A stretch of DNA of 64,000 nucleotides from Granulicella sp. WH15 (GTDB lineage: Bacteria; Acidobacteriota; Terriglobia; Terriglobales; Acidobacteriaceae), in assembly GCF_009914315.1 (NCBI RefSeq), contig NZ_CP042596.1, positions 1,798,001 to 1,862,000 on the forward strand, read 5' to 3'. The notes under the pieces were generated by a model that was not told the DNA's origin, did not search any database, and worked only from the letters and a program-made list of their open reading frames with translations. Both the position numbers and the translations under genes were made by a program. Below are positions 1-64,000 of the stretch, piece by piece. Numbering within the stretch: the stretch's first letter is position 1; every line of letters starts with the position of its first letter.

Positions 1-2
1 AT

Positions 3-740
3 ACCCCGGAAGAGCACCCAGGAGTCTCGCGTGCGGAGTTGCAGGAGATTCGCGAGGGGCTTTTGGTGAGTTCGCCGGATCGTGACTTTACGCAATCCGG
101 CGCCAGCACCAGCATCTCCTGGAAAGCGATCTTCACCCGTAAGGATCTGGCCGCCCTGATGGCCGGCTACTTTAGCTTTGGCTATATTGCGTGGGTCTTT
201 TTTAGCTGGTTCTTTCTTTATCTGGCCCAGGTTCGTGGATTCGATCTCCGGTACAGCGCACGTTATGCCATGCTGCCGTTTCTCTGCATGACGATCTTCA
301 GCCTGGTCGGTGGAAGCTTGTCCGATCGGCTCACCCGCATGTATGGCTTGCGTGTCGGTCGCTGCTACCTTGCTTCTGTCTCGCTATTTATTACCGCGAT
401 CTTTCTCGTGATCGGATCGCAGGTTCGCAGTCCTCAGCTTGCAGGCATCATTCTGGCTGGCGGAGCTGGCGCTCTCTACCTCTCGCAGAGCACGTTCTGG
501 TCAGTGTCAGTCGATATTGCAGGCCGCAGCTCCGGCGTCTTTTCGTCGATGGTCAACATGGGCGGGCAGCTCGGCGGGGCGCTCACCGCTTCGTTGACGC
601 CCTGGATCGCACAGCGCTTCGGCTGGACGACATCCTTCGCCGTTGCCGCCGGAATGGCAGTCGTTGGGGCATTATGCTGGCTTGTCGTTCACCCCGAACG
701 CGCTCTTGAATCCTCGGAGTCGCATTTGATGAAAGTTTAA
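3..740 (+). CDS. MFS transporter, C-terminal part (cut by window edge)
   Basis: The open frame runs in from the left edge without a start, so this is the C-terminal part of a major facilitator superfamily permease. The first visible residues read TPEEHPGVSRAEL, the cytoplasmic-loop signature common in anion:cation symporters of the ACS family (hexuronate, galactonate, glucarate carriers). About six hydrophobic segments follow, including the loop motif GGSLSDRLTR, which matches the conserved MFS cytoplasmic loop. It would sit in the inner membrane and import an organic acid or sugar acid. Substrate is inferred from the signature only. It ends 60 bp before the histidine kinase and may be the last gene of an upstream catabolic operon. 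Confidence 0.85.
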   Translation, partial: TPEEHPGVSRAELQEIREGLLVSSPDRDFTQSGASTSISWKAIFTRKDLAALMAGYFSFGYIAWVFFSWFFLYLAQVRGFDLRYSARYAMLPFLCMTIFSLVGGSLSDRLTRMYGLRVGRCYLASVSLFITAIFLVIGSQVRSPQLAGIILAGGAGALYLSQSTFWSVSVDIAGRSSGVFSSMVNMGGQLGGALTASLTPWIAQRFGWTTSFAVAAGMAVVGALCWLVVHPERALESSESHLMKV

Positions 741-800
741 CGCTTGCATTACATATGCAAAATGTGATGCCTTAGATGTGTGCTTGAAAATTTAAAGCGG

Positions 801-2042
801 ATGCGGCTGTGGCTGCTGCTCTTCTGGTGTGTCATTCTGCCACGGCTTGAGGGGCAGGTTGTACCGATGCCGTACACCCCTGTGCCTCCGGTTGTGCAGG
901 ATCTTCCATCGCCACCTGCCTCCTCCAGCGTGCCGCTGAACGAGCCTAAGACTGTCATCCGTGGCTGGTCGTCCGGTAGCGAGCTTGACTCGGCGTTGCG
1001 GCATGAGGACGAAATCTCACTCGATCCAAGCCACTCTGAGATCGTTTTCTTCTTTGCCACCGCATCTCACGCTGACTCCCCGGTCGAATTTCGCTATCGG
1101 CTCTACGGCTCCGATTCGGATTGGACAGTCACAGACGGTCGCGTTGCGCACTACCGGCGTCTCGCTCCTGGCCGCTACCGCTTTGAAGTACAGGCAAGGA
1201 CGAAGGGCGAGCCCTGGGGCGGCGCAGTGGCGGTACTCGATGTCCAGCAACGGCCATTTTTCTACCAGACTTGGTATTTCTATACTCTTCTCTGCCTCTG
1301 CCTCGTAGCCCTGGCAGGACAGTTGCTGAGCCAGCGGGATCAGCTCCTCAAAGGGCAGATTGCTATGGTACTTGAGGAGCGTAACCGCATCGCGAGCGAC
1401 TGCCATGACACGTTGATGGCTGGCTTCGCTGCTATCTCCTGGCAGCTTGAGGCCACGGCCAAGCTCTTCCGTGATGCGGGTGCCGCGGAAAACCCCGCGG
1501 CTCAGTCCTGTGAACTGGCCCGCAGCATGGTCGCGCACTGCCAGGCAGAGGCACGCCGCATCATCTGGGATCTGCGTGATTCGCAGGAGGTTACGAATAT
1601 TCTTTCCCAGGCGCTGTTACGGGCCATGAGCACTCATCGCCTTCACGAGAGGGTCGGGACGAATCTAGACGTGCAGGGCGATGAGATTCCTCTTCCTCCG
1701 GGAGCCGTTCACCACCTGGTTTGTATTGGCCAGGAGGCGGTAACTAACGCCATTCGCCATGCAGAATCCTCTAATATTCACGTCAGCCTGCGTTATGATA
1801 ACGAATCATTAAAATTACTTGTTCGAGATGATGGTCGTGGCTTCGATTTGACCGATCAAGCCACACGCAACGGCCACTTTGGCATCCTGGTTATGGATGA
1901 GCGAGCGCGCAAACTTGGAGGCGTATTGCACATTACTACCTCGGCAGGCTCCGGTACGGAGGTTGCCGTCACCGTTAGCTTCAAGGCGATTCATCAGCCC
2001 CCACATCAACAGCACTTTGTCGTGCCGTGGATCGGCGTGTAA
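801..2042 (+). CDS. Sensor histidine kinase, HisKA_3 (NarL-partner) type
   Basis: Membrane sensor kinase that should phosphorylate the response regulator encoded next. It starts with a signal-like hydrophobic segment. Next come a Y_Y_Y-type sensory beta domain (YRLYGSDSDWTVTDGR), a single transmembrane helix (YFYTLLCLCLVALAGQLL), a HisKA_3 dimerisation domain with the phospho-acceptor motif ERNRIASDCHDTL, and a HATPase_c domain (N box EAVTNAIRHA, G1 box DDGRGFD). I prefer ATG 801 because it places the signal peptide at the N-terminus; GTG 780 in the same frame is an alternative with no better ribosome site. A cysteine replaces the usual Leu before the histidine (DCHD rather than DLHD). The Y_Y_Y plus HisKA_3 layout is common in Acidobacteriota and often controls nearby TonB receptors. 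Confidence 0.88.
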   Translation: MRLWLLLFWCVILPRLEGQVVPMPYTPVPPVVQDLPSPPASSSVPLNEPKTVIRGWSSGSELDSALRHEDEISLDPSHSEIVFFFATASHADSPVEFRYRLYGSDSDWTVTDGRVAHYRRLAPGRYRFEVQARTKGEPWGGAVAVLDVQQRPFFYQTWYFYTLLCLCLVALAGQLLSQRDQLLKGQIAMVLEERNRIASDCHDTLMAGFAAISWQLEATAKLFRDAGAAENPAAQSCELARSMVAHCQAEARRIIWDLRDSQEVTNILSQALLRAMSTHRLHERVGTNLDVQGDEIPLPPGAVHHLVCIGQEAVTNAIRHAESSNIHVSLRYDNESLKLLVRDDGRGFDLTDQATRNGHFGILVMDERARKLGGVLHITTSAGSGTEVAVTVSFKAIHQPPHQQHFVVPWIGV

Positions 2043-2102
2043 AGTCAGCCAGAACAAGTCCATCTCATTGAACAGGTATACAGGTCTCCCTGGGGAGAAT
2101 TC

Positions 2103-2726
2103 ATGAAGCAGATTCGCGTCCTTCTGATTGAGGATCATTTTCTTGCACGTATGGCGCTCCAGTCTGTTTTTGCCGGCCATGCGCAGATTCTCATCGTCGG
2201 AGAAGCTCCTGACGGCGAGACTGGGATCGAGCTTTACCGATCCTTGCTTCCTGATGTAGTAGTTCTCGATCTTCGTCTTCCACGCGTCAGCGGATTTGAC
2301 GTCATCACAATGATGCGCAAAGAGCGGCATCCTGCGCGGATTGTAGTTCTTTCCAACTATCAGGGGTCGGAAGATGTCTATCGCGCAGTTCGCGCAGGGG
2401 CGCGGGCGTATCTCACTAAGGATGCAAGTGGGGAAGAACTGATTAACGCGATCCAGACGGTCTACCGTGATCTCCGCTATCTGCCCCGGTTGGCTTTGGA
2501 CCGGCTCGCCGAACGGACCCCGTCGGTTGAGCTGACGCCTCGCGAGAGCGAGGTGCTGCTCTGCATTACGCAGGGCCGCTCGAACCGCGAGATTGCGGAG
2601 CAGCTCCATATTGCGGAGAAGACCGTCCGGATTCACGTCTCGTCGGTGCTCGACAAAATGGGCGCTCGTGACCGAACCCAAGCGACCATCTACGCGCTCC
2701 AGCGTGGTCTGGTGCATCTCGATTAG
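2103..2726 (+). CDS. Response regulator, NarL/FixJ family
   Basis: Two-domain DNA-binding response regulator, 207 residues. The receiver domain has the acidic pocket (IEDH), phospho-acceptor D56 in VVVLDLRLP, and the conserved K106 (YLTKDA). A LuxR-type helix-turn-helix follows from about residue 144 (LTPRESEVLL, NREIAEQLHIAEKTVRIHVS). A strong GGGGAGAA ribosome site sits just before ATG 2103. It lies 60 bp after the HisKA_3 kinase, its obvious partner, and is closed by a terminator at 2739-2764. The neighbouring TonB receptor and exported enzymes are plausible targets; that is inference from position. Confidence 0.93.
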   Translation: MKQIRVLLIEDHFLARMALQSVFAGHAQILIVGEAPDGETGIELYRSLLPDVVVLDLRLPRVSGFDVITMMRKERHPARIVVLSNYQGSEDVYRAVRAGARAYLTKDASGEELINAIQTVYRDLRYLPRLALDRLAERTPSVELTPRESEVLLCITQGRSNREIAEQLHIAEKTVRIHVSSVLDKMGARDRTQATIYALQRGLVHLD

Positions 2727-2738
2727 GGCATCCGGAGG

Positions 2739-2764
2739 ACATCTAGGCTTTTTGGCCTAGATGT
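2739..2764 (+). terminator. Intrinsic terminator after response regulator
   Basis: A 10-bp perfect stem, ACATCTAGGC pairing with GCCTAGATGT, encloses a 6-base loop and begins 13 bp after the regulator stop. The following bases (TTCTCGG) are only weakly T-rich. It separates the two-component operon from the TonB receptor transcript. Confidence 0.7.
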
Positions 2765-2782
2765 TTCTCGGTCAACTATCCG

Positions 2783-2811
2783 TTGACGGCTGGCCTGTCC
2801 CGATTTGTAAT
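2783..2811 (+). promoter_or_regulatory. Sigma70-like promoter for TonB receptor
   Basis: TTGACG at 2783-2788 and TGTAAT at 2806-2811 are separated by 17 bases, close to the TTGACA/TATAAT consensus. It lies after the terminator and gives a leader of about 110 bases before the receptor start at 2931. Confidence 0.5.
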
Positions 2812-2930
2812 CGGTTCACTCTCTTCATCATATCTTTACCGTCTATTGGTGTTTCCTTTAACAGTTGGCGGAGTTCTTTCTTGCTGTAGCACTCATTCGG
2901 TCTCAACCGAAGTTTCTAGGGGTCCACACC

Positions 2931-5900
2931 GTGAAGAAGTTTTCGTTATGTTCTGCCCTGCTGATGTCCACCGCTATCGTGGGACATGCTCAGGTCGCTA
3001 ATAATACGTCTCTGGTTGGTACGATTACCGATCCGACTGGCAGCGTCGTCGCCGGCGCCAAGGTGATCGGCACGAATCGTGATACCAAGGTCGCTTATAC
3101 CGGAACAACCAATGCTGAAGGGTATTACTCGATCCCCTTCATTAACCCCGGTACATACGATGTGACGGTTGATATGACCGGCTTTAAAAAAGTGACGGCG
3201 TCCAACGTCGTTGTCACGGTCAACCTGGCAGTGCGTACTGACGTGACGCTGTCTATCGGTTCGGATACCTCCGAGGTCAGCGTTTCCGCGCAGACCTCCA
3301 CTCTTTCTACCGACGATGCGATGCTCGGTGAGACGGTGGATCAGGAGAAGGTGCACGATCTGCCCATAAACGGTCGTCAGGCGCTCAGCCTCGCGCAGAC
3401 CGCCTCGAACATTACCGTGAGCGGTACTGCTCTCACGGGCAATCCTCCTGGAAACAATGCCAGTGGCGCTGGTACGCGCGGTGTCAATAACAGCATCACG
3501 CTGGACGGCGTCAGCATCATGAACAATCTCGGCTCGACGGCTACGCTTGTGCCGAACCCGGATGCGCTCAGCGCGGTTCAGGTGCAGAACGGTAACTATA
3601 CCGCTCAGTATGGCGACTATCTCGGCGTACACATCAATCAGGTCTCGGCCAGCGGTACCAACAAGATCCACGGTACGGTGTACGACTACATCCAGAACGA
3701 TGCGTTGAACGCGAAGAGCTGGCTCTCCACGTCGGCTACGAAAAAGCCGACCTCCCGCTATAACCAGTTTGGCGGTGTCGTCAGCGGACCGATCTTCATT
3801 CCTCACTTCTTCGATGGCCGTAACAAGGCATTCTTCCTTGCATCGTACGAGGGGCTTCGCGACACCTTCTCCACCTTTACCATCGGCACTGTGCTGACGG
3901 ATCGGATGCGCACCGGAGACTTCGGGGAGCTCGGCAATCAGCTTGTCGATCCTTATACCAAGAAGCCTTATCTGAACAACATCATTACCGAGGCGATCAA
4001 CCCGGTCTCCTCCAAGGTTCTTCCGTATCTCACGCGTGCCAATCTTCCGGGTGCGACGAATAACTTCCAGGGCAACCTGAATAACGTTGTCAACTCGAAC
4101 TCCACTCTGGATCGTATCGACTACAACATCGGCGAGAATGTTCGTCTGTTTGCTCGCTTTGACTGGCAGTCGGTCTTCAATGAGGCTGACTCCATCAACT
4201 ATGCCGGCAACAACTATGGTCCGACGGTCTCCAAGAATGGGGCGGCTGGCTACACCCACATCATCACTCCCAATCTCGTCAACGATCTGCGGGTTGGCTC
4301 TAACATTGTCGTCACGCGGAACATCAACTACTTCGACCAGAACAATATCCAGGGTGCAGGCTCGGCTCTTGGAATTCCCGGATTCACCTCGGACGTTACC
4401 GCGGCCAATCCTGGTCTGCCGACGATCAACATCACGAACTACCAGGGAACTGGCGGTGAAGACGGAACCAACTGGTTCCAGGACGACCGTACGCTGACTG
4501 GCTACGACCAGCTCAGCTACACGCGCGGCAAGCATAGCTTCATGGCTGGTGTCAGCCTGCGGAAGCTCACGATTGGTCGTGCAGCTGTGAATGGTGCTCG
4601 CGGTACCTTCACCTTTGCTTCGACCTACACGGGCGACCCGGCTGCTGACTTCTATCTGGGTACCTTCAGCTCGGGTAACACACCTTACACGCAGGTCAAG
4701 GGCGAAGTTGCCCAGTGGCGCGACGGTTTCTTCGCGCAGGATACCTGGCTTGTTTCTCAGAAGCTGACGGTGCAGTATGGCCTTCGCTACGAGCTTCCCC
4801 AGGTTGCCTACAGCAAGAACGGCGTAGGCCGTATCTTGACTCCGGATATGACGGCGCTCTTCCCGGCGCAGGGTGGAACGCTTGCTTCAAACGCAGCGAC
4901 CTATCCTAACTTCGGCTTTACGGCTCCGAACCACGACAACATCGCACCGCGTCTTGGTTTCTCCTACCGTGTAACGAACACCGCAGTCATTCGCGGTGGT
5001 GGCGGTATCTACTACAACGCCAATCACCTAAATGCGTTTACGCTTTCGACCTCAAACTTTCCGTACTCCAACTCCGTGTCAATCTCGAACCCTGGTGCGG
5101 GTTTTGTCCCGACCAATACCTTCTCGAACCCCGGTGCAGGTGCAGTCGGGCCGGTGCTCGGAACTCCCAACACCTACGTCAACGCCTTCACGGTCGACTA
5201 TCATCTGCAGACGCCTCGCATGTACCAGTGGAACGTCGACCTGGGCCAGGAGGTCTGGAAGAATGGTGGTCTGGAGTTTCAGTACCTTGGATCGCACAGC
5301 ATTCACCTGGACGAGAGCTACTATCCCAATCAGCCTCAGCCGGGCGCCGGTAATGTCAATGCGCGTCGTCCGAACCAGTTGATCGGTCAGATCCGCGACA
5401 TCCGGAACGATGGCATCGCTACCTACAATGGCCTCACGGTGGTTCTGCGTCAGCGCACGGTCTATGGTCTGAGCGCCAACCTGAGCTACACCTGGTCTCA
5501 CTCGCTCGATACCTCACCCGATTCGAACGGCGGCGGAACGGCCATGTACCAGGGCCACCTGAAGCTGGACTATGGCAACTCCAACGGCGATATCAAGAAT
5601 CGCTTCGTCGGCACGGTCACCTATGCTCTCCCGAAGATCTCCGGACATAATCTGGCAGTTCGTGAGGCACTCGGCGGCTGGCAGGTCAATGCAATCGTGG
5701 ATCTTCGCACGGGTACTCCGATCAATGTCAGCCTGGGTTCCGACGTCGCCAATGCTGGTAATATTGGAACGCAGCGTCCCAACTACGTCCACGCCGAGCG
5801 TACGACCTGCAGCCGTCAGACTGTGCTCTCTGGTGGAACCCACGCAAGCTGCCTGGACGCTTCTGCATACGCGATTCCGGCTAACTTCACCTATGGCAAT

Positions 5901-6203
5901 GCACGCCGCAACGCCACCTACGGGCCTGGTGCGGCGAACACGAATCTTTCTCTCTTCAAGGATTTCGCTATCCATGACGGAGTACAGTTCCAGATTCGTG
6001 CTGAGGCCTTCAACGCCTTCAACCATCCCAATCCGGCTCTCGTTCCGACGGGTAGCACCACCAGCTCATCAACGACTCTGCCTTCCGATCTCTCTGCCGC
6101 TACCTTGGCTAAGAGCTCGTTCGGAGATATCACCGCTGCTCAGACTGGATTCACCACTTCCGGAGCTCGTATCCTTCAGATCGCCGGTAAGATCAACTTC
6201 TAA
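2931..6203 (+). CDS. TonB-dependent receptor with carboxypeptidase-regulatory domain (Oar-like)
   Basis: Outer-membrane receptor of about 1,090 residues that would take up a large or scarce substrate using TonB energy. I chose GTG 2931: it is preceded by AGGGG and begins a clean signal peptide (VKKFSLCSALLMSTAIVGHAQ cut at AQ). In-frame upstream start candidates would put a hydrophilic stretch before the signal. Order: signal peptide, CarboxypepD_reg-like beta sandwich (GTITDPTGSVVAGAKVIGTN), plug domain (DLPINGRQALSLAQ, TRGVNNSITLDGVSIMNN), then a long barrel with repeated Tyr/Asn/Gly strands, ending FNAFNHPNPALV and a terminal aromatic (KINF). This architecture is greatly expanded in Acidobacteriota. 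The substrate is unknown; the enzymes that follow suggest an amino sugar or amino-acid derivative. Confidence 0.92.
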   Translation: MKKFSLCSALLMSTAIVGHAQVANNTSLVGTITDPTGSVVAGAKVIGTNRDTKVAYTGTTNAEGYYSIPFINPGTYDVTVDMTGFKKVTASNVVVTVNLAVRTDVTLSIGSDTSEVSVSAQTSTLSTDDAMLGETVDQEKVHDLPINGRQALSLAQTASNITVSGTALTGNPPGNNASGAGTRGVNNSITLDGVSIMNNLGSTATLVPNPDALSAVQVQNGNYTAQYGDYLGVHINQVSASGTNKIHGTVYDYIQNDALNAKSWLSTSATKKPTSRYNQFGGVVSGPIFIPHFFDGRNKAFFLASYEGLRDTFSTFTIGTVLTDRMRTGDFGELGNQLVDPYTKKPYLNNIITEAINPVSSKVLPYLTRANLPGATNNFQGNLNNVVNSNSTLDRIDYNIGENVRLFARFDWQSVFNEADSINYAGNNYGPTVSKNGAAGYTHIITPNLVNDLRVGSNIVVTRNINYFDQNNIQGAGSALGIPGFTSDVTAANPGLPTINITNYQGTGGEDGTNWFQDDRTLTGYDQLSYTRGKHSFMAGVSLRKLTIGRAAVNGARGTFTFASTYTGDPAADFYLGTFSSGNTPYTQVKGEVAQWRDGFFAQDTWLVSQKLTVQYGLRYELPQVAYSKNGVGRILTPDMTALFPAQGGTLASNAATYPNFGFTAPNHDNIAPRLGFSYRVTNTAVIRGGGGIYYNANHLNAFTLSTSNFPYSNSVSISNPGAGFVPTNTFSNPGAGAVGPVLGTPNTYVNAFTVDYHLQTPRMYQWNVDLGQEVWKNGGLEFQYLGSHSIHLDESYYPNQPQPGAGNVNARRPNQLIGQIRDIRNDGIATYNGLTVVLRQRTVYGLSANLSYTWSHSLDTSPDSNGGGTAMYQGHLKLDYGNSNGDIKNRFVGTVTYALPKISGHNLAVREALGGWQVNAIVDLRTGTPINVSLGSDVANAGNIGTQRPNYVHAERTTCSRQTVLSGGTHASCLDASAYAIPANFTYGNARRNATYGPGAANTNLSLFKDFAIHDGVQFQIRAEAFNAFNHPNPALVPTGSTTSSSTTLPSDLSAATLAKSSFGDITAAQTGFTTSGARILQIAGKINF

Positions 6204-6213
6204 CTCATTACCG

Positions 6214-6256
6214 GAGTACAGCCGCCAGGAAATTCTATGGCGGCTGTACTCTTTTT
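6214..6256 (+). terminator. Rho-independent terminator after TonB receptor
   Basis: A 13-bp perfect stem (GAGTACAGCCGCC with GGCGGCTGTACTC) with a 12-base loop is followed at once by five T residues and TCTCG. It starts 11 bp past the receptor stop and is one of the clearest terminators in the window. Confidence 0.88.
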
Positions 6257-6310
6257 CTCGTTGACGCTAACATGCTGGTGTAAGCGAATCACCCGGAGAG
6301 TCAGTTACAT

Positions 6311-7126
6311 ATGCTGTCTGCAAACAGGTCTTTAGGCTTAAGCAAAAAAGAGTCAAGCAAAAAAAGTAAGAGCAGAAAGAGCATCATACTCGGTGCTGCG
6401 GTTTTCACGCTTGCAACTGCGGCTTTTAGCTTTGTGCTTCGTGCCGATGCTCCGCTGACTGCTGCGGATTACACGCGCGATCCGGCACGCATGCTTGAGG
6501 CGTACCGCCATGTTGAAGCAGCCTCAGTCTCTGATGCCGAAGAGCAGCTTCTACATGAAAAGCACTACATGTCTCACAAGATGCAGCCGATCTTCCCCAC
6601 GAAGTTTGCTGGTACGGCTCTGACAGTGCTCTTGAAGAAGGAAGAGAACAAGGATCCAAACGCGCTCTCCGGAATGCTTGCGGCAATCGATAGTGGTGGT
6701 CCGGGTTCGGTCTACGTCATGAAGGTGGAAGACGGAGAAGACATCGCTGGAATGGGCGGCTTGATGGGGACGGCGATGTTTGCGCGTGGTTTCTCCGGTG
6801 CAGTAGTGGACGGCGGTGTTCGTGATCTTCCGCAACTGAAGAAGATCGGCTTTCCCGTGTATTCGACCGGACCGGTGCCCTCTACCTCTGTTTCACACTA
6901 CCGCTTTGGGGGAATGAATATCCCCGTTGATGTAGGTGGAGTTCGCGTCAATCCAAACGATATCATCGTTGCCGATCAGGACGGAATCGTTGTTGTGCCC
7001 AAAGCTCAGGCGGCAGACATCCTTATCCTGGCCCAGAAGTTGGATAACAGCGAACACAGCATGTATCCGTTTATCGAAAAGTTCCATTCGATCGTCGAGG
7101 CAGTAAAACAGTTCGGTCGTATATAA
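6311..7126 (+). CDS. RraA-like (HMG/CHA aldolase fold) protein, predicted exported
   Basis: Carries the RraA/dimethylmenaquinone-methyltransferase-like fold, whose enzymatic members are class II 4-hydroxy-4-methyl-2-oxoglutarate/oxaloacetate aldolases or decarboxylases. The core reads GGLMGTAMFARGFSGAVVDG and then GGVRDLPQL, with the family Arg-Asp pair kept, and later VNPNDIIVADQDGIVVVP. At 271 residues it is longer than the usual 160-230 because of an N-terminal basic stretch plus hydrophobic segment (AAVFTLATAAFSFVLRADA) that looks like a signal peptide. That predicts a periplasmic place, unusual for this family. GGAGAG lies about 10 bases before ATG 6311. It follows the receptor terminator and heads a run of exported enzymes. 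The reaction is not determined by sequence. Confidence 0.82.
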   Translation: MLSANRSLGLSKKESSKKSKSRKSIILGAAVFTLATAAFSFVLRADAPLTAADYTRDPARMLEAYRHVEAASVSDAEEQLLHEKHYMSHKMQPIFPTKFAGTALTVLLKKEENKDPNALSGMLAAIDSGGPGSVYVMKVEDGEDIAGMGGLMGTAMFARGFSGAVVDGGVRDLPQLKKIGFPVYSTGPVPSTSVSHYRFGGMNIPVDVGGVRVNPNDIIVADQDGIVVVPKAQAADILILAQKLDNSEHSMYPFIEKFHSIVEAVKQFGRI

Positions 7127-7322
7127 GCTGCCAAATCGATTCTTTTGGCTCGATATGTCATTTGTCCCAAGACGGCGGGAGGTGTATGGCCCATGCTAAA
7201 TCGGTCTTCCCATTGTGAAATGAATCTCTCCTGATCCTTTCATCTACCCTTGTCGATCGAACGAAATCGATGGATGCTTTATCTCATCGTTGTTCTCTCG
7301 CAGAGAAGTTGTGGAGTTCCTG

Positions 7323-8618
7323 ATGCCAGCATCGCCTGAATCTCAAGCGGGTTTCTTCTCCCGCCGCCGCTTTTTTCGTTTGACGAGTTCGCTTGCCGCC
7401 ACTATCAGTGCCGGTCCGGCGTTTGCATCTACCGTTGCTCGTACCCCTGCGATGCAGGCAGACGGGGAGGACTACTACGACAAGCTAGGGGTTGAGAAGA
7501 TTATCAACGCAGCCGGAACCTATACGTTTCTGACTGCGGCCTGTATGCCCCCCGTCGTTCTTGCTGCCGTACAGAAGGCCGCACTGCATCCAGTCCGTCT
7601 GCACGACCTACAGATGAAGGCTGGAGAATATCTTGCACAGCGGCTGAGATGCGAAGGTGCAGTCGTCACGTCGGGTGCGTCTGGGGCTATCAGCCTGGCG
7701 ACTGCGGCGTGTATGCAGCTTGCGAATAATATTGGTCCCCTCGCCATGCCGCAAGCTGTCGATGGATTGAAGAATCAGGTGATTGTGCAACACGCGCACC
7801 GCTACGACTACGATCATGCCATGTTCCTGTGTGGAGCTCGAGTGACGGAGGTTGTGACACTCGACGACTACCGCAAGGCCTGTGCCGCAGGGAACGCGGT
7901 AATGACTAATTTCTTCAATGCCGCGGAGGACGACGGTCTTTCTGGAAGTGCTCAGATCGGACGGGAAGATTGGCTTCGGATCGCTCACGAACACAACATC
8001 CCTTGCCACATCGATGCGGCAGCAGACATGCCTCCCATTGAGAATCTATGGAAATACACCGGCATGGGCTTTGATCTTGTCTCGTTTTCCGGAGGCAAAG
8101 GCATCCGCGGCCCGCAGAACGCCGGGCTTCTGCTGGGCAAGAAGCACCTTACGGATCTGGCACATCAGGGCAACAATCCCGTTGACGGTATCGCTCGTGG
8201 AATGAAGGTGGCGAAGGAGCAGATCGTTGGCATGGTTGCGGCCATCGACTGGGTTCTCTCCCATACGGAAGAGTCGATGCAGGGCGACTACCAGCAGCGA
8301 GCCGATGTGATCGCGCTTGCGGTCAAGGATATTCCCTCCGTTCGCACTGAGATTGTTGTGCCGAAAATAGCTAACCATGTGCCGCACCTGTTGATTCGCT
8401 TCGATCCCGCTGTGACCGGCATTACGACACCGGAGATTGTGTCAGCTTTACGTGCGAGTAAGCCTTCCATTGAGCTGAACCCCGATACTGGTCGTAAGCC
8501 GCGCCAAGGTATTCCGTCCGACGCCAATACGCTCGTCGTCGGGGTCTGGATGCTGCAACCTGGGGAAGATGTTATCGTCGGTCGCCGTATTCGCGCGGCT
8601 CTTACTCATCATGCCTAA
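7323..8618 (+). CDS. SelA-like PLP-dependent enzyme (DgaE/EF_0838-type lyase), Tat-exported
   Basis: Fold-type I PLP enzyme of the selenocysteine-synthase-like branch, which includes the D-glucosaminate-6-phosphate ammonia-lyase type proteins. The PLP lysine lies in SFSGGKGIRGPQNAG and the cofactor Asp in CHIDAAADMP; TSGASGAISLATAACM matches the phosphate-binding turn. ATG 7323 is preferred because GGAG ends 6 bases upstream; TTG 7290 is a weaker alternative. The N-terminus has a twin-arginine-like signal (SRRRFFRLTSSLAATISAG), so the holoenzyme would be exported folded with its cofactor. It is followed 25 bp later by a RidA homologue and then a deacetylase. In Enterococcus the EF_0837/EF_0838 pair has the same two families side by side. 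Substrate is unknown; ammonia elimination from an amino acid or amino sugar acid is the best guess. Confidence 0.82.
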   Translation: MPASPESQAGFFSRRRFFRLTSSLAATISAGPAFASTVARTPAMQADGEDYYDKLGVEKIINAAGTYTFLTAACMPPVVLAAVQKAALHPVRLHDLQMKAGEYLAQRLRCEGAVVTSGASGAISLATAACMQLANNIGPLAMPQAVDGLKNQVIVQHAHRYDYDHAMFLCGARVTEVVTLDDYRKACAAGNAVMTNFFNAAEDDGLSGSAQIGREDWLRIAHEHNIPCHIDAAADMPPIENLWKYTGMGFDLVSFSGGKGIRGPQNAGLLLGKKHLTDLAHQGNNPVDGIARGMKVAKEQIVGMVAAIDWVLSHTEESMQGDYQQRADVIALAVKDIPSVRTEIVVPKIANHVPHLLIRFDPAVTGITTPEIVSALRASKPSIELNPDTGRKPRQGIPSDANTLVVGVWMLQPGEDVIVGRRIRAALTHHA

Positions 8619-8643
8619 TTAGCTTTTACGGAAAGGAACGATT

Positions 8644-9171
8644 ATGGAGAAGCAAACGAGAAGAGGTCTGTTGAAGAACGTTGCTGCGGCCGCTGCCGCC
8701 GTTACTGGAGCTGCGGTGATGGCGCCTGAGGCTCAGGCGCAGTCTGGCGGCGTTGTATGGGAGAAGAAGGCGATTCACCGCGCTCCCTCCGTCAATCCCG
8801 GAGCGCCGGCCGCTCCTGCTGCGAACGCTGCCCCAGCCGCGCCCAAGGGACCGCCGCTTTTCAACGGCATCGTCACCTTCGGCAACCTGGTGTTTATCGC
8901 AGGTATCGGCGCACACTTCAAGGGAACTATCGAAGAGCACACCAAGCATGTTCTGGATGAGCTCGAGCAAAATCTTATTCTGGCCGGATCGTCGATGGAC
9001 AAGGTGTTGAAGGTAAACGTTTACCTGAGCGATCTCGCGAACTACGCCCGGATGAACAGTGTTTATGCAGGCCGCTGGGGTAGCGTTCCTCCGGTTCGTA
9101 CTACGATTGCCGCTGCTGGCGGCATCCCGGGAGATTCTCTGGTAGAAATCGACTGCATCGCTTCGATCTAG
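8644..9171 (+). CDS. RidA (YjgF/UK114) family protein, Tat-exported
   Basis: RidA proteins hydrolyse reactive enamine/imine intermediates released by PLP enzymes. This copy is 175 residues instead of about 130 because of a Tat-type signal (TRRGLLKNVAAAAAAVTGAA) and an Ala/Pro-rich linker. The family core is present: FGNLVFIAGIGAH, VLKVNVYLSDLANYARMNSVY, then PPVRTTIAAAGGIPGDSLVEIDCIA, where the Arg in PPVRTT matches the family substrate-binding arginine. An AAAGGA ribosome site precedes ATG 8644. It lies directly after the exported PLP lyase, which is the functional logic expected of RidA, but in the periplasm. Distant members do other chemistry, so the deaminase role is inferred. Confidence 0.85.
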   Translation: MEKQTRRGLLKNVAAAAAAVTGAAVMAPEAQAQSGGVVWEKKAIHRAPSVNPGAPAAPAANAAPAAPKGPPLFNGIVTFGNLVFIAGIGAHFKGTIEEHTKHVLDELEQNLILAGSSMDKVLKVNVYLSDLANYARMNSVYAGRWGSVPPVRTTIAAAGGIPGDSLVEIDCIASI

Positions 9172-9206
9172 AAACTTTTCAGGTCTGGAGTTTGAGGCCG
9201 AGCAAC

Positions 9207-9246
9207 TCAGGATCATCCCTCCTCGAACGAGACAGGATGATCCTGA
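9207..9246 (+). terminator. Hairpin between RidA and deacetylase
   Basis: A 12-bp perfect inverted repeat (TCAGGATCATCC with GGATGATCCTGA) has a 16-base loop and is followed by a mildly T-rich stretch (CTATGTTTCTTCTCC). It may partly terminate or process the transcript between the RidA gene and the amidohydrolase. Confidence 0.45.
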
Positions 9247-9356
9247 CTATGTTTCTTCTCCAAATGCGCATGAGGCTATACGCAGGCACAGGATGCCGTT
9301 CCGGTTATCAAGATAGCGTCACGCATTTCGAGCACATTCGTCGAGAAAGGGAACTC

Positions 9357-10763
9357 ATGAGCTTCAAGCATATTGGTCGCGTCATCCTCAGCTGCTCTGT
9401 CTTTTGTTCCACTGTTTTACCGGCACAGGAAGGGCGTCGTTTGCCTCAACTGCCGGCCAATCCGCTTGCCTATGATCTATTGATTACGAACGGCCATGTG
9501 CTGGACGACAAGAATAAGATCGACTCAATCCGCGATGTGGGAATCAAAGATGGGAAGATCGTTGCGGTTGCTGAGCACCTCAATGCGAAAGATGCTCTGA
9601 AGACCATTGATGCCAAAGGCCTGTATGTGACGCCGGGGCTTATCGATCTGCATACCCATGTTTATACGGGCACAGGAGAGCGTGGCTCCTATGCTGGCGA
9701 CCTCTCTGTGTATCCGGATGGGTTCACCCTCCGTAACGGAGTGACCACGATCGTCGATGCCGGAAGCTCCGGCTGGCGCAACTTCGATGACTTCAAGGAC
9801 AAGATTATCGATCGTTCGAAGACCCGTGTTCTCTCCGAACTCAACATCGTCGGCTCCGGAATGCGTGGCTCCAACTACGAGAATAACCTCGACGATATGG
9901 ATGGCAAGCTGACCGGAGAAAAGGCCAAGCAGTTTCCCGGAGTTATCGTCGGAGTCAAAAGCGCGCACTTCACAGGACCGGAGTGGAAGCCATACGATCA
10001 GGCGGTTATCGCGGGCAATATAGCGAATATCCCCGTTATGATCGACTACGGTTCGCGCCGTATCGAGCGCCCTCTTCTCGAACTCGTCTCTACGCACCTT
10101 CGTCCCGGTGACATCTACACGCACTGCTTTTCAGGTCTGCGCGGTGAGCAGAACCCGCAGACAGGGCTTGCCTCAGAGGCTCTTCTTGTGATGAAGAGGC
10201 GTGGCATCTATTGCGATGTCGGTCATGGTGGCGGCTCGTTCTCATGGACGGTAGCTACTCCCATTATGAAGGGCGGTTATCTGCCGGACTCCATCTCCAC
10301 GGATTTGCATGTCGACTCGATGAACAATGGCATGAAGGATATGCTGAACGTCGCCGACAAGCTGATGTTGCTTGGTGAGACAATCCCGCAGGTCATGGCA
10401 CAGATGACTTCGCATCCGGCGCATGAGATCAAGCAGGATCAGCTCGGTAATCTCTCCGTTGGTTCGGTCGCCGACGTGGCTGTGTTCTCAGTGGAGACGG
10501 GCACGTTCGGCTTCGTTGACATGTACAACACGAAGATGATGGGAACGAAAAAGCTGGTCTGCGAGCTTACGCTGCGTGATGGCAAGGTGGTCTACGACTT
10601 GAATGGTATCTCCGCAGATATGTGGGATGCCACGACGCACTCTGCAGACGAAAGCCAGGCGCGTCGCTGGACAACCTTCAATGAGCGTCCTTTCGGAGCC
10701 GCTCGCTCTCCTCGTTTCCCGCAGTACGCTCCTGGCAGCCAGAATACGGCTACACCGAAGTAG
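9357..10763 (+). CDS. Exported amidohydrolase/deacetylase (Atu3266/EF_0837-like)
   Basis: Metal-dependent amidohydrolase of the dihydroorotase-like branch that contains Atu3266/EF_0837 N-acetyl amino-acid deacetylases. Visible ligands: HTHVYTG (metal HxH), a candidate bridging lysine in GVKSAHF, HCFSG, DVGHGGGSFSW and the catalytic Asp region DSISTDLHVDS. ATG 9357 follows GAGAAAGGG and starts a signal peptide (MSFKHIGRVILSCSVFC, cut near PAQ). In-frame codons back to 9192 lack such a signal. About 468 residues, longer than cytosolic relatives. With the SelA-like lyase and RidA upstream it would deacylate an N-acyl amino compound, the lyase would remove ammonia, and RidA would clear the imine. 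The exact substrate is unknown. Confidence 0.85.
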   Translation: MSFKHIGRVILSCSVFCSTVLPAQEGRRLPQLPANPLAYDLLITNGHVLDDKNKIDSIRDVGIKDGKIVAVAEHLNAKDALKTIDAKGLYVTPGLIDLHTHVYTGTGERGSYAGDLSVYPDGFTLRNGVTTIVDAGSSGWRNFDDFKDKIIDRSKTRVLSELNIVGSGMRGSNYENNLDDMDGKLTGEKAKQFPGVIVGVKSAHFTGPEWKPYDQAVIAGNIANIPVMIDYGSRRIERPLLELVSTHLRPGDIYTHCFSGLRGEQNPQTGLASEALLVMKRRGIYCDVGHGGGSFSWTVATPIMKGGYLPDSISTDLHVDSMNNGMKDMLNVADKLMLLGETIPQVMAQMTSHPAHEIKQDQLGNLSVGSVADVAVFSVETGTFGFVDMYNTKMMGTKKLVCELTLRDGKVVYDLNGISADMWDATTHSADESQARRWTTFNERPFGAARSPRFPQYAPGSQNTATPK

Positions 10764-10768
10764 AATAG

Positions 10769-10806
10769 TTGACAAGAGAGAGCGTGACGGCGCTCTCTCT
10801 TGTCAA
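10769..10806. terminator. Perfect 16-bp hairpin between deacetylase and DUF3299 gene
   Basis: TTGACAAGAGAGAGCG at 10769-10784 pairs perfectly with CGCTCTCTCTTGTCAA at 10791-10806 around a 6-base loop. It begins 5 bp after the deacetylase stop. There is no T tract, so it may be a transcript-end stabiliser rather than a classical intrinsic terminator. Confidence 0.6.
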
Positions 10807-10912
10807 CTTCATGGGAGCGATTCAGCTACCCACCGCAAACGAAAGGATGCGGAATGTGTCTAAAGAAACAGCAGCACCATGGATCCAGATAGTCGTAGCT
10901 AGGAGGTTTAAG

Positions 10913-11335
10913 GTGAAGCGCCTCGCATCGGCACTTATCGTCGTATTTTCGGCCGCCTTCCTTTTTGCTGCGACCGCTCCGACCGTCAGCTGGTCGACTC
11001 TAAAGACTCTGAATTCTTCACAGGCAGACTCTCCCGCACGCGCGCTCAATAACAAACTTGTCTCTGTTCCAGGATTTATGGTCCCGCTCGAAGATGATGC
11101 GGATCAAGTCACGGAGTTTCTCCTGGTGCCTTTTGCCGGAGCTTGCATCCACGTACCGCCGCCGCCACCGAACCAGATGATCTATGTCAAGCTGAGGCAT
11201 AACCAAAAGGCGAAGATGTCATTCACCGAACCGATTATGGTGGTTGGCCAACTGCATGTTGCCACTGTGCAGAGCCCATACGGCGATGTCTCCTTCAACA
11301 TGGACGGAGATAGCGTCCAGCCTTATGCCCAGTGA
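10913..11335 (+). CDS. DUF3299 family exported protein
   Basis: Small protein of 140 residues with a signal peptide (VKRLASALIVVFSAAFLFAA). The rest matches DUF3299: VPGFMVPLEDDADQVTEFLLV followed by GACIHVPPPPPNQMIYV. The cysteine and His in GACIHVPPPPPNQ are the family hallmark and could bind a metal. GTG 10913 was chosen because a textbook AGGAGG sits at 10901-10906; the frame is open further upstream but runs into the hairpin at 10769. It is followed 7 bp later by an ABC ATPase. DUF3299 genes occur next to LolD/FtsX-type transporters in other bacteria, including a zinc-regulated cluster I recall from Vibrio, so metal-related envelope traffic is possible but unproven. Confidence 0.85.
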   Translation: MKRLASALIVVFSAAFLFAATAPTVSWSTLKTLNSSQADSPARALNNKLVSVPGFMVPLEDDADQVTEFLLVPFAGACIHVPPPPPNQMIYVKLRHNQKAKMSFTEPIMVVGQLHVATVQSPYGDVSFNMDGDSVQPYAQ

Positions 11336-11342
11336 TTCCTTC

Positions 11343-12062
11343 ATGACAGACGCAGTGCACCTGCAGCAGGTTCGTTTCTCTTATACCCGGCAGCAGCCGA
11401 TTCTTCGGATCGACGAGTTATGTATTTCCTCTGGCCATCGATGCTTCCTTCACGGGCCGTCAGGTAGTGGCAAAACGACTCTTCTCTCGCTCATCTCGGG
11501 GGTCCTCAAACCGCAGCAGGGAAGCATTCGCATTCTTGGGCAGGAACTCACGCAACTTTCGGCCGCAGCTCGCGATACACTACGCGGCTCCCAGATCGGC
11601 TATATCTTTCAGGGCTTCAATCTCATTCCTTACCTTTCAGTCGAGGAAAATATTGCATTACCCTGCAAGCTGCATCCCGAGCGCCGTGCTCGTATTACTG
11701 CTGAGACGTTGTCGGCTGAAGTAACGCGCCTGGCCTCGCGTCTGGATATACACACACACTTAAGTGCGCCAGTCGCTCATCTCTCCGTTGGTCAACAACA
11801 GCGCGTTGCAATCGCACGTGCCATCATTGGTTCTCCGGCACTTGTGATTGCAGATGAACCTACCTCCGCGCTTGATACGGATCGCCGCGAAGACTTTTTG
11901 TCGCTCCTTACTGAAGTGACCGGTGAAGCGAAGGCGCGTGGTAATCCCGAGATGACGCTTCTATTTGTGTCGCACGATCGATCTCTCGCTACGCGCTTTG
12001 ACTCGATCCTGTCGCTTCCCGAAATTAATCAGGAGACGAGATCGTTGGAGAATACCCTGTGA
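11343..12062 (+). CDS. ABC transporter ATP-binding protein (LolD/MacB-like)
   Basis: Cytoplasmic ATPase of a type VII-like ABC system. Walker A is GPSGSGKTTL, the Q-loop lies in IFQGFNLIPYLSVEENI, the signature is LSVGQQQRVAIARA, Walker B is LVIADEPTSALD, and the H-loop is LLFVSHD. About 239 residues, normal for LolD-like subunits. ATG 11343 leaves a 7-bp gap after the DUF3299 stop; ATG 11325 in the same frame would overlap that gene by 11 bp and is also possible. It is coupled to the permease by a GTGA overlap at 12059-12062. The DUF3299-ATPase-permease order suggests one operon. Confidence 0.92.
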   Translation: MTDAVHLQQVRFSYTRQQPILRIDELCISSGHRCFLHGPSGSGKTTLLSLISGVLKPQQGSIRILGQELTQLSAAARDTLRGSQIGYIFQGFNLIPYLSVEENIALPCKLHPERRARITAETLSAEVTRLASRLDIHTHLSAPVAHLSVGQQQRVAIARAIIGSPALVIADEPTSALDTDRREDFLSLLTEVTGEAKARGNPEMTLLFVSHDRSLATRFDSILSLPEINQETRSLENTL

Positions 12063-13312
12063 CGCTTCTCCTTTTGGCATTTAAATCCCTTCGTGCCCGC
12101 ACTCTTACAACAGCACTCACCATCTTCTCAATTGCGCTCTCCGTCATGCTGCTTGTCGGAGTCGATCGACTGCGTGGTGCCGCTCAAGCCGGATTTTCCG
12201 GGACTCTCTCCCATGCTGATCTGGTGGTCGGCGCTCGCGGAGGCGATTTGCCGCTGCTCCTCTCCAGCGTCTTCCACATCGGCAACGCCTCCAACAACAT
12301 CTCGTGGGAGACGTATCAGCACTTTGTGCAGCATCCCGCCGTTGCGTGGACAATCCCAATCTCAATGGGCGACTCCTACCGCGGGTATCGTGTAGTTGCT
12401 ACGGATGACAACCTCTATGCGCACTATCAGTATCGTGGAAGCCACAGGCTGGAGTTCGCGCAGGGCCGCGCACCGAGCGGTATCTTCGAGGCTGCTCTTG
12501 GAGCAGAGGCCGCCGCGCGCCTGCATGATGCTCTTGGGAAAAAGATTGTTCTCGCGCACGGCATTGAAGAAAAGTCGATCTTGAAGCACGACAACACTCC
12601 ATTTTCAGTGGTGGGCATCCTGAAACCTACTTCCACCCCGATTGACCGAGCGGTGTACATCACGCTTCTTGGCGACGAGGCCATGCACTTTGGCTGGTCA
12701 GATGGCACGCCGCCCGCAATTGGTGAGACGGTGCCGAAGCTCGATGCCTCGAAGCTTAAAGTCGATCAGATTACATCATTTTTGCTTGGCACTAAATCGC
12801 GTATCAGCACTCTTTATCTTCAGCGTGAGATTAATACCTACAAGCCCGAACCGCTAACTGCAATTATTCCGGCCTACACCTTGCAGGAGCTCTGGGGTCT
12901 GCTCGATTACGCTGACACTGCGCTCTCGCTGGTCTCTGCCGCCGTGCTTATTGTTGGCCTGCTTGCCATGCTTACAGCGCTTTATACGGCCCTCAACGAA
13001 CGGCGGCGGGAGGTCGCAATTCTCCGAGCCGTGGGGTTGCACGCTCGGCAGATCTTCATGCTCTTCCTCATCGAGTCGGTCCTTATCGCTTTTGCGGGAA
13101 CTGTTCTGGGAATCGGTACTGTGTACGTTCTTCTCTTTGCTTTGCACTCGACGATTGAGAGTAGATTCGGCCTACCGATTACACTGGTCGGTCTGTCCAC
13201 ACGAGTTGAGTTCTATGCCCTGGCGACGATCATCTCTGCCGCGCTCATTGGTACAATCCCTGCTTTCCGCGCTTATCGGAACTCTCTCGTTGATGGCCTC
13301 AACGCCCATTGA
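12059..13312 (+). CDS. ABC transporter permease, FtsX/MacB type
   Basis: Inner-membrane permease with the MacB/FtsX layout: an N-terminal helix (ALTTALTIFSIALSVMLLVGV), a periplasmic domain of about 220 residues (residues 45-265), then three C-terminal helices containing the FtsX core (ALNERRREVAILRAVGLHARQ). It starts with GTG 12059 overlapping the ATPase stop. Such pairs use ATP to drive mechanical work on periplasmic partners or lipoproteins rather than cross-membrane transport. The DUF3299 protein is the natural periplasmic partner here. It ends 25 bp from the convergent fucosidase gene. Confidence 0.9.
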   Translation: MTLLLLAFKSLRARTLTTALTIFSIALSVMLLVGVDRLRGAAQAGFSGTLSHADLVVGARGGDLPLLLSSVFHIGNASNNISWETYQHFVQHPAVAWTIPISMGDSYRGYRVVATDDNLYAHYQYRGSHRLEFAQGRAPSGIFEAALGAEAAARLHDALGKKIVLAHGIEEKSILKHDNTPFSVVGILKPTSTPIDRAVYITLLGDEAMHFGWSDGTPPAIGETVPKLDASKLKVDQITSFLLGTKSRISTLYLQREINTYKPEPLTAIIPAYTLQELWGLLDYADTALSLVSAAVLIVGLLAMLTALYTALNERRREVAILRAVGLHARQIFMLFLIESVLIAFAGTVLGIGTVYVLLFALHSTIESRFGLPITLVGLSTRVEFYALATIISAALIGTIPAFRAYRNSLVDGLNAH

Positions 13313-13337
13313 ATAGATGCTGGATTATTCCTCGCTC

Positions 13338-14978
13338 TTAGCGTTTCGGAAGCTGTATCTCTTCGCCGAAGAGCATGAGCAGAGGGTGTTTCAGCACCGC
13401 ACGATACTCGTATTGCTCACCGGGCTCAGGGTGAAAGACCGCGGAGAACTCTCCTGAATGTGCAGCCGGCTGCAATGGTAGATGTTGCCATCCATGCAAT
13501 CTAGAGAGCTTGTCTTCGCCGGTGATGAGGCGATAGTCAAAGCCAAACTCAGTCCCGGGCGCGTCTGCCGCATCTTGCCAGCTTCCTCGCAGCGTGATCG
13601 ATCCGTTGTTCATCGTCAGTGGAGGAAGTGTATGCACTGTAGGAGGCGCAAAGGCCTCTTCCACATTGGTGAGCTTGATTACAGAAGGATAAGGCCATGA
13701 ATCGCTATCGCGCAGTCGCTGTGCTCGCATCACGCGAACATGAAGCCCATCTGCCTCCTGATGAAAGGAGCCTTGCGGCTTCAGTTCCGGACGATATTCC
13801 ACTAGCTGATCGTTTTGGCCCAGAAGACCAACGGTAGTGGTTGATGTCGCACGTACTGTCTTCAGCGTGAACTCGCGCCATGTGCCGCGTTTCCACGCTG
13901 GCGCAGCATCGTCATCATCCACAATTGCATAAAGCGAGCGTTTATCTTTTGATCGCGTAAACCAGACCTTCCCCTCATTGGTTACCACCCATGGCCGTGT
14001 GCCATAGATTGCGTCGGAGTTGATAAACATCCATGCACCAAGGGTGCGTAACCCCTCTTCTTGTTCGATTGGCAGTGAGCCGTCTGGTTTCAGCCCAATA
14101 TTCAGCAGTAGATTGCCCCCGCGAGAGCGCGTCTGGATCAGAATACGCAGTAGATCACGCACGGACTTGTAGCGTTCATCCGTTGGCTGATATCCCCAGG
14201 CAGTTCCTAGCGTCATATTTGTCTCCCAGGCGCCTGGAAGCGGCGCGCCAGGGATATTTTGTTCAGGCGTCTCAATCGCGCCACGAGTTACAACTGCATC
14301 CGGCTGCATCTTCCAGACCAGATCACGGAGTTCCTTTGCTTCTCCGTCGAAGAATACGGCCGCCACTGGTCCATAGTGGCTCATCAGTTCCGTGACCTGA
14401 TCCTTATCTAACTTCATAAGTCCCGGATTCCTGCTGGGTTGCACCTCTGGAACCAGCCTCTGAATCTGTTTGCCATTCTGATGGAGCCAGAGAAAATCGT
14501 CCGGTGAGAAGTACGCCCCGGGGGATACGCCCTGGCTGCGAAATGCAGCAAACAACTCGGCCGTAATGTCTTTTTTGTAAGGGGTCTGCATACTATTGAA
14601 CGAGACAGTCTTTGTATCCCACATGCAGAATCCATTGTGATGCTTAGTGGTAAACATCATGTAGCGAAAGCCTGCTACTCTGGCCAGTCTCGCAAGACCT
14701 TCAGGGTCGAGGTGCGTAGGGTTGAAGGTCTGAGGTAGATCTCGATAGAAGCGGTCGACATACTCGTCGCTCGCACCTGCAAGGGAGTGACTGATGATGA
14801 CACCGAGCTGCGAATCGACGCTCCAATGAATAAAGAGACCCAGTCCCTGATCGCGAAACCATTCCAGCCGTTCAGGACGATTCCCCAGAGGAGCAGGCGC
14901 CTGTGCTGTGAGAGCAGGAGCTACAGATAAACAAGCCAAGGCCGCAAGACAGAGACTGATGCGTCGAGATAAAAACAT
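13338..14978 (-). CDS. Alpha-L-fucosidase, GH29
   Basis: Exported glycosidase that should release L-fucose from glycans. A signal peptide (RISLCLAALACLSVAPALTAQ) precedes the GH29 barrel: RLEWFRDQGLGLFIHWSVDS, then FRYMMFTTKHHNGFCMWDT, and VAAVFFDGEAKELRDLVWK, where the Asp in FFDGE is at the position of the GH29 nucleophile. NLLLNIGLKPDGSLP matches the strand near the general acid/base area. The 546 residues include a C-terminal beta domain. It is the most downstream gene of a minus-strand run that includes a mutarotase-like protein, two lactonases and a flavin oxidoreductase, so the fucose released may be oxidised nearby (inference). Confidence 0.9.
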   Translation of the reverse strand: MFLSRRISLCLAALACLSVAPALTAQAPAPLGNRPERLEWFRDQGLGLFIHWSVDSQLGVIISHSLAGASDEYVDRFYRDLPQTFNPTHLDPEGLARLARVAGFRYMMFTTKHHNGFCMWDTKTVSFNSMQTPYKKDITAELFAAFRSQGVSPGAYFSPDDFLWLHQNGKQIQRLVPEVQPSRNPGLMKLDKDQVTELMSHYGPVAAVFFDGEAKELRDLVWKMQPDAVVTRGAIETPEQNIPGAPLPGAWETNMTLGTAWGYQPTDERYKSVRDLLRILIQTRSRGGNLLLNIGLKPDGSLPIEQEEGLRTLGAWMFINSDAIYGTRPWVVTNEGKVWFTRSKDKRSLYAIVDDDDAAPAWKRGTWREFTLKTVRATSTTTVGLLGQNDQLVEYRPELKPQGSFHQEADGLHVRVMRAQRLRDSDSWPYPSVIKLTNVEEAFAPPTVHTLPPLTMNNGSITLRGSWQDAADAPGTEFGFDYRLITGEDKLSRLHGWQHLPLQPAAHSGEFSAVFHPEPGEQYEYRAVLKHPLLMLFGEEIQLPKR

Positions 14979-15183
14979 GCGATGAGTTTACACTGCTTCG
15001 AATTGCTAAGTGCTCTCGCTAGATGCTTGTTATGCCTGATGCGTATAGCGCAACGTGACAGGCTGCTTGCTAGGCCAATTGATCTATTTTTGTTTATAGC
15101 TCGTTCTGTTCCATTACTTTGTCATGTTTAGTGCCGCGTCAACTGCAGCTCTCGGCGAAGTACACCTTCTAAAAGAAAAAACT

Positions 15184-15217
15184 AAAAGGTCGGCATCCTT
15201 CGGGATGCCGACCTTTT
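15184..15217 (-). terminator. UUCG-loop terminator after mutarotase-like gene
   Basis: A 15-bp perfect stem (AAAAGGTCGGCATCC with GGATGCCGACCTTTT) closes a TTCG tetraloop. On the minus strand it is followed by a T-rich run. It lies 26 bp past the stop of the gene at 15244 and could act in both directions. Confidence 0.88.
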
Positions 15218-15243
15218 TATTGCTCTGAGAAGCGTGGATAAAA

Positions 15244-16299
15244 CTAATTAGTGAAGAAGCGGTAATGTATAGTCCATTCCTGACTTTTTCCAGGAGCCAC
15301 ATGGATAGCTATATAAGCTTCCGGGCAGACTGTCTTTGGGGTGGCCCACAAGTAAAACTTATTGATGGGCGAGTCGGAGGTTTGTTCTACTCCCAGTTTC
15401 GTAGATCGATCTTCAAACAGGATGTCGTAGTCGGATACTTTGTCAGAATATCCAGTAAGATAGCTGCCTACCCCATGTTGCGGTTGCAACTGTGAGACAA
15501 ATTGAATAGTTGTTCCGGTTATCTGTGCAGAGCTAGGAAGAGCAGAGTCGGGAACAGGTGTCCATGGAAGATGGATCTTCATATCTGGCCCCGTAGTCTT
15601 GTTGTCGAGCATGAAGAAGTCATGGTCGTACACGGCGGTGTCAATAGACTTCGTGCCAATGTTCTTCAGGTGATGCTCGAGGCTCAGTACATTGCCATGC
15701 TCATCCAAGGAAAGAACCTTCTCATAGATATAAGCAAATCCCATAGGAGAATGAAGCTCCTGACGAAAGTGGATAGATCGCTTATGAACCTTCACCTTCC
15801 ATCTTCCGTTATCCACAATGGGATAGGCACCGCCAAAACGATAAGGAGAGTCGTCGATACGTCTTACGACACCGACGCCGATCTTGACGAAGAGGCCTCC
15901 CGGAGCTGCTTCATCGTATCCTAGTTCACTTGTCGGATGACGGAACTCTTCCGCAGGGCCAGCCACAGCGTCGTTCGACATGGGATCGTATTTTTTGAAC
16001 CATTCGCCGAAGAAGGTATGACCATCTAGAGAGGCGCAACCCACGATACCCGCCCAATCGAAACGAGAGGCGCGATAAAATCCATGATCCTTGTCTGGTA
16101 AAAAGATGACGGCACTCAACTTGCCATTGCTTATTCTCGCCATCGGATGATCTGCATGAGGAAGATTCATGCAGGTACTGGACGCGGGAGGCGACATCGG
16201 TACCCCCCCCGAGTTGGTTTGTGCAGATACAGTACGGCTAAAGAGCGCTATCGCCGGGATGAGCATGTAGCGCCCCACTTTGCGACGGAAGGGATACAT
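15244..16299 (-). CDS. Exported galactose-mutarotase-like protein
   Basis: About 351 residues with a signal peptide (RRKVGRYMLIPAIALFSRTV, cut near SAQ). It resembles the aldose-1-epimerase/galactose-mutarotase superfamily: GHTFFGEWFKKYDP, FVKIGVGVVRR, KVHKRSIHFRQEL, LEHHLKNIGTKSIDTAVYDHDFF, and LWATPKTVCPEAYIAIHVAPG near the end. The His-containing AVYDHDFF strand matches the position of the catalytic histidine region, but I cannot assign the general base with certainty. ATG 16299 has AGGAG about 9 bases upstream; TTG 16323 is an in-frame alternative. The 30-bp gap from the lactonase upstream implies co-transcription. The N-terminal domain of the gene at 49474 is similar in type. Confidence 0.65.
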   Translation of the reverse strand: MYPFRRKVGRYMLIPAIALFSRTVSAQTNSGGVPMSPPASSTCMNLPHADHPMARISNGKLSAVIFLPDKDHGFYRASRFDWAGIVGCASLDGHTFFGEWFKKYDPMSNDAVAGPAEEFRHPTSELGYDEAAPGGLFVKIGVGVVRRIDDSPYRFGGAYPIVDNGRWKVKVHKRSIHFRQELHSPMGFAYIYEKVLSLDEHGNVLSLEHHLKNIGTKSIDTAVYDHDFFMLDNKTTGPDMKIHLPWTPVPDSALPSSAQITGTTIQFVSQLQPQHGVGSYLTGYSDKVSDYDILFEDRSTKLGVEQTSDSPINKFYLWATPKTVCPEAYIAIHVAPGKSQEWTIHYRFFTN

Positions 16300-16328
16300 C
16301 GTATGGGGCTCCTGAGAACTCAAGCGAA

Positions 16329-17498
16329 TCAGGCTGAGTGAAAGGCAACGCAGGATGCGGAATCAACTTGTGCGATGCTCTGGCGATTGCGGATTACGCC
16401 TGTTTGGGAGTCGAAGCTCAAGCGAATGATTTGGCCGGAGTCTGCACCAACTCCTACCAGATATTCCCCGTTCGGCGAAAAAGCAAGAGCACTGAGTCTT
16501 TCGCGCTGCTGCGTCGATTCAACGAGAGCCAAGCGTCCGGTCCGATGGTCGATGCTCAAAGAATGTATGGCGAGCGCGCGGTCATCTACACCCGCCGTCA
16601 CAAGAAAACGTCTTTCTGGATGCATCGCCATAAGTGTTGCCCCGGGCCGGGGGAGTGCAATAACCTGAGAAGCTGCGGAAATCTGTTTGGAGACCTGATT
16701 CCAAGCATGGACGCTGAGAGAGCCATTGATTGAGTTCAGCGCATAGATCCACTTCCCATCGCTGGAGTGGTCAATCTGTGAAGGCCCTGCCTGCGGATGA
16801 ATACGTAGACTTGCTTGGCGTTGTAGCAAGCCAGCTTCTATTTTGAAGGAATGCATTGCCTCGTTGCCGGAATCGGCTGTAAGAAGTGTCGAGCCATCCG
16901 GATGCCGAAGGATACATCTCGGTTGTGCTGTTTTCGTTATAAGCCCTTCCACGAGACCAACCTCTTTTCTAACGCTTTCAGAGGCCATCAAACTTCCATC
17001 GGAGGCAATGGGAAGGAGATCGTACGAGCCGCCCTTCTGGGCTGCAACAATCAGGTGCGCTCCGTTATCGGTTACTACTGCATGTCGTGGAGACGTGGCC
17101 GAAAGCGACAAGGCGCGTGTATTGAGTAGCTGCAGGCGGCCCGAAGAGGCATTGATAGAATATGCACTTACTGCGCCACGGGGAAGATGATCCCATAGGT
17201 CAACTGCATGAACTGCGTAGAGGATCGGAAGGGAAGGGTGTCTTTCCAGATGGGCTGGCCGCATGGCCGGGACTCTCTGCATTGGCCGCCAATGGTCACC
17301 GGTGGTATCGAAGACGTGGATCGCACCCTCACCTGCTTCCGAGCCAATATAAGCAAATCCGGCTGCATCTTTTTGATCGTCATTCAGTGACTTGGCCAAG
17401 GCTTTTAGGCTAAGAGAAGGTATTCCCGCAAATATTGCTAATCCAGTTGAAAACGTCCGCCGCGTCCATTGGCTCGGTTGTTTGGTCATGGTGTCCAT
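16329..17498 (-). CDS. Lactonase family beta-propeller protein (first copy)
   Basis: Seven-bladed propeller of the PF10282 lactonase family (YbhE/6-phosphogluconolactonase-like), 389 residues. Repeats are visible as AFSPNGEYLVGVGADSGQII, LRHPDGSTLLTADSGNEAMH and HSSDGKWIYALNSINGSLSV. A Tat-like leader (TRRTFSTGLAIFAGIPSLSLKALA) predicts export. Members hydrolyse aldonolactones, although several are only propeller scaffolds. It lies 21 bp after a flavin oxidoreductase that could make lactones, and a second lactonase of the same family is encoded just upstream at 19259. Confidence 0.85.
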   Translation of the reverse strand: MDTMTKQPSQWTRRTFSTGLAIFAGIPSLSLKALAKSLNDDQKDAAGFAYIGSEAGEGAIHVFDTTGDHWRPMQRVPAMRPAHLERHPSLPILYAVHAVDLWDHLPRGAVSAYSINASSGRLQLLNTRALSLSATSPRHAVVTDNGAHLIVAAQKGGSYDLLPIASDGSLMASESVRKEVGLVEGLITKTAQPRCILRHPDGSTLLTADSGNEAMHSFKIEAGLLQRQASLRIHPQAGPSQIDHSSDGKWIYALNSINGSLSVHAWNQVSKQISAASQVIALPRPGATLMAMHPERRFLVTAGVDDRALAIHSLSIDHRTGRLALVESTQQRERLSALAFSPNGEYLVGVGADSGQIIRLSFDSQTGVIRNRQSIAQVDSASCVAFHSA

Positions 17499-17519
17499 CG
17501 CTCCACTCTCGGGCTATGT

Positions 17520-19070
17520 CTAGCCTCGGACCGTCATGCTGTGATGAAAAATATTATTGGGGTCGTACTTCTTTTTCACGCCCTGGAGAAAGGGATAAAG
17601 GCCTGTTGTTCCGTAGTAGAGCTCCGGCCAGAATGGATATCGCACCATATCTACATCCGGGTAATTGATATAACAGCCTTCATAAAAATTGTTATGGAAC
17701 GGGGTTCCGGCGTGCTTTGCGTCCATGTTGGCTGAGTACACATCGGTGTAGAGTTCGTCGAAGTACTTTAGCCGAGCTTCATCTTCTTCAGGATTCTGCC
17801 AGTACATCTGATACTGCAGCTTCATGATTGACGCGCGCTGCGGGATAGCGGTCTCATTCGCCATAGCGGGCTTGTTCGACGCGCCACCGTAGGAGTCGAC
17901 AGCAATGATGCCGCCGGTCGTCATACCGGGGATGTCTCGCGTCAAATGCGCATACATGCGTCGCAGCTCCTCCACGGTAAAGTTTTTCTTCATATAGCAG
18001 GATTTGTATTTCCCGCGCGTCGTTCCGTTTGCGCCAGCTCCTCCACCATCGCCTATTGTCGCGTCGAGCCAGGGACGTGTGGTGAAGCGATGCTGTCCAG
18101 CTATGCAGGGAGTCAGTTGTTGCTGGCGTCCTGCCTGTTGTTGCTGCTGGTGTCCGGTGATAGCCGGGTCCGCCAGCGCCTCAGCATCGCCGCACTTCAG
18201 AAACAAGTCAAGAAACTCTGTCGGGATGCTGAGATCGTTTTTTTCATCCATGTGATGGTAAGAGGCGCTGACAGCAATGCGCTGACCGATTCCTTTATGC
18301 GTTAGTCCCATAAAGGTGAAGAGTGCCCATGTATCTGGTTCCTGGCCTCTCTTCTCAAAGTACTCTCCATAGGTCCGTGCAATATGGATGAACTTTTCTT
18401 CCGTCATGGTCTCCCAGGGGAAGGAGACACCCGCGCTACTCAAGCTTCGCGGTGCTGGCGGGAGCTTATCGAAATAGAAGCTGGTGATGACTCCAAAGTT
18501 TGCCCCGCCAGCACCGCGCAACGCGCGAAATAGATCGGCATCTTGCGCCTTGCTAACATGGCGGTTTACGACTTTGCCATCGGCTTCGACCGTCAGAATA
18601 TCGACGCCGGTTATCCAATCCACAGAGAGTCCTTGAAGACGAGTCAACAGCCCATAGCCGCCGCCACTAAGATGTCCTCCGGCTGCTACCGAATAGCAGC
18701 TGCCCCCTGGAATGGTCAAATTATATTTCCGATAGAGTTCGGTATAGGCAGCACCCAATACCGTTCCCGCTCCAACCTGATATGGACCTTTTCCTCCAGG
18801 CGCGCTCGATGTGTGATTCAGTAGACTTACATCAATAATCGCGCCATTCGGATTATTGGCAACGAAGTCCTCATAACAATGACCGCCGGAGCGAACAGTG
18901 GGTCGCAACCCCGCGCTTACGATGCGTTGTAGAGCCTCAGCCGCTTCGGCCGCGCTCTCGCATACCTCTATCCGCGAAACAGCGTCCGATGGCTTTGCGG
19001 GAAATCGTGCATTCTTGCCTCTCGAAAGCGTAGGGTAGCGGGGGTCCTGCTTCGTAACCGTGGCAGCCAT
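17520..19070 (-). CDS. FAD-binding oxidoreductase with BBE domain, bicovalent flavin type
   Basis: Vanillyl-alcohol-oxidase/berberine-bridge superfamily enzyme of about 516 residues. Both covalent FAD attachment residues typical of gluco-oligosaccharide oxidases are present: His in TVRSGGHCYEDF (H64 from the ATG) and Cys in GGSCYSVAAGGHLSGGGYG (C125). The BBE C-terminus is intact (YINYPDVDMVRYPF, KKKYDPNNIFHHSM). Such enzymes oxidise the anomeric carbon of sugars, or alcohols, to lactones or aldehydes. No signal peptide is visible, so it may be cytosolic while its neighbours are exported. ATG 19070 is preferred over the in-frame TTG 19079. A Gln-rich insertion (HQQQQQAGRQQQ) sits near two-thirds of the length. 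Lactonases on both sides support a lactone product. Confidence 0.85.
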   Translation of the reverse strand: MAATVTKQDPRYPTLSRGKNARFPAKPSDAVSRIEVCESAAEAAEALQRIVSAGLRPTVRSGGHCYEDFVANNPNGAIIDVSLLNHTSSAPGGKGPYQVGAGTVLGAAYTELYRKYNLTIPGGSCYSVAAGGHLSGGGYGLLTRLQGLSVDWITGVDILTVEADGKVVNRHVSKAQDADLFRALRGAGGANFGVITSFYFDKLPPAPRSLSSAGVSFPWETMTEEKFIHIARTYGEYFEKRGQEPDTWALFTFMGLTHKGIGQRIAVSASYHHMDEKNDLSIPTEFLDLFLKCGDAEALADPAITGHQQQQQAGRQQQLTPCIAGQHRFTTRPWLDATIGDGGGAGANGTTRGKYKSCYMKKNFTVEELRRMYAHLTRDIPGMTTGGIIAVDSYGGASNKPAMANETAIPQRASIMKLQYQMYWQNPEEDEARLKYFDELYTDVYSANMDAKHAGTPFHNNFYEGCYINYPDVDMVRYPFWPELYYGTTGLYPFLQGVKKKYDPNNIFHHSMTVRG

Positions 19071-19258
19071 AGATTCCAATCAGCCCAACTGAAATCGACA
19101 GCCATCTAAGCACAGTGGCTACAGCGGCGCGTGTCGCAACACGTGCCGCTGGCGTCTTCCAGTTAGATCGTAAGTTTAGTTTGACGACAACTCCCATGCT
19201 CTTTGCGTGCACAGTTCCTGCAATCGGACAAATGTCCTGCTTCGAACAGAAAATGTGA

Positions 19259-20413
19259 TTACACAAAAACGGCGCACATCGGCTTGCTGAGAGGATAAGA
19301 ATGAATGGGAGACGAGAGTCTTCCGTTTACCTGGTTCCGTTCCAGCACGGTAAGATCATTGCTGTCCTGGTGTGAGATAACCAGCCAGCGCTGTGAGGGA
19401 TCCAGTGCGATATGACGGGCGTTTTTACCGCCCCCGTCCGCAAGCTGCACCTGTGTCAGAAGGCCTGTTTTCCTGTTCACGTCGAAGACGGCAATCGTAT
19501 CGTCAGCCACACGGTTTCCGGCATAGACATTCCTGCCATCGGCAGAAGATGCGATCTCGCCGACAAACGCGGTGCCTTTCGGAAAGTTCTCCGGGAGCGA
19601 CGACAGAGAGCCGATCAAGCGCAACGACGTCTTCTTCTTATCCCATGCCAGCACATCGACCGTGGAATCAAGCTCATTGGCGCAGTAGACAAATCGCCCA
19701 TTGGGATTCCATGCCAGGTGCCGAGGGCCGCTGCCCGGCCGTGAAGAAAAGTAAGGAGGGTCGCAAGGCGTCATCTCGGCAGTGTTGGAGTCCAACCGAT
19801 AGATCATGATCCGATCCAACCCCAGATCATTGACGAATACAAACCGGCCATCAGGAGAGGTAATCGCAGAGTGAGTATGTGGCTTCTCCTGACGCTCTTG
19901 GACTGGTCCACTGCCACTAAACTGGAAGTGCGAGACAGGCCCGGAGAGCGAGCCATCGGCAAGCACACGATAAGAGCTCACGCTGCCACCACCATAGTTC
20001 GCCACAAAGACGCAACGGCCATCCGGTGAGACCGACACATGAGTCGGACCTCCACCCTGCGTATCGGAGATATTGAGCAGTTTGAGGCGCGCTTCGCCTG
20101 CCACCGTCGTGTACGCGCTTATCTTGGCGTCCTTGCCCCCAGCCTCTGTAACCGCATAGATGAGGCTCTCAGTGCCTCTCCTGTGCGTGGCCAGGAACGT
20201 AGGCGAGGCAACCTCTGCTGCCAGGGTGATGACTCCAATCTCACCCGTGGCTGCATTCCAATCGGCCGTGAAAATGCCTTGTCCAGGGCCGCGTCCGCCT
20301 GTACCGATAAAGATGCGCCGGGTCTGCATAGGAGCACCGGCGCGACCAAAGGCGGTGCGAGCTGAAAGCGTTATGGCAGGTAGTGAGACTAGGAAACTAC
20401 GTCGTGAGATCAT
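19259..20413 (-). CDS. Lactonase family beta-propeller protein (second copy)
   Basis: Second PF10282 propeller. Conserved blades include GPTHVSVSPDGRCVFVANYG, the HTHSAITSPDGRFVFVNDLG blade (matching the PHAHS signature of YbhE-like lactonases), and GPRHLAWNPNGRFVYCANEL. A Tat-type leader (ISRRSFLVSLPAITLSARTAFG) predicts export. ATG 20413 has GAGG 5 bases upstream and starts at the signal; ATG 20443 adds ten hydrophilic residues and is possible. It heads the minus-strand run towards the BBE oxidoreductase, 188 bp downstream. It is closer to canonical lactonases than the copy at 16329. Confidence 0.87.
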   Translation of the reverse strand: MISRRSFLVSLPAITLSARTAFGRAGAPMQTRRIFIGTGGRGPGQGIFTADWNAATGEIGVITLAAEVASPTFLATHRRGTESLIYAVTEAGGKDAKISAYTTVAGEARLKLLNISDTQGGGPTHVSVSPDGRCVFVANYGGGSVSSYRVLADGSLSGPVSHFQFSGSGPVQERQEKPHTHSAITSPDGRFVFVNDLGLDRIMIYRLDSNTAEMTPCDPPYFSSRPGSGPRHLAWNPNGRFVYCANELDSTVDVLAWDKKKTSLRLIGSLSSLPENFPKGTAFVGEIASSADGRNVYAGNRVADDTIAVFDVNRKTGLLTQVQLADGGGKNARHIALDPSQRWLVISHQDSNDLTVLERNQVNGRLSSPIHSYPLSKPMCAVFV

Positions 20414-20580
20414 GCGCGCCTCGGGGAAGTTATGCGAGTTCATTCTACTGTTCTACCTGAACTGGAGTGGTGAGGGAGGCGTCTTCCGGAGGCTCACAGA
20501 GCTAGTGAGCCAGTTTAATGATCGCTCATGGTGAGCGATGGCTCTTTCCCAATGCTGTGCCGACTGATCCATTGCCGTAA

Positions 20581-21444
20581 TTATTTGATTCCTGATAGAA
20601 ATGCCTGCTGGACGCGATTGAAGCTGCGTCCACGCAGAATGGCGGCGACGATGGTGCGAGTCGCGCGCACGTCGCTGAGGCGCACATAGCGGCAACCGGC
20701 GTTCCGGTCTATGGCCATTTCGGGCGCGAGTGAGATGCCGACACCGGCGGCGACCATTGCGAAGAGGCTGCTGAACTGGCCGCTCTCGAACGCGATATGA
20801 GGCGTGATGCGTGCGTGCGTGCAGGCGTCTATGCTGAGGTCGCGAAAACAGTGGCCATCTCGTAGCATGACGAAGGATTCTCCGCGGAGATCCTTGATGG
20901 CGAGTGATTTGGCAGAGGCGTGGGGATGACCTTTGGGCAGAACGGCAAAGAGCGGCTCAGTGAGAATGGGAAACAGCTCCAGGTCTCTGTGGCGCAGGGG
21001 GAGGGCCAGAATCGCAAGATCGATCGACAGGTCTCGCAGGCTTTCGACTAGAATCGGCGTCGTTTCTTCAACAATGCGCAGCTTCGCTTCCGGATGCTTC
21101 CTTGTAAAGGACGCCGTGTAGCGCGGCATCAGGTAGGGAGCAATGGTCGGGATAACGCCCACGGCCACGCTGCCGTGAATGTCCGTACTCTTATCGGCCA
21201 CGCTGGACCGCGCCGCCTCCATCTGGCTCAGAACGGAGCGGGCGTGGGGCAGAAAGGCGCGACCAGCCTCGGTGAGGCGGATACTGCGGCCCAGGCGGTC
21301 GAAGAGCTTTGCCCCCAGATCTTCTTCGAGCTTCAGAACCTGCTGAGAGAGCGAGGGTTGGGCGACCTGGCAGCGTTCGGCGGCGCGGCTGAAACTGCCC
21401 GTCTCCGCGATAGCACAAACGTAACGTAACTGGTGAAACTCCAT
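20581..21444 (-). CDS. oxyR: OxyR-type hydrogen peroxide sensor, LysR family
   Basis: LysR regulator of 287 residues. The N-terminal winged helix (FHQLRYVCAIAETGSFSRAA) is followed by an effector domain carrying C199 and C208 in GHCFRDLSIDACTH. This is the same spacing, and by my count the same numbering, as the redox pair that forms the peroxide-sensing disulphide in E. coli OxyR, with the GHC-RD context kept. It is divergent from katG, and an OxyR-like operator overlaps its own start codon, so autorepression and peroxide-dependent katG activation are expected. The pairing of sensor, operator and catalase makes the assignment strong. Confidence 0.93.
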   Translation of the reverse strand: MEFHQLRYVCAIAETGSFSRAAERCQVAQPSLSQQVLKLEEDLGAKLFDRLGRSIRLTEAGRAFLPHARSVLSQMEAARSSVADKSTDIHGSVAVGVIPTIAPYLMPRYTASFTRKHPEAKLRIVEETTPILVESLRDLSIDLAILALPLRHRDLELFPILTEPLFAVLPKGHPHASAKSLAIKDLRGESFVMLRDGHCFRDLSIDACTHARITPHIAFESGQFSSLFAMVAAGVGISLAPEMAIDRNAGCRYVRLSDVRATRTIVAAILRGRSFNRVQQAFLSGIK

Positions 21445-21501
21445 AGGTGATACCTATACTCCGTATGGGAATTATGTATTGGAGCTATCGACCTCCATAA
21501 T
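21443..21501 (+). promoter_or_regulatory. OxyR operator and katG promoter
   Basis: Four tetrads at 21443-21446, 21454-21457, 21465-21468 and 21476-21479 read ATAG, CTAT, ATGG and GTAT with exactly 7 bases between each, close to the OxyR consensus ATAG-N7-CTAT-N7-ATAG-N7-CTAT. A CATAAT -10 element at 21496-21501 has no good -35; the operator overlaps that position, as expected for an activator-dependent promoter. The first tetrad overlaps the oxyR start codon. Confidence 0.75.
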
Positions 21502-21557
21502 GCTACATTCATCTGGTCGAGACAAACTATATCCGGGCTCCAAGCGGACCCTGATAG

Positions 21558-23771
<2,214 letters not shown>

Positions 23772-23800
23772 TCTCGTAAGGTAGGCCGCAGGGGCTTATG

Positions 23801-23856
23801 CCGTTCGCACCTCGACTTGATCCGGAATAACCCGGATCAAGTCGAGGCGCGAACGG
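23801..23856. terminator. Long bidirectional hairpin between katG and pqqE
   Basis: CCGTTCGC-A-CCTCGACTTGATCCGG pairs with CCGGATCAAGTCGAGG-C-GCGAACGG, giving about 24 base pairs with one internal mismatch and a 6-base loop, followed by TTTC. It lies between the convergent katG and pqqE genes. Confidence 0.8.
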
Positions 23857-23878
23857 TTTCTGCTTATGGAAGGGAACT

Positions 23879-23911
23879 AACAGGGCTTAGCCTTTACTGA
23901 AAAGCCCTGTT
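23879..23911 (-). terminator. Hairpin downstream of pqqE
   Basis: AACAGGGCTT pairs with AAGCCCTGTT around a 13-base loop, 37 bp past the pqqE stop on the minus strand. On that strand it runs into TAGTTCCCTTCC. It is probably the end of the pqq transcript. Confidence 0.5.
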
Positions 23912-23948
23912 GGGGAGGATGAGTCTATCCAGGCGAGCTTGTGTTGAT

Positions 23949-25088
23949 CTAGCTAAGGTGCGTTTCGACGGCTGGCGTTGCAGTCAAGATGCGATAGACC
24001 ATGTCCGCCGTTCTACCCGATGCGGCCTCGGCGATCTCAATAAGCTCCTGGTGATGAGGGCTCAGATGACAGGCTGGATCGGTCGCATCGGGATCGCCCA
24101 GAATCTGCATGGCCTGGCAGCGGCAGCCGCCAAAGTCGATGTTCTTGCGATCGCACGAGCGGCAGGGCTCCTGCATCCAGTCCTCCCCGCGGAAGCGGTT
24201 GAAGGCTGCGGAATCACGCCATATCCAATCAAGGCTGCGATCTTGAACGGAATCGAACACCATGCCCGGAATAATCCCGGCTGAGTGGCATGGCAACACA
24301 CGGCCCGCCGGATCAATCAGCAGCAACTGCTGCGCCCAGCCGCCGACACAGGCCTTGGGATACTTCGCAAAGTAGTCCGGTACCACTGCCTGCAGATGGA
24401 TGCGGCCGCTCAGGCGTCCCTGAGCCTCTTGCAACACGCGAATACTGCGTTCCAACTGCGCCCGGGTGGGCATCAGGGTGTCTCGGTTCTTCAACGCCCA
24501 GCCATAGTACTGAACATGAGCTATCTCAATACGCTCCGGCCCCATGCTCTCAGCCAGGGCGATCATCTCCTCCAGCCGGTCAAGGTTCTGCCGATGCACG
24601 ACGATGTTTACCGTGAAGGCGAGGTTCGGCTGAGCCTTGATGAGCTTTGCCATCTCGAGCTTCTTCGCGTGCACGCGAGCACCCGCCCACTGGTTCGCCT
24701 GCTGCTCGTCGGCATCCTGCAGGCTAAGCTGCATGTGGTCGAGACCAGCATCGACCAGCGATTGCAGGCGTTGCTCAGTAAGCCCAAGCCCCGACGTAAT
24801 CATGTTGAGATACAGGCCCGCCTCACGTCCCGCGGCGATCAACTCCGGCAGGTCCTGCCTTGCCAACGGCTCACCACCGGTGAGATGCAGATGTACGATC
24901 CCCATCGCGGCTGCCTCGCGGAAGACGCGCGACCACGTCTCGGTCGAAAGCTCAGCATCCGCGGACTGCATCACCAGGGGGTTCGAGCAGTAGATGCAGT
25001 GCAATGGGCAGCGATGCGTCAACTCGCAGACCAGCGACAACGGCTGCGGAAGCGCGAGAGACTGCGGATTGTTACGGGCTTCGATCAT
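23949..25088 (-). CDS. pqqE: PqqE, radical SAM peptide cyclase
   Basis: Forms the carbon-carbon bond between the Glu and Tyr side chains of PqqA, the first committed step of pyrroloquinoline quinone synthesis. The radical SAM motif Cx3Cx2C is RCPLHCIYC near the N-terminus. The C-terminal SPASM region has the auxiliary cluster cysteines (KACVGGWAQQLLLIDPAGRV, EPCRSCDRKN, GGCRCQA). The length of 379 residues fits the family. Its start overlaps the pqqD stop by 4 bp, which matters because PqqD delivers PqqA to PqqE. Last gene of the operon. Confidence 0.97.
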   Translation of the reverse strand: MIEARNNPQSLALPQPLSLVCELTHRCPLHCIYCSNPLVMQSADAELSTETWSRVFREAAAMGIVHLHLTGGEPLARQDLPELIAAGREAGLYLNMITSGLGLTEQRLQSLVDAGLDHMQLSLQDADEQQANQWAGARVHAKKLEMAKLIKAQPNLAFTVNIVVHRQNLDRLEEMIALAESMGPERIEIAHVQYYGWALKNRDTLMPTRAQLERSIRVLQEAQGRLSGRIHLQAVVPDYFAKYPKACVGGWAQQLLLIDPAGRVLPCHSAGIIPGMVFDSVQDRSLDWIWRDSAAFNRFRGEDWMQEPCRSCDRKNIDFGGCRCQAMQILGDPDATDPACHLSPHHQELIEIAEAASGRTADMVYRILTATPAVETHLS

Positions 25089-25369
25089 GCTTCTTTGAAG
25101 AGTAGAACACTGCGTTGATGTAGGCTGCGCAGGAACCCATCCACCTCTTGAGCGATCTGTGCGTGCGCCTCAGGGGGATACTGCGCCTGAAGGGCATCGG
25201 TGATCTGTGAGACGGTACGCTGTCCATCCACAAATGCGAGGATCTCTGCCGCTGCTCCCTTCAACCGTAGTAGCCCTTCGGGAATCAGAAGGACTGTTTC
25301 ATCCTCGTTGCGCGACTGCACCCGACACCCACGCGCAAGCTGTGGCACTCTGTTTGACGTATCGATCAT
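25085..25369 (-). CDS. pqqD: PqqD, peptide chaperone
   Basis: A 94-residue RiPP recognition element that binds PqqA and presents it to PqqE. Family features include RVPQLARGCRVQSRNEDETV, LLIPEGLLRLKGAAAEIL and the DGQRTVSQITDAL helix. It overlaps pqqC and pqqE by 4 bp on either side, giving tight translational coupling. Confidence 0.95.
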   Translation of the reverse strand: MIDTSNRVPQLARGCRVQSRNEDETVLLIPEGLLRLKGAAAEILAFVDGQRTVSQITDALQAQYPPEAHAQIAQEVDGFLRSLHQRSVLLFKEA

Positions 25370-26115
25370 GCGCTCGGCTCCGGACGGAAGACGCCAGGCG
25401 AAGGCGGAATATTCCCCGGTTCAACATACGAGTAATAGATGGCGTCGAGTTGGGCCCACAGTAACGCGCACTTTCGGCGCAGACACTCGACCACAAGCTC
25501 CTGTAGATCCGGCGTGGTCGCGTGCTCGAAGGCGTAATCGAAGGCGAACTTCGCATCTTCCGGAGCTTGCGTCAGACGCCCTTCAAAGTACGCGAGCCCC
25601 GGCACGACCCACGGATAGTGTTTGCGCAAAGCATCCATGCGCAACGCGATGAGGTTGCCTGCAAAAAGCTCCGTCAGCGACGATGCCACTGCCTCCAGCA
25701 GCGTTCTATGCGTGACGAGATCGACGTATGAATCAACCGCATAGCGGACGCCCGGCAGGATGCCCTTGTAGGACTGTACGTATGCGGCATCGAGACCGGT
25801 TGCCTCCGCAAGTTGAATCCATTTCTCGATCCCTCCCGGCTTCTCGGGATGTGCGGGGTCGCCGTCGTGGTCCACAATGCGCTTGCGCCACGCCAGGCGG
25901 AACTTCGCATCGTGCGACTTCGACAGAATGATGGAATCCTTGATCGGGATAATACTCTGGTAGTAAAAGCGGTTCAGCGCCCACGCCTGCATCTGCCCAC
26001 GCGTCAGTTCGCCCGCGTGCATTCGCAGGTGGAACGGATGGGTGTGGTGATACATGGCTTCGCCGGTGCGTTGCAGGTAGTCACGAAGCCCTTGCTTATC
26101 GAGCATCTCTGCCAT
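25366..26115 (-). CDS. pqqC: PqqC, pyrroloquinoline-quinone synthase
   Basis: Cofactor-less oxygenase that carries out the last ring closure and eight-electron oxidation to PQQ. The sequence has the all-helical PqqC fold with YHHTHPFHLRMHAGELTRGQ, WALNRFYYQSIIPIKDSIIL and ESMG-like active-site elements such as RIVDHDGD and YVQSYKGILPGVRYAVDSYV. The length of 249 residues is typical. It is separate from PqqD here, whereas methylotrophs often fuse them. Starts 17 bp after the pqqB stop. Confidence 0.96.
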   Translation of the reverse strand: MAEMLDKQGLRDYLQRTGEAMYHHTHPFHLRMHAGELTRGQMQAWALNRFYYQSIIPIKDSIILSKSHDAKFRLAWRKRIVDHDGDPAHPEKPGGIEKWIQLAEATGLDAAYVQSYKGILPGVRYAVDSYVDLVTHRTLLEAVASSLTELFAGNLIALRMDALRKHYPWVVPGLAYFEGRLTQAPEDAKFAFDYAFEHATTPDLQELVVECLRRKCALLWAQLDAIYYSYVEPGNIPPSPGVFRPEPSA

Positions 26116-26131
26116 CAGAAGTCCATCTCCA

Positions 26132-27040
26132 TCAGAGGTTGATCTCCATCCCGTCGTAACCGATCTCTATGCCGGCATTCAGCACGGCTTTTTGCTCCTC
26201 AGATCCGTTGGCTAGGATGGGATTGCTGTTGTTGATATGGGTGTAGATGCGTCGCACATGAGTCAGACCCCGCAGAGCTGTCAACGACCCATACGGTCCC
26301 CCAATTGGCATGTGCCCCATCTCGGTAGCGGACGGCGTACCGGGTTGCAGACGCTGCAGCTCGTCCTCGCTCCATAGCGTTCCATCCACCATCACGACAT
26401 TGCAGTTGCTGAGCAGGTCCAGCAGCTCAGGCGTCATGGACGGTAGTGCCGGAAGATAGGCGGCTCGCCTGCCTTCGCTCGATTCGAAGAGCACGCCCAG
26501 TGTCATCTCGTTCAGCTTCAATCGGTCTCTCATCGCTGTCGGAATGTGCATAGGGAAGCTGCCAGGAAGCTCGATAGGAATGATCTTCAATCCCGGCAAC
26601 GGGAGCAGAGGAACATCGTGCCGAATGGTCTGTGTGCGCTTCTGGCCTGGCACACGCTCCAGCATGGAAAAGAACGGATTCGATTCCAGCACAGAGAGCA
26701 CGCTATCGGTCGCATAGATCGAGACCGGCGTGAACTCGCGCATCAGGAGAAGGCCCAGAATGTGGTCCAGATCAGCCGAGGTCAGCAGTACGCCGGCCAC
26801 AGGCGTATGGCGCAGACCGTATTGCGGCTTAGGATGAAGAAAAGACGTCCGGGAAAGCTGGTCACGCAGGTCTGGAGAGGCGTTTACCAGCAGCCAGTCA
26901 TTTCCATCCGCAGAGACGGCAAGCTGCGACTGGGATCGTGCAAGAGTGGGATGAGAGCGGGAGGCCTGACAGTTGGAACAAGCACAGTTCCACTGGGGAA
27001 GACCGCCACCTGCGGCGGCCCCCAGCAGATGTAGACGCAC
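26132..27040 (-). CDS. pqqB: PqqB, metallo-beta-lactamase-fold hydroxylase
   Basis: Proposed to hydroxylate the cross-linked Glu-Tyr intermediate of PQQ synthesis. It starts LHLLGAAAGGGLPQWNCACS; the CACSNC zinc motif and the SADLDHILGLLLMREF metal-site region are characteristic of PqqB. 302 residues from GTG 27040. It begins 7 bp after pqqA, so pqqA and pqqB share one leader. Confidence 0.96.
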   Translation of the reverse strand: MRLHLLGAAAGGGLPQWNCACSNCQASRSHPTLARSQSQLAVSADGNDWLLVNASPDLRDQLSRTSFLHPKPQYGLRHTPVAGVLLTSADLDHILGLLLMREFTPVSIYATDSVLSVLESNPFFSMLERVPGQKRTQTIRHDVPLLPLPGLKIIPIELPGSFPMHIPTAMRDRLKLNEMTLGVLFESSEGRRAAYLPALPSMTPELLDLLSNCNVVMVDGTLWSEDELQRLQPGTPSATEMGHMPIGGPYGSLTALRGLTHVRRIYTHINNSNPILANGSEEQKAVLNAGIEIGYDGMEINL

Positions 27041-27046
27041 TGCGGC

Positions 27047-27127
27047 CTAAATCTCGGCAGGCGAGTAGGAGTTGATCTCGCAGCAGAGCGAGACTTCTTC
27101 ATAGCTGGGCGTATTCCACTGCTTCAT
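27047..27127 (-). CDS. pqqA: PqqA, 26-residue PQQ precursor peptide
   Basis: A very short gene encoding the ribosomal peptide that becomes PQQ. The translation starts MKQWNTPSYEEVSLCCEI and ends with SYSPAEI. The two residues that form PQQ are E17 and Y21, in the invariant E-x3-Y spacing. AGAGGTG lies 8 bases before ATG 27127. It sits exactly at the head of pqqBCDE and is preceded by a good promoter. Confidence 0.97.
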   Translation of the reverse strand: MKQWNTPSYEEVSLCCEINSYSPAEI

Positions 27128-27149
27128 ATACCGTTCACCTCTGAGAAAG

Positions 27150-27179
27150 ATAGTAGGGGCGTTGACTTGCCTCTGTCAA
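27150..27179 (-). promoter_or_regulatory. Promoter of the pqqABCDE operon
   Basis: On the minus strand TTGACA (27179-27174) and TACTAT (27155-27150) are 18 bases apart, and the -10 ends 22 bases before the pqqA start. The perfect -35 fits strong expression of pqqA. Confidence 0.65.
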
Positions 27180-27204
27180 TGGAGGAGGGATTCAGGCGGG
27201 TTAC

Positions 27205-28344
27205 TCATTGAGCCGCAAAGGGTTGCGCCGCTTCCATCACACGTAGCAGGTTCTCCCCCAGCAGGCCCTTTAGCTCACCGGCCTGCCATCCTCTCTCGAG
27301 CAGCGCAGCCGTTACCTTCGGCAGGTCCGCGGCACTCTCCATCCCCTCGACCGAAAGGGCAATCCCATCGAAATCCGAGCCAATCCCGACATGGTCTGGG
27401 CCCACCAGCCGCAACAAATAATCGAAGTGATCCACCAGTACGGAGAAGGGAACCGGTGGCAACTGCCGCGCATAGGGCCGGATCACCGCTAACTCTGCAG
27501 TAAATGGAACCGGCTCGCCCCGCTCGCGATACTGCTCCCTTACAGGTTTGAGTGCCTGTTCCACCTCGGGACGCTGTGCCACATACGCCGCTCGCCAAGC
27601 ATCGCTGAGAAACGCGGCATAAAAGTTCACCATCACCAACCCGCCCTTCTTCGCGAGTGCGACCGCCATCTCATCGGTCAGGTTGCGCACCGCCTTGCAT
27701 AACGCACGCGACGACGAATGAGAAGCAATCACCGGCACCGAACTCGTCTCCAGCACGTCCCAGAAGGCCGCGTCGCTCACGTGCGAAACATCCACCAACA
27801 TGCCCAACCGGTTCATCTCGCGTATGACATCCCGGCCAAACTCACTCAGCCCCTTCGCGCCTTTGCCCTCACCGCTCGATCCGCACCACTCCGTCGAGTT
27901 GGCCCAGGTCAGTGTCATGTATCGCGCGCCGCTGGCGAAGAACTCCCGCAGCAACTCCAGGCTGTTCTCGATCGCGTGCCCACCCTCCACGCCGATCATG
28001 GCGGAAAACCGTCCAGCAGCCTTTGCCGCACGAATCTCCGCAGGAGAACAGCACACCGCCAGGGCCTCCGGATGCTTTGCGGCTTGCGTATGAACGCTGG
28101 CGATAAGTGTTCGCGTGCGCTCGGCAAACCGTCCCGACCACGACCCCGGCTCCGGCCATGCAATCAGAAATTCGCCATCGAGCCCACCGGCACGTGCCGT
28201 CTCCTCCGAAAGTTGTCCCAGGCCCAGGGGCTGACCGGTCCACTCCCAATCATCATCCACAAAACGCTGCGGAGTATCCGCATGTCCATCCAGAACGACG
28301 CTTTCCGCGTGCAGCGCCCGTGCCTCGGCAAGAAAATCCCTCAT
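27205..28344 (-). CDS. Membrane dipeptidase, peptidase family M19
   Basis: Renal-dipeptidase-like zinc enzyme of 379 residues. Ligands are recognisable: HADTP (HxD) near the N-terminus, the bridging Glu in EGGHAIENS, His in VDVSHVSD and the IASHSSSRAL histidine, with GIGSDFDGI near the C-terminus. No clear signal peptide is seen, so it is probably cytosolic. It is encoded on the same strand directly upstream of pqqA with a 77-bp gap that holds the pqq promoter. PQQ synthesis needs proteolysis of the cross-linked PqqA, and a peptidase next to the operon may trim the product to the Glu-Tyr unit. This is inference, since M19 enzymes also degrade ordinary and D-containing dipeptides. Confidence 0.93.
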   Translation of the reverse strand: MRDFLAEARALHAESVVLDGHADTPQRFVDDDWEWTGQPLGLGQLSEETARAGGLDGEFLIAWPEPGSWSGRFAERTRTLIASVHTQAAKHPEALAVCCSPAEIRAAKAAGRFSAMIGVEGGHAIENSLELLREFFASGARYMTLTWANSTEWCGSSGEGKGAKGLSEFGRDVIREMNRLGMLVDVSHVSDAAFWDVLETSSVPVIASHSSSRALCKAVRNLTDEMAVALAKKGGLVMVNFYAAFLSDAWRAAYVAQRPEVEQALKPVREQYRERGEPVPFTAELAVIRPYARQLPPVPFSVLVDHFDYLLRLVGPDHVGIGSDFDGIALSVEGMESAADLPKVTAALLERGWQAGELKGLLGENLLRVMEAAQPFAAQ

Positions 28345-28467
28345 TGAGATATGTTAGCCTTCCCACACGCTTCAAGCCGTGTGCAGGTAGGTCATTCGGC
28401 CGAGCGGCAACTTCGATTTTGATGCTAAGCTTCGCCACAGATATTTGTGAATTGAGGAGAACGAATA

Positions 28468-28920
28468 ATGACGAAAATGTATGCTGCGATTGCTCGGCGA
28501 GCCCTGGTGGTGGCCGCGCTCACGACTTTCTGCTTCACAGGGAATCTCTTGGCCCAGAACAAGGCGATAGGTTTTAAGCAAGGTGCTCCGTTCAGTGAAG
28601 GCTACATTGCAGGCAATACTCTCTATGTCGCCGGCCAGCAAGGTCCGGATGCTCATGGCAAAGTGACTGGCACGGATATTGCCCTGCAAACGACGAACGC
28701 GATCGCTGCGGTCAAGAAAGTTGTGGAGCAGGCAGGCTATCAAATGTCAGATATCGTATCTGTCACTGTTTATGTCACGGATCTCGCGGATGTTCCGGCG
28801 ATGAACGAGGTTTACAAGAAGCTGATGGCGGATCCAAAGCCAGCTCGTGCCACAGTGCAGGTCGCGGGGCTGATCGGCGGGGCGAAGATCGAAATATCTG
28901 CAATTGCTGTAAAGCACTAA
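28468..28920 (+). CDS. RidA family protein with signal peptide
   Basis: 150 residues. A Sec signal (RRALVVAALTTFCFTGNLLAQ) precedes a full RidA domain: PFSEGYIAGNTLYVAGQQG, IVSVTVYVTDLADVPAMNEVY, and PARATVQVAGLIGGAKIEIS with the conserved Arg. GAGGAG stands just before ATG 28468. It is divergent from the dipeptidase by 123 bp. It is the second exported RidA homologue in the window and is less extended than the one at 8644. An imine-hydrolysing role outside the cytoplasm is unusual and unproven. Confidence 0.87.
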   Translation: MTKMYAAIARRALVVAALTTFCFTGNLLAQNKAIGFKQGAPFSEGYIAGNTLYVAGQQGPDAHGKVTGTDIALQTTNAIAAVKKVVEQAGYQMSDIVSVTVYVTDLADVPAMNEVYKKLMADPKPARATVQVAGLIGGAKIEISAIAVKH

Positions 28921-29482
28921 GAAGCCTGCTGCGGCATAGTGTTCGTCCGAAGGGACCGGCGTTCAGATGGAGGGGCTGGACGCCGGGAAGCGGAGCAAGA
29001 TCGAACATCAGCGAACGTGAGCCGCTGCGCCGTCTAGAATCGAGTCCAGATTTTCCTTGTAGCGTTGGCTCCGCCGGAGATGTCGGATCGCAATCCAATA
29101 CCGTGAGCGCAGTGCCCTCTGCATCGCTCTATTCGGGGAGGCGCTCCTCGGCTACCACATAGCAGCCGTGAGTTAATAATTTAAGGTGATACTAGGTTCG
29201 TTGGTGGATCTCCCCGAGAGCTTGAGTCAGGTCCTGATTCTCTACCGTCCATCTGACATCAGCGCGACCAAGAATGACTCCGGGTACCTGCATAGTGGCC
29301 ATCATAGGCATCGATGCCTTCCTCTTCATTGTTAGCAAGAGCGTCCCAGTCAGAGTTTGCTAAACACGTAAATGCAGGACCATAGTCCATCTGGACTGTT
29401 CCGCTCTCTCCTTGAAGCCATTCACGATCTATTCATCTCCGGCTTCAGATTGTTCTAAGGAAGCAATGGAATAATTCTTTGT
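28921..29482. other. 562-bp stretch without a recognisable gene
   Basis: No frame on either strand shows a family I recognise, a signal peptide or a plausible ribosome site with codon structure. It is bounded by the RidA-like gene and the metallophosphoesterase. It may include the latter's promoter near its right end and could be degraded coding DNA. Confidence 0.5.
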
Positions 29483-30508
29483 GTGACTACTCAAGATCAT
29501 TCCCCAAGCCGCCGCCGTTTTCTTCGTCAAAGCTTTGTGTTCAGCGCTGCCGCTGCACTTCATCCTCTTGCATCCTTTGCGGCGGACCGAAAATCCTCTC
29601 CCAATCCCCATGCCGCGCACGCGCTTATGATCGGGGACTGGGGCGACGATCGTCACCTCGACTCACAGAGTTCCGTCGCACGAGCGATGGCCTCCTATAC
29701 ACGACAGCATCACCTGAAGCATGATGCGCTCTTCCTTCTGGGCGATAACTTTTATGGTGAGTTTCCTGGTGGCGTCGACTGCCCGCGTTTCCGCACTGAC
29801 TTCGAAGAGATGTATCCGAAGGATGTCTTCAACTGCCCTGCTTACGCGGTCCCAGGCAACCATGATTACGAGGCGCGGCCAGAGATCAAACTGCACTCCC
29901 AGATGGCATACTCTGCGCGCGGCAACACCCGCTGGACCGAGCCTGCACAGTGGTATAGCTACAAGTTTCCACTACACAAGCCGGTGGCGACGGTTATCGC
30001 GTTGGACAGCAATATGCCATTTGCTGACGGCAAGCTGGCTCACGGCTTTACACATGTGATGACCGAAGAGCAGAGGCAGCAGCAGCTCGAATGGCTCAAG
30101 CTTGAGCTTGCCAAGCCGCTCACCACTCCATTCCGCATCGTCATCGCCCACCATCCTGTCTTCTCCAATGGCCCTCATGGCGATCACAAGGTTCTCATTG
30201 CGGATTGGGAGCCGCTTCTCCGTGAGCACAAGGTACATCTCTACCTTGCTGGCCATGACCATGATCTGCAGCACCTCGAATTTGAAGGGCATCCCACCTC
30301 CTTCTTCCTCTCCGGCGGCGGAGGCGCGGATCTGTACGATGAGCGTGACGAGGTCGTCCAGCGCGGTCCCTTCTTCAACAAGGTTCATGGCTTCAGCCAT
30401 CTCGAAGCAACGGATAAGCTTCTCACGCTGCGCCACGTCGATACAGATGGCAACGTCATTCACGCTTTCACGAAGTCGCCAGATGGCACGGCATCAATCT
30501 TGGCGTAG
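29483..30508 (+). CDS. Tat-exported metallophosphoesterase (purple-acid-phosphatase-like)
   Basis: 341 residues, with a Tat signal (SRRRFLRQSFVFSAAAALHP). The five metallophosphatase blocks are all visible: GDWGDD, LLGDNFY, PGNHDYEA, IAHHPVF and GHDHDLQHLE, with the layout of tartrate-resistant acid phosphatases. It should cleave phosphomonoesters in the periplasm using a binuclear metal centre. The GTG start at 29483 lacks a close ribosome site (AAGGA is about 20 bases upstream), so the start is the least certain part. A stand-alone gene, probably for phosphate scavenging. Confidence 0.9.
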   Translation: MTTQDHSPSRRRFLRQSFVFSAAAALHPLASFAADRKSSPNPHAAHALMIGDWGDDRHLDSQSSVARAMASYTRQHHLKHDALFLLGDNFYGEFPGGVDCPRFRTDFEEMYPKDVFNCPAYAVPGNHDYEARPEIKLHSQMAYSARGNTRWTEPAQWYSYKFPLHKPVATVIALDSNMPFADGKLAHGFTHVMTEEQRQQQLEWLKLELAKPLTTPFRIVIAHHPVFSNGPHGDHKVLIADWEPLLREHKVHLYLAGHDHDLQHLEFEGHPTSFFLSGGGGADLYDERDEVVQRGPFFNKVHGFSHLEATDKLLTLRHVDTDGNVIHAFTKSPDGTASILA

Positions 30509-30563
30509 CGTGACGCTACGGGATACATCCTCAGAGCACGGTCTCTAGTGGTATGAAAACACA

Positions 30564-30606
30564 CAGTAACACTGACCGGAAGCTTGTCTTCTGGTCAGTG
30601 TTACTG
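30564..30606. terminator. Hairpin between phosphoesterase and LysR genes
   Basis: CAGTAACACTGACC pairs perfectly with GGTCAGTGTTACTG, and an inner GAAG/CTTC pair extends the stem around a short loop. It lies between two convergent genes and has no T tract. Probably a bidirectional transcript end. Confidence 0.5.
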
Positions 30607-30769
30607 CGGTTCCACGATAACTTCGCACCCTCTAGTCTCAAGCGCGCCTGACGACAAAGAAGTGAGCTGGCCACGGATCTTTTCTTACATCTCCGCAGCA
30701 GCCACCGCGAGCATCCGTAAATGCAAAGCTTTCAAGTAAGTCCCGACCATCGAACCAGCGCTACATCTT

Positions 30770-31690
30770 CTATGCGTGATTTGGAACCTCGGCCACCAAT
30801 TCATCCACTCGTGAGAGAAGCAGCTTTAGAGTTGCGGAGGAGTTTACCCTGCGATAGCCCACGGATAAATCGATCGTCGGCGAGCAGCCCTGTAGTGGAC
30901 GGGTTGTTACCGAGTCAGGAAGGAATGTCTTTGCATACGCGGGTAAGAGCGCGATGCCTCGGGTTGAAGCAATAAGAGACATCACGCCGCCGAGATTATC
31001 CACTTCATGGCTCGGTCTGATATCGAGGCCTCTCTCTTTTAGGTATCGATCAATAGCTAATCTCAGCGCGGGCGGCTTTCCCGACACGCTGAGAGCAGTC
31101 CCCGATACGCTGAGAAATGTCTCCCCTACGATCTCTTTCGCCTTGATCACACTCTGCGCAGCGAGAGGATGATCTTTAGGAAGAAATACCTCGAAAGGTT
31201 CTTCAATGATCAGACTGTACTCCAGTCCGGGGCCGCCATCTTCTCTGCGAAGAAAAGCTACGTCGATCAGCCCTTGCGAGAGCGCCGCCGCAAGCTGTGG
31301 AGAGTTCTGAGTGGAGATCACCACATGAATATTCGGCAGCTCATCACGGAGTATCTGGAGAGTCTTGGGGAGCCAGGTCGAGTCGTGACCGATCATAAAG
31401 CCCAAAGAGAAGTAAGGCTTTGTCGGATTGGCTATTTGGCGCACCGACTGTACCGCAGTCTCAGCCTGGGAGAGCATCACTCGAGCATGGTCCAGAAACA
31501 CCCGGCCTGCCGCGGTGAGCTCGACCCCGCGAGTGCCCCGTAAGAAAAGCGCCGCCCCAACCTCATTCTCAAGGTCGCGGATCTGGCGGCTCAGAGATGG
31601 CTGAGTGGTGTGCAGTTTTTCTTCTGCCGCAAGCTTGAGGCTTCGTGCTTCAGCCACGGCTACGAAATAACGAAGATGCCTGAGCTCCAA
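30770..31690 (-). CDS. LysR family transcriptional regulator
   Basis: A LysR regulator of about 306 residues. The HTH region is LELRHLRYFVAVAEARSLKL followed by HTTQPSLSRQIRDLE, and a periplasmic-binding-like effector domain follows. It lacks an OxyR-type cysteine pair. I favour TTG 31690 because AGAGGTGG lies just upstream and the protein then begins in the usual LysR way; ATG 31714 adds eight residues. Divergent from a short-chain dehydrogenase about 200 bp away, its likely target, as is typical for this family. The effector is unknown. Confidence 0.9.
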   Translation of the reverse strand: MELRHLRYFVAVAEARSLKLAAEEKLHTTQPSLSRQIRDLENEVGAALFLRGTRGVELTAAGRVFLDHARVMLSQAETAVQSVRQIANPTKPYFSLGFMIGHDSTWLPKTLQILRDELPNIHVVISTQNSPQLAAALSQGLIDVAFLRREDGGPGLEYSLIIEEPFEVFLPKDHPLAAQSVIKAKEIVGETFLSVSGTALSVSGKPPALRLAIDRYLKERGLDIRPSHEVDNLGGVMSLIASTRGIALLPAYAKTFLPDSVTTRPLQGCSPTIDLSVGYRRVNSSATLKLLLSRVDELVAEVPNHA

Positions 31691-31892
31691 TGTCCACCTC
31701 TGCCTAGAAAGCATAGCCCCTCAGCCTACAAAGCAATTTTATTAATGACTCTGGAAGGCTATTTTTTCATTGGAAACGATGCACGCAACAGAGGAGCGTT
31801 GCTATAGCCATATAGCGTCGACACTGGCCTCTCCTCTTCATGCCAGGTCGTCGCTCAATCAAGAGCGCTACTCAACAGAAAGGTGGAGATAC

Positions 31893-32636
31893 ATGCCTCA
31901 CTCATTAGAAGGAAAAGTCGCTTTGGTTACAGGCGGATCGCGTGGAATCGGTGCCGCAATCGCAAAACGACTGGCTGCGGACGGAGCCAGCGTGGTCATC
32001 ACTTACGCAAAGGACGCCAACTCGGCTTCCACCGTCGTCAAAGCGATTGAATCCGCTGGCGGAAAAGCGGTCGCGATTCAGGCTGACGCTGCCGATGTTG
32101 CTGCCGTCAAGGCTGCGGTCGAAAAGACAGTTGCGACCTTCGGCCAACTGGATGTGCTCGTGAACAATGCAGGCACAGCCATTCCAAAGGTCTTTGAGGA
32201 GACCACCCTGGAAGAGATCGATCACATGATCAACCTCAACTTCCGTGGCATATTGGTCGCGACGCAGGCAGCTCTCAAGCACATGAAGAGTGGAGGCCGC
32301 ATCATCATGGTTGGCTCATGCGTGGGCGAGCGCACCATGACCCCTGGGCTGGTAGCCTACTCGGCCACCAAGGGAGCCGTGAAGATGTTTACTCAGGGGT
32401 TGTCTAGAGAGGTTGGTGGCCGAGGCATCACGGTCAACAATGTTCAGCCGGGTCCGATCGACACGGAGCTTAATCCCGCTGCGGGCGATTGGGCAGTGCC
32501 TCAGAAGGCCCTTACGTCGCTCAACCGTTATGGCACAGTGGAGGAGGTCGCCGCATTGGTGGCATTCGTCGCCGGTCCGGAGTCTTCGTATATCACCGGA
32601 ACGAATCTGACTGTCGATGGCGGGACGAACGCCTGA
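31893..32636 (+). CDS. Short-chain dehydrogenase/reductase (SDR)
   Basis: Classical SDR of 247 residues: cofactor motif VTGGSRGIGAAIAKRL, NNAG, active-site Ser in VGSCVGERT, YSATKGAVK with the catalytic Tyr and Lys, and a C-terminus ending GTNLTVDGGTNA. ATG 31893 follows AGGTGGAG; earlier in-frame starts lie in the regulatory region. It resembles 3-oxoacyl-ACP or glucose/ribitol dehydrogenase types; the substrate cannot be named. Divergent from a LysR regulator. Downstream is a decayed stretch with TetR and hydrolase remnants, so it may once have been part of a larger unit. Confidence 0.92.
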   Translation: MPHSLEGKVALVTGGSRGIGAAIAKRLAADGASVVITYAKDANSASTVVKAIESAGGKAVAIQADAADVAAVKAAVEKTVATFGQLDVLVNNAGTAIPKVFEETTLEEIDHMINLNFRGILVATQAALKHMKSGGRIIMVGSCVGERTMTPGLVAYSATKGAVKMFTQGLSREVGGRGITVNNVQPGPIDTELNPAAGDWAVPQKALTSLNRYGTVEEVAALVAFVAGPESSYITGTNLTVDGGTNA

Positions 32637-32780
32637 TCGAAGCGCGCACCCAGTTCAAGGACCAGAAGATAGTCATCTTTATGGATGTGGTTGAGAGTCG
32701 ACGGACTAGCGAGGTCGGCTCTCCCACGATAGTGTGCTCTACAGCACAATTTATGTTCGTTATTTCTGGAGTAAAACAGA

Positions 32781-33098
32781 GTGTCATTGTCGCGGATCGC
32801 TTCCGATAGGTTGCCCTCTCGTTACGACTCTGTCAGTACGGGTAACCTTGAGGGGAAGAGCGACGGACAAGCTGAGATACAACTGCACTTCAAATATCTT
32901 GTCCGCTGGGTTCGCTCTACGTTGAAAGATGGCATCGGCCACGGCAGCATCCACCTGCAACATAGCGTGGAAGTGGAAGCGCAGAGCTTTGTCGCTCTGG
33001 TTCATGGGGCAATGATCTCTGCCCGAGAGTTTGGCTCGCCGGGCATCTTTACCTCAATCACAAAGGGTGCTCTGGAACGCCTTCGAGCCTCAAATTGA
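32781..33098 (+). pseudogene. Remnant of a TetR-family regulator (C-terminal domain)
   Basis: About 85 residues resemble the C-terminal ligand domain of TetR regulators: LRWVRSTL-like helix (KYLVRWVRSTLKDGIG), then EAQSFVALVHGAMISAREFG and SPGIFTSITKGALERLRASN. No N-terminal helix-turn-helix is present upstream in any frame that I can find. I read it as a 5'-deleted gene. The similarity is by pattern only and could be chance for the first 25 residues. Confidence 0.5.
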
Positions 33099-33233
33099 AG
33101 TTGCTCTAAGATTACCCTTTTGACATAAGACATCTTAACCCCTCCTGGTCTGCCTACTAGTAAGTGGTAGTTGCGTAATGGCATCCGCCCACTACCTGAT
33201 GATTTCTCGAATCACCCTTCTATGGAGAATTCT

Positions 33234-33460
33234 ATGTCAGTCCCGATCTCTGAAGAACGTCCCACCTGGTACGTTGTTGCGAACAACGATCGAGCCATCG
33301 CACCGGCACTCGAGGTGACTATGGCAAAACGGATGAAGGCCGCGACGTTGACCTTGCAGTCCGGACACCTGTCCATGCTGAGTCATCCCGCCGAGGTCTC
33401 GAGCTTCGAAGAGAAAGCAGCCTGCTCACTTGGAGCCCTCAAACAAACTCAATGCAGATT
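33234..33460 (+). pseudogene. Remnant of an alpha/beta hydrolase (C-terminal end)
   Basis: ERPTWYVVANNDRAIAPALE, then VTMAKRMKAATLTLQSGHLS and MLSHPAEVSSFEEKAA match the last part of chloroperoxidase-like alpha/beta hydrolases, including the acid Asp strand and the catalytic His (SGHLSMLSHP). The nucleophile half is missing and the frame runs on into unrelated residues. It lies just after the TetR remnant; TetR-hydrolase pairs are common, so both may come from one lost unit. Confidence 0.55.
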
Positions 33461-33624
33461 TGTTTCCGCATCGAGAATCTTCTCTGGATTGATAAGTGTA
33501 ATGGACCGCACTATGGAAACGTTTTCTTCAATAGAGCAATCTTCGCCGGAGCAGAGAATGGTGGCCTGTCCCGTCTTTTTTGTATTACATCAATTGATAC
33601 GCGATAACAGTAGGCACTTCATCG

Positions 33625-34509
33625 TTACTGGTTAGTAGTTACCTCGCAGCCCGCGAGGTCTTCCAACAGGCGGATGGAGCCGCAGATATCCTCTTCGCCA
33701 AACCCTTTGGCGATTGCAGCGCGATACATCTGACGGGAGAGCGCAGTGAGGGGAACGGGTACGTTCAGATCGGCGGCAGAGTCCAGCATGAGCTGCATAT
33801 CTTTTTCCAGCCACTTCACAGAGAAGCGAGGATCGAAGTCACGTTTGAAGACCAATGGGGCCTTCAGGGAGACGAGGCCCGATTTCGCCGCGCTGTTTTC
33901 GATGATCTCGAGCATCAGCTCAGGCGGCACGCCTGCCTTGGTGCTGAGCACAATGCTCTCGTTGAAGGCCTGCAGCAAATTGCCGAGAATCATGTTCTGG
34001 GAGAGCTTGGCGTGGAGGCCCTGGCCGGAGGCCCCGCAGTAGTAAAACTGCTTTCCCATAGGTTCGAACCATGGCTTTACGCGATCGAAGACCTCTCTGT
34101 TGCCGCCGACCATGAAGGTAAGTGTTCCAGCCTCCGCACCTCCTTTCGAGCCGGTGCATGGTGCGTCCAGAAATTCGATGCCGGACGTCGAAAGTTCTTC
34201 CGCCATCTGGCGGCTCTCTTTGGGGGAGATGGTGCTGCAGTCGACGATGACGAGGCCCTTTTTCGCACCTGCGAGAAGACCGTCCTTGCCAAAGATGACC
34301 TCGCGCGACATGGCCGTATCGCCGACGCAAAGGAAGACACAGTCGCTGGCCTCAGCGACTGCGCGGGGTGTTGCGCAGGCATTGCCTCCCAGTGCTTCCG
34401 CCTTGCCCTTGCTGTGCGACCAGAGAGCAACCTCGTGCTTGGCCGCCACAAGCCGCTTCGCCATAGGCCCACCCATGATGCCAAGTCCAAGAAAACCTAG
34501 TTTCGCCAT
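33625..34509 (-). CDS. NAD(P)-dependent beta-hydroxyacid dehydrogenase (3-HIBDH/tartronate-semialdehyde reductase family)
   Basis: 294 residues. Rossmann motif GFLGLGIMGGPMAKRL, substrate loop DAPCTGSKGGAEAGTLTFMV, and the catalytic Lys in HAKLSQNMILGN. These enzymes reduce or oxidise small beta-hydroxyacids such as tartronate semialdehyde/glycerate. AAGGGGG precedes ATG 34509. It is the last gene of the TonB receptor/GH42 operon (53 bp after the second glycosidase-like gene). Together with the FadR-type regulator this hints at uronic or aldaric acid use, but that is inference. Confidence 0.9.
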   Translation of the reverse strand: MAKLGFLGLGIMGGPMAKRLVAAKHEVALWSHSKGKAEALGGNACATPRAVAEASDCVFLCVGDTAMSREVIFGKDGLLAGAKKGLVIVDCSTISPKESRQMAEELSTSGIEFLDAPCTGSKGGAEAGTLTFMVGGNREVFDRVKPWFEPMGKQFYYCGASGQGLHAKLSQNMILGNLLQAFNESIVLSTKAGVPPELMLEIIENSAAKSGLVSLKAPLVFKRDFDPRFSVKWLEKDMQLMLDSAADLNVPVPLTALSRQMYRAAIAKGFGEEDICGSIRLLEDLAGCEVTTNQ

Positions 34510-34562
34510 CTTGCCCCCTTTATGAACTCAGTTTTGCTTCCACCCGACCGTCTCAAAAGGAT

Positions 34563-36776
34563 CTATGCAAAGTCGACTGCTACGACTTCATGCAACGCGA
34601 TAGACGGCACTTCGAGCTGGAGTATGCCTTCCTTGTTGGTATAGTTTGGCTTTATTCCTGCGACAAGCAAATGCACTTGCTTCACCTTGCGGCCGTCTGG
34701 GATCTTGATGCTGACCTGCTGGGCTGTGATTGGAATGATCTCGCGGATCGGGCCTTTCATCATCATGGGGTTGGTTAGGTTCACGAAATGAGCGGTCATC
34801 GAGCTCTTCTGCGTCCATACCGAAACGTCCAGCACGCCTTTGCCCTCGACGGTCAGAGGGGCTGGCTCGTTAGTCGCCCATAGGACGGCGTTGCGCAGTA
34901 GCCGAGCTTGATCGAAGCTTAATGTCTCCCAGAACGTGCGGTCGATATCGCCGGGTAGATAGACGACGCGCCCCTTGCCTACTTGGCGAACGACAGCTCC
35001 AGGCTCTCCCTTCGGCGCATCCTTGCGCGGGAAGACCTCTTCCATGGGAAGGTCGGGGTAGGTCGGGACTACCTGTAAGGGGTATGTCCCATCTCCGGCT
35101 GGAGTTATGGAGACCTGATTTGCTCCATTGATGATGCGGACTGAGTCTTCGAGGTCTTTGAGCAGAGGATGGTACTGCCCCGATGAATCCTTGTTGAGGC
35201 TCAGGTATGAATTGAGCATCGGACCTTCAACTTTACCTGCGTAATTGACGCCAAAGAGAGAAGCCAGTCCGAAGTTAGTGCGACGCACGCCCCACTCGTC
35301 ATAGAGGGAGGTTTCGAAGGTTGCGACCAGATTACCGCCGCCCTCCACGAACTCCTGAAGCTGCTTGCATTGAGCGGTGGAAAGCGCGGCGATGTTCGGA
35401 AGGATGAGCGTGCGAAACTGGCTGACGTGCGTGGAGTCGAGCAGATGATCGTGGACCATCTCGAAGGGGATGCGTGCTTCGATGAGTGCCTGATAGAAAC
35501 CGAGTCCGGGGTCTTCGACTTTGGCGCGGGCTTCTTCCCCACCGTAGTATGAGGCGGTCTGCTGCGAGAAGACCAGGCCGACTCTGGCGAGTGGTCGCTC
35601 GTTGCGCAGATAGGCTTCATTCGCGGCGTGCCATTTGTAGATGCCTTCGATGACCGGCACCCAGCGGGGGTCGATGATCTTGCAGTCGAACTTCGTAAAC
35701 CAGGGCCGCAGGTCGTGTGCGATGCCGTCTGCTACCCACAAGCGGATCTCGTCATCGCTCTGGACGGAGTCTTTCCAGCGATACTTGTCCTCCAGCCCCA
35801 TACTGAAGATGCCGACGATCGCCTTGCGGCCCATGGTCGAACGATACTCCTTGCCGTTCTTGCCGTTGGCCCACGGAGGCATCAGACCGGCACGGCCCTG
35901 GCGGTCGGCGAAGAGTGTCGGGGCTAGTTCGCCGACGGTCTTCATGTCGAGCTCGCTGAGAGCGCCGCCACCCGCGTTGGCGATATAGCTGGCGTTAGGA
36001 TTCACCTTTTGAATAGTCTCGTTCCATAGCCGCCATAGCTCGAATAGTCGCTGCTGATGCCAGATGATGTATTGCTTGCGTGCCGGATCCTGTGGGTCGC
36101 GTGTTCGCGGCAGGTCCAGGCCGCTGAAGGTGCGAAAGTTCTTCTGGCAGTTCTCGCAGTAGCACATGCCCGATCCGGCCCAGCGATTGGTGAAGATGCC
36201 GTCGACCATGTACTTGGTCGTAATCTCCTGATGCACCGCGGTCATGAACTCGAAGTTATAGGGTCCGAGCGCGCAGGTGAGCCAGAAGTCCTTATCGGAG
36301 GGATGGCGAAGTTTGTTGCCCTTCGCATCGACCATGATCCAGTCGGGGTGTGCGTCGTAGACGTCCTGATGGCAGGCATGGGCATCGGTGCGTGCCACAA
36401 CAACGATGCCCATTGCGCGGCAACCCTTCATCAAGTCGCCGAAGGTATCCATATTGCCAAGCCATTTGCTGCGGTAGTGGAAGGGCACTTGCGTGGGATA
36501 GTAAGCAACTGCGCCACCTGCGTTTAGGGTTACCGCTTCGACGTGCAGACGCTTGAAGTAGTCCAGCCAGAACTGTTGATCGTAGTTGCCGGGGTCATCT
36601 TCGGCAAAACCAATCTGAGCCCATCGCATGGGTTTGTCGTACCAGTCTTTTGCCGGCTCACCCACGCCCGGCGCACCGGCGAAGGACTCCGCCAGCGTGC
36701 CAAAAGCTGGCTTCAATAAAGTTGAAGCCGATGCAGCTACGGAATAACCCAGAAAAGTTCGACGACTGGTTGCCAT
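34563..36776 (-). CDS. Exported glycoside-hydrolase-like protein with GH42-type trimerisation domain
   Basis: 737 residues, with a Tat signal (TSRRTFLGYSVAASASTLL). The N-terminal half is a TIM-barrel of the hypothetical glycosyl hydrolase 6/alpha-amylase-like kind (MRWAQIGFAEDDPGNYDQQF, GCRAMGIVVVARTDAHACHQ, YMVDGIFTNRWAGSG). It contains CYCENCQKNF, a CxCxxC cluster that may bind metal. The middle resembles the GH42 trimerisation/class-I-amidotransferase-like domain (LARVGLVFSQQTASYYGG, ILPNIAALSTAQCKQLQEFV). A beta C-terminus follows. Function probably hydrolysis of a plant or microbial glycan; catalytic residues are not assignable by eye. GGGGAATAAAAG before ATG 36776 supports the start. 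Confidence 0.8.
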   Translation of the reverse strand: MATSRRTFLGYSVAASASTLLKPAFGTLAESFAGAPGVGEPAKDWYDKPMRWAQIGFAEDDPGNYDQQFWLDYFKRLHVEAVTLNAGGAVAYYPTQVPFHYRSKWLGNMDTFGDLMKGCRAMGIVVVARTDAHACHQDVYDAHPDWIMVDAKGNKLRHPSDKDFWLTCALGPYNFEFMTAVHQEITTKYMVDGIFTNRWAGSGMCYCENCQKNFRTFSGLDLPRTRDPQDPARKQYIIWHQQRLFELWRLWNETIQKVNPNASYIANAGGGALSELDMKTVGELAPTLFADRQGRAGLMPPWANGKNGKEYRSTMGRKAIVGIFSMGLEDKYRWKDSVQSDDEIRLWVADGIAHDLRPWFTKFDCKIIDPRWVPVIEGIYKWHAANEAYLRNERPLARVGLVFSQQTASYYGGEEARAKVEDPGLGFYQALIEARIPFEMVHDHLLDSTHVSQFRTLILPNIAALSTAQCKQLQEFVEGGGNLVATFETSLYDEWGVRRTNFGLASLFGVNYAGKVEGPMLNSYLSLNKDSSGQYHPLLKDLEDSVRIINGANQVSITPAGDGTYPLQVVPTYPDLPMEEVFPRKDAPKGEPGAVVRQVGKGRVVYLPGDIDRTFWETLSFDQARLLRNAVLWATNEPAPLTVEGKGVLDVSVWTQKSSMTAHFVNLTNPMMMKGPIREIIPITAQQVSIKIPDGRKVKQVHLLVAGIKPNYTNKEGILQLEVPSIALHEVVAVDFA

Positions 36777-36831
36777 CTTTTATTCCCCGACTCTCTCGCC
36801 GTCATCCATCACGGCAGTTTGTTCGCAACGG

Positions 36832-39078
36832 TTAGCGCAATGAGATGACTGCCGCATCCCGTGCCGGTACGTTGACCGTGACCTGTTGCCCCGAGACCTT
36901 GATGTCGAGCTTGCCCCACTTGTCTTCGCCCGTGGAGAATCTCCCGAGGTCTGAACTGAGTGAGACGGATACCGAACGATCGGTTCGAGTTGGATTCGTC
37001 ACCCACAGGTTGGTTCCGCCTTCTCCCTGATGTACGCGCACCTGGACCTCGTTGTCATTGACCTTCACCCGTGGAACAATGCTGGCCATCTTCAGAAACC
37101 CGGCAAACAAGGTTAGCGTTGGCTTGTCGTGGTGCAGGTAGTAACCGCTGCCAGGGAACGAGCCCATCAACAGGGTGCGACCACGGCCCATCTGGTTCTC
37201 GACTGCCGCCACCGAGCCATTCGGATAATGGCCCGCTGCCTTGCCCCCCTTGACCTCGTATTGCTGGAAGAAGTAACGGCCATGAATGTTATTGCCATTG
37301 ACCTCCATCATGAGGTTGTCGTGGATGTCAGCCAGGAACTCGACGTAGCTCTCTCTCGCGCCGAAGACCTCATCCAGACCATAGTTAGGCTGTACTTCTC
37401 CCACATGGCCATGTTCGCCGAAGTAGGCGGGAAGTCCCTCGCTGATAAGCGTGCCACCCTTGCTTACATAGTCCTTCAGCTTGGCCACGGTCTCAGGCTT
37501 CATCATCACCGGGTAGGCCAGATAGATGAGTTTGTACTCGTCGATGTTATCGAGCGCGACGAAGTCCGGTTGAATGTTCTGGTCGAAAAAGGCCTGATAT
37601 GCGCCGCGCATGGACTCAAGGTAAAAGTCCGTCGAGAGCTGTTGCACGTAGTTGAATAGTTCTGCCTCTGGGATAAAGAGCAGGCCGACATCGCCGCGTA
37701 CGGGACGTGACTTCCATATCTCGGGATGAGCATTGGCCCAGGTCAGTGTTTTGCCTGCCATCTGCGCGCGCGGCGTCACCGAGCCATCCATGCCGATGGA
37801 GCCAAATGCTCCAAAGAGCGGCCCGTCCAGCAGCGGGCGATAGCGACAGTAGAGCAGACCGCGTGCTCCTCCTGCAAAGGAGATCATGTTCCAGATGCGG
37901 ATGTCCTCCGGTTCGGTGACGCGGCCGTCCTCGCGCGGTTTGCCGATGAGTTGAGGTTGCATCCAGAGCGGGCCACCCTGTGCTTCCGCGTGCCAGAACG
38001 GTTTGCCGCGCGCTCCGGCACGGACCAGATCGAATGATTGCCACTGCCGCCAGGGTTCCGTGCCGTGCCGCGACTGAACCCAGGTGAGGCCGTACACATC
38101 GACACGCTTGGCGGCCATCCACTCGTTATGCGAGGCGGAGGCGTGACTCTCCAATGTGCCTGCGACACCGTGGCAGGTCACCAGATGTTTGGGGTCGAGG
38201 CGACGATACAGCGCGATGCGCCAGTCGAAGTGTTCGTATGCCTTATCAATGCGATGCTGCAGCCAGTCGAGACTCTCCGGATAGCCGCTGAAGTCATGCG
38301 GTGGCTCGATATCGGCCCACTCCGAGAAGCTGGGGCGATGCCAGGTCTTGCAGACTGCATCGAGCGAACCGTACTTATCCTTGAGCCACTCCTGTAACTT
38401 CTTCTGGCTTGCTTCGCAGAAGCAGTTCATCTTGCCGATGCGACCACTGTCGTAGGTCGTCTCATTCCACAGGTCATAACCCAGCAGGGCTGGATGGCCA
38501 CGGTAGTGCTCGATCAGTTTAGTGTGAAAGTTTTCCGCCAGCGCTTTGACATCAGCATTGTCGAGACACAGACCGGGAAATCCTCCGATGCCGCTGCTCG
38601 CCGAGACAGAGCTGTGTGTGATTGAGTCGTCGCTCGCTTTATAGCGTGCATGCGGATACTTGCGGAAGGCCCACTCGGGCGCTGCGGTATCGAGCGTTGC
38701 GATGATGACCTTGATGCCGTTCTTCGCTGCGAGATCCATCATCGTGTCATAGTCGGCCCAATCCCACTTGCCGGGTGCGACCTCAAGCGCGGACCACATG
38801 AACCAGTGGCGAAAGGTATTCATCCCGAGCTGCGATGCAGTCTGATGATCGCGTGCCCACTCATCCGTCGGAGGGTTGGATTTGCGGAAGTAGACGCCGC
38901 CGGAAGGGAAGACCGAACCCATGTTGACTTCGGTGCTGGGCATGACGACTGTAGAGGCTGTGTCCTGTCCCACCAACGCGCCAAGAAGCGGCTGCGTATG
39001 ACCCACGGCAGAAGACGCCGTAATCATCGCGGTAGACAAGAGGAAGTCTCTTCGAGTTACTTCATTGTTATCGCTCAT
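36832..39078 (-). CDS. Exported beta-galactosidase, GH42
   Basis: About 748 residues, with a Tat signal (VTRRDFLLSTAMITASSAVG). The GH42 barrel is clear: MNTFRHWFMWSALEVAPGKW, the acid/base Glu in LLGYDLWNETTYDS, and the nucleophile Glu in KPFWHAEAQGG. The trimerisation domain follows (GLLFIPEAELFNYVQQ, LIYLAYPVMMKPETVAKL). GGAGAG 8 bases upstream favours ATG 39078 over 39108. It would cleave beta-galactosides outside the cytoplasm, after uptake by the receptor encoded just upstream (31-bp gap). Activity on other pyranosides is possible. Confidence 0.9.
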   Translation of the reverse strand: MSDNNEVTRRDFLLSTAMITASSAVGHTQPLLGALVGQDTASTVVMPSTEVNMGSVFPSGGVYFRKSNPPTDEWARDHQTASQLGMNTFRHWFMWSALEVAPGKWDWADYDTMMDLAAKNGIKVIIATLDTAAPEWAFRKYPHARYKASDDSITHSSVSASSGIGGFPGLCLDNADVKALAENFHTKLIEHYRGHPALLGYDLWNETTYDSGRIGKMNCFCEASQKKLQEWLKDKYGSLDAVCKTWHRPSFSEWADIEPPHDFSGYPESLDWLQHRIDKAYEHFDWRIALYRRLDPKHLVTCHGVAGTLESHASASHNEWMAAKRVDVYGLTWVQSRHGTEPWRQWQSFDLVRAGARGKPFWHAEAQGGPLWMQPQLIGKPREDGRVTEPEDIRIWNMISFAGGARGLLYCRYRPLLDGPLFGAFGSIGMDGSVTPRAQMAGKTLTWANAHPEIWKSRPVRGDVGLLFIPEAELFNYVQQLSTDFYLESMRGAYQAFFDQNIQPDFVALDNIDEYKLIYLAYPVMMKPETVAKLKDYVSKGGTLISEGLPAYFGEHGHVGEVQPNYGLDEVFGARESYVEFLADIHDNLMMEVNGNNIHGRYFFQQYEVKGGKAAGHYPNGSVAAVENQMGRGRTLLMGSFPGSGYYLHHDKPTLTLFAGFLKMASIVPRVKVNDNEVQVRVHQGEGGTNLWVTNPTRTDRSVSVSLSSDLGRFSTGEDKWGKLDIKVSGQQVTVNVPARDAAVISLR

Positions 39079-39109
39079 CGTTATCTCTCTCCGGTCATGT
39101 GAAGGCATT

Positions 39110-42100
39110 TTAGTAGTAAATCTTCACCGAGAACTGTATCTGACGACCTACAGCGGTGCCGCTCGATAGCTTGCCGAAGTTAGGATTGCTGGCATTGCAG
39201 GTGGCTCCGGGTGTTCCCTGGCAAGTAAGCGTTGGGTCATTGGCACCCGGCAGGGTGAAGGCCGGAGTATTCGTCGTGTCGAAGAACTCGGCACGGAACT
39301 CGGCATAGGACCTACTGGAGTAGTGAAAGTCTTTGAAGATTGATGAGTCGAGGTTCTTCAAGCCAGGGCCTGTGGTTGGAAAGTGACCGCAGTTGCCAAA
39401 GGTTTGCACGTTCTGGCCCTGGGCACCAATCACGACGTTTGGCACTTTGAACGCCGCCGGATTGAAGTAGCCACTGGGACTTGGGTTTGGAAGCTTTCTC
39501 GGGACTCCTGCAACGCAATCAGCAACGTTATAGGTGTTGAAGACCGGGGGCAGCAGGCTGGTACGGATATCAGTGGGGAAGCCGGTTCGTAGCGTGCCGA
39601 TGCCGTTAAGTATCCAGCCGCCCACGAACGCATCAAGCACGCCACTCCTATTCAGAAAAGTACGGTTCTTTCCAAACGGTAGCTCATAGCTGACGCTTGC
39701 AGTAAAGTTATGAGCTACGTTGATCGCGGCCAGACCATTTTCGCGCTGCGGCTCATAGGTGCTGATGGAGATAGCAGTTCCGCCGTTCTGCGTGAAGGCA
39801 TTTGGTCCACTGCCACCTGTTTCCAGGTTCTTCTGCCAGGTGTAGTTGGTGAGCATACTGAGGCCATGGGTGGGACGTACTTCGAGCTTCACGTTACCCG
39901 AGTTGTAGTTTGAAGTTGCCGTTGCGAAGACCGCTAATACCTGGCCATTGATGCCCGGGAACGGACGGTTTGCCTGTTTGTTCAGCCCGGCGACGGCTTG
40001 CGAGAACGGAATCTGGTTCTGATCCTGAAAGAGCGAAGCCAGGTCCGATCCGCGAGCGCCGCTGTAGGAAGTTTCGATCACGATTTTGTTCGTGAGCTGG
40101 TACTGTAGGTCCAGGTTGTATTGCATCAGCATTGGGTTTTGCGCGTGGTCAAAGGCCTGCGTACGGAAAGAAGTACTCAGCGGATTCGCAGCGGTGAAGC
40201 CGCTAAGATCCGTGCTCACAGGCAACGCCTTGATTGGGGTACTGATGTTGAATGGCGGAGTGACAGTCGTGGTGGCCGAGACATTTGGAAGCGCGACGAG
40301 AGGAATATTCGGTGGGTTGTCCGAGAACTGCGTGATCTGTTGGTTCTGATCCTTGAGCCCGTAGAAGATGCCGTAGCCGCCGCGAACCACGAACTTGGGA
40401 GTGATCTGATAGGACGCACCAATGCGGGGCCCGAAGTTATTGTGGTCGCCCTGGACCATGGCGCAGCTATATCCATTGGTGCATGGGATGACGTATTTTC
40501 CTGTGCGAATGTCAAAGAGGCTACCGAGATTGCGCGAATCGATTGGCTCTGTATACAGCTCATAGCGCAGCCCCACATTCACCGTGAGATTTTTGGAGAG
40601 CTTCCAATCGTCCTGCCCGAACAGACCGACGTAGCTGTCGCGCTGACGGCCCCACGCTAGCATGGGAGCGGCCAGCAGGCTGGTAGGATCGCCCAGCAGA
40701 AAGTCTGCGAAGGGTAAACCGGAACCCGGCGAGTCGGAACTCGACGTGAAGGTTGCACCGTAGAAGTTCTGCGCGAAAAAAGGCGAACCACGCAGTGTAT
40801 TCAAACGGGCGTTGCGCAGATCGACGCCAAACTTCATGGCGTGCTTGCCGCGTGTCCAGGAGATATTATCGCCAAGCTGGCCACGAGTCTCGATGTTGTT
40901 GTTCAGATCGCCGCCGCCGATGGTTGTGAACTCCTGCGTGCCGTTTTGCACGCCGGAGTAGTTGAAGTTGATTGTGCCAAAGCCTTGCACTGGTCCGGGA
41001 AATAAAGCGAAGTTGTTATCATTGGCGAACGCTTCGCCTGCCTGACCCGTACCGGAGAGGCTGCCGTTATGACGGATCAATCCGAAGCGAACCTCGTTAA
41101 TCAGGTTCGGCGTGATGATATGCACGTCGGTCATCGCCAACTGCATGGAGTTACTTACCGCAGGCGAACCTCCACCGAGAAAACCCGCAAATATACCTAC
41201 CGCGGGTACGGTGTTATTGCTCTTGGAGAAGCTGCCATAGAGCGTGTTCTTCTGGGAGATCGTGTAGTCGATGCGAACGTCTCCCTGATCGGTGTTGTTG
41301 AACTGCGGCGCTTGATAGACGAAGTTACGTGACAGATCGGTCGGGAGTCCGGTATTCGTTGGAGGAATAAGGCCGACGATCGCCAGGGCTGTTTTATTCA
41401 GTTGTCCAGGTGGGATTTTGTTGCCAAGAAATTGGGTAGCGACCACCGTGCCGTTGGGGCCAATGTGCCGTGTGGTGGGATCAAAGATCTTTACCGAAGT
41501 GCCCGAGAAGTCACCAGTGCGGAATGCCGCTGGGGGCAGGTTGTTGATGGTGCTGGCAGCTCGAGTGGTCTGCCGTGTGCCCTGGTAATCGACGAAGAAG
41601 AACAACTTCTTCTTTAGAATCGGTCCGCCCAATGTGGCTCCAAACTGATTCTGATGAAAGGGAGCCCGAGGAAGCCCGGCAAGCTTCGTGATGTAGTTAT
41701 TTGCGTCGAAGTCGTTGTTGCGCAGGAACTCAAAAAAGACACCATGGAAAGCATTGGAGCCATTCTTGAGCGTAGTGTTGACCACTGAACCTGCGGCGTG
41801 GCCGAACTCGGCAGGGAAGTTGTTGGTCTCGACCTTGAACTCCTGCACTGCATCGACCGAAGGGACGATCGCAATACCGGTGCGCCCAATGGCCCCTGCG
41901 TTGGTAACCGTATTGTTATCCACGCCGTCCAGCGATACGTCGACTGCGGTGAAACGTCCGCCTCCCGCGATAAACGGGAGGTTCGATCCCACGCCGAAGA
42001 GTTGTGTCGTATTGCCCACGAGCAGCCCCAGGGCGAAGGGATTGCGACCGTTCAGCGGCATGTTGAGAATCTGCTTCTCCTCGACAACTTGCCCCAGCGA

Positions 42101-42496
42101 GGACGTTACCGAATCGACCAGAGGAGCTGAAGCTTCTACCTCAATCGACTGGCCAATCGTGCCCGGCTGCATACTGATCGTCAGGTTCAACGTCTGGTCG
42201 ACGAGCAGAGTAATGCCATTCAGTGTCTTATCGGCGAAGCCCGGAGCGGAGACCATGACCGAGTAAATACCTGGTGGCATGACGGGTGCGCTGAAGGCCC
42301 CGGAGCCGTTTGTCTTGGTGTCACGCGTGGTGCCGTTTGCGACCAGCGTCAGCTTGACAGAGGCGTTTGCCAGCACTGCGCCGGTATCGTCCTGCACCTG
42401 ACCGACGATCGTACCAGTGGTGGTTTGTGCGGAAAGAAAGCAGGAGCAGACCGTAAAGGACAGGAGAAGCAGAAGCTTCGTGGCGCGAGAGACCAT
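39110..42496 (-). CDS. TonB-dependent receptor with carboxypeptidase-regulatory domain
   Basis: 1,128-residue outer-membrane receptor, the same architecture as the one at 2931: signal peptide (TKLLLLLSFTVCSCFLSAQ), CarboxypepD_reg domain (GTIVGQVQDDTGAVLANASV), plug (LPFIAGGGRFTAVDVSLDGV), large barrel, final FSVKIYY. AAAGGAGA is just before ATG 42496. It heads an operon with a GH42 beta-galactosidase, a second exported glycosidase-like protein and a reductase, so it probably imports a galactose-containing oligosaccharide. In Bacteroidota the equivalent is SusC; no SusD is present here, as usual for Acidobacteriota. Confidence 0.93.
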   Translation of the reverse strand: MVSRATKLLLLLSFTVCSCFLSAQTTTGTIVGQVQDDTGAVLANASVKLTLVANGTTRDTKTNGSGAFSAPVMPPGIYSVMVSAPGFADKTLNGITLLVDQTLNLTISMQPGTIGQSIEVEASAPLVDSVTSSLGQVVEEKQILNMPLNGRNPFALGLLVGNTTQLFGVGSNLPFIAGGGRFTAVDVSLDGVDNNTVTNAGAIGRTGIAIVPSVDAVQEFKVETNNFPAEFGHAAGSVVNTTLKNGSNAFHGVFFEFLRNNDFDANNYITKLAGLPRAPFHQNQFGATLGGPILKKKLFFFVDYQGTRQTTRAASTINNLPPAAFRTGDFSGTSVKIFDPTTRHIGPNGTVVATQFLGNKIPPGQLNKTALAIVGLIPPTNTGLPTDLSRNFVYQAPQFNNTDQGDVRIDYTISQKNTLYGSFSKSNNTVPAVGIFAGFLGGGSPAVSNSMQLAMTDVHIITPNLINEVRFGLIRHNGSLSGTGQAGEAFANDNNFALFPGPVQGFGTINFNYSGVQNGTQEFTTIGGGDLNNNIETRGQLGDNISWTRGKHAMKFGVDLRNARLNTLRGSPFFAQNFYGATFTSSSDSPGSGLPFADFLLGDPTSLLAAPMLAWGRQRDSYVGLFGQDDWKLSKNLTVNVGLRYELYTEPIDSRNLGSLFDIRTGKYVIPCTNGYSCAMVQGDHNNFGPRIGASYQITPKFVVRGGYGIFYGLKDQNQQITQFSDNPPNIPLVALPNVSATTTVTPPFNISTPIKALPVSTDLSGFTAANPLSTSFRTQAFDHAQNPMLMQYNLDLQYQLTNKIVIETSYSGARGSDLASLFQDQNQIPFSQAVAGLNKQANRPFPGINGQVLAVFATATSNYNSGNVKLEVRPTHGLSMLTNYTWQKNLETGGSGPNAFTQNGGTAISISTYEPQRENGLAAINVAHNFTASVSYELPFGKNRTFLNRSGVLDAFVGGWILNGIGTLRTGFPTDIRTSLLPPVFNTYNVADCVAGVPRKLPNPSPSGYFNPAAFKVPNVVIGAQGQNVQTFGNCGHFPTTGPGLKNLDSSIFKDFHYSSRSYAEFRAEFFDTTNTPAFTLPGANDPTLTCQGTPGATCNASNPNFGKLSSGTAVGRQIQFSVKIYY

Positions 42497-42557
42497 TGGA
42501 AATCTCCTTTGACCGCCAGGAGTCGTGAATGCGGCAAGCCGGCGGCAGTGCTGGACC

Positions 42558-42584
42558 GTAAAGGTACATTGGACTGACCTTTAC
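42558..42584. promoter_or_regulatory. Candidate operator of the GH42 operon
   Basis: GTAAAGGT at 42558-42565 is repeated inverted as ACCTTTAC at 42577-42584 with an 11-base spacer. It lies directly downstream of the predicted promoter and 62 bp before the receptor start, a position suited to repression by the FadR-type regulator encoded divergently. Confidence 0.5.
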
Positions 42585-42596
42585 CGGAGCACCGAG

Positions 42597-42626
42597 ACAA
42601 TACGGATAGTGAACTCCTTCTGTCAA
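42597..42626 (-). promoter_or_regulatory. Promoter of the TonB receptor/GH42 operon
   Basis: On the minus strand TTGACA (42626-42621) and TATTGT (42602-42597) are 18 bases apart. The perfect -35 and the inverted repeat just after the -10 make this the likely controlled promoter. Confidence 0.6.
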
Positions 42627-42908
42627 GTGAGTTTTCGTTAGTGGATGAAAAAAATGAAAGCTCCGGGTGATCTGCCTCGTCCGGTCGCCCTGGCTGATGT
42701 TCCCTGTTGCCTTTGGCTTTGCGCTACGAAGCCTTCCGGCCCAAGGCTTTTGGGGTAGTTTCTCGGAGCGGTTCGGCTTGATATCCGACGCGTGGTACTC
42801 TCGACTTTGCACACTGCACTGGGCAACCCTAATTGCGACCGTCGTAAAGATCAGGTGCCCACCTCCTGAGGCTAGCTGCCCAGGAGCATTGGAGGAGGAT
42901 ACGTCACA

Positions 42909-43655
42909 ATGCCCCGATCGCTTAAACCCGTGAGTGCTTTACCGCGTACAACGCTCACGGAGGCCGCCTTCGAGCAACTGATCGCGTACGTGGTTAAAGG
43001 GACATGGAAGGCCGGAGACCGTCTTCCGCCGGAGCGTGAGCTGTGCCAACAGTTCGGCATCGCCCGCACGTCATTGCGAGAGGCACTGAAGGCGATGGAG
43101 CTCGTGGGGATGCTCGATAGCCGCGTGGGCGACGGAACATTTGTTTGCCCGAGATCGGAGTTTCTGTCGCGACCGTTACTCTGGGCTTTCACTGGTACCG
43201 ATCACGAAGAGCTTGCGGAGATCATGGAAGCCCGCGCGCTGGTGGAAGAGAACTTGGCCGGGTTGGCGGCGGAACGAGCGTCTGAAGAGGAGATCGCTCG
43301 GATCAAAGAGGCGATTACTCAGATGAGCAATGCTATCTCAGCCGGAACATCTATTTTGGAAGCTGATATGAACTTCCACTTGGCAGTCGCTGCCGCTGCC
43401 CACAACGACGTGTTGCGCAACGCCGTGCAGTTGTTACGCAACATTACGCGCCAATGGCTGAAATACAAGGTGCAGATGCCGAATGTCGCGGCATCTGTCT
43501 TAAGTCGACATGAAGCAATCTATCGAGCGATCGCCTCACGCAGGCCGAGCGCGGCGCGGCGCGCAATGCGGAAACATCTGGAAGAGACACAACAACTGGT
43601 CATTCAAGTGGTTAAAAAACACGGTGGCTCTCGTGAGCCGTCTCCTTATGTTTGA
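42909..43655 (+). CDS. GntR-family regulator, FadR/FCD type
   Basis: 248 residues. Winged helix GTWKAGDRLPPERELCQQFG then IARTSLREALKAMELVGMLD, followed by a FCD all-helical effector domain with metal/ligand histidines (MNFHLAVAAAAHNDVL, SRHEAIYRAI). FCD members usually sense organic acids such as galactonate, glucarate or pyruvate. GGAGGAGG precedes ATG 42909. Divergent from the TonB receptor/GH42 operon with a 412-bp gap containing a promoter and inverted repeat, so it is probably that operon's repressor. Confidence 0.93.
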   Translation: MPRSLKPVSALPRTTLTEAAFEQLIAYVVKGTWKAGDRLPPERELCQQFGIARTSLREALKAMELVGMLDSRVGDGTFVCPRSEFLSRPLLWAFTGTDHEELAEIMEARALVEENLAGLAAERASEEEIARIKEAITQMSNAISAGTSILEADMNFHLAVAAAAHNDVLRNAVQLLRNITRQWLKYKVQMPNVAASVLSRHEAIYRAIASRRPSAARRAMRKHLEETQQLVIQVVKKHGGSREPSPYV

Positions 43656-43954
43656 TATTCGCTCATCGAGTTCTCCGTCGTCTCACTGATGGCATTAGAT
43701 CTTCCTTCTGTGTGCGGGCATAATTGAGGCTTAATGACTGGGATTGCAGCGTCTACTGCAAAAAATGAAGGAAGACTCACAGTCTTTCCGTACTCAAGCT
43801 GATACTGCGTGCTTCGTGCCTACTCCAGCGATGCTGATGGTCTCTCATCGCCCAAAGTTATCTACAATGTTTCAACGATTCTGTTTGTTGATAGCAAATC
43901 GGTCGCGCTTATCGCTCTCTCTAAATTGTCCATTGACGAGGCAGTATTCGGAAA
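43656..43954. other. Intergenic stretch, nothing recognised
   Basis: About 300 bp between the GntR gene and the Crp/Fnr pseudogene. Short frames are present but none matches a family or has a credible start. It probably carries the old promoter of the pseudogene. Confidence 0.5.
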
Positions 43955-44507
43955 GTGCCTGCCCGGATACTTGATCTCAAAAGTACGACTTTCGATTCTG
44001 TAGATCTCTTAGCAAATGCCGGTCTTGGACGAAGAATCATACAGTTCAAGCTGAAGCAGGCTTTCTTCTCCCAAGGCCACCTCGCCACCGCCATCTTTTA
44101 TTTGCAGAAGGGTCGTGCAAAGCTCACTGTAGTCTCAAGCAATGGAAAAGAAGTGACCGTTGCCCTTCTTTCCTCTGGGAACTTCATTGGCGAGGAGTCG
44201 CTTGCAAGCATGGGTGGGAGTTCATATGGCAACGGTGACCGCCATCACTGCCTGCACGGCGCTGAGGATTGAGAGGAAGGAGATGGTTCGCGTAATGCAT
44301 GTGGAGCACGCTTTCTCCGATGTGTTTGTGAAGTTTCTGCTCGAGCGCAGCATGAGAATTCAGGCTGACCTTGTCGATTAGCTATTCAATTCAAGCGAAA
44401 AAAGACTGGCGCGAATTCTTTTGCTGATGGCGGAGTTCGGCAAACCCGGCGAGCCCGAGATGCTGATTCCACCGATTACTCAGGATACGCCACGTGGATG
44501 TGGATGA
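43955..44507 (+). pseudogene. Broken Crp/Fnr-family regulator
   Basis: The first frame encodes a cyclic-nucleotide-binding-like domain: FDSVDLLANAGLGRRIIQFK, QAFFSQGHLATAIFYLQKGR, LLSSGNFIGEESLASMGG. Near 44215-44230 the match moves to another frame (HMATVTAITACTALRIERKE, HAFSDVFVKFLLERSMRIQA, DLVD), which ends in TAG at 44379-44381. After that stop the same frame continues to match the family (LFNSSEKRLARILLLMAEFG, KPGEPEMLIPPITQ) until TGA at 44505. The DNA-binding helix is missing or scrambled. One frameshift, one internal stop and loss of the HTH make this a clear pseudogene. Confidence 0.85.
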
Positions 44508-44805
44508 GGAACGCCGAATCACGACGTGCGAGACTCCATAGCAATTATTAGATCGGGCAATCGAAGGTGTGAGCAGTATACGCAACGGGCAAGTTTTACC
44601 TCCGGATCGAGCCTGCTTTACTTATTTGCCAAGCTAGGCCGATACGCAACTATTTTTGGTCTGACTATTAGTCCAACATTCGACTTATTCTCTCTTCGAC
44701 AAGAATCCATTGGTGGTGCTATATTTTCCGCCTCAAAATTGAGCGGCCATAGAACGAAGCCTGATTGATGTGTCGGCCGAAGATTTTCAAATCGAGGACA
44801 AGATC
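44508..44805. other. Intergenic stretch before aldehyde dehydrogenase
   Basis: About 300 bp, partly AT-rich, between the Crp/Fnr pseudogene and the aldehyde dehydrogenase. The left end may contain scrambled remains of the regulator's C-terminus. No intact gene seen. Confidence 0.45.
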
Positions 44806-46326
44806 ATGGCCACCTTTGCACCGTCGTCAGAAGTTGAGCTGGACTCCCGCCTCGGCTTCCAAGCCGCGGAGTTTGTACGCACACACCATAGAATGCTGAT
44901 CGATGGTAACTTCGTCCCCGCATCGTCAGGCAAAACATTCCCCGTTTACAACCCGGCTACAGGCGAGGTGATCTGCCATGTGCCGGAGGCCGATCATAAC
45001 GATGTCGACAAAGCGGTCGTGGCCGCACGTCGCGCCTTCGACTCAGGCCCCTGGTCCCGTGTCAGTCCCTCTCAGCGCGGTCAACTGTTATGGAAGCTGG
45101 CCGACCTGCTTGAATCCCATACTGAAGAGTTTGCGGAACTGGAGTCTCTCGATAACGGCAAACCGGTCTCGGTAGCGCGCATTGCGGACGTTCCGTTGGC
45201 TGTCGATCTCTTTCGCTATATGGCCGGTTGGACCACGAAGAATCTTGGTTCTACAATTCCTCTCTCTGCCGGCCAAGATTTTCTCTCTTACACCGTCCGC
45301 GAACCCATCGGTGTCGTGGCCCAGATCATTCCCTGGAACTTTCCTCTGCTGATGGCTGCCTGGAAGCTGGGGCCTGCACTCGCAACTGGATGTACAGTCG
45401 TACTCAAGCTTGCGGAGCAGACGCCGTTGACAGGGCTTCGGCTCGCTCAGTTGATAGTTGAAGCTGGATTCCCTCCGGGCGTTGTCAATGTTCTTACGGG
45501 GTTTGGCGAGCCATGCGGAGCCCCGCTTGCCGCGCATAATCTTGTCGACAAGGTAGCCTTCACCGGATCAACTGAGGTCGGCAAGCTTATAGCGAAGGCG
45601 GCAACCGGCAACCTAAAGAAGGTCACTCTCGAACTCGGTGGCAAGTCTCCCGCAATCATCTTCCCTGATGCTGATATGGACACAGCCATCGCCGGGGCGG
45701 CCTCTGCGATCTTTTTCAATCAGGGCCAATGTTGCTGTGCCGGCTCTCGTCTCTTCGCGCACGAGGCTGTCTTTGATCAGGTTATCAGCGGAGTTAGCGA
45801 GATCGCCGGCAAGATCAAGATCGGCCATGGCCTTGATCCTGCCACGGAGCTTGGTCCTCTTGTCTCCGAGGAACAGTTCGAAAAGGTGTCCGCTTATCTG
45901 TCCAGCGGGAGAGAGGAAGGGGCGAAGATCGGCTCGGGTGGAGGACGTTATTCCGATCGCGGCTACTTCATACAGCCCACTGTCTTCCACGATGTGAGGC
46001 CGGATATGAAAGTAGTCGCCGAAGAGATCTTTGGCCCTGTTGTCGTCGCTCAGAAATTTTCATCGGATGCCGACCTCGAGAAACTTGCTGCCCAGGCGAA
46101 CGATACGGTTTTTGGTTTAGCCGCGAGTGTATGGACTCGGGATATCTCGATCGCTCATAAGATGGCTCGTCGTATTAAAGCAGGCACCGTCTGGGTCAAC
46201 TGTCACAACGTCTTTGACGCAGCTCTTCCATTCGGCGGATACAAACAGTCCGGCTGGGGCCGCGAGATGGGAGCTGAAGTTCTCAACAACTACACCGAAG
46301 TCAAGGCCGTCACCGTGAAGCTTTAA
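44806..46326 (+). CDS. NAD(P)-dependent aldehyde dehydrogenase
   Basis: About 506 residues, the usual ALDH length. Motifs: VAQIIPWNFPLLMAAWKLGP, GSTEVGKLIAKAA, the general-base Glu in VTLELGGKSPAIIF, and the catalytic Cys in FFNQGQCCCAGSR, followed by EEIFGPVV and PFGGYKQSGWGREMG. Closest in pattern to betaine/phenylacetaldehyde/retinal-type class 1/2 ALDHs. ATG 44806 follows GAGGACAAG; GTG 44770 is an in-frame alternative. Single gene; it could serve the alcohol or sugar oxidation systems nearby, but no direct link is visible. Confidence 0.93.
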   Translation: MATFAPSSEVELDSRLGFQAAEFVRTHHRMLIDGNFVPASSGKTFPVYNPATGEVICHVPEADHNDVDKAVVAARRAFDSGPWSRVSPSQRGQLLWKLADLLESHTEEFAELESLDNGKPVSVARIADVPLAVDLFRYMAGWTTKNLGSTIPLSAGQDFLSYTVREPIGVVAQIIPWNFPLLMAAWKLGPALATGCTVVLKLAEQTPLTGLRLAQLIVEAGFPPGVVNVLTGFGEPCGAPLAAHNLVDKVAFTGSTEVGKLIAKAATGNLKKVTLELGGKSPAIIFPDADMDTAIAGAASAIFFNQGQCCCAGSRLFAHEAVFDQVISGVSEIAGKIKIGHGLDPATELGPLVSEEQFEKVSAYLSSGREEGAKIGSGGGRYSDRGYFIQPTVFHDVRPDMKVVAEEIFGPVVVAQKFSSDADLEKLAAQANDTVFGLAASVWTRDISIAHKMARRIKAGTVWVNCHNVFDAALPFGGYKQSGWGREMGAEVLNNYTEVKAVTVKL

Positions 46327-46579
46327 GAAAGTCGAAATCTCTCAGTATCGTTATCGATTCGGAGCGGGAAGTATTAGAGATTCGGTGCCCTTATAGGGGC
46401 TGCGCAAATAGAAGATGCAACCTATGCTGTAACGCGTCCAAGTGGCTGGGTTCCGGCGCGATCAAACACACTAAGGCAGTGATGCAATGAGGCAAATAAT
46501 TCCTGACTTGTTCTTGAGCCGCCGACAGTTTCGCAGGCCGCAGCCTTGGGAGCGGTCGCTGTTATGCCAGTCAAGCTCC

Positions 46580-46828
46580 TGGGGTAGGCACATCCGAAGA
46601 CGTCCGAGCTTGCGGTCAAGCAAATTACTTTGTCGCATGGTTGATAGTATCTCCATGCAATTTCGTGGAGAGCTTTTCAACGCGTTCAATCATCCGAACT
46701 TTCACGCGGATGACACTGGCTCCCGAGCAAAGAGCCCAATTCAAACGGTCACTGCTGCAGGCTTCGGCCAGATACAGGCAGCTAATGATCCACGCATTAT
46801 TCAACTCGATCTGAAGCTCCTCTTTTGA
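46580..46828 (+). pseudogene. C-terminal remnant of a TonB-dependent receptor
   Basis: The last 80 residues of an otherwise meaningless frame match the end of Oar-like receptors: SISMQFRGELFNAFNHPNFH, then AAGFGQIQAANDPRIIQLDL and KLLF with terminal aromatic. No plug or upstream barrel is found. It lies directly before the quinoprotein cassette, so a receptor once preceded those genes and has been deleted. Confidence 0.75.
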
Positions 46829-47042
46829 GGTGGAGCGTGAGTAAGAAACTCTTCTCCTATTCGCGTAAGCAGTCTGTGCTGAGTATGGCGCGGACCGCCT
46901 CTTGCCTGCTCAACTCAGGCTGTCTTACTTTGATCTCGAAGCAGACCGCAGCAACATGGGGCTCGTGATGGTGAAAGCTTTACGGAAAAGCTGTGAACGA
47001 TTCAAGCATCATTCACCTTGTGCTAGAGGGAGCCATCTAAGC

Positions 47043-47876
47043 ATGCAAATACGGAGTACCATCCTGATGCTGTCTTTAGTGGCAGCGGTGGTCTATGCCT
47101 CGGCAGCCCAAGAGCCTATTATCAAGAGCCCTATCGGTGCGGGGCCAAAGGTCGTTGCCGAGGGACATACGATCTACAACCAGACCTGTACCGCATGTCA
47201 TGGAATGGATGGACAAGAAGGTGAGTTGGCCCCGGCTCTTGTGGGAGATCGTCGTTTCTTTCGCGTTACCGAAGGCTCGCTCTACGACACGATCAAGCAC
47301 GGAATCCCCGGCACTCCCATGCCCGCGTTCACGATTCCTGACGACAATATCTGGAAAGTAGTTGCCTTTATTCGCGCCATACGCAGTTCGGCATCGGAGG
47401 CTGATGTTCCCGGCAATGTGGAGCACGGCAAAGAGATCTTCGTCGGCAAGGGAGGATGCTTGCAATGCCACACTCTGGGGGAGAAAGGTGGAAGGATCGG
47501 GCCAGATCTATCCAATGTGGGGGCTACGATTACGTTGAAACGCCTAAAAGAGACTCTCACCATGGATGGGCCGATTCCCGCCGGTTATCAGCCCATGAAG
47601 GTGGTTACGCGGAAAGGTGAGGTGATTGATGGGATCGCTAAGAACGAAGATGACTTTTCGATTCAACTGCTGGACCGTCAGAATCATCTCCATCTGCTCG
47701 ATCGCAGCGAATTGAAGTCGGTTGAAAAATCGAAGGCTTCCCTTATGCCACATAACTATGACAAGGTCTTAACCGTTGACGAATACAACGATATGCTAGC
47801 CATGCTCGCTCGACAGGTGATCATGGTGCAACACAAGACACGCGAAGTTGAGGGAGATGGAGCGGTCGGACGATGA
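47043..47876 (+). CDS. Exported diheme cytochrome c
   Basis: About 277 residues. ATG 47043 follows GAGGGAG and begins a signal peptide (STILMLSLVAAVVYASA). Two haem c motifs: CTACH in TCTACHGMDGQEG (first domain, with a later Met in GTPMPAF) and CLQCH in GGCLQCHTLG. The second domain continues RIGPDLSNVGATITLKRLKE and EVIDGIAKNEDDFSIQLLDR, the pattern of the Planctomycete/Verrucomicrobium-type haem-binding domain. Its stop overlaps the quinoprotein start (ATGA), so it is almost certainly the electron acceptor for that dehydrogenase in the periplasm. Confidence 0.92.
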   Translation: MQIRSTILMLSLVAAVVYASAAQEPIIKSPIGAGPKVVAEGHTIYNQTCTACHGMDGQEGELAPALVGDRRFFRVTEGSLYDTIKHGIPGTPMPAFTIPDDNIWKVVAFIRAIRSSASEADVPGNVEHGKEIFVGKGGCLQCHTLGEKGGRIGPDLSNVGATITLKRLKETLTMDGPIPAGYQPMKVVTRKGEVIDGIAKNEDDFSIQLLDRQNHLHLLDRSELKSVEKSKASLMPHNYDKVLTVDEYNDMLAMLARQVIMVQHKTREVEGDGAVGR

Positions 47877-49477
47877 AAAAAATAGTTCTGATCCTCATGT
47901 TTAGTTTGGTTGTATCACTCTCCGCGCAAGTGACGGATGAGCAACTTCGACAGCCTCCTGGCAAGGACTGGCTGACTTATAACGGAAGCTATGACAGTCA
48001 GCGCAACAGTACGCTGGACCAGATCAAGCTAGCGAATGTAAGTTCTCTTGTTTCTCAGTGGGCTTTTCATGTCAGTGGCGGTGCATCCATGCAGAGCGTG
48101 CCGATCGCAGTCCATGGTGTGCTGTACTTTACGCAGCCCAATGCGCTCTACGCGATTGATGGTCGTAGCGGGCGCCTGATCTGGGATCATCATCATCAGC
48201 TAACGACGGTTAAAGATCGCGAAGGTCCGCAAAGAGGAGCGGCAGTCTATAAGGATCGGGTCTACTATCTGACCACCGATGATTATCTGATAGCCCTGGA
48301 TGCCTCGACCGGAAGCGTTGTGTATCAGATCAAGATTGCGGAGACGAAAGAGGGTTACTCTGCCCCTCCCGCCCCATTCATCGCCAACGGGAAGATCATC
48401 GTGGGAGTGGCCCCAGGAGACCGCGGGCTGAATGGGTGGATTGAAGCCTATGATGCAGAGACAGGAAAGCGTTTATGGCATTGGGCCGCGATTCCAGGGC
48501 CTGGTGAACCTGGCAATGAAACATGGGCCGGAGATTCCTGGAAGCATGCGGGCGCAGCCGCATGGATGAGTGGGAGTTATGATCCGGAACTCAACCTCTA
48601 CTATCTCGGCATGGGCAATCCCTCACCGGATTTCAATGGAGACGTTCGCAAGGGGGACAATCTTTACAGCGAATGTATGGTTGCGCTCGATCTGGATAAC
48701 GGCAAGCTGAAGTGGTACTTCCAGTTCACACCCCACGACATGATGGACTGGGACGGGGCGGAGATGCCAGTACTCGTCGATGCCAAGTATGAAGGCAAGA
48801 TGCGCAAGCTTATGGTTCATGCCGACCGGAATGGTTTCTATTATGTGCTGGATCGTGAGACGGGAAAGTTTCTTCACGGTGTACCATTCGTCCAGAAGAT
48901 GAACTGGGCCTCGGGCCTTGCAGCATCGGGGCGTCCTATTCGCATCCCTGGGGTTGAGCCGAGTCTAAAGGGGACGAAGGTCTGTCCATCGTCTATCGGC
49001 GCGACCAACTGGATGTCGCCCGCTTATAGTCCCCAAACCAACCTTTTCTATGTCGTCGCTCTCGAAGGGTGCGGGCTTGCCACCAAGAACACGGAGACCT
49101 TTCGCCCGGGTGGATTTCAGTATCGCGCAGGTGGTGATGTGCTCCTGCATGACGCCGATTGGAAGGTTTACGTTCGCGCACTCGATCTTCTGACTGGCCG
49201 CCAGGTATGGGAGCAGGAACGCATCGGAAACTCGGCGCTGGGGGGTGGTGTGTTGTCGACCAACGGCGGTATTCTCTTCTCCGGCGAACTGGATGGCGAG
49301 TTTGTCGCGCTTAATGCCAGAACCGGAAAGCCTGTCTGGCACTACAACACGGGTGAAGGCATCAACGCGCAACCGATGACGTATATGGTCGATGGCAAAC
49401 AGTATGTCGCCATTGCAACCAACACGACAGTCTTCAGCTTTGCTCTCTTTGAACCCCAAAAGGTGACAGCCAAATGA
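47873..49477 (+). CDS. PQQ-type dehydrogenase (quinoprotein), exported
   Basis: 534 residues, with a signal peptide (KKIVLILMFSLVVSLSAQ). It has the eight-bladed propeller of PQQ alcohol/aldose dehydrogenases: DWLTYNGSYDSQRNSTLDQI, AYDAETGKRLWHWAAIPGPG, MGNPSPDFNG, the catalytic Asp region PHDMMDWDGAEMP, and tryptophan-docking repeats LTGRQVWEQERIGNSALGGG and LNARTGKPVWHYNTGEGINA. The Ca-ligand region usually GAEFGVRG reads PGDRGLNG, so the Glu is probably Asp. No adjacent Cys-Cys disulphide is seen. It should oxidise an alcohol or the anomeric carbon of an aldose and pass electrons to the cytochrome encoded with a 4-bp overlap. The window also holds pqqABCDE. Confidence 0.9.
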   Translation: MKKIVLILMFSLVVSLSAQVTDEQLRQPPGKDWLTYNGSYDSQRNSTLDQIKLANVSSLVSQWAFHVSGGASMQSVPIAVHGVLYFTQPNALYAIDGRSGRLIWDHHHQLTTVKDREGPQRGAAVYKDRVYYLTTDDYLIALDASTGSVVYQIKIAETKEGYSAPPAPFIANGKIIVGVAPGDRGLNGWIEAYDAETGKRLWHWAAIPGPGEPGNETWAGDSWKHAGAAAWMSGSYDPELNLYYLGMGNPSPDFNGDVRKGDNLYSECMVALDLDNGKLKWYFQFTPHDMMDWDGAEMPVLVDAKYEGKMRKLMVHADRNGFYYVLDRETGKFLHGVPFVQKMNWASGLAASGRPIRIPGVEPSLKGTKVCPSSIGATNWMSPAYSPQTNLFYVVALEGCGLATKNTETFRPGGFQYRAGGDVLLHDADWKVYVRALDLLTGRQVWEQERIGNSALGGGVLSTNGGILFSGELDGEFVALNARTGKPVWHYNTGEGINAQPMTYMVDGKQYVAIATNTTVFSFALFEPQKVTAK

Positions 49478-51366
49478 AAAGCCTTTCAGCCCGCATCGTC
49501 CTGATTTCTTCTCTTTGCCTCCTCTCTCAGTGGGGCTTCAGCCAGGCTCGCTACACCATCACGGATGAACCTGCAACCGGTCCTAACTCACCACGCGTCG
49601 TCGTACTGCACGATCATGTTGCAGGCCAGGAGGCCGCGATAGCTCCTTCAGAAGGTGGAGAGCTTTCCAGTTACAAGGTGACTTACAAAGGGCAGTCCAT
49701 CGAGATGCTCTATCACGCTCGCAACTACGATGATAAGACCGGCTTCCAAGGCAAGGGGCCACTTCTTTGGCCGGCTGTCGGAGCACAGTACCCAACGGAC
49801 ACGGTTCCCAAGGAGAGCTGCGGCACAGGCACTTATAAAGTAACTGGCAAGAGCTATCCTATGCCATGCCACGGCTTTGCTCGCCTGGTCCCGTGGAAGG
49901 AGGTTAGTCGGGCTGCCGATAACCATAGCGCGCGTGTCACTGTAGAACTGACCGACTCCGACGCGACTCGGAAGTATTACCCATTTTCTTTTCACCTCGA
50001 TGCGAACTTCGAACTGATGAATGGTCATCTGACGATCGACTATGTCGTCAAGTCCGACGCGGCCAACACCGAGCCCATGCCGTTCTCCATTGGTAACCAC
50101 ATCGGTTTCAAATTGCCGTTTCTTCCTGGCACTGACCCAGCGAAGATGCTCTTCGAGACTCAGAGCACGGGGCAACTGCTCCGCAATACGGTCGGTGTAC
50201 TCAACGGCCAACAGAAGCCTCGTTCGTTCTATCAACCGGAGGAGTTGGGAAGTTTCGACGCGCACGTCGCAATGCCTCTCACGGGATATAAGAGCCAGCC
50301 GTTCTCGCGTCTCATTGATCCGCAAGGTATGGTCCTTCGCCTGACGCAAACGGCGAGCTCTACCTTGCCCGAACCGCTCATCCGTACCAATGCCTTCGGT
50401 GGCCCGGCGGTCGGCTACTTCTGCCCCGAACCCTGGTTCGGCGTGCAGAACTCGTTGAACACAGGCGTCGGTCTCATAAAGCTGAAGGCAAACGAGTCGT
50501 GGACTTGGCGGCTGGATCTACAGATTGAGCCCCCACCCGTGCCGGCACCATCGGCGAACTCTGGACTCGAACGTGTCGGAACCGGTTTCTCATTCGTCGA
50601 GGGGCCCGTATGGGTAAAGGACGGAGGAGGCTACCTGCTCTTCAGCGATATCTATAACTCCCGCACCATCAAGATCGCGACTCCGAACCAGCCTGAGGTA
50701 TACCGCCGCTACACAAGGGCCGGAAACGGCAATTCTATGGACGTTCAGGGGCGACTCTATACCGCGGAGCGCGACGGCCATCGGGTATCGCGTCAGGAGA
50801 AAGATGGCAGCGAGACAATCGTCGCATCGGCCTATGAAGGAAAACGCCTCAATTCGCCTAACGATGTCGTTGTCCGCCGCGATGGACAGGTATATTTCTC
50901 CGACCCAGCTTCGGCGGCTCTCCTAGAGCCTCGAGAGCTCTCCTTCAATGGCCTCTACCACGTCGACCCTCGTGGCAAAGTAACGCTGATAGCCAAGATG
51001 CCGCGCCCCAACGGTGTCGCTCTGACGGAAGATGGCCGCACACTCTATGTAGCCGACTCGACCGAGAAGACAATCCATGCCTACGATCTCGACAAGGACG
51101 GCAATGCTTCGCATGAGCGCACTCTCATCTCGGGAATTGAAGGGACTCCCGATGGTCTGCGTGTTGCCGCCAACGGCAATCTCTACGTCGCTTGCAAAGG
51201 CATCGCAATCTATACCCCGGCCGGCAAGTTGATCAAGATGATTGAGTTTCCCGAAACTCCCGTGAACTGTGCCTTCGGTGGACCTGATCTTCAAACCCTC
51301 TACGTTACAGCACAGACATCTGTCTATCGTCTGCACGTTCCAGACAAAGGTTCGTTCCAGTACTAA
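49474..51366 (+). CDS. Exported fusion: galactose mutarotase-like domain plus SMP-30/gluconolactonase
   Basis: 630 residues, with a signal peptide (IVLISSLCLLSQWGFSQ). Residues of about 40-350 form an aldose-1-epimerase-like beta-supersandwich (GELSSYKVTYKGQSIEMLYH, SIGNHIGFKLPFLPG). From about residue 365 a six-bladed SMP-30 propeller begins, with metal ligands Glu in SFVEGPVW, Asn in LNSPNDVVVRRDG, and Asn/Asp in PRPNGVALTEDGRTLYVADS. The fusion joins anomer interconversion with lactone hydrolysis, the steps before and after a beta-anomer-specific dehydrogenase. It overlaps the quinoprotein stop by ATGA, so all three genes are coupled. The fusion was read from sequence; the shared pathway is inference. 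Confidence 0.87.
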   Translation: MKSLSARIVLISSLCLLSQWGFSQARYTITDEPATGPNSPRVVVLHDHVAGQEAAIAPSEGGELSSYKVTYKGQSIEMLYHARNYDDKTGFQGKGPLLWPAVGAQYPTDTVPKESCGTGTYKVTGKSYPMPCHGFARLVPWKEVSRAADNHSARVTVELTDSDATRKYYPFSFHLDANFELMNGHLTIDYVVKSDAANTEPMPFSIGNHIGFKLPFLPGTDPAKMLFETQSTGQLLRNTVGVLNGQQKPRSFYQPEELGSFDAHVAMPLTGYKSQPFSRLIDPQGMVLRLTQTASSTLPEPLIRTNAFGGPAVGYFCPEPWFGVQNSLNTGVGLIKLKANESWTWRLDLQIEPPPVPAPSANSGLERVGTGFSFVEGPVWVKDGGGYLLFSDIYNSRTIKIATPNQPEVYRRYTRAGNGNSMDVQGRLYTAERDGHRVSRQEKDGSETIVASAYEGKRLNSPNDVVVRRDGQVYFSDPASAALLEPRELSFNGLYHVDPRGKVTLIAKMPRPNGVALTEDGRTLYVADSTEKTIHAYDLDKDGNASHERTLISGIEGTPDGLRVAANGNLYVACKGIAIYTPAGKLIKMIEFPETPVNCAFGGPDLQTLYVTAQTSVYRLHVPDKGSFQY

Positions 51367-51462
51367 CGGCTGCTTATCCCGAAGCCATCGCTGAACAGAG
51401 TTAGACGTTCTGGTGTGAAAGTATCTGTTTTTATTTTTCTCGATCTAGAGCAGGGAATTGAA

Positions 51463-51775
51463 CGCTTCCTCGATCCCTCCACATAGAAGCAGGGTGAGTG
51501 ATATTACATGACCGTTGGCTCCGGCATCGCGAAGGTCGGTGACTGCGTGTTACTCTACCGTTCGCAGGACATGCACCACCGGATGTATCTGCACGGACTG
51601 ACTCGTGGCAGGTGAAGCGACAAACTGAAAGCAAACCCCTGCATCGACGGCGAGATGAGAGAGTGCCCCGGGCTCCTCGCGCTCGGCGGTGGCCACGCAC
51701 TCATCTACTCGACGTCAGGCAAAGTTTTTGGCTCTCCGGCCAGTTCGATGCGACGACGATGAAGTTCGCGGTTAC
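51463..51775 (+). pseudogene. Remnant of a GH32 glycosidase (fructanase/sucrase type)
   Basis: One frame (from 51463) reads RFLDPST, stop, KQGE, stop, YYMTVGSGIAKVGDCVLLYR, SQDMHHRMYLHGLTRGR, stop, ANPCIDGEMRECPGLLALGG, GHALIYSTSGKV. The match then moves one frame at a T run near 51725 and continues FWLSGQFDATTMKF. This is the central GH32 domain order: FRDP-like motif (here FLDP), VGSG, ECP motif with the acid/base Glu, and the ILYSTxGKVxWxxGxxDxxTMKF strand. Three in-frame stops and one frameshift; both ends are missing. Confidence 0.8.
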
Positions 51776-51855
51776 AAAACCATGCAATATCACTTTGAAG
51801 GGCTGGGAGATTGCCCCATCTCTCCCACTTCCTTACCACCTGATTGGAGAGCATC

Positions 51856-53178
51856 TTGAATCGCTATCTTGTAAAGGCTACTGCGGTCGGAGCGTTAGGC
51901 GGCCTGCTCTTCGGCTTCGATACGGCAGTCATCGCCGGTACAACGCAACAGCTCACAGAGGTATTTCACCTCACGCCTTTTACGCTTGGCCTCACGGTCT
52001 TCATCGGGCTGGTCGGCACTGTGATCGGGGCGATGGGCTCCGGTGTTCTGGGGCAGAAGATTGGTGGCCGCGAAGCGCTGCGCATCATGGCGATCCTCTA
52101 TACGATCTCCGCCCTTGGCTGCGCCTTCGCCTGGAGCTGGAATGTGCTGATGATCGCTCGCCTGATCGGCGGCCTCGGCATCGGCGGCTCATCGGTGCTA
52201 GGCCCCGTCTATATCGCCGAGTTGGCTCCTGCCAGGCTTCGCGGTCGCATGGTGGGCCTCTTCCAGATCAACGTCGTCATCGGCATCCTGCTCGCCTATC
52301 TCTCCAACTACATCATCACCACCTGCAACCTCGGCCTTCTGCAATGGCGTTGGGAGTTCGGCGTAGCCATCGTGCCATCGCTTCTTTTTCTTACCCTGCT
52401 CTACGGCATCCCGCGCAGCTCGCGCTGGCTCGTCACCACCAACCAGACCGGCGAAGCCCGCGAGGTACTGGAGCTAATGGGGTCTCCCGACTCCGCCGCC
52501 GAGCTGCAAGAGATCGTGGACTCGATCCATCTGGAACACGGCCTCAAAGAGGAGCCGCTCTTCAATGGCCGCTACAACAAGCCCATCTTTCTTGCCGTCT
52601 CGGTCGGTCTTTTCAACCAGCTCTCAGGCATCAACGCGATTCTGTACTACTCAAACTACATCTTCGCTTCGGCAGGCTTCAGCGCAAACTCTGCGGCTCT
52701 CCAGACCGTGGGCGTAGGTCTTGTCAACCTGCTCGCCACCTTCCTTGGCATGACTCTCATCGACAAGCTGGGCCGCAGAACGCTCCTGCTGATTGGCGCC
52801 ACCGGAATGACTCTGGCTCTGGCGGGCGTCGCCGCGATCTTTCATACCCAGACACATCAAAACCTGCTGGTCTGGTTACTTGTTCTGTTCATCGTCTTCT
52901 TCGCGATCTCCCAGGGATCGGTGATCTGGGTGTACATCGCGGAGGTCTTTCCCTCGCGAGTCCGCTCGAAGGGGCAGAGTATCGGTTCTTCATCGCACTG
53001 GATTATGAACGCACTAATCGCTGGCACATTCCCCTTGATTGCTGCGAAATCGCAGGCATTGCCATTTGCCTTCTTCGCAGCCATGATGCTGCTGCAGTTC
53101 TTCATCGTGCTATTCGTCTATCCGGAAACCAAGGGCAGCTCTCTCGAGGCGATTCAAGCACAGCTTGGCATTCAGTAA
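51856..53178 (+). CDS. Sugar:H+ symporter, MFS sugar-porter family
   Basis: About 440 residues and 12 hydrophobic segments. Sugar-porter signatures: GGLLFGFDTAVIAG in helix 1, ELAPARLRGRMVGLFQIN, FNQLSGINAILYYSNYIF in helix 7, EVFPSRVRSKGQSIGSS and the PETKGSSLE C-terminal motif. TTG 51856 has GGAGA 6 bases upstream; TTG 51844 is the alternative. It imports a monosaccharide or aldonate-type sugar through the inner membrane. It follows the quinoprotein/mutarotase-lactonase genes but is separated by the GH32 remnant, so it may have belonged to a fructan or sucrose use unit. Confidence 0.92.
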   Translation: MNRYLVKATAVGALGGLLFGFDTAVIAGTTQQLTEVFHLTPFTLGLTVFIGLVGTVIGAMGSGVLGQKIGGREALRIMAILYTISALGCAFAWSWNVLMIARLIGGLGIGGSSVLGPVYIAELAPARLRGRMVGLFQINVVIGILLAYLSNYIITTCNLGLLQWRWEFGVAIVPSLLFLTLLYGIPRSSRWLVTTNQTGEAREVLELMGSPDSAAELQEIVDSIHLEHGLKEEPLFNGRYNKPIFLAVSVGLFNQLSGINAILYYSNYIFASAGFSANSAALQTVGVGLVNLLATFLGMTLIDKLGRRTLLLIGATGMTLALAGVAAIFHTQTHQNLLVWLLVLFIVFFAISQGSVIWVYIAEVFPSRVRSKGQSIGSSSHWIMNALIAGTFPLIAAKSQALPFAFFAAMMLLQFFIVLFVYPETKGSSLEAIQAQLGIQ

Positions 53179-53188
53179 ACCTGGTAGA

Positions 53189-53217
53189 AGGCCTTTGGGT
53201 GATGAACCCAAAGGCCT
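53189..53217. terminator. Bidirectional hairpin between symporter and lectin gene
   Basis: AGGCCTTTGGGT pairs perfectly with ACCCAAAGGCCT around a 5-base loop, between two convergent genes. There is no T run, yet the position and stem strength suit a shared transcript end. Confidence 0.65.
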
Positions 53218-53251
53218 GGATTGAAGACGTCTCAAATTGGAATAGTGGCTA

Positions 53252-55693
53252 TTACGAGCGATAAAGACTGATCTGAACGGCACCCGGATAGCCGTCCTTG
53301 AAGATGCCTTGTATCGCAGCCTGGTTGCATATTGGGTTTGAGAAAGAGTATCCGTTGTTCGTGCTTTGGTTACTCACAGTCGGCCACCCGCCTGTGGAAC
53401 CGGCCAAGGGTTGAACCGCAGTAAAAGAAGCAACCGCAGTTTCCGTGGAGATATTTGGGTCAAATATCTCGAAATTCAGTGTCGGATTCAGAGTGCCGTC
53501 CGCATTTGCAGCAAAGCTGGAGCTCATATACGGGCTGATAGTCCCGGGCGCTTGTTTGATGACGCCTCCGGTTATACTCACCTGGGCAGTAAGCAGATTT
53601 CCAGTTTGATTTGTGACGTTCACCACCACGGCATCATAGCCTTCGACAACGAAGTCATACACGTAGCAGATCGCGAATCCCCAACCGTTAGCTCCAGTGA
53701 AGAAATCCCACGTCGCCACGCCGTTGTCCCATACGTCGTTCTGCAGAGAATTTTTAGCAGGATACAGGTCCCAGTCCGTGGAATTGGCAATCCAATATTT
53801 AGTCCACAGATTGTTGCCCGCAGGCAGAATCATTTGCGCAAACGCAGGAATGTCATCGACTGGATCATCGTTGTCATCCTGATAAACGTAGATTTGAAAT
53901 TGCGCGGGAAGAAGAATTTGCATTGCGGCAATGGTGTAGCCCGTGGTCGATGTGGACAGCAGATTGGCGTTGCTGAGGGCGTCTGCCGAGAGCGAACCAG
54001 GAGCACCCTGCGCCAGTTGTGTAAGAGGATAGGTAGCCTGCAGTTTGCCCCAGTCCGAGAGGATGATCGTCTCCACAAGCGCGGCCTGGCCAAAGAGAGC
54101 CAGGAAAGTCTGGCTCAATTCGCTCCAAAGCTCTGAAACTGCCACCTGGAAAGGAGTTGGTGACACTGTTTGAGCAGCCAAAGCCGCAGTGATTACCGTA
54201 TTGACGACATTCCCAAGTACATTGCCCACTACTGGAATGGCTTCCAGAACGGTATACAGAGCACCTTGAGCAAGAGCCAGCCCAATACCGGAAGTACTGG
54301 CGGATTGCTCCATCTGTGCCCTGTCTATAAGCCCATTCAGTACCGTCCCATTGTCCGCGAACTGGGCATTATGCCACGCCACGTAGTTACTGAAAACAGT
54401 TTGAACGGCGCTGACGTCTGTGATCTCGGCGCCCAGTTGATTGACGACTACATCCCAGTCCTCCTCTGAAACTCCAGTAGGAGGGTCGTAACTTAAAATG
54501 TCACTCCACCAAATACCAAACAACATGTAGTTAGTGCTATTTAGATACTGACCTCTGAGGTCGGGTGTATCTCCCGTACCCAACCCTAGCCGCTGATTAA
54601 TATATTGGTAAGCAATAAGCTGATCGCCAGTAAAGGCCGGAAACGGTACTGGAGCTTGAGCAAGTATTGCATCCAGCGGGTTGGAGGGTATGGCATACCA
54701 GTCGTAGCTTAGATTTGCAGTCCCCGCCACAACCTCTACCAGCGGCTCGCCCACAGGCGATACAGGCTCGGAAGATCCACCCGCAACAACGAGAGATTGA
54801 CTCACCTGCACATTCTCGATCTGGTTAGCGGCTTCTCCACCCAGGTTCCAACGCTGACCGTCGGAAACCGGACTCTTCTGCGAATTGACGGTCACTTCCC
54901 ACCCGCCATCCGAGCTGCTCGCCCCCAAAGTCAAAGCGTTCGCGGGTCCCTGAAGGCACAATATGCGCTGATCGCTGGCGAATTGCCACATTTGCATGGG
55001 CGCACTATTACTGCTGAACGTTTCCAGAATCACCTGATTGCCCTGAACAGGTGTTGAGCCCTGAATCGTCAAAAGATAAGGAATAATATCGTCGTTCTCA
55101 TAAGGGCTGAGTCCGCTTTGGATGTAACACCATGTCGGCATCGGTGTCGATGCAGCTCCTGCAGGCGGTGCTGCCCACGCTGGAACAAGGGTCCAGATTT
55201 CATTAGAATTTCCCTCTTGCAGTGAGTAGGTAATAATCGCGGCGTTTGCCGTCAGCTCGTCCCCGGAGACATTCATATATAAGTCGGGATACTGAACATT
55301 GGTGATCAAACCGGTGGCTGCATCCACGTTCCACATCTGGCTCGGATCGTTTAAGTTCTGCTCAACAAGCGCCAGGTTGTAGTTTCCGGGACTGTCGGGT
55401 AGGGGTGTTCCGAAGCCGATCACCAGGTTGCTGGCCAGGTTGGAGACAAATTGGTTGTTGGTGTACTGCCATAGCTCGTTGGGTTGGCCGCCGCCCCAGG
55501 GGTAAAGAATGATGGGTGTTCCGGCGGAGGCGACTGCGCCTTGGACGTTCAACCCGTAGGATGTATCTCCCGAGTAGCCGTTCAAGGCACTCCAAACGAA
55601 ATACGATCCTGTCCAGGTCAATTGTGAAGTGGAATTGGGGCTAGTTCTAGACGCAGCCTCAAGCTGGGTCTCTTTCACGGAGATTGCCATCAT
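53252..55693 (-). CDS. 815-residue ricin-type lectin protein with hydrophobic helical core, function unknown
   Basis: No signal peptide is visible. The first 170 residues form a beta-trefoil ricin-like lectin (YGLNVQGAVASAGTPIILYP, NELWQYTNNQF, SQMWNVD, NEIWTLVPAW), and a second, weaker lectin follows to about residue 330 (QMWQFASDQRILCLQGPANA, GQRWNLGG). A helical middle contains a strongly hydrophobic pair around residues 470-510 (IGLALAQGALYTVLEAIPVV, GNVLGNVVNTVITAALAAQ). The C-terminal 200 residues are beta-rich with WGFAICYVYDFVVEG and SYSF-like strands. The composition is rich in Asn, Gln, Thr and Ser, unlike its neighbours. A carbohydrate-binding toxin or surface effector is one possibility. 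AAGGG lies just before ATG 55693; GTG 55699 is also possible. Confidence 0.75.
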   Translation of the reverse strand: MMAISVKETQLEAASRTSPNSTSQLTWTGSYFVWSALNGYSGDTSYGLNVQGAVASAGTPIILYPWGGGQPNELWQYTNNQFVSNLASNLVIGFGTPLPDSPGNYNLALVEQNLNDPSQMWNVDAATGLITNVQYPDLYMNVSGDELTANAAIITYSLQEGNSNEIWTLVPAWAAPPAGAASTPMPTWCYIQSGLSPYENDDIIPYLLTIQGSTPVQGNQVILETFSSNSAPMQMWQFASDQRILCLQGPANALTLGASSSDGGWEVTVNSQKSPVSDGQRWNLGGEAANQIENVQVSQSLVVAGGSSEPVSPVGEPLVEVVAGTANLSYDWYAIPSNPLDAILAQAPVPFPAFTGDQLIAYQYINQRLGLGTGDTPDLRGQYLNSTNYMLFGIWWSDILSYDPPTGVSEEDWDVVVNQLGAEITDVSAVQTVFSNYVAWHNAQFADNGTVLNGLIDRAQMEQSASTSGIGLALAQGALYTVLEAIPVVGNVLGNVVNTVITAALAAQTVSPTPFQVAVSELWSELSQTFLALFGQAALVETIILSDWGKLQATYPLTQLAQGAPGSLSADALSNANLLSTSTTGYTIAAMQILLPAQFQIYVYQDDNDDPVDDIPAFAQMILPAGNNLWTKYWIANSTDWDLYPAKNSLQNDVWDNGVATWDFFTGANGWGFAICYVYDFVVEGYDAVVVNVTNQTGNLLTAQVSITGGVIKQAPGTISPYMSSSFAANADGTLNPTLNFEIFDPNISTETAVASFTAVQPLAGSTGGWPTVSNQSTNNGYSFSNPICNQAAIQGIFKDGYPGAVQISLYRS

Positions 55694-55699
55694 TGTCAC

Positions 55700-56033
55700 C
55701 CTTAGAAGAATGATTCAACCAATCAGACCGGGGACAAAGGCATTTCTCTATGGCAAGAGTGCAAGGCTGGGGATTTTTTGAACTGTTGCCTGTGATTCTA
55801 GCATCGTAGCGCAAGCACTCCCCTGGGGAGGTGCAGGGGAGATCGCGGCCACTGTGGGACTTGCCAAACTGTATTCGGCCACAGAAAGCAGTAACGACAA
55901 GCCGACATCTGGGGAGTAATCCAGGCAAGAACTGCGGCTGGCGTGTCGGGTAGTGTACAAGCATTAATTGCCGAATAGGCGGTCATATCGACCGGAGCGC
56001 ACCAAGATCAAATCGGGATCTTACAATTTCGGT
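55700..56033. other. Intergenic stretch between lepB and the lectin gene
   Basis: About 330 bp with no recognisable gene. Short frames on the minus strand have no family match. It should hold the promoter of the lectin gene and the end of the lepB transcript. Confidence 0.45.
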
Positions 56034-56867
56034 TCAACGAACAACGTGGAAAGTCCGCCTCCAGCGCGTGTCTGGGAAGAAATGCACCAGAACGTGGCCA
56101 ATCCACGCCAGCTTGTGACCGATTCCTGTTTGTTCAAGTTGTCCATCAGTGGCCTTGAACGACCAATAGTTGAACAGCGGACGGCCAATTATGTTGGCGC
56201 GCGGCACGAAGCCCCAGTAGCGCGAGTCCAGGCTGTTGTGCCGGTTGTCGCCCATCATGAAGTACATGCCGGGTGGAACCACCAGGTCGCCGTCGTGCAC
56301 ATAATTTGAGAAGTTCACAGCCCACGCCTCTGAGGCCCCAGCCGCCTCCGCCGGGGATACTGCTGGAAAATCATCGAGGAATTCGTTGAAGTTATCCGTC
56401 GTCGTCGGCTGCGCAAATCCAACAGGCTGCGCGACGCCATTAACGATCACGATGCCGTTGCGAAGATGAATATGATCGCCCGGTACGCCAATCAATCTCT
56501 TCACCAGAGGAGTGTACTGCGGTGTTCCATCTGCGTCAGTGGCATCAATACCAGGCTGATTGACGGGCTTGTGGAAGACCACGATATCGCCGCGCCTCGG
56601 CTCGCGATACCTGATGAGCGGCATCCACGAAGCGGGCGGCGATAGCGTGATCTGGTCGACGACCAGGTGATCGCCCACAAGCAGCGTGTTCTCCATCGAG
56701 CCTGACGGAATGACGTAGTTCTGACCTAAGAAGGTCAGAATGAACAGACCCACTACTAGAACTGAGCAGATGCCGGCCAGCGCCTCGAAAGGAGTCTCTT
56801 CCCGATTGATGATGGCGGAAGCCGCGGGCTTCGTTGACACAGGAGATCTCTTCCTCGCTGAACTCAT
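56034..56867 (-). CDS. lepB: Signal peptidase I
   Basis: Membrane serine protease of family S26 that removes Sec and Tat signal peptides, consistent with the many exported proteins in this window. 277 residues. One N-terminal transmembrane segment (ALAGICSVLVVGLFILTFLG) precedes the nucleophile Ser in VIPSGSMENTLLVGDH; the general-base Lys is in LVKRLIGVPGDHI; box E is MGDNRHNSLDSRYWG. GAGGAG precedes ATG 56867. Stand-alone. Confidence 0.96.
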   Translation of the reverse strand: MSSARKRSPVSTKPAASAIINREETPFEALAGICSVLVVGLFILTFLGQNYVIPSGSMENTLLVGDHLVVDQITLSPPASWMPLIRYREPRRGDIVVFHKPVNQPGIDATDADGTPQYTPLVKRLIGVPGDHIHLRNGIVIVNGVAQPVGFAQPTTTDNFNEFLDDFPAVSPAEAAGASEAWAVNFSNYVHDGDLVVPPGMYFMMGDNRHNSLDSRYWGFVPRANIIGRPLFNYWSFKATDGQLEQTGIGHKLAWIGHVLVHFFPDTRWRRTFHVVR

Positions 56868-57252
56868 CCAAAGGCTCCTCAGGGAGGCTGGCGAGCCCCA
56901 GGGCGTTCGTAGCGGTCACTTCAAAAGCGATGATTTCATGTATGTTCGACCGTCGTCGGTTCGCGTCTTGACCAGAGTCTATCAAATCCCTGTGCCGCGT
57001 AGAATCCTCCGGATGATTCGGCGTGCGAGCGGTTAGTGGACGATCCGGAAGTTATATAGGAGTAAACATATCGGCGTCATTTTCAAGATCAGTCCCGACA
57101 AACGCCGATCTCGTCAGCGACCATTCACTTGTGACAAGCCGAATGAGCACTCCTGACTTCAGGGGATTGTGCTCGATTTGCGGAACTCGATCAAAGAACG
57201 GACGGCGACTGCACAGTCTCTGCACAGTTGTCCTCTTACTTTTGATCCGATC
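56868..57252. other. Intergenic stretch between lepB and ssrA
   Basis: About 385 bp with no supported gene. I looked for an integrase remnant or a repeat of the tmRNA 3' end, because tmRNA genes are common integration sites, and saw neither. Confidence 0.45.
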
Positions 57253-57283
57253 TTATAACTCCTTAAAAAAAAAGGAGTTATAA
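57253..57283 (-). terminator. Hairpin at the 3' end of ssrA
   Basis: TTATAACTCCTT pairs perfectly with AAGGAGTTATAA, with a homopolymer loop of seven bases (T on the minus strand), one base past the CCA end of the tmRNA. It probably ends the precursor. Confidence 0.6.
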
Positions 57284-57284
57284 A

Positions 57285-57637
57285 TGGTGGAGGCGGCGGG
57301 AGTCGAACCCGCGTCCGAAACTACCTTCAACAGAGAGCGTTCATGCTTTTCCTCGTTCATCTTTGTCTCGTCATTGGCGCTTAGAACGGGCGAAGACGCG
57401 ACAACGACCAGTCTGATTGATCTCATCCGACCCGCTCAGACGGAGCAGGGAAGACCAGCCTACTGTGCGACGATCGGTACAGGCCCGTAGGCGAAGCTTG
57501 AGCGATCGGCTACTTAATTATTAAGCAGCAAGAGCGAACTGAGGTTCGGCACTTATAGTTTTGTGAGCGATTACGGGTGTCCACACCCCGACATGCCTCT
57601 CTGCCGCTAGCAATCCCGTCGAAGCCGTGACGCCCCC
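57285..57637 (-). ncRNA. ssrA: Transfer-messenger RNA (tmRNA)
   Basis: Rescues stalled ribosomes with SmpB. The 3' end is the classic tRNA-like half (minus strand GTTCGACTCCCGCC then GCCTCCACCA), and the 5' end starts GGGGGCG, which pairs with the CGCCTCC acceptor strand, followed by GGCTTCGACGGGATT, a conserved tmRNA 5' block. The tag reading frame ends GCT CTT GCT GCT TAA TAA; read back in frame it gives a probable tag AHKTISAEPQFALAA ending in the usual ALAA. About 353 nt. The exact 5' base and the resume codon are inferred. Confidence 0.93.
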
Positions 57638-57701
57638 ACTTTGGGAAGCTGGCACCAACATTGCATTGGCACTCAAAGAACTTCTATCAGTATAGCGCGC
57701 T

Positions 57702-58121
57702 TCAGGCCCAGGCCAGCAGCAGCGCCCCCAGCGCAATCAACCCGCCACCGGCTGCCTTCAACAGCGTCAGCCTCTCGCCCAGAAACAGCCATGCGCAGAC
57801 GATCACCAGCACCACACTCAGCTTGTCGATAGGAGCAACACTCGAAGCTGGTCCCAGTTGCAGCGCTCGGAAGTAGCACAGCCACGAAAGCCCCGTAGCC
57901 ACTCCCGAAAGAACAAGAAATACCCAGCTTCTCCGCCCAATCTCCGTCAGTCCGTGGTGCTTATCCAGCCCAATCGCAATAGCCCACGTAAAGAAAAGGA
58001 TCACGGTAGTCCGAATCGCAGTCGCCAGATTCGAATCAATCCCCGTGATCCCCACCTTGGCCAGCAGCGCCGTCGCCGCCGCAAAGACGGCCGAGAGCAG
58101 CGCCCAGCCCAGCCATCCCAC
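57702..58121 (-). CDS. EamA-family small membrane protein
   Basis: About 139 residues with five hydrophobic helices (WLGWALLSAVFAAATALLA, TTVILFFTWAIAIGL, FLVLSGVATGLSWLCYFRAL, VVLVIVCAWLFLG, GGGLIALGALLLAWA). It is a single EamA repeat, like the short drug/metabolite-transporter proteins that work as dimers. GTG 58121 shares one base with the stop of the PCYCGC gene; ATG 58157 lies inside that gene. The downstream end is 65 bp from the ssrA 5' end. Substrate unknown. Confidence 0.87.
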   Translation of the reverse strand: MGWLGWALLSAVFAAATALLAKVGITGIDSNLATAIRTTVILFFTWAIAIGLDKHHGLTEIGRRSWVFLVLSGVATGLSWLCYFRALQLGPASSVAPIDKLSVVLVIVCAWLFLGERLTLLKAAGGGLIALGALLLAWA

Positions 58122-58558
58122 TAAAGCGCGGCCTTCTCGAGATCGACGTTCATCCACTCGCCCCGCTCGATGCCGCCGCGAATCTGCAACGGCGTCCGGC
58201 CTTTCTTCGTCTGCTGGTAGGCGTAGACCGCTTCTTTCATGCAGGTCGAGCAGGCCGCCCCATGCGTTCCCTCGAAACAGCTATGCAGGCTATTGTGGCC
58301 CATCTCGCGGTCGCAGCGGCAGTAGCAGGGCTGCTGGTGCAGCACCCCGGGGATCTTGGCCGCCATCTGATACGCCGTCACCTGATAAGGGTGAGAGAAG
58401 TAAGGCCCCGTCAACTGCGCGCCCTTCAGCACCGAGGGCAGCGGCTTGCTCGGTGGAGCGGCGTTATAGGCCGGAATATCATCTGCAGGATTGGTCCATT
58501 GCGCCGAAGCGGCGATCGTAACCAAGGCAAGAGCAAGGCAACCGAGAAGCTTCTTCAT
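58121..58558 (-). CDS. PCYCGC-motif exported protein
   Basis: 145 residues, with a signal peptide (KKLLGCLALALVTIAASAQ) from ATG 58558. The hallmark is QQPCYCRCDREMGHNSLHSC followed by HGAACSTCMKEA: a cluster of cysteines and histidines as in the PF13798 family, probably binding metal. The function of the family is not established. It overlaps the EamA-like gene by one base (TAGTG), suggesting translational coupling. The terminator at 58615-58652 separates it from what lies upstream. Confidence 0.87.
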   Translation of the reverse strand: MKKLLGCLALALVTIAASAQWTNPADDIPAYNAAPPSKPLPSVLKGAQLTGPYFSHPYQVTAYQMAAKIPGVLHQQPCYCRCDREMGHNSLHSCFEGTHGAACSTCMKEAVYAYQQTKKGRTPLQIRGGIERGEWMNVDLEKAAL

Positions 58559-58614
58559 ACCAAATATGATACCGGCCAAACTCGCGGACGCGGGAGAGTC
58601 GCATCCTGGCGCAC

Positions 58615-58652
58615 AAAAAAAAGGCGGCATGAACGGTATTTTGTTCATGCCG
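58615..58652 (-). terminator. Strong rho-independent terminator, minus strand
   Basis: CGGCATGAAC pairs with GTTCATGCCG around an 8-base loop; on the minus strand the stem is followed by CC and eight T residues. No protein gene ends close to it (phhB stops 270 bp away), which suggests a short untranslated transcript upstream. Confidence 0.88.
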
Positions 58653-58760
58653 GGAGGCCAGTGACGCAACTTATATCAGCGGCGCTTGCTTCCTGCGCGG
58701 GCTGAAAACTTTCTGAACAGCATCGCTGTCCATGAACAGAGATTAGCATCGGTTTCCGTA
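58615..58760 (-). ncRNA. Candidate small RNA ending at the terminator
   Basis: Upstream of the terminator on the minus strand are two further hairpins: one at 58731-58715 (GGACAGC with GCTGTTC) and one at 58704-58677 (CAGC and GCGC arms with a loop containing AGGAAGCAA). No open frame is present. The right edge is a guess. I considered the SRP RNA because of the loop sequence, but the rest does not fit. Confidence 0.3.
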
Positions 58761-58925
58761 GAAGTCTACTGCTATTCATATCTTTTTCTGGGTCGATCTA
58801 CTCTTTTGGAGGATTTCCCCGGCCGTTCAACATGTTTTCGATGAAAATAAAGGAGATATTCAATAATTTCGGAAAGAGAAAAAAGTTCACTATTCGATAT
58901 ATTTTTCTGCGTTGAAGTATGTTTT

Positions 58926-59219
58926 TCAGGAAGGGAACGCCGCAGAGAGCTTTCGAGCCATCTCCACATCGCGTTGCGTGATCCCATCCGCATCGTGTGT
59001 AACCAGCCCCAGCCCCACCCGGTTGTAGCGAATATCAATATCCGGATGGTGTCCGGCGGCCTCAGCCAGCTCCGCAACCCGCTGCACAAAGGCCATTGCC
59101 GCAACAAAATCCGGGAACACCCACTCCCGAAGCAGCTTCCCGTCCCCCAGTCGCCACTCCGGCTCCACCGCCAGTACGGCCTTCACTTCTTGTTCCGATA
59201 AAGCGGATAAACTCGTCAT
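58926..59219 (-). CDS. phhB: 4a-hydroxytetrahydrobiopterin dehydratase (PCD)
   Basis: 97 residues. Family pattern: a first helix with LSEQEVKAVLAV, then FPDFVAAMAFVQRVAELAEA, GHHPDIDIRYNRVGLGL and THDADGITQRDVEMARKL. The two adjacent His residues in GHHPD and the later Asp are the dehydratase site. It recycles the pterin cofactor of aromatic amino acid hydroxylases or a related pterin. ATG 59219 with AGGA upstream is preferred over 59243, which would overlap the response regulator stop by 4 bp. Confidence 0.93.
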   Translation of the reverse strand: MTSLSALSEQEVKAVLAVEPEWRLGDGKLLREWVFPDFVAAMAFVQRVAELAEAAGHHPDIDIRYNRVGLGLVTHDADGITQRDVEMARKLSAAFPS

Positions 59220-59239
59220 GCTCGCGATCCTATCAGCTT

Positions 59240-60340
59240 TCAAATCCCATCCGGGCGAAACAGCGACGAGGATAACCCTTCGGCCGAAAGCCTGCTCGTC
59301 TCGACCCGCAGCTCATTCCATCGAGCAATCGGTATCCGGAGAAAGACCTCCACCACTGCGGGGTCGAACTGCTTCCCACTGCACTTGGCAATCTCCGCAC
59401 AGGCCGATTCAAAACTATCTCCCTTGCGGTACGGCCGATCCGAAGTAATAGCATCCAGCGTATCGGCCAGCGCAAAGATCCTTGCTCCCAGCGGAATCTC
59501 ATCTCCCCGCAGCCCCCGTGGATACCCATGCCCGTCGAACCGCTCCTGGTGCGAGTAGACGATCTCGCTGGCCTCACGCAAAAAGGGAATCTTGCGCACC
59601 ATGTCGTACCCCCTCGCGCAGTGCTCCCGCATAATGGCCATCTCGGCCTGGTCCAGCTTCCCCGGCTTCAGCAGAATGCGGTCCGGCGTGGCAATCTTCC
59701 CGATGTCATGCAGAAACGCGCCACGCGCGATGATCCTCAACTCGGCCGAGCTTATCCCCATCTCCCGCGCCAGCGCGACGGTATATGCGGTTACCCGCCG
59801 CGAGTGGCCCTCAGTCTCGGCATCGCGCAGGTCCAGCGCATCGCCCATCGCCTCCAGCGTAATGTCGTAGCTACGCTCCAGGTCCTGCATAATCGTCCGC
59901 AGCTTTTCGGTCCGGCGAGAGACCATCTCCTCCAGATTCTCCCGGTAAGAGGCATTCTGCCGCAGATACCGGCTATGCTCAAGCCCCCTCGCGACCACCT
60001 TCATCAACTGCGCTCGCTCAAAGGGCTTCAGAAGGTAGTCGATCGCGCCCCGGCGAAAGGCGTTGGTCGCCCCATGAATATCATGCACCGCGCTGCACAC
60101 GACCACCGGCGTCCCCGGGTGGTTGATGCCGATCTGGTCGAGCAGCTCCAGCCCATCCATCCCCGGCATCATAATGTCCGACAACACCAGGTCATACGCC
60201 GGATCTCCCTGCATGATGCGTAGCGCATCGAGCCCACCCGTAGCGGTTACGGGCTGAAATCCGCTGCGTTCGAGCAGAGCCGCCACCACGTCTCGCACCG
60301 CTGCCTCATCGTCCACAACCAGGATACGTTCGCCTGCCAA
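59240..60340 (-). CDS. Response regulator with HD-GYP domain
   Basis: 366 residues. The N-terminal receiver (ILVVDDEAAV, phospho-acceptor in LVLSDIMMPGMDG, and LLKPF) is joined by a coiled-coil linker (ENLEEMVSRRTEKLRTIMQD) to an HD-GYP phosphodiesterase domain: LRDAETEGHSRRV, FLHDIGKIATPD, and the HQERFDGHGYPRGLRGDEIP block including GYP. It should hydrolyse cyclic di-GMP on phosphorylation. TTG 60340 has AAGGGTGA upstream. It has no adjacent kinase. The E/W of the usual HE-WDG motif is QERFDG here, a mild change. Confidence 0.93.
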   Translation of the reverse strand: MAGERILVVDDEAAVRDVVAALLERSGFQPVTATGGLDALRIMQGDPAYDLVLSDIMMPGMDGLELLDQIGINHPGTPVVVCSAVHDIHGATNAFRRGAIDYLLKPFERAQLMKVVARGLEHSRYLRQNASYRENLEEMVSRRTEKLRTIMQDLERSYDITLEAMGDALDLRDAETEGHSRRVTAYTVALAREMGISSAELRIIARGAFLHDIGKIATPDRILLKPGKLDQAEMAIMREHCARGYDMVRKIPFLREASEIVYSHQERFDGHGYPRGLRGDEIPLGARIFALADTLDAITSDRPYRKGDSFESACAEIAKCSGKQFDPAVVEVFLRIPIARWNELRVETSRLSAEGLSSSLFRPDGI

Positions 60341-60466
60341 GGCTCACCCTTCTCCGCGCCTGTACCGTTGCAATCCGCGGCCCTATTGGGATTTATCGGC
60401 CAAGGATCGTATCGCACGAGGTACTTCGGATAGTTCTCAAGGCAGTATGGACAGGATTATCGTGCC

Positions 60467-61879
60467 CTAACTCTTACGAGCCGCCTTCTTCGCCGCCGCC
60501 CACCCTTCCTTAATCACCTGCCGACTCCGCCCCAGCGCCAACGCCCCCGCCGGCACCTCCTCGGTAATACAAGACCCCGCCGCAATATACGCCCCATCAT
60601 GCACCGTCACTGGAGCCACCAGCGTCGAGTCCGACCCCACAAACACCCCATCCCCAATCGTGGTCTGGTGCTTACTCACCCCGTCATAGTTGCAGGTAAT
60701 CGCCCCTGCCCCAATATTGACGCCATCACCGATGGTCGCATCGCCGAGATAGTTAAGATGGTTCGCCTTTGACCCCTTACCCAGCGTCACCTTCTTGGTC
60801 TCGACAAAGTTCCCCACATGCGCCCCTTCGCCGATCCGGCTCTCCGGCCGCAGATGCGCATAAGGCCCGATCACCGCACCATCGGCGATCTCGGCCGAGT
60901 CCATCACGCACCCATTCCGAACCAGCACCCCACTACCCAGCGTCGAACTCTGAATCACCGAGTACGACCGAATCCGGCAATCCGGCCCAATCCGCGTAGC
61001 CCCCAGCAACTGCACATAAGGCTCGATAATCGTATCTGCCGCTACCTCCACCTCGGCATCGATCACACAAGTCTCCGGCCTGAAGATGGTGACCCCCTCA
61101 CTCATCAGCCGCCGCGCCGTAGCCAACCGCATCGCCGCATCGAGATGCATCATCTCGGCAATCGTATTCGCCCCCAGCACCTCATCGACGCTATCGCCCT
61201 GCACAGCCACCACGCGCTGACCATCAGCCACCAGCAAAGCAGCCACATCGGTCAGGTAGTACTCGCCATGCGCATTATCGGTCGAGAGCAGATCCAGCTT
61301 CTCGAAGAGCGCCGCCGTCCGAAAGCAGTAGATGCCTGAATTAATCTCCGGCGCCCCCATCTGCTCCGGCTTCAGCGCCTTCTGCTCGACGATGGCTGTC
61401 ACCTCGGCCCCACCCGGCACTGCCCGCAGCACCCTCCCATACCCCGTGGGATCAGGCGGCACCGCCGTAAGAATCGTCATCGCCGCCCGCTCCCGCAGAT
61501 GCCCTTCGCAGAGCGCCCGAATCGTCTCCGGCCGTATCAGCGGCACATCGCCGCTCAACACCAGCAGATTCTCAGGAACCGCCTCGCCCGTCGCAACAAA
61601 GTGAGTCTTCAACTGCTGCAGCGCATGACCGGTCCCACGCTGTTCAGCCTGCAAGACAAACCGCACTCCAGTCGGCGCAGCCGCAGCCCGCACCCGCTCC
61701 GCCTCATGCCCAACAATGCAGTAAATATCTTCCGCCGCAACCACGGTCTTCGCCGCAGCGATGACGTGCAGCAGTAACGCCCGCCCACCAATCTCATGCA
61801 GCACCTTGGGCCGCTTCGACTTGAGCCGCGTCCCCTTACCCGCGGCCATAATAGCAATCGCAAACCGTGCGTTATCCAT
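60467..61879 (-). CDS. glmU: Bifunctional UDP-N-acetylglucosamine pyrophosphorylase/glucosamine-1-phosphate acetyltransferase
   Basis: Makes UDP-GlcNAc for peptidoglycan and lipopolysaccharide. 470 residues. The N-terminal uridyltransferase has IMAAGKGTRLKSKRPKVLHE, EQRGTGHALQQL, SGDVPLI, NSGIYCFR; the C-terminal left-handed beta-helix is made of hexapeptide repeats (IGEGAHVGNFVETKKVTLGK, GANTIAE-like turns, NIGAGAITCNYDGVSKHQTT) with the acetyl-CoA site. Ends with a basic tail. Housekeeping gene. Confidence 0.97.
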   Translation of the reverse strand: MDNARFAIAIMAAGKGTRLKSKRPKVLHEIGGRALLLHVIAAAKTVVAAEDIYCIVGHEAERVRAAAAPTGVRFVLQAEQRGTGHALQQLKTHFVATGEAVPENLLVLSGDVPLIRPETIRALCEGHLRERAAMTILTAVPPDPTGYGRVLRAVPGGAEVTAIVEQKALKPEQMGAPEINSGIYCFRTAALFEKLDLLSTDNAHGEYYLTDVAALLVADGQRVVAVQGDSVDEVLGANTIAEMMHLDAAMRLATARRLMSEGVTIFRPETCVIDAEVEVAADTIIEPYVQLLGATRIGPDCRIRSYSVIQSSTLGSGVLVRNGCVMDSAEIADGAVIGPYAHLRPESRIGEGAHVGNFVETKKVTLGKGSKANHLNYLGDATIGDGVNIGAGAITCNYDGVSKHQTTIGDGVFVGSDSTLVAPVTVHDGAYIAAGSCITEEVPAGALALGRSRQVIKEGWAAAKKAARKS

Positions 61880-61889
61880 ACACCTCTAT

Positions 61890-62037
61890 GGTACTTCGTG
61901 CCGCTCCTGAGGCATGGCTCAGAAGATCACATAGGGTTTCCTATTGGTCGTCAATCAAACGATACTCGCTGCCGACCAGCGGAAGGCCCCATGCTCTTTC
62001 ACTCGCCCATACCACCCCGAGAACGGTACGAAGTACC
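61890..62037. repeat. Imperfect inverted repeat enclosing the glmU-M16 gap
   Basis: GGTACTTCGT at 61890-61899 and ACGAAGTACC at 62028-62037 are exact inverted copies; the match extends inward over the next bases (GCCGCTC versus ACCGTTCTC read inverted) with few differences. The arms are about 128 bp apart and the right arm touches the M16 stop codon. It could be a small repeat element or a structured transcript end. Confidence 0.4.
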
Positions 62038-63521
62038 TACTCCTTATCCGCCACCGCAGGAGCAGGCGGAATCGTAATATCGAGATTCGTCACCGTCCCC
62101 AGCTTCGAGAGCGGCGTCCCAAACTCGCTGCCGTTGCCCACGATCACAATCGCCAACTTCGATCCATCCACATACTTGTTCGCGACCCGCGACACATCGG
62201 CCGCGGTCACCTTCTCGACCTCGGTCTTATACTTCTCCAAAAAGTTCGCAGGATACCCATAAAACGCCAGCGATACCTGCTCGGAGAGGATCTTATCCGG
62301 CGAGTCATAGTTGAAGATGAACGAGTTCAGCACCTGCTCCTTCGCGCTCTTCAGCTCAGCAGGAGTAGGAGGATCGGTCTTCAACCTCCCAATCTCCTCG
62401 AGCATCGCCTGTGTCGCCGCCACCGTGCTGCTGCTCTTGGTCGCAGCCCCCACGGTAAATAAGCCGGGATGATCGTATGCCGCGCCAAAGCTGCCGCCGA
62501 CGCTATACGCCAGCCCCAGCCGCGTCCTCACGCTCTGGAACACCCGCGACCCAAACCCGCCCGAGAAGATCTCGTTCATCACGCTCAGAGCATAGAAATC
62601 CGGGTTGCTCTCCTCCGTGCCCAACCCCACCAGGTACACATTCGACTGGTTCACATCGTTCTTATCCGCGAAGTAAACCCCCGGCTTCGGCGGCGTAAAC
62701 GTCCCTCCCAGGGGAGCAATCACCGCCCCCCGAGGCAGCCCCTCGAACGCCTTGCGCAGCCGAGCCTCCATCGCCGCCGGGTCAAAGTCACCCGACACCG
62801 CGACGATCATATTGTTCGGAGCGACCGTCTTCTTATGCCACGCCTCCAGGTCCGCCAGCGTCACCGCGTCGATCGTCGCATACTCCACCTGACGGCCATA
62901 TGGGCTGTCCTTGCCATAGCCCAGCATCCTGGCCTGCCGCCCCGCGATCCCGGAGGCATCATCATTCCGCCGCGCGATACTGGCCGACATCTGCCGCTTC
63001 GCCAGTTGCAGCTTATCGGCCTTGAACGCCGGATGCAGCAGCACATCGAGCGCGATCCCAAAGACCTGGTCCTCATCCTGCTTCAAGCTCGACCAGTGCA
63101 GGGAAGTAGACGCAATACTGCCGCTGGTCTCCACCCTTGCCGCCTTCGCCGCAAGCGTCTCATCGAGCGCATCGCCGTCCGCACCGGCAGTCCCACTGGT
63201 ACGCCAGCTCTGCCCATACAAACTCACCAACCCAACCTTAGCCGCAGGCTCATCGCGGCTGCCCCCACGAATCAGAACCGTGCCATCAATAAACGGCAAC
63301 TCATGATCTTCCTGTAGAAAGATCACCAGCCCATTCGCCAGCTCAATCCGCTTTGGCTGCTGCGGCTTGAAGTCATGCAGCGGAGGAATCGGAATCTTCT
63401 TCCAGGGCTCCACCGGCTGTGTCGCCGCCTGCTTGGCCACCGGCTTCTCCTGTGCGATCCCGCTCCCAGCCAGCAACGCAGGCACTAATACCCAACCCAA
63501 CATCCGTGCGATCCCGTTCAT
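62037..63521 (-). CDS. M16 peptidase-family protein, probable inactive partner subunit
   Basis: 494 residues, with a signal peptide (RMLGWVLVPALLAGSGIAQ) from ATG 63521. The LuxS/M16 fold is clear (RIELANGLVIFLQEDHELPF, YATIDAVTLADLEAWHKKTV, GFGSRVFQSVRTRLGLAYSV), but the zinc motif HxxEH is missing: the equivalent stretch reads SLYGQSWRTSGTAG. The R/Y pair of the non-catalytic half (RLGLAYSVGGSFG) is present. In bacterial M16B pairs one subunit carries zinc and the other the R/Y motif; the upstream gene, with which it overlaps by ATGA, should be the active partner. Confidence 0.87.
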   Translation of the reverse strand: MNGIARMLGWVLVPALLAGSGIAQEKPVAKQAATQPVEPWKKIPIPPLHDFKPQQPKRIELANGLVIFLQEDHELPFIDGTVLIRGGSRDEPAAKVGLVSLYGQSWRTSGTAGADGDALDETLAAKAARVETSGSIASTSLHWSSLKQDEDQVFGIALDVLLHPAFKADKLQLAKRQMSASIARRNDDASGIAGRQARMLGYGKDSPYGRQVEYATIDAVTLADLEAWHKKTVAPNNMIVAVSGDFDPAAMEARLRKAFEGLPRGAVIAPLGGTFTPPKPGVYFADKNDVNQSNVYLVGLGTEESNPDFYALSVMNEIFSGGFGSRVFQSVRTRLGLAYSVGGSFGAAYDHPGLFTVGAATKSSSTVAATQAMLEEIGRLKTDPPTPAELKSAKEQVLNSFIFNYDSPDKILSEQVSLAFYGYPANFLEKYKTEVEKVTAADVSRVANKYVDGSKLAIVIVGNGSEFGTPLSKLGTVTNLDITIPPAPAVADKE

Positions 63522-64000
63522 CGCGCACCGCCTTGTGCCGCCGCAGCAGTCGGTGGCGTAAACTCGATCCGCGCACTCGTCCGGTTGCTCTCGATAAAGA
63601 TCTGATTCGCAACCCGGCGAATATCCGCCTTGGTCACCGCATCCACCTTGTCGAGATCCCGAAACATCTCTCGCCAATCCCCAAACCGCGTCTGGTACTC
63701 AGCCAGTTGCGAGGCCAGCCCATCGTTATCCGCCAGCCCGCGCAGCTTGTCTGCCTTCGCCCGCGTCTTGAACTTCTCCAACTCCGCGTCCGTCACATCT
63801 TCTTTCTTCAAACGGTCGATCTCCTTATGGATCGCATCGCGCATCTCGTCCGGCGTGTGCCCCGGCAACGGAGCCGCATACACCGCAAACAGTCCCGGAT
63901 ACTTATCCCCCGGAAACCCGCTGAACCCCTGAGCCACTGCGGCGATCTTCTGATCCCTCACCAGGCTCTTGTACAGCCGCGCCGTCCGTCCATTCGAGAA
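63518..64000 (-). CDS. M16 peptidase, C-terminal part (cut by window edge)
   Basis: The frame is open to the right edge, so only the C-terminal part is visible. It begins FSNGRTARLYKSLVRDQ, the usual strand of M16 second domains, then AVYAAPLPGHTPDEMRDAIH and EIDRLKKEDVTDAELEKFKT. It ends by overlapping the start of the second M16 gene. It is probably the zinc-binding subunit, but the HxxEH region lies outside the window. Confidence 0.9.
   Translation of the reverse strand, partial: FSNGRTARLYKSLVRDQKIAAVAQGFSGFPGDKYPGLFAVYAAPLPGHTPDEMRDAIHKEIDRLKKEDVTDAELEKFKTRAKADKLRGLADNDGLASQLAEYQTRFGDWREMFRDLDKVDAVTKADIRRVANQIFIESNRTSARIEFTPPTAAAAQGGAR

Follow-up and report, generated by a model that had tools for sequence, protein, structure and literature searches.

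Periplasmic oxidation of aldoses to lactones by a propeller quinoprotein that lacks a vicinal cysteine pair is known from the membrane quinoprotein glucose dehydrogenase Gcd (E. coli b0124; TIGR03074). In Gcd systems, anomer exchange and hydrolysis of the lactone either depend on genes elsewhere or occur spontaneously. The vicinal cysteine pair is missing from some proven PQQ enzymes. One is the alcohol dehydrogenase PQQ-ADH of Pseudogluconobacter (PDB 4cvb), which binds PQQ and Ca although it has no vicinal disulfide, uses a broad range of alcohols and saccharides, and transfers electrons directly to cytochrome c; we know of no epimerase-lactonase partner of this enzyme. Two NCBIfam groups of related proteins also bear on the locus described here: TIGR03075, which holds the PQQ methanol/ethanol-type enzymes such as PedH (6zcv) and QH-ADH (1kb0), and TIGR04528 (acido_non_PQQ), the acido-empty-quinoprotein group A. 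We compare with these systems a conserved acidobacterial gene trio that probably constitutes a periplasmic, translationally coupled module for the oxidation of an aldose, or of an aldose-ended saccharide, at C1.

The trio was found in a window of 64,000 nucleotides (the whole stretch of DNA that was analysed) from an acidobacterial genome of 4,673,153 bases in a single contig (Table 1). A preliminary description had reported a diheme cytochrome c, a dehydrogenase, and a mutarotase-lactonase fusion joined by ATGA at both joints; its coordinates are exact, and both overlaps were confirmed. The two CxxCH motifs of the cytochrome (residues 49 and 139) fall inside cytochrome c domains (PF13442 and PF00034), and the protein scores 83.5 bits against TIGR02603 (cut-off 68.15), which bears out its assignment as diheme. 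The fusion scores 58.1 bits against PF01263 (cut-off 27) and 158.9 bits against PF08450 (cut-off 26.3). The N-termini of all three proteins were judged by eye to be hydrophobic and signal-peptide-like, and a periplasmic location is predicted for the trio.

Table 1. Features of the trio and its surroundings, in positions of the window
Feature	Position	Strand	Remarks
Diheme cytochrome c gene	47043..47876	+	ATG 47043, stop 47876; 277 aa, signal-like N-terminus
Quinoprotein-fold dehydrogenase (DH) gene	47873..49477	+	534 aa; subfamily without vicinal cysteine pair
Epimerase-lactonase fusion gene	49474..51366	+	PF01263 + PF08450
Aldose 1-epimerase domain of fusion	49474..50535	+	Boundary approximate; His133, His209, Glu319
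SMP-30/gluconolactonase domain of fusion	50536..51366	+	Boundary approximate; Glu376, Asn463, Asn513, Asp560
ATGA overlap, cytochrome stop/DH start	47873..47876	+	
ATGA overlap, DH stop/fusion start	49474..49477	+	
Sugar-porter MFS gene	51844..53178	+	477-base gap after trio; context, not conserved
Remnant of receptor-like gene (outer-membrane type, judged by eye)	46637..46825	+	Final 64 codons remain (65.6% identity); context only, no functional part
Aldehyde dehydrogenase gene	44770..46326		Upstream of trio
pqqABCDE cluster	23949..27127	-	About 20 kb from trio; context, not conserved with trio
pqqD	25085..25369		Assigned by position and reading
pqqA candidate	27047..27127		26 aa; assigned by position and reading

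The preliminary description proposed a search for the three-gene order across genomes, and both order and overlaps recur. GTDB species contigs were scanned with an alignment of 18 DHs, and the best 80 of 542 relatives were taken as the locus set. Besides the window, eight of these loci encode cytochrome, DH, and full fusion in succession, each joint being a 4-base overlap, and a ninth (L055) shows the same order and overlaps with a shortened third gene. The joints in all nine are 4-base RTGA overlaps; two of the nine (L060 and L061) are near copies of each other. Where the DH is at least 62% identical (nine of the best 80 of 542), the next gene encodes an epimerase in 9/9 loci and a lactonase in 8/9. 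No epimerase was found anywhere in the locus DNA of the remaining 71, two of which (L097 and L121) contain a weakly similar lactonase on the opposite strand. In a tree of 102 DHs (quick method, midpoint root), the 11 trio DHs from the window, from a second copy in the same genome, and from the nine loci form one clade (SH-aLRT 100). This second copy (L044, 3718690-3722203) again has a cytochrome and a DH (66%), and its epimerase and lactonase are parted by a frame change in the linker that may reflect a split, decay, or a sequencing error. The three-gene arrangement is real, conserved, and beyond chance, and the conserved overlaps suggest that the genes are translationally coupled. The association of DH with cytochrome extends to 79 of the 80 loci (74 upstream or fused, five downstream only); for the one exception, L108, no cytochrome was found within 3 kb of the DH.

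A protein database search with the fusion retrieved two-domain proteins in 120/120 of the matches listed (of 3,202; 8,000 candidates scored), whereas a full-length match was present in 2/62 genomes of the genus, so the fusion appears common in environmental data and rare among sequenced species. Full-length trio proteins occur in at least two of 297 genomes of a phylum sample (the source genome and G061), with four candidates scored per genome. The nearest named relative with a trio is Acidobacteriaceae bacterium dw_441 (L053), and its surroundings differ from those in the window. A sugar symporter had been described as following the trio; a sugar-porter MFS gene does lie 3′ in the window, but it does not adjoin the trio in dw_441 and is not supported as part of the unit. 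The dw_441 trio is followed instead by genes for two proteins that match PQQ propellers weakly. Directly 5′ of the dw_441 cytochrome lies a receptor-like gene (TonB-type, judged by eye), of which the window retains only a remnant. Clustering of recurrent neighbours across the loci yielded no further partner that could be named.

Both domains of the fusion combine a score above the family cut-off with an intact set of active-site residues: His, His, and Glu for the aldose 1-epimerase, and Glu, Asn, Asn, and Asp for the SMP-30/gluconolactonase. These seven residues, whose catalytic or metal-site roles we take from their families, are invariant in 121/121 fusions (the window and the 120 listed), and alignments to PDB entries 3k25, 3e5z, and 3dr2 agree on their positions. 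Further ties between this kind of DH and lactonases were found outside the trio. Two of the 120 DH matches listed (P0185 and P0199) are single DH-lactonase chains, with 62-64% identity in the DH part and 64% in the lactonase part; neither has an epimerase domain. The source genome also encodes a distant DH paralogue (L050, about 43%), here in the order cytochrome, lactonase, DH, and this module is present in five of six genomes of the genus tested (G061, G321, G303, G323, and G312), its lactonase being only about 35% like that of the window. For the sixth genome, G314 (L031), only a lactonase, and not the whole module, was seen within the piece examined. The nearest DHs to this paralogue in the species scan (L128 and L129) are encoded beside a cytochrome, with no such lactonase in the locus DNA. 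The absence of an epimerase from the DH-lactonase chains and from 71 of the 80 loci indicates that this kind of DH does not generally need one.

The sister clade of the trio DHs provides a pointer to carbohydrate: its cytochromes have an N-terminal CBM9 domain in 21/36 loci (blastp), confirmed with Pfam in both cytochromes tested (L064 and L070). In one locus (L065), cytochrome and DH are fused. A distant parallel is the fungal PQQ pyranose dehydrogenase CcPDH, whose dehydrogenase has another fold. According to its report (PMC4332668), CcPDH combines a heme domain with a PQQ sugar dehydrogenase, much like the CBM9-cytochrome and DH pairs in idea, but it is eukaryotic, uses heme b, and is a single chain. 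Taken together, the conserved trio, the intact fusion sites, the DH-lactonase chains, and the genus module lead us to infer, with good support, that the DH oxidizes an aldose at C1.

The DH had been called a PQQ-type dehydrogenase, a label that stands for the fold; the cofactor pocket is altered. The protein matches PF01011 (E 2.9e-87) and, in a sequence search, PedH (6zcv; E 1.8e-106, 359.9 bits). An AlphaFold model (mean pLDDT 73.3, pTM 0.78) retrieves PedH first in Foldseek (TM 0.77), which confirms the fold, the model being too weak for pocket geometry. The Pseudogluconobacter enzyme 4cvb is also a fold match, with a much weaker sequence match than PedH (187.7 bits). By sequence and by fold, the nearest solved relatives are alcohol dehydrogenases, an observation that speaks against an aldose substrate. 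Among the family models, the DH scores 481.6 bits against TIGR03075, barely above the curated cut-off of 480.05 (the DH of the second copy scores 480.3), and 203.3 bits against TIGR03074, under the cut-off of 832.65. Its best-scoring NCBIfam model is TIGR04528, with 536.2 bits, below the cut-off of 650.

The pocket was examined in an alignment of 120 listed DH homologues, the window DH being one row, in PedH numbering. Arg137, Trp263, Asn281, Asp323, Asp325, Arg350, Asn417, and Trp418 are kept in 120/120, whereas the metal ligand Glu199 is Asp in all 120. Ser181 is replaced by Pro in 111/120, and the pocket residue Trp493 is lost throughout (Gly in 118, Ala in one, a gap in one). Neither the window DH nor any of the 120 listed homologues has the vicinal cysteine pair. 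The trio DH shares with PedH and QH-ADH the eight-bladed propeller, the catalytic Asp, the Asn/Asp metal ligands, the floor Trp, and a partner cytochrome c; it differs from them in the missing cysteine pair, in the Glu199 and Trp493 positions, and in its coupling to an epimerase-lactonase. With the TIGR04528 group it shares an acidobacterial origin and the absence of the cysteine pair, as seen in the members examined (L051 and others), although the Glu199 site is Phe in L051 and Asp in the trio DH. Like Gcd, it has a catalytic Asp and an Asp two residues on; unlike Gcd, it lacks a membrane domain, has Arg at the Gcd Lys493 site, and is predicted to pass electrons to a cytochrome instead of a quinone. 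The second Asp (PedH Asp325) was considered as a lanthanide mark and is weakened as such, since E. coli Gcd has Asp at equal spacing; it is also present in 56/60 acidobacterial sequences of the TIGR03075 control set described below.

PQQ synthesis genes had been noted 20 kb from the trio. They are present: pqqE, pqqC, and pqqB score above the NCBIfam cut-offs, and the cluster looks complete. As part of the unit they do not hold up, as PqqC and PqqE were found, in the same genome, in only one of 45 genomes with a DH of at least 55% identity (sizes 2.4-10.2 Mb, completeness unstated). Their absence from the other 44, together with the lost pocket residues, is an observation against the aldose/PQQ reading. 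Missing pqq genes were tried as proof of a non-PQQ enzyme and dropped, because genomes negative for pqqC carry cysteine-pair enzymes and Gcd-like proteins. In 16 pqqC-negative genomes, the canonical cysteine pair is present in 15/30 TIGR03075 loci spread over 10 of the 16, these 30 being the best matches from a longer list rather than a random draw; in 15 pqqC-positive genomes, it is present in 6/30 matches, in four genomes. Gcd-like matches (E 1e-100) were found in 67 of the 297 phylum-sample genomes, none of them over the family cut-off, and PqqC exceeds its cut-off in 4/67. Across the same 297 genomes, TIGR04528 is above cut-off in 22, PqqC in 15, and both in six. Acidobacteria without pqq genes thus seem to carry PQQ-type enzymes anyway, so absent pqq genes do not single out the trio DH family, and the DH may use scavenged PQQ. 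Within the source genome, all four TIGR03075-like DHs lack the cysteine pair; six Gcd-like proteins, four of them with an internal CxxCH, keep Gcd Asp466 and Lys493, lack His262, and could be its PQQ users.

One report describes PQQ import as widespread and E. coli as using imported PQQ; within Acidobacteria it places the importer PqqU only in the class Vicinamibacteria, and it suggests that other Acidobacteria make PQQ themselves or obtain it from soil by diffusion (PMC12124388). Given these reports of import and diffusion and the controls above, PQQ, held in a remodelled pocket, is the likelier cofactor if the DH is a working dehydrogenase.

The preliminary proposal that one coupled unit could cover anomer exchange, oxidation, the removal of electrons, and hydrolysis of the lactone is supported by the intact fusion residues, the conservation of the order within one DH clade, and the three ties to lactonases. 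On the evidence of family and residues, the epimerase domain would keep the anomers exchanging, so that the anomer accepted by the DH is not exhausted. The DH, to judge from its lactonase links, would oxidize the ring hemiacetal to an aldonolactone, removing two electrons by means of a metal ion and most likely of a quinone cofactor as well. Adjacency in 79/80 loci suggests that the diheme cytochrome takes these electrons directly from the DH. The lactonase domain, again going by family and residues, would open the lactone to the acid and pull the reaction forward.

Two other accounts of the DH were weighed. The DH may be an "empty" quinoprotein that keeps the propeller, the metal site, and the catalytic Asp, does not hold PQQ, and works with another redox cofactor or as a binding or sensing subunit. 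This account fits the best score being that of TIGR04528, though below cut-off, and the L051 paralogue of the same genome passing that cut-off with 745.7 bits; yet all 120 homologues keep Asn281, Arg350, the floor Trp, and both the catalytic and the second Asp, for which an idle site would have no use. The missing cysteine pair, the Asp at position 199, and the lost Trp493 agree with an empty pocket, but 4cvb is a PQQ sugar and alcohol dehydrogenase that lacks the pair as well. Nor does the scarcity of PqqC and PqqE (one of 45 genomes) weigh heavily beside the pqqC-negative controls and the use of imported PQQ by E. coli. We regard this account as unlikely. Less likely still, and improbable overall, is an alcohol dehydrogenase system that oxidizes alcohols or hydroxy-aldehydes, with a fusion that acts on another cyclic product or is joined for co-regulation only: the closest solved structures, the narrow pass of TIGR03075, and the aldehyde dehydrogenase gene upstream agree with it, but the DH-lactonase chains, the second, separate lactonase-DH operon, the conserved trio order and overlaps, the CBM9 domains of the sister clade, and the absence of such an aldehyde dehydrogenase from the dw_441 stretch around the trio (blastp) speak against it.

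Oxidation of an aldose at C1 thus remains the preferred reading, and the parts that would carry it out are of known kinds. We know of no earlier description of the trio arrangement, of the DH-lactonase fusions, or of cytochromes with CBM9; a search of open-licence papers, by titles and the starts of abstracts, returned none for this operon make-up and none that deals with an enzyme from the DH subfamily. A tentative and rather doubtful extension is that the DH belongs to a large acidobacterial radiation of the quinoprotein fold that keeps the metal site and the catalytic Asp in a rebuilt pocket. Its members would oxidize sugars at C1 with another quinone-like cofactor, or with scavenged PQQ bound in an unusual way, and perhaps with a lanthanide; one clade would then have recruited the mutarotase-lactonase fusion, completing the line to the free acid. 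According to one report, the known lanthanide enzymes are alcohol dehydrogenases only (PMC11996626), which would make a lanthanide enzyme that acts on sugars a novelty.

Having all steps in one coupled unit provides a strong clue to what is oxidized by these soil quinoproteins, a family for which the nearest NCBI model carries the label "empty". Since the DH, its electron acceptor, and the two activities that handle the product would all come from a single operon, the question of whether the pocket is empty becomes directly testable. Should the DH use PQQ, many of these acidobacteria probably scavenge it; otherwise, a phylum common in soil would harbour cofactor chemistry of a kind not yet known.

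Large quinoprotein expansions are present in the phylum sample of 297 genomes, in which two genomes, G077 (4.8 Mb) and G206 (4.3 Mb), contain 34 and 33 matches, respectively, to the PQQ-dependent methanol/ethanol-type dehydrogenase model TIGR03075 at E 1e-90. A profile search of the sample found no PqqC match in either, and both genomes are predicted to lack PQQ synthesis of their own.

The trio of diheme cytochrome c, quinoprotein-fold dehydrogenase, and epimerase/lactonase fusion lies in a sugar-degrading neighbourhood, with alpha-L-fucosidase, GH42 beta-galactosidase, and GntR/FCD regulator genes. Upstream of the trio is a receptor gene remnant (receptor identified by eye), whose counterpart in the sister genome, Acidobacteriaceae bacterium dw_441, stands directly 5′ of the trio. 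At window 15244-23771, two lactonase genes flank an FAD/BBE-type oxidase gene and are followed by one LysR-like and one KatG-like gene (both identified by eye); this stretch is possibly a second, peroxide-making sugar-oxidation cluster.

Coordinates of features in the window and elsewhere in its genome (G000)
Feature	Position	Position in G000	Remark
Alpha-L-fucosidase gene	window 13338-14978		
First 7-bladed lactonase gene	window 16329-17498		PF10282
FAD/BBE-type oxidase gene	window 17520-19079		PF01565 + PF08031
Second 7-bladed lactonase gene	window 19259-20443		PF10282
GH42 beta-galactosidase gene	window 36832-39108		
GntR/FCD regulator gene	window 42909-43655		
Receptor gene remnant	window 46637-46825		last 64 codons; 65.6% identical to sister-genome receptor gene
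Second epimerase-lactonase fusion copy	L044 10289-12207	C1, about 3720288-3722206	
Gene group with dehydrogenase	L051 7302-12997	C1, about 2200301-2205996	

The second fusion copy displays a reading-frame change in the epimerase-lactonase linker, after which the lactonase part lacks a signal-like start of its own. The dehydrogenase at L051 exceeds the cut-off of the acido-empty-quinoprotein model TIGR04528 (745.7 bits), with a cytochrome gene upstream and downstream genes whose starts resemble, by eye, sugar isomerase and Gfo/Idh oxidoreductase. Among the best 80 of 542 relatives of the trio dehydrogenase, an N-terminal CBM9 domain was found on diheme cytochromes at L064, L070, and 19 other loci, coupled to dehydrogenases of the same family. 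G000 also encodes six proteins (L194-L199) resembling the membrane glucose dehydrogenase Gcd (E. coli b0124), all without its His262; four possess an internal CxxCH and, on that ground, may be quinohemoproteins.
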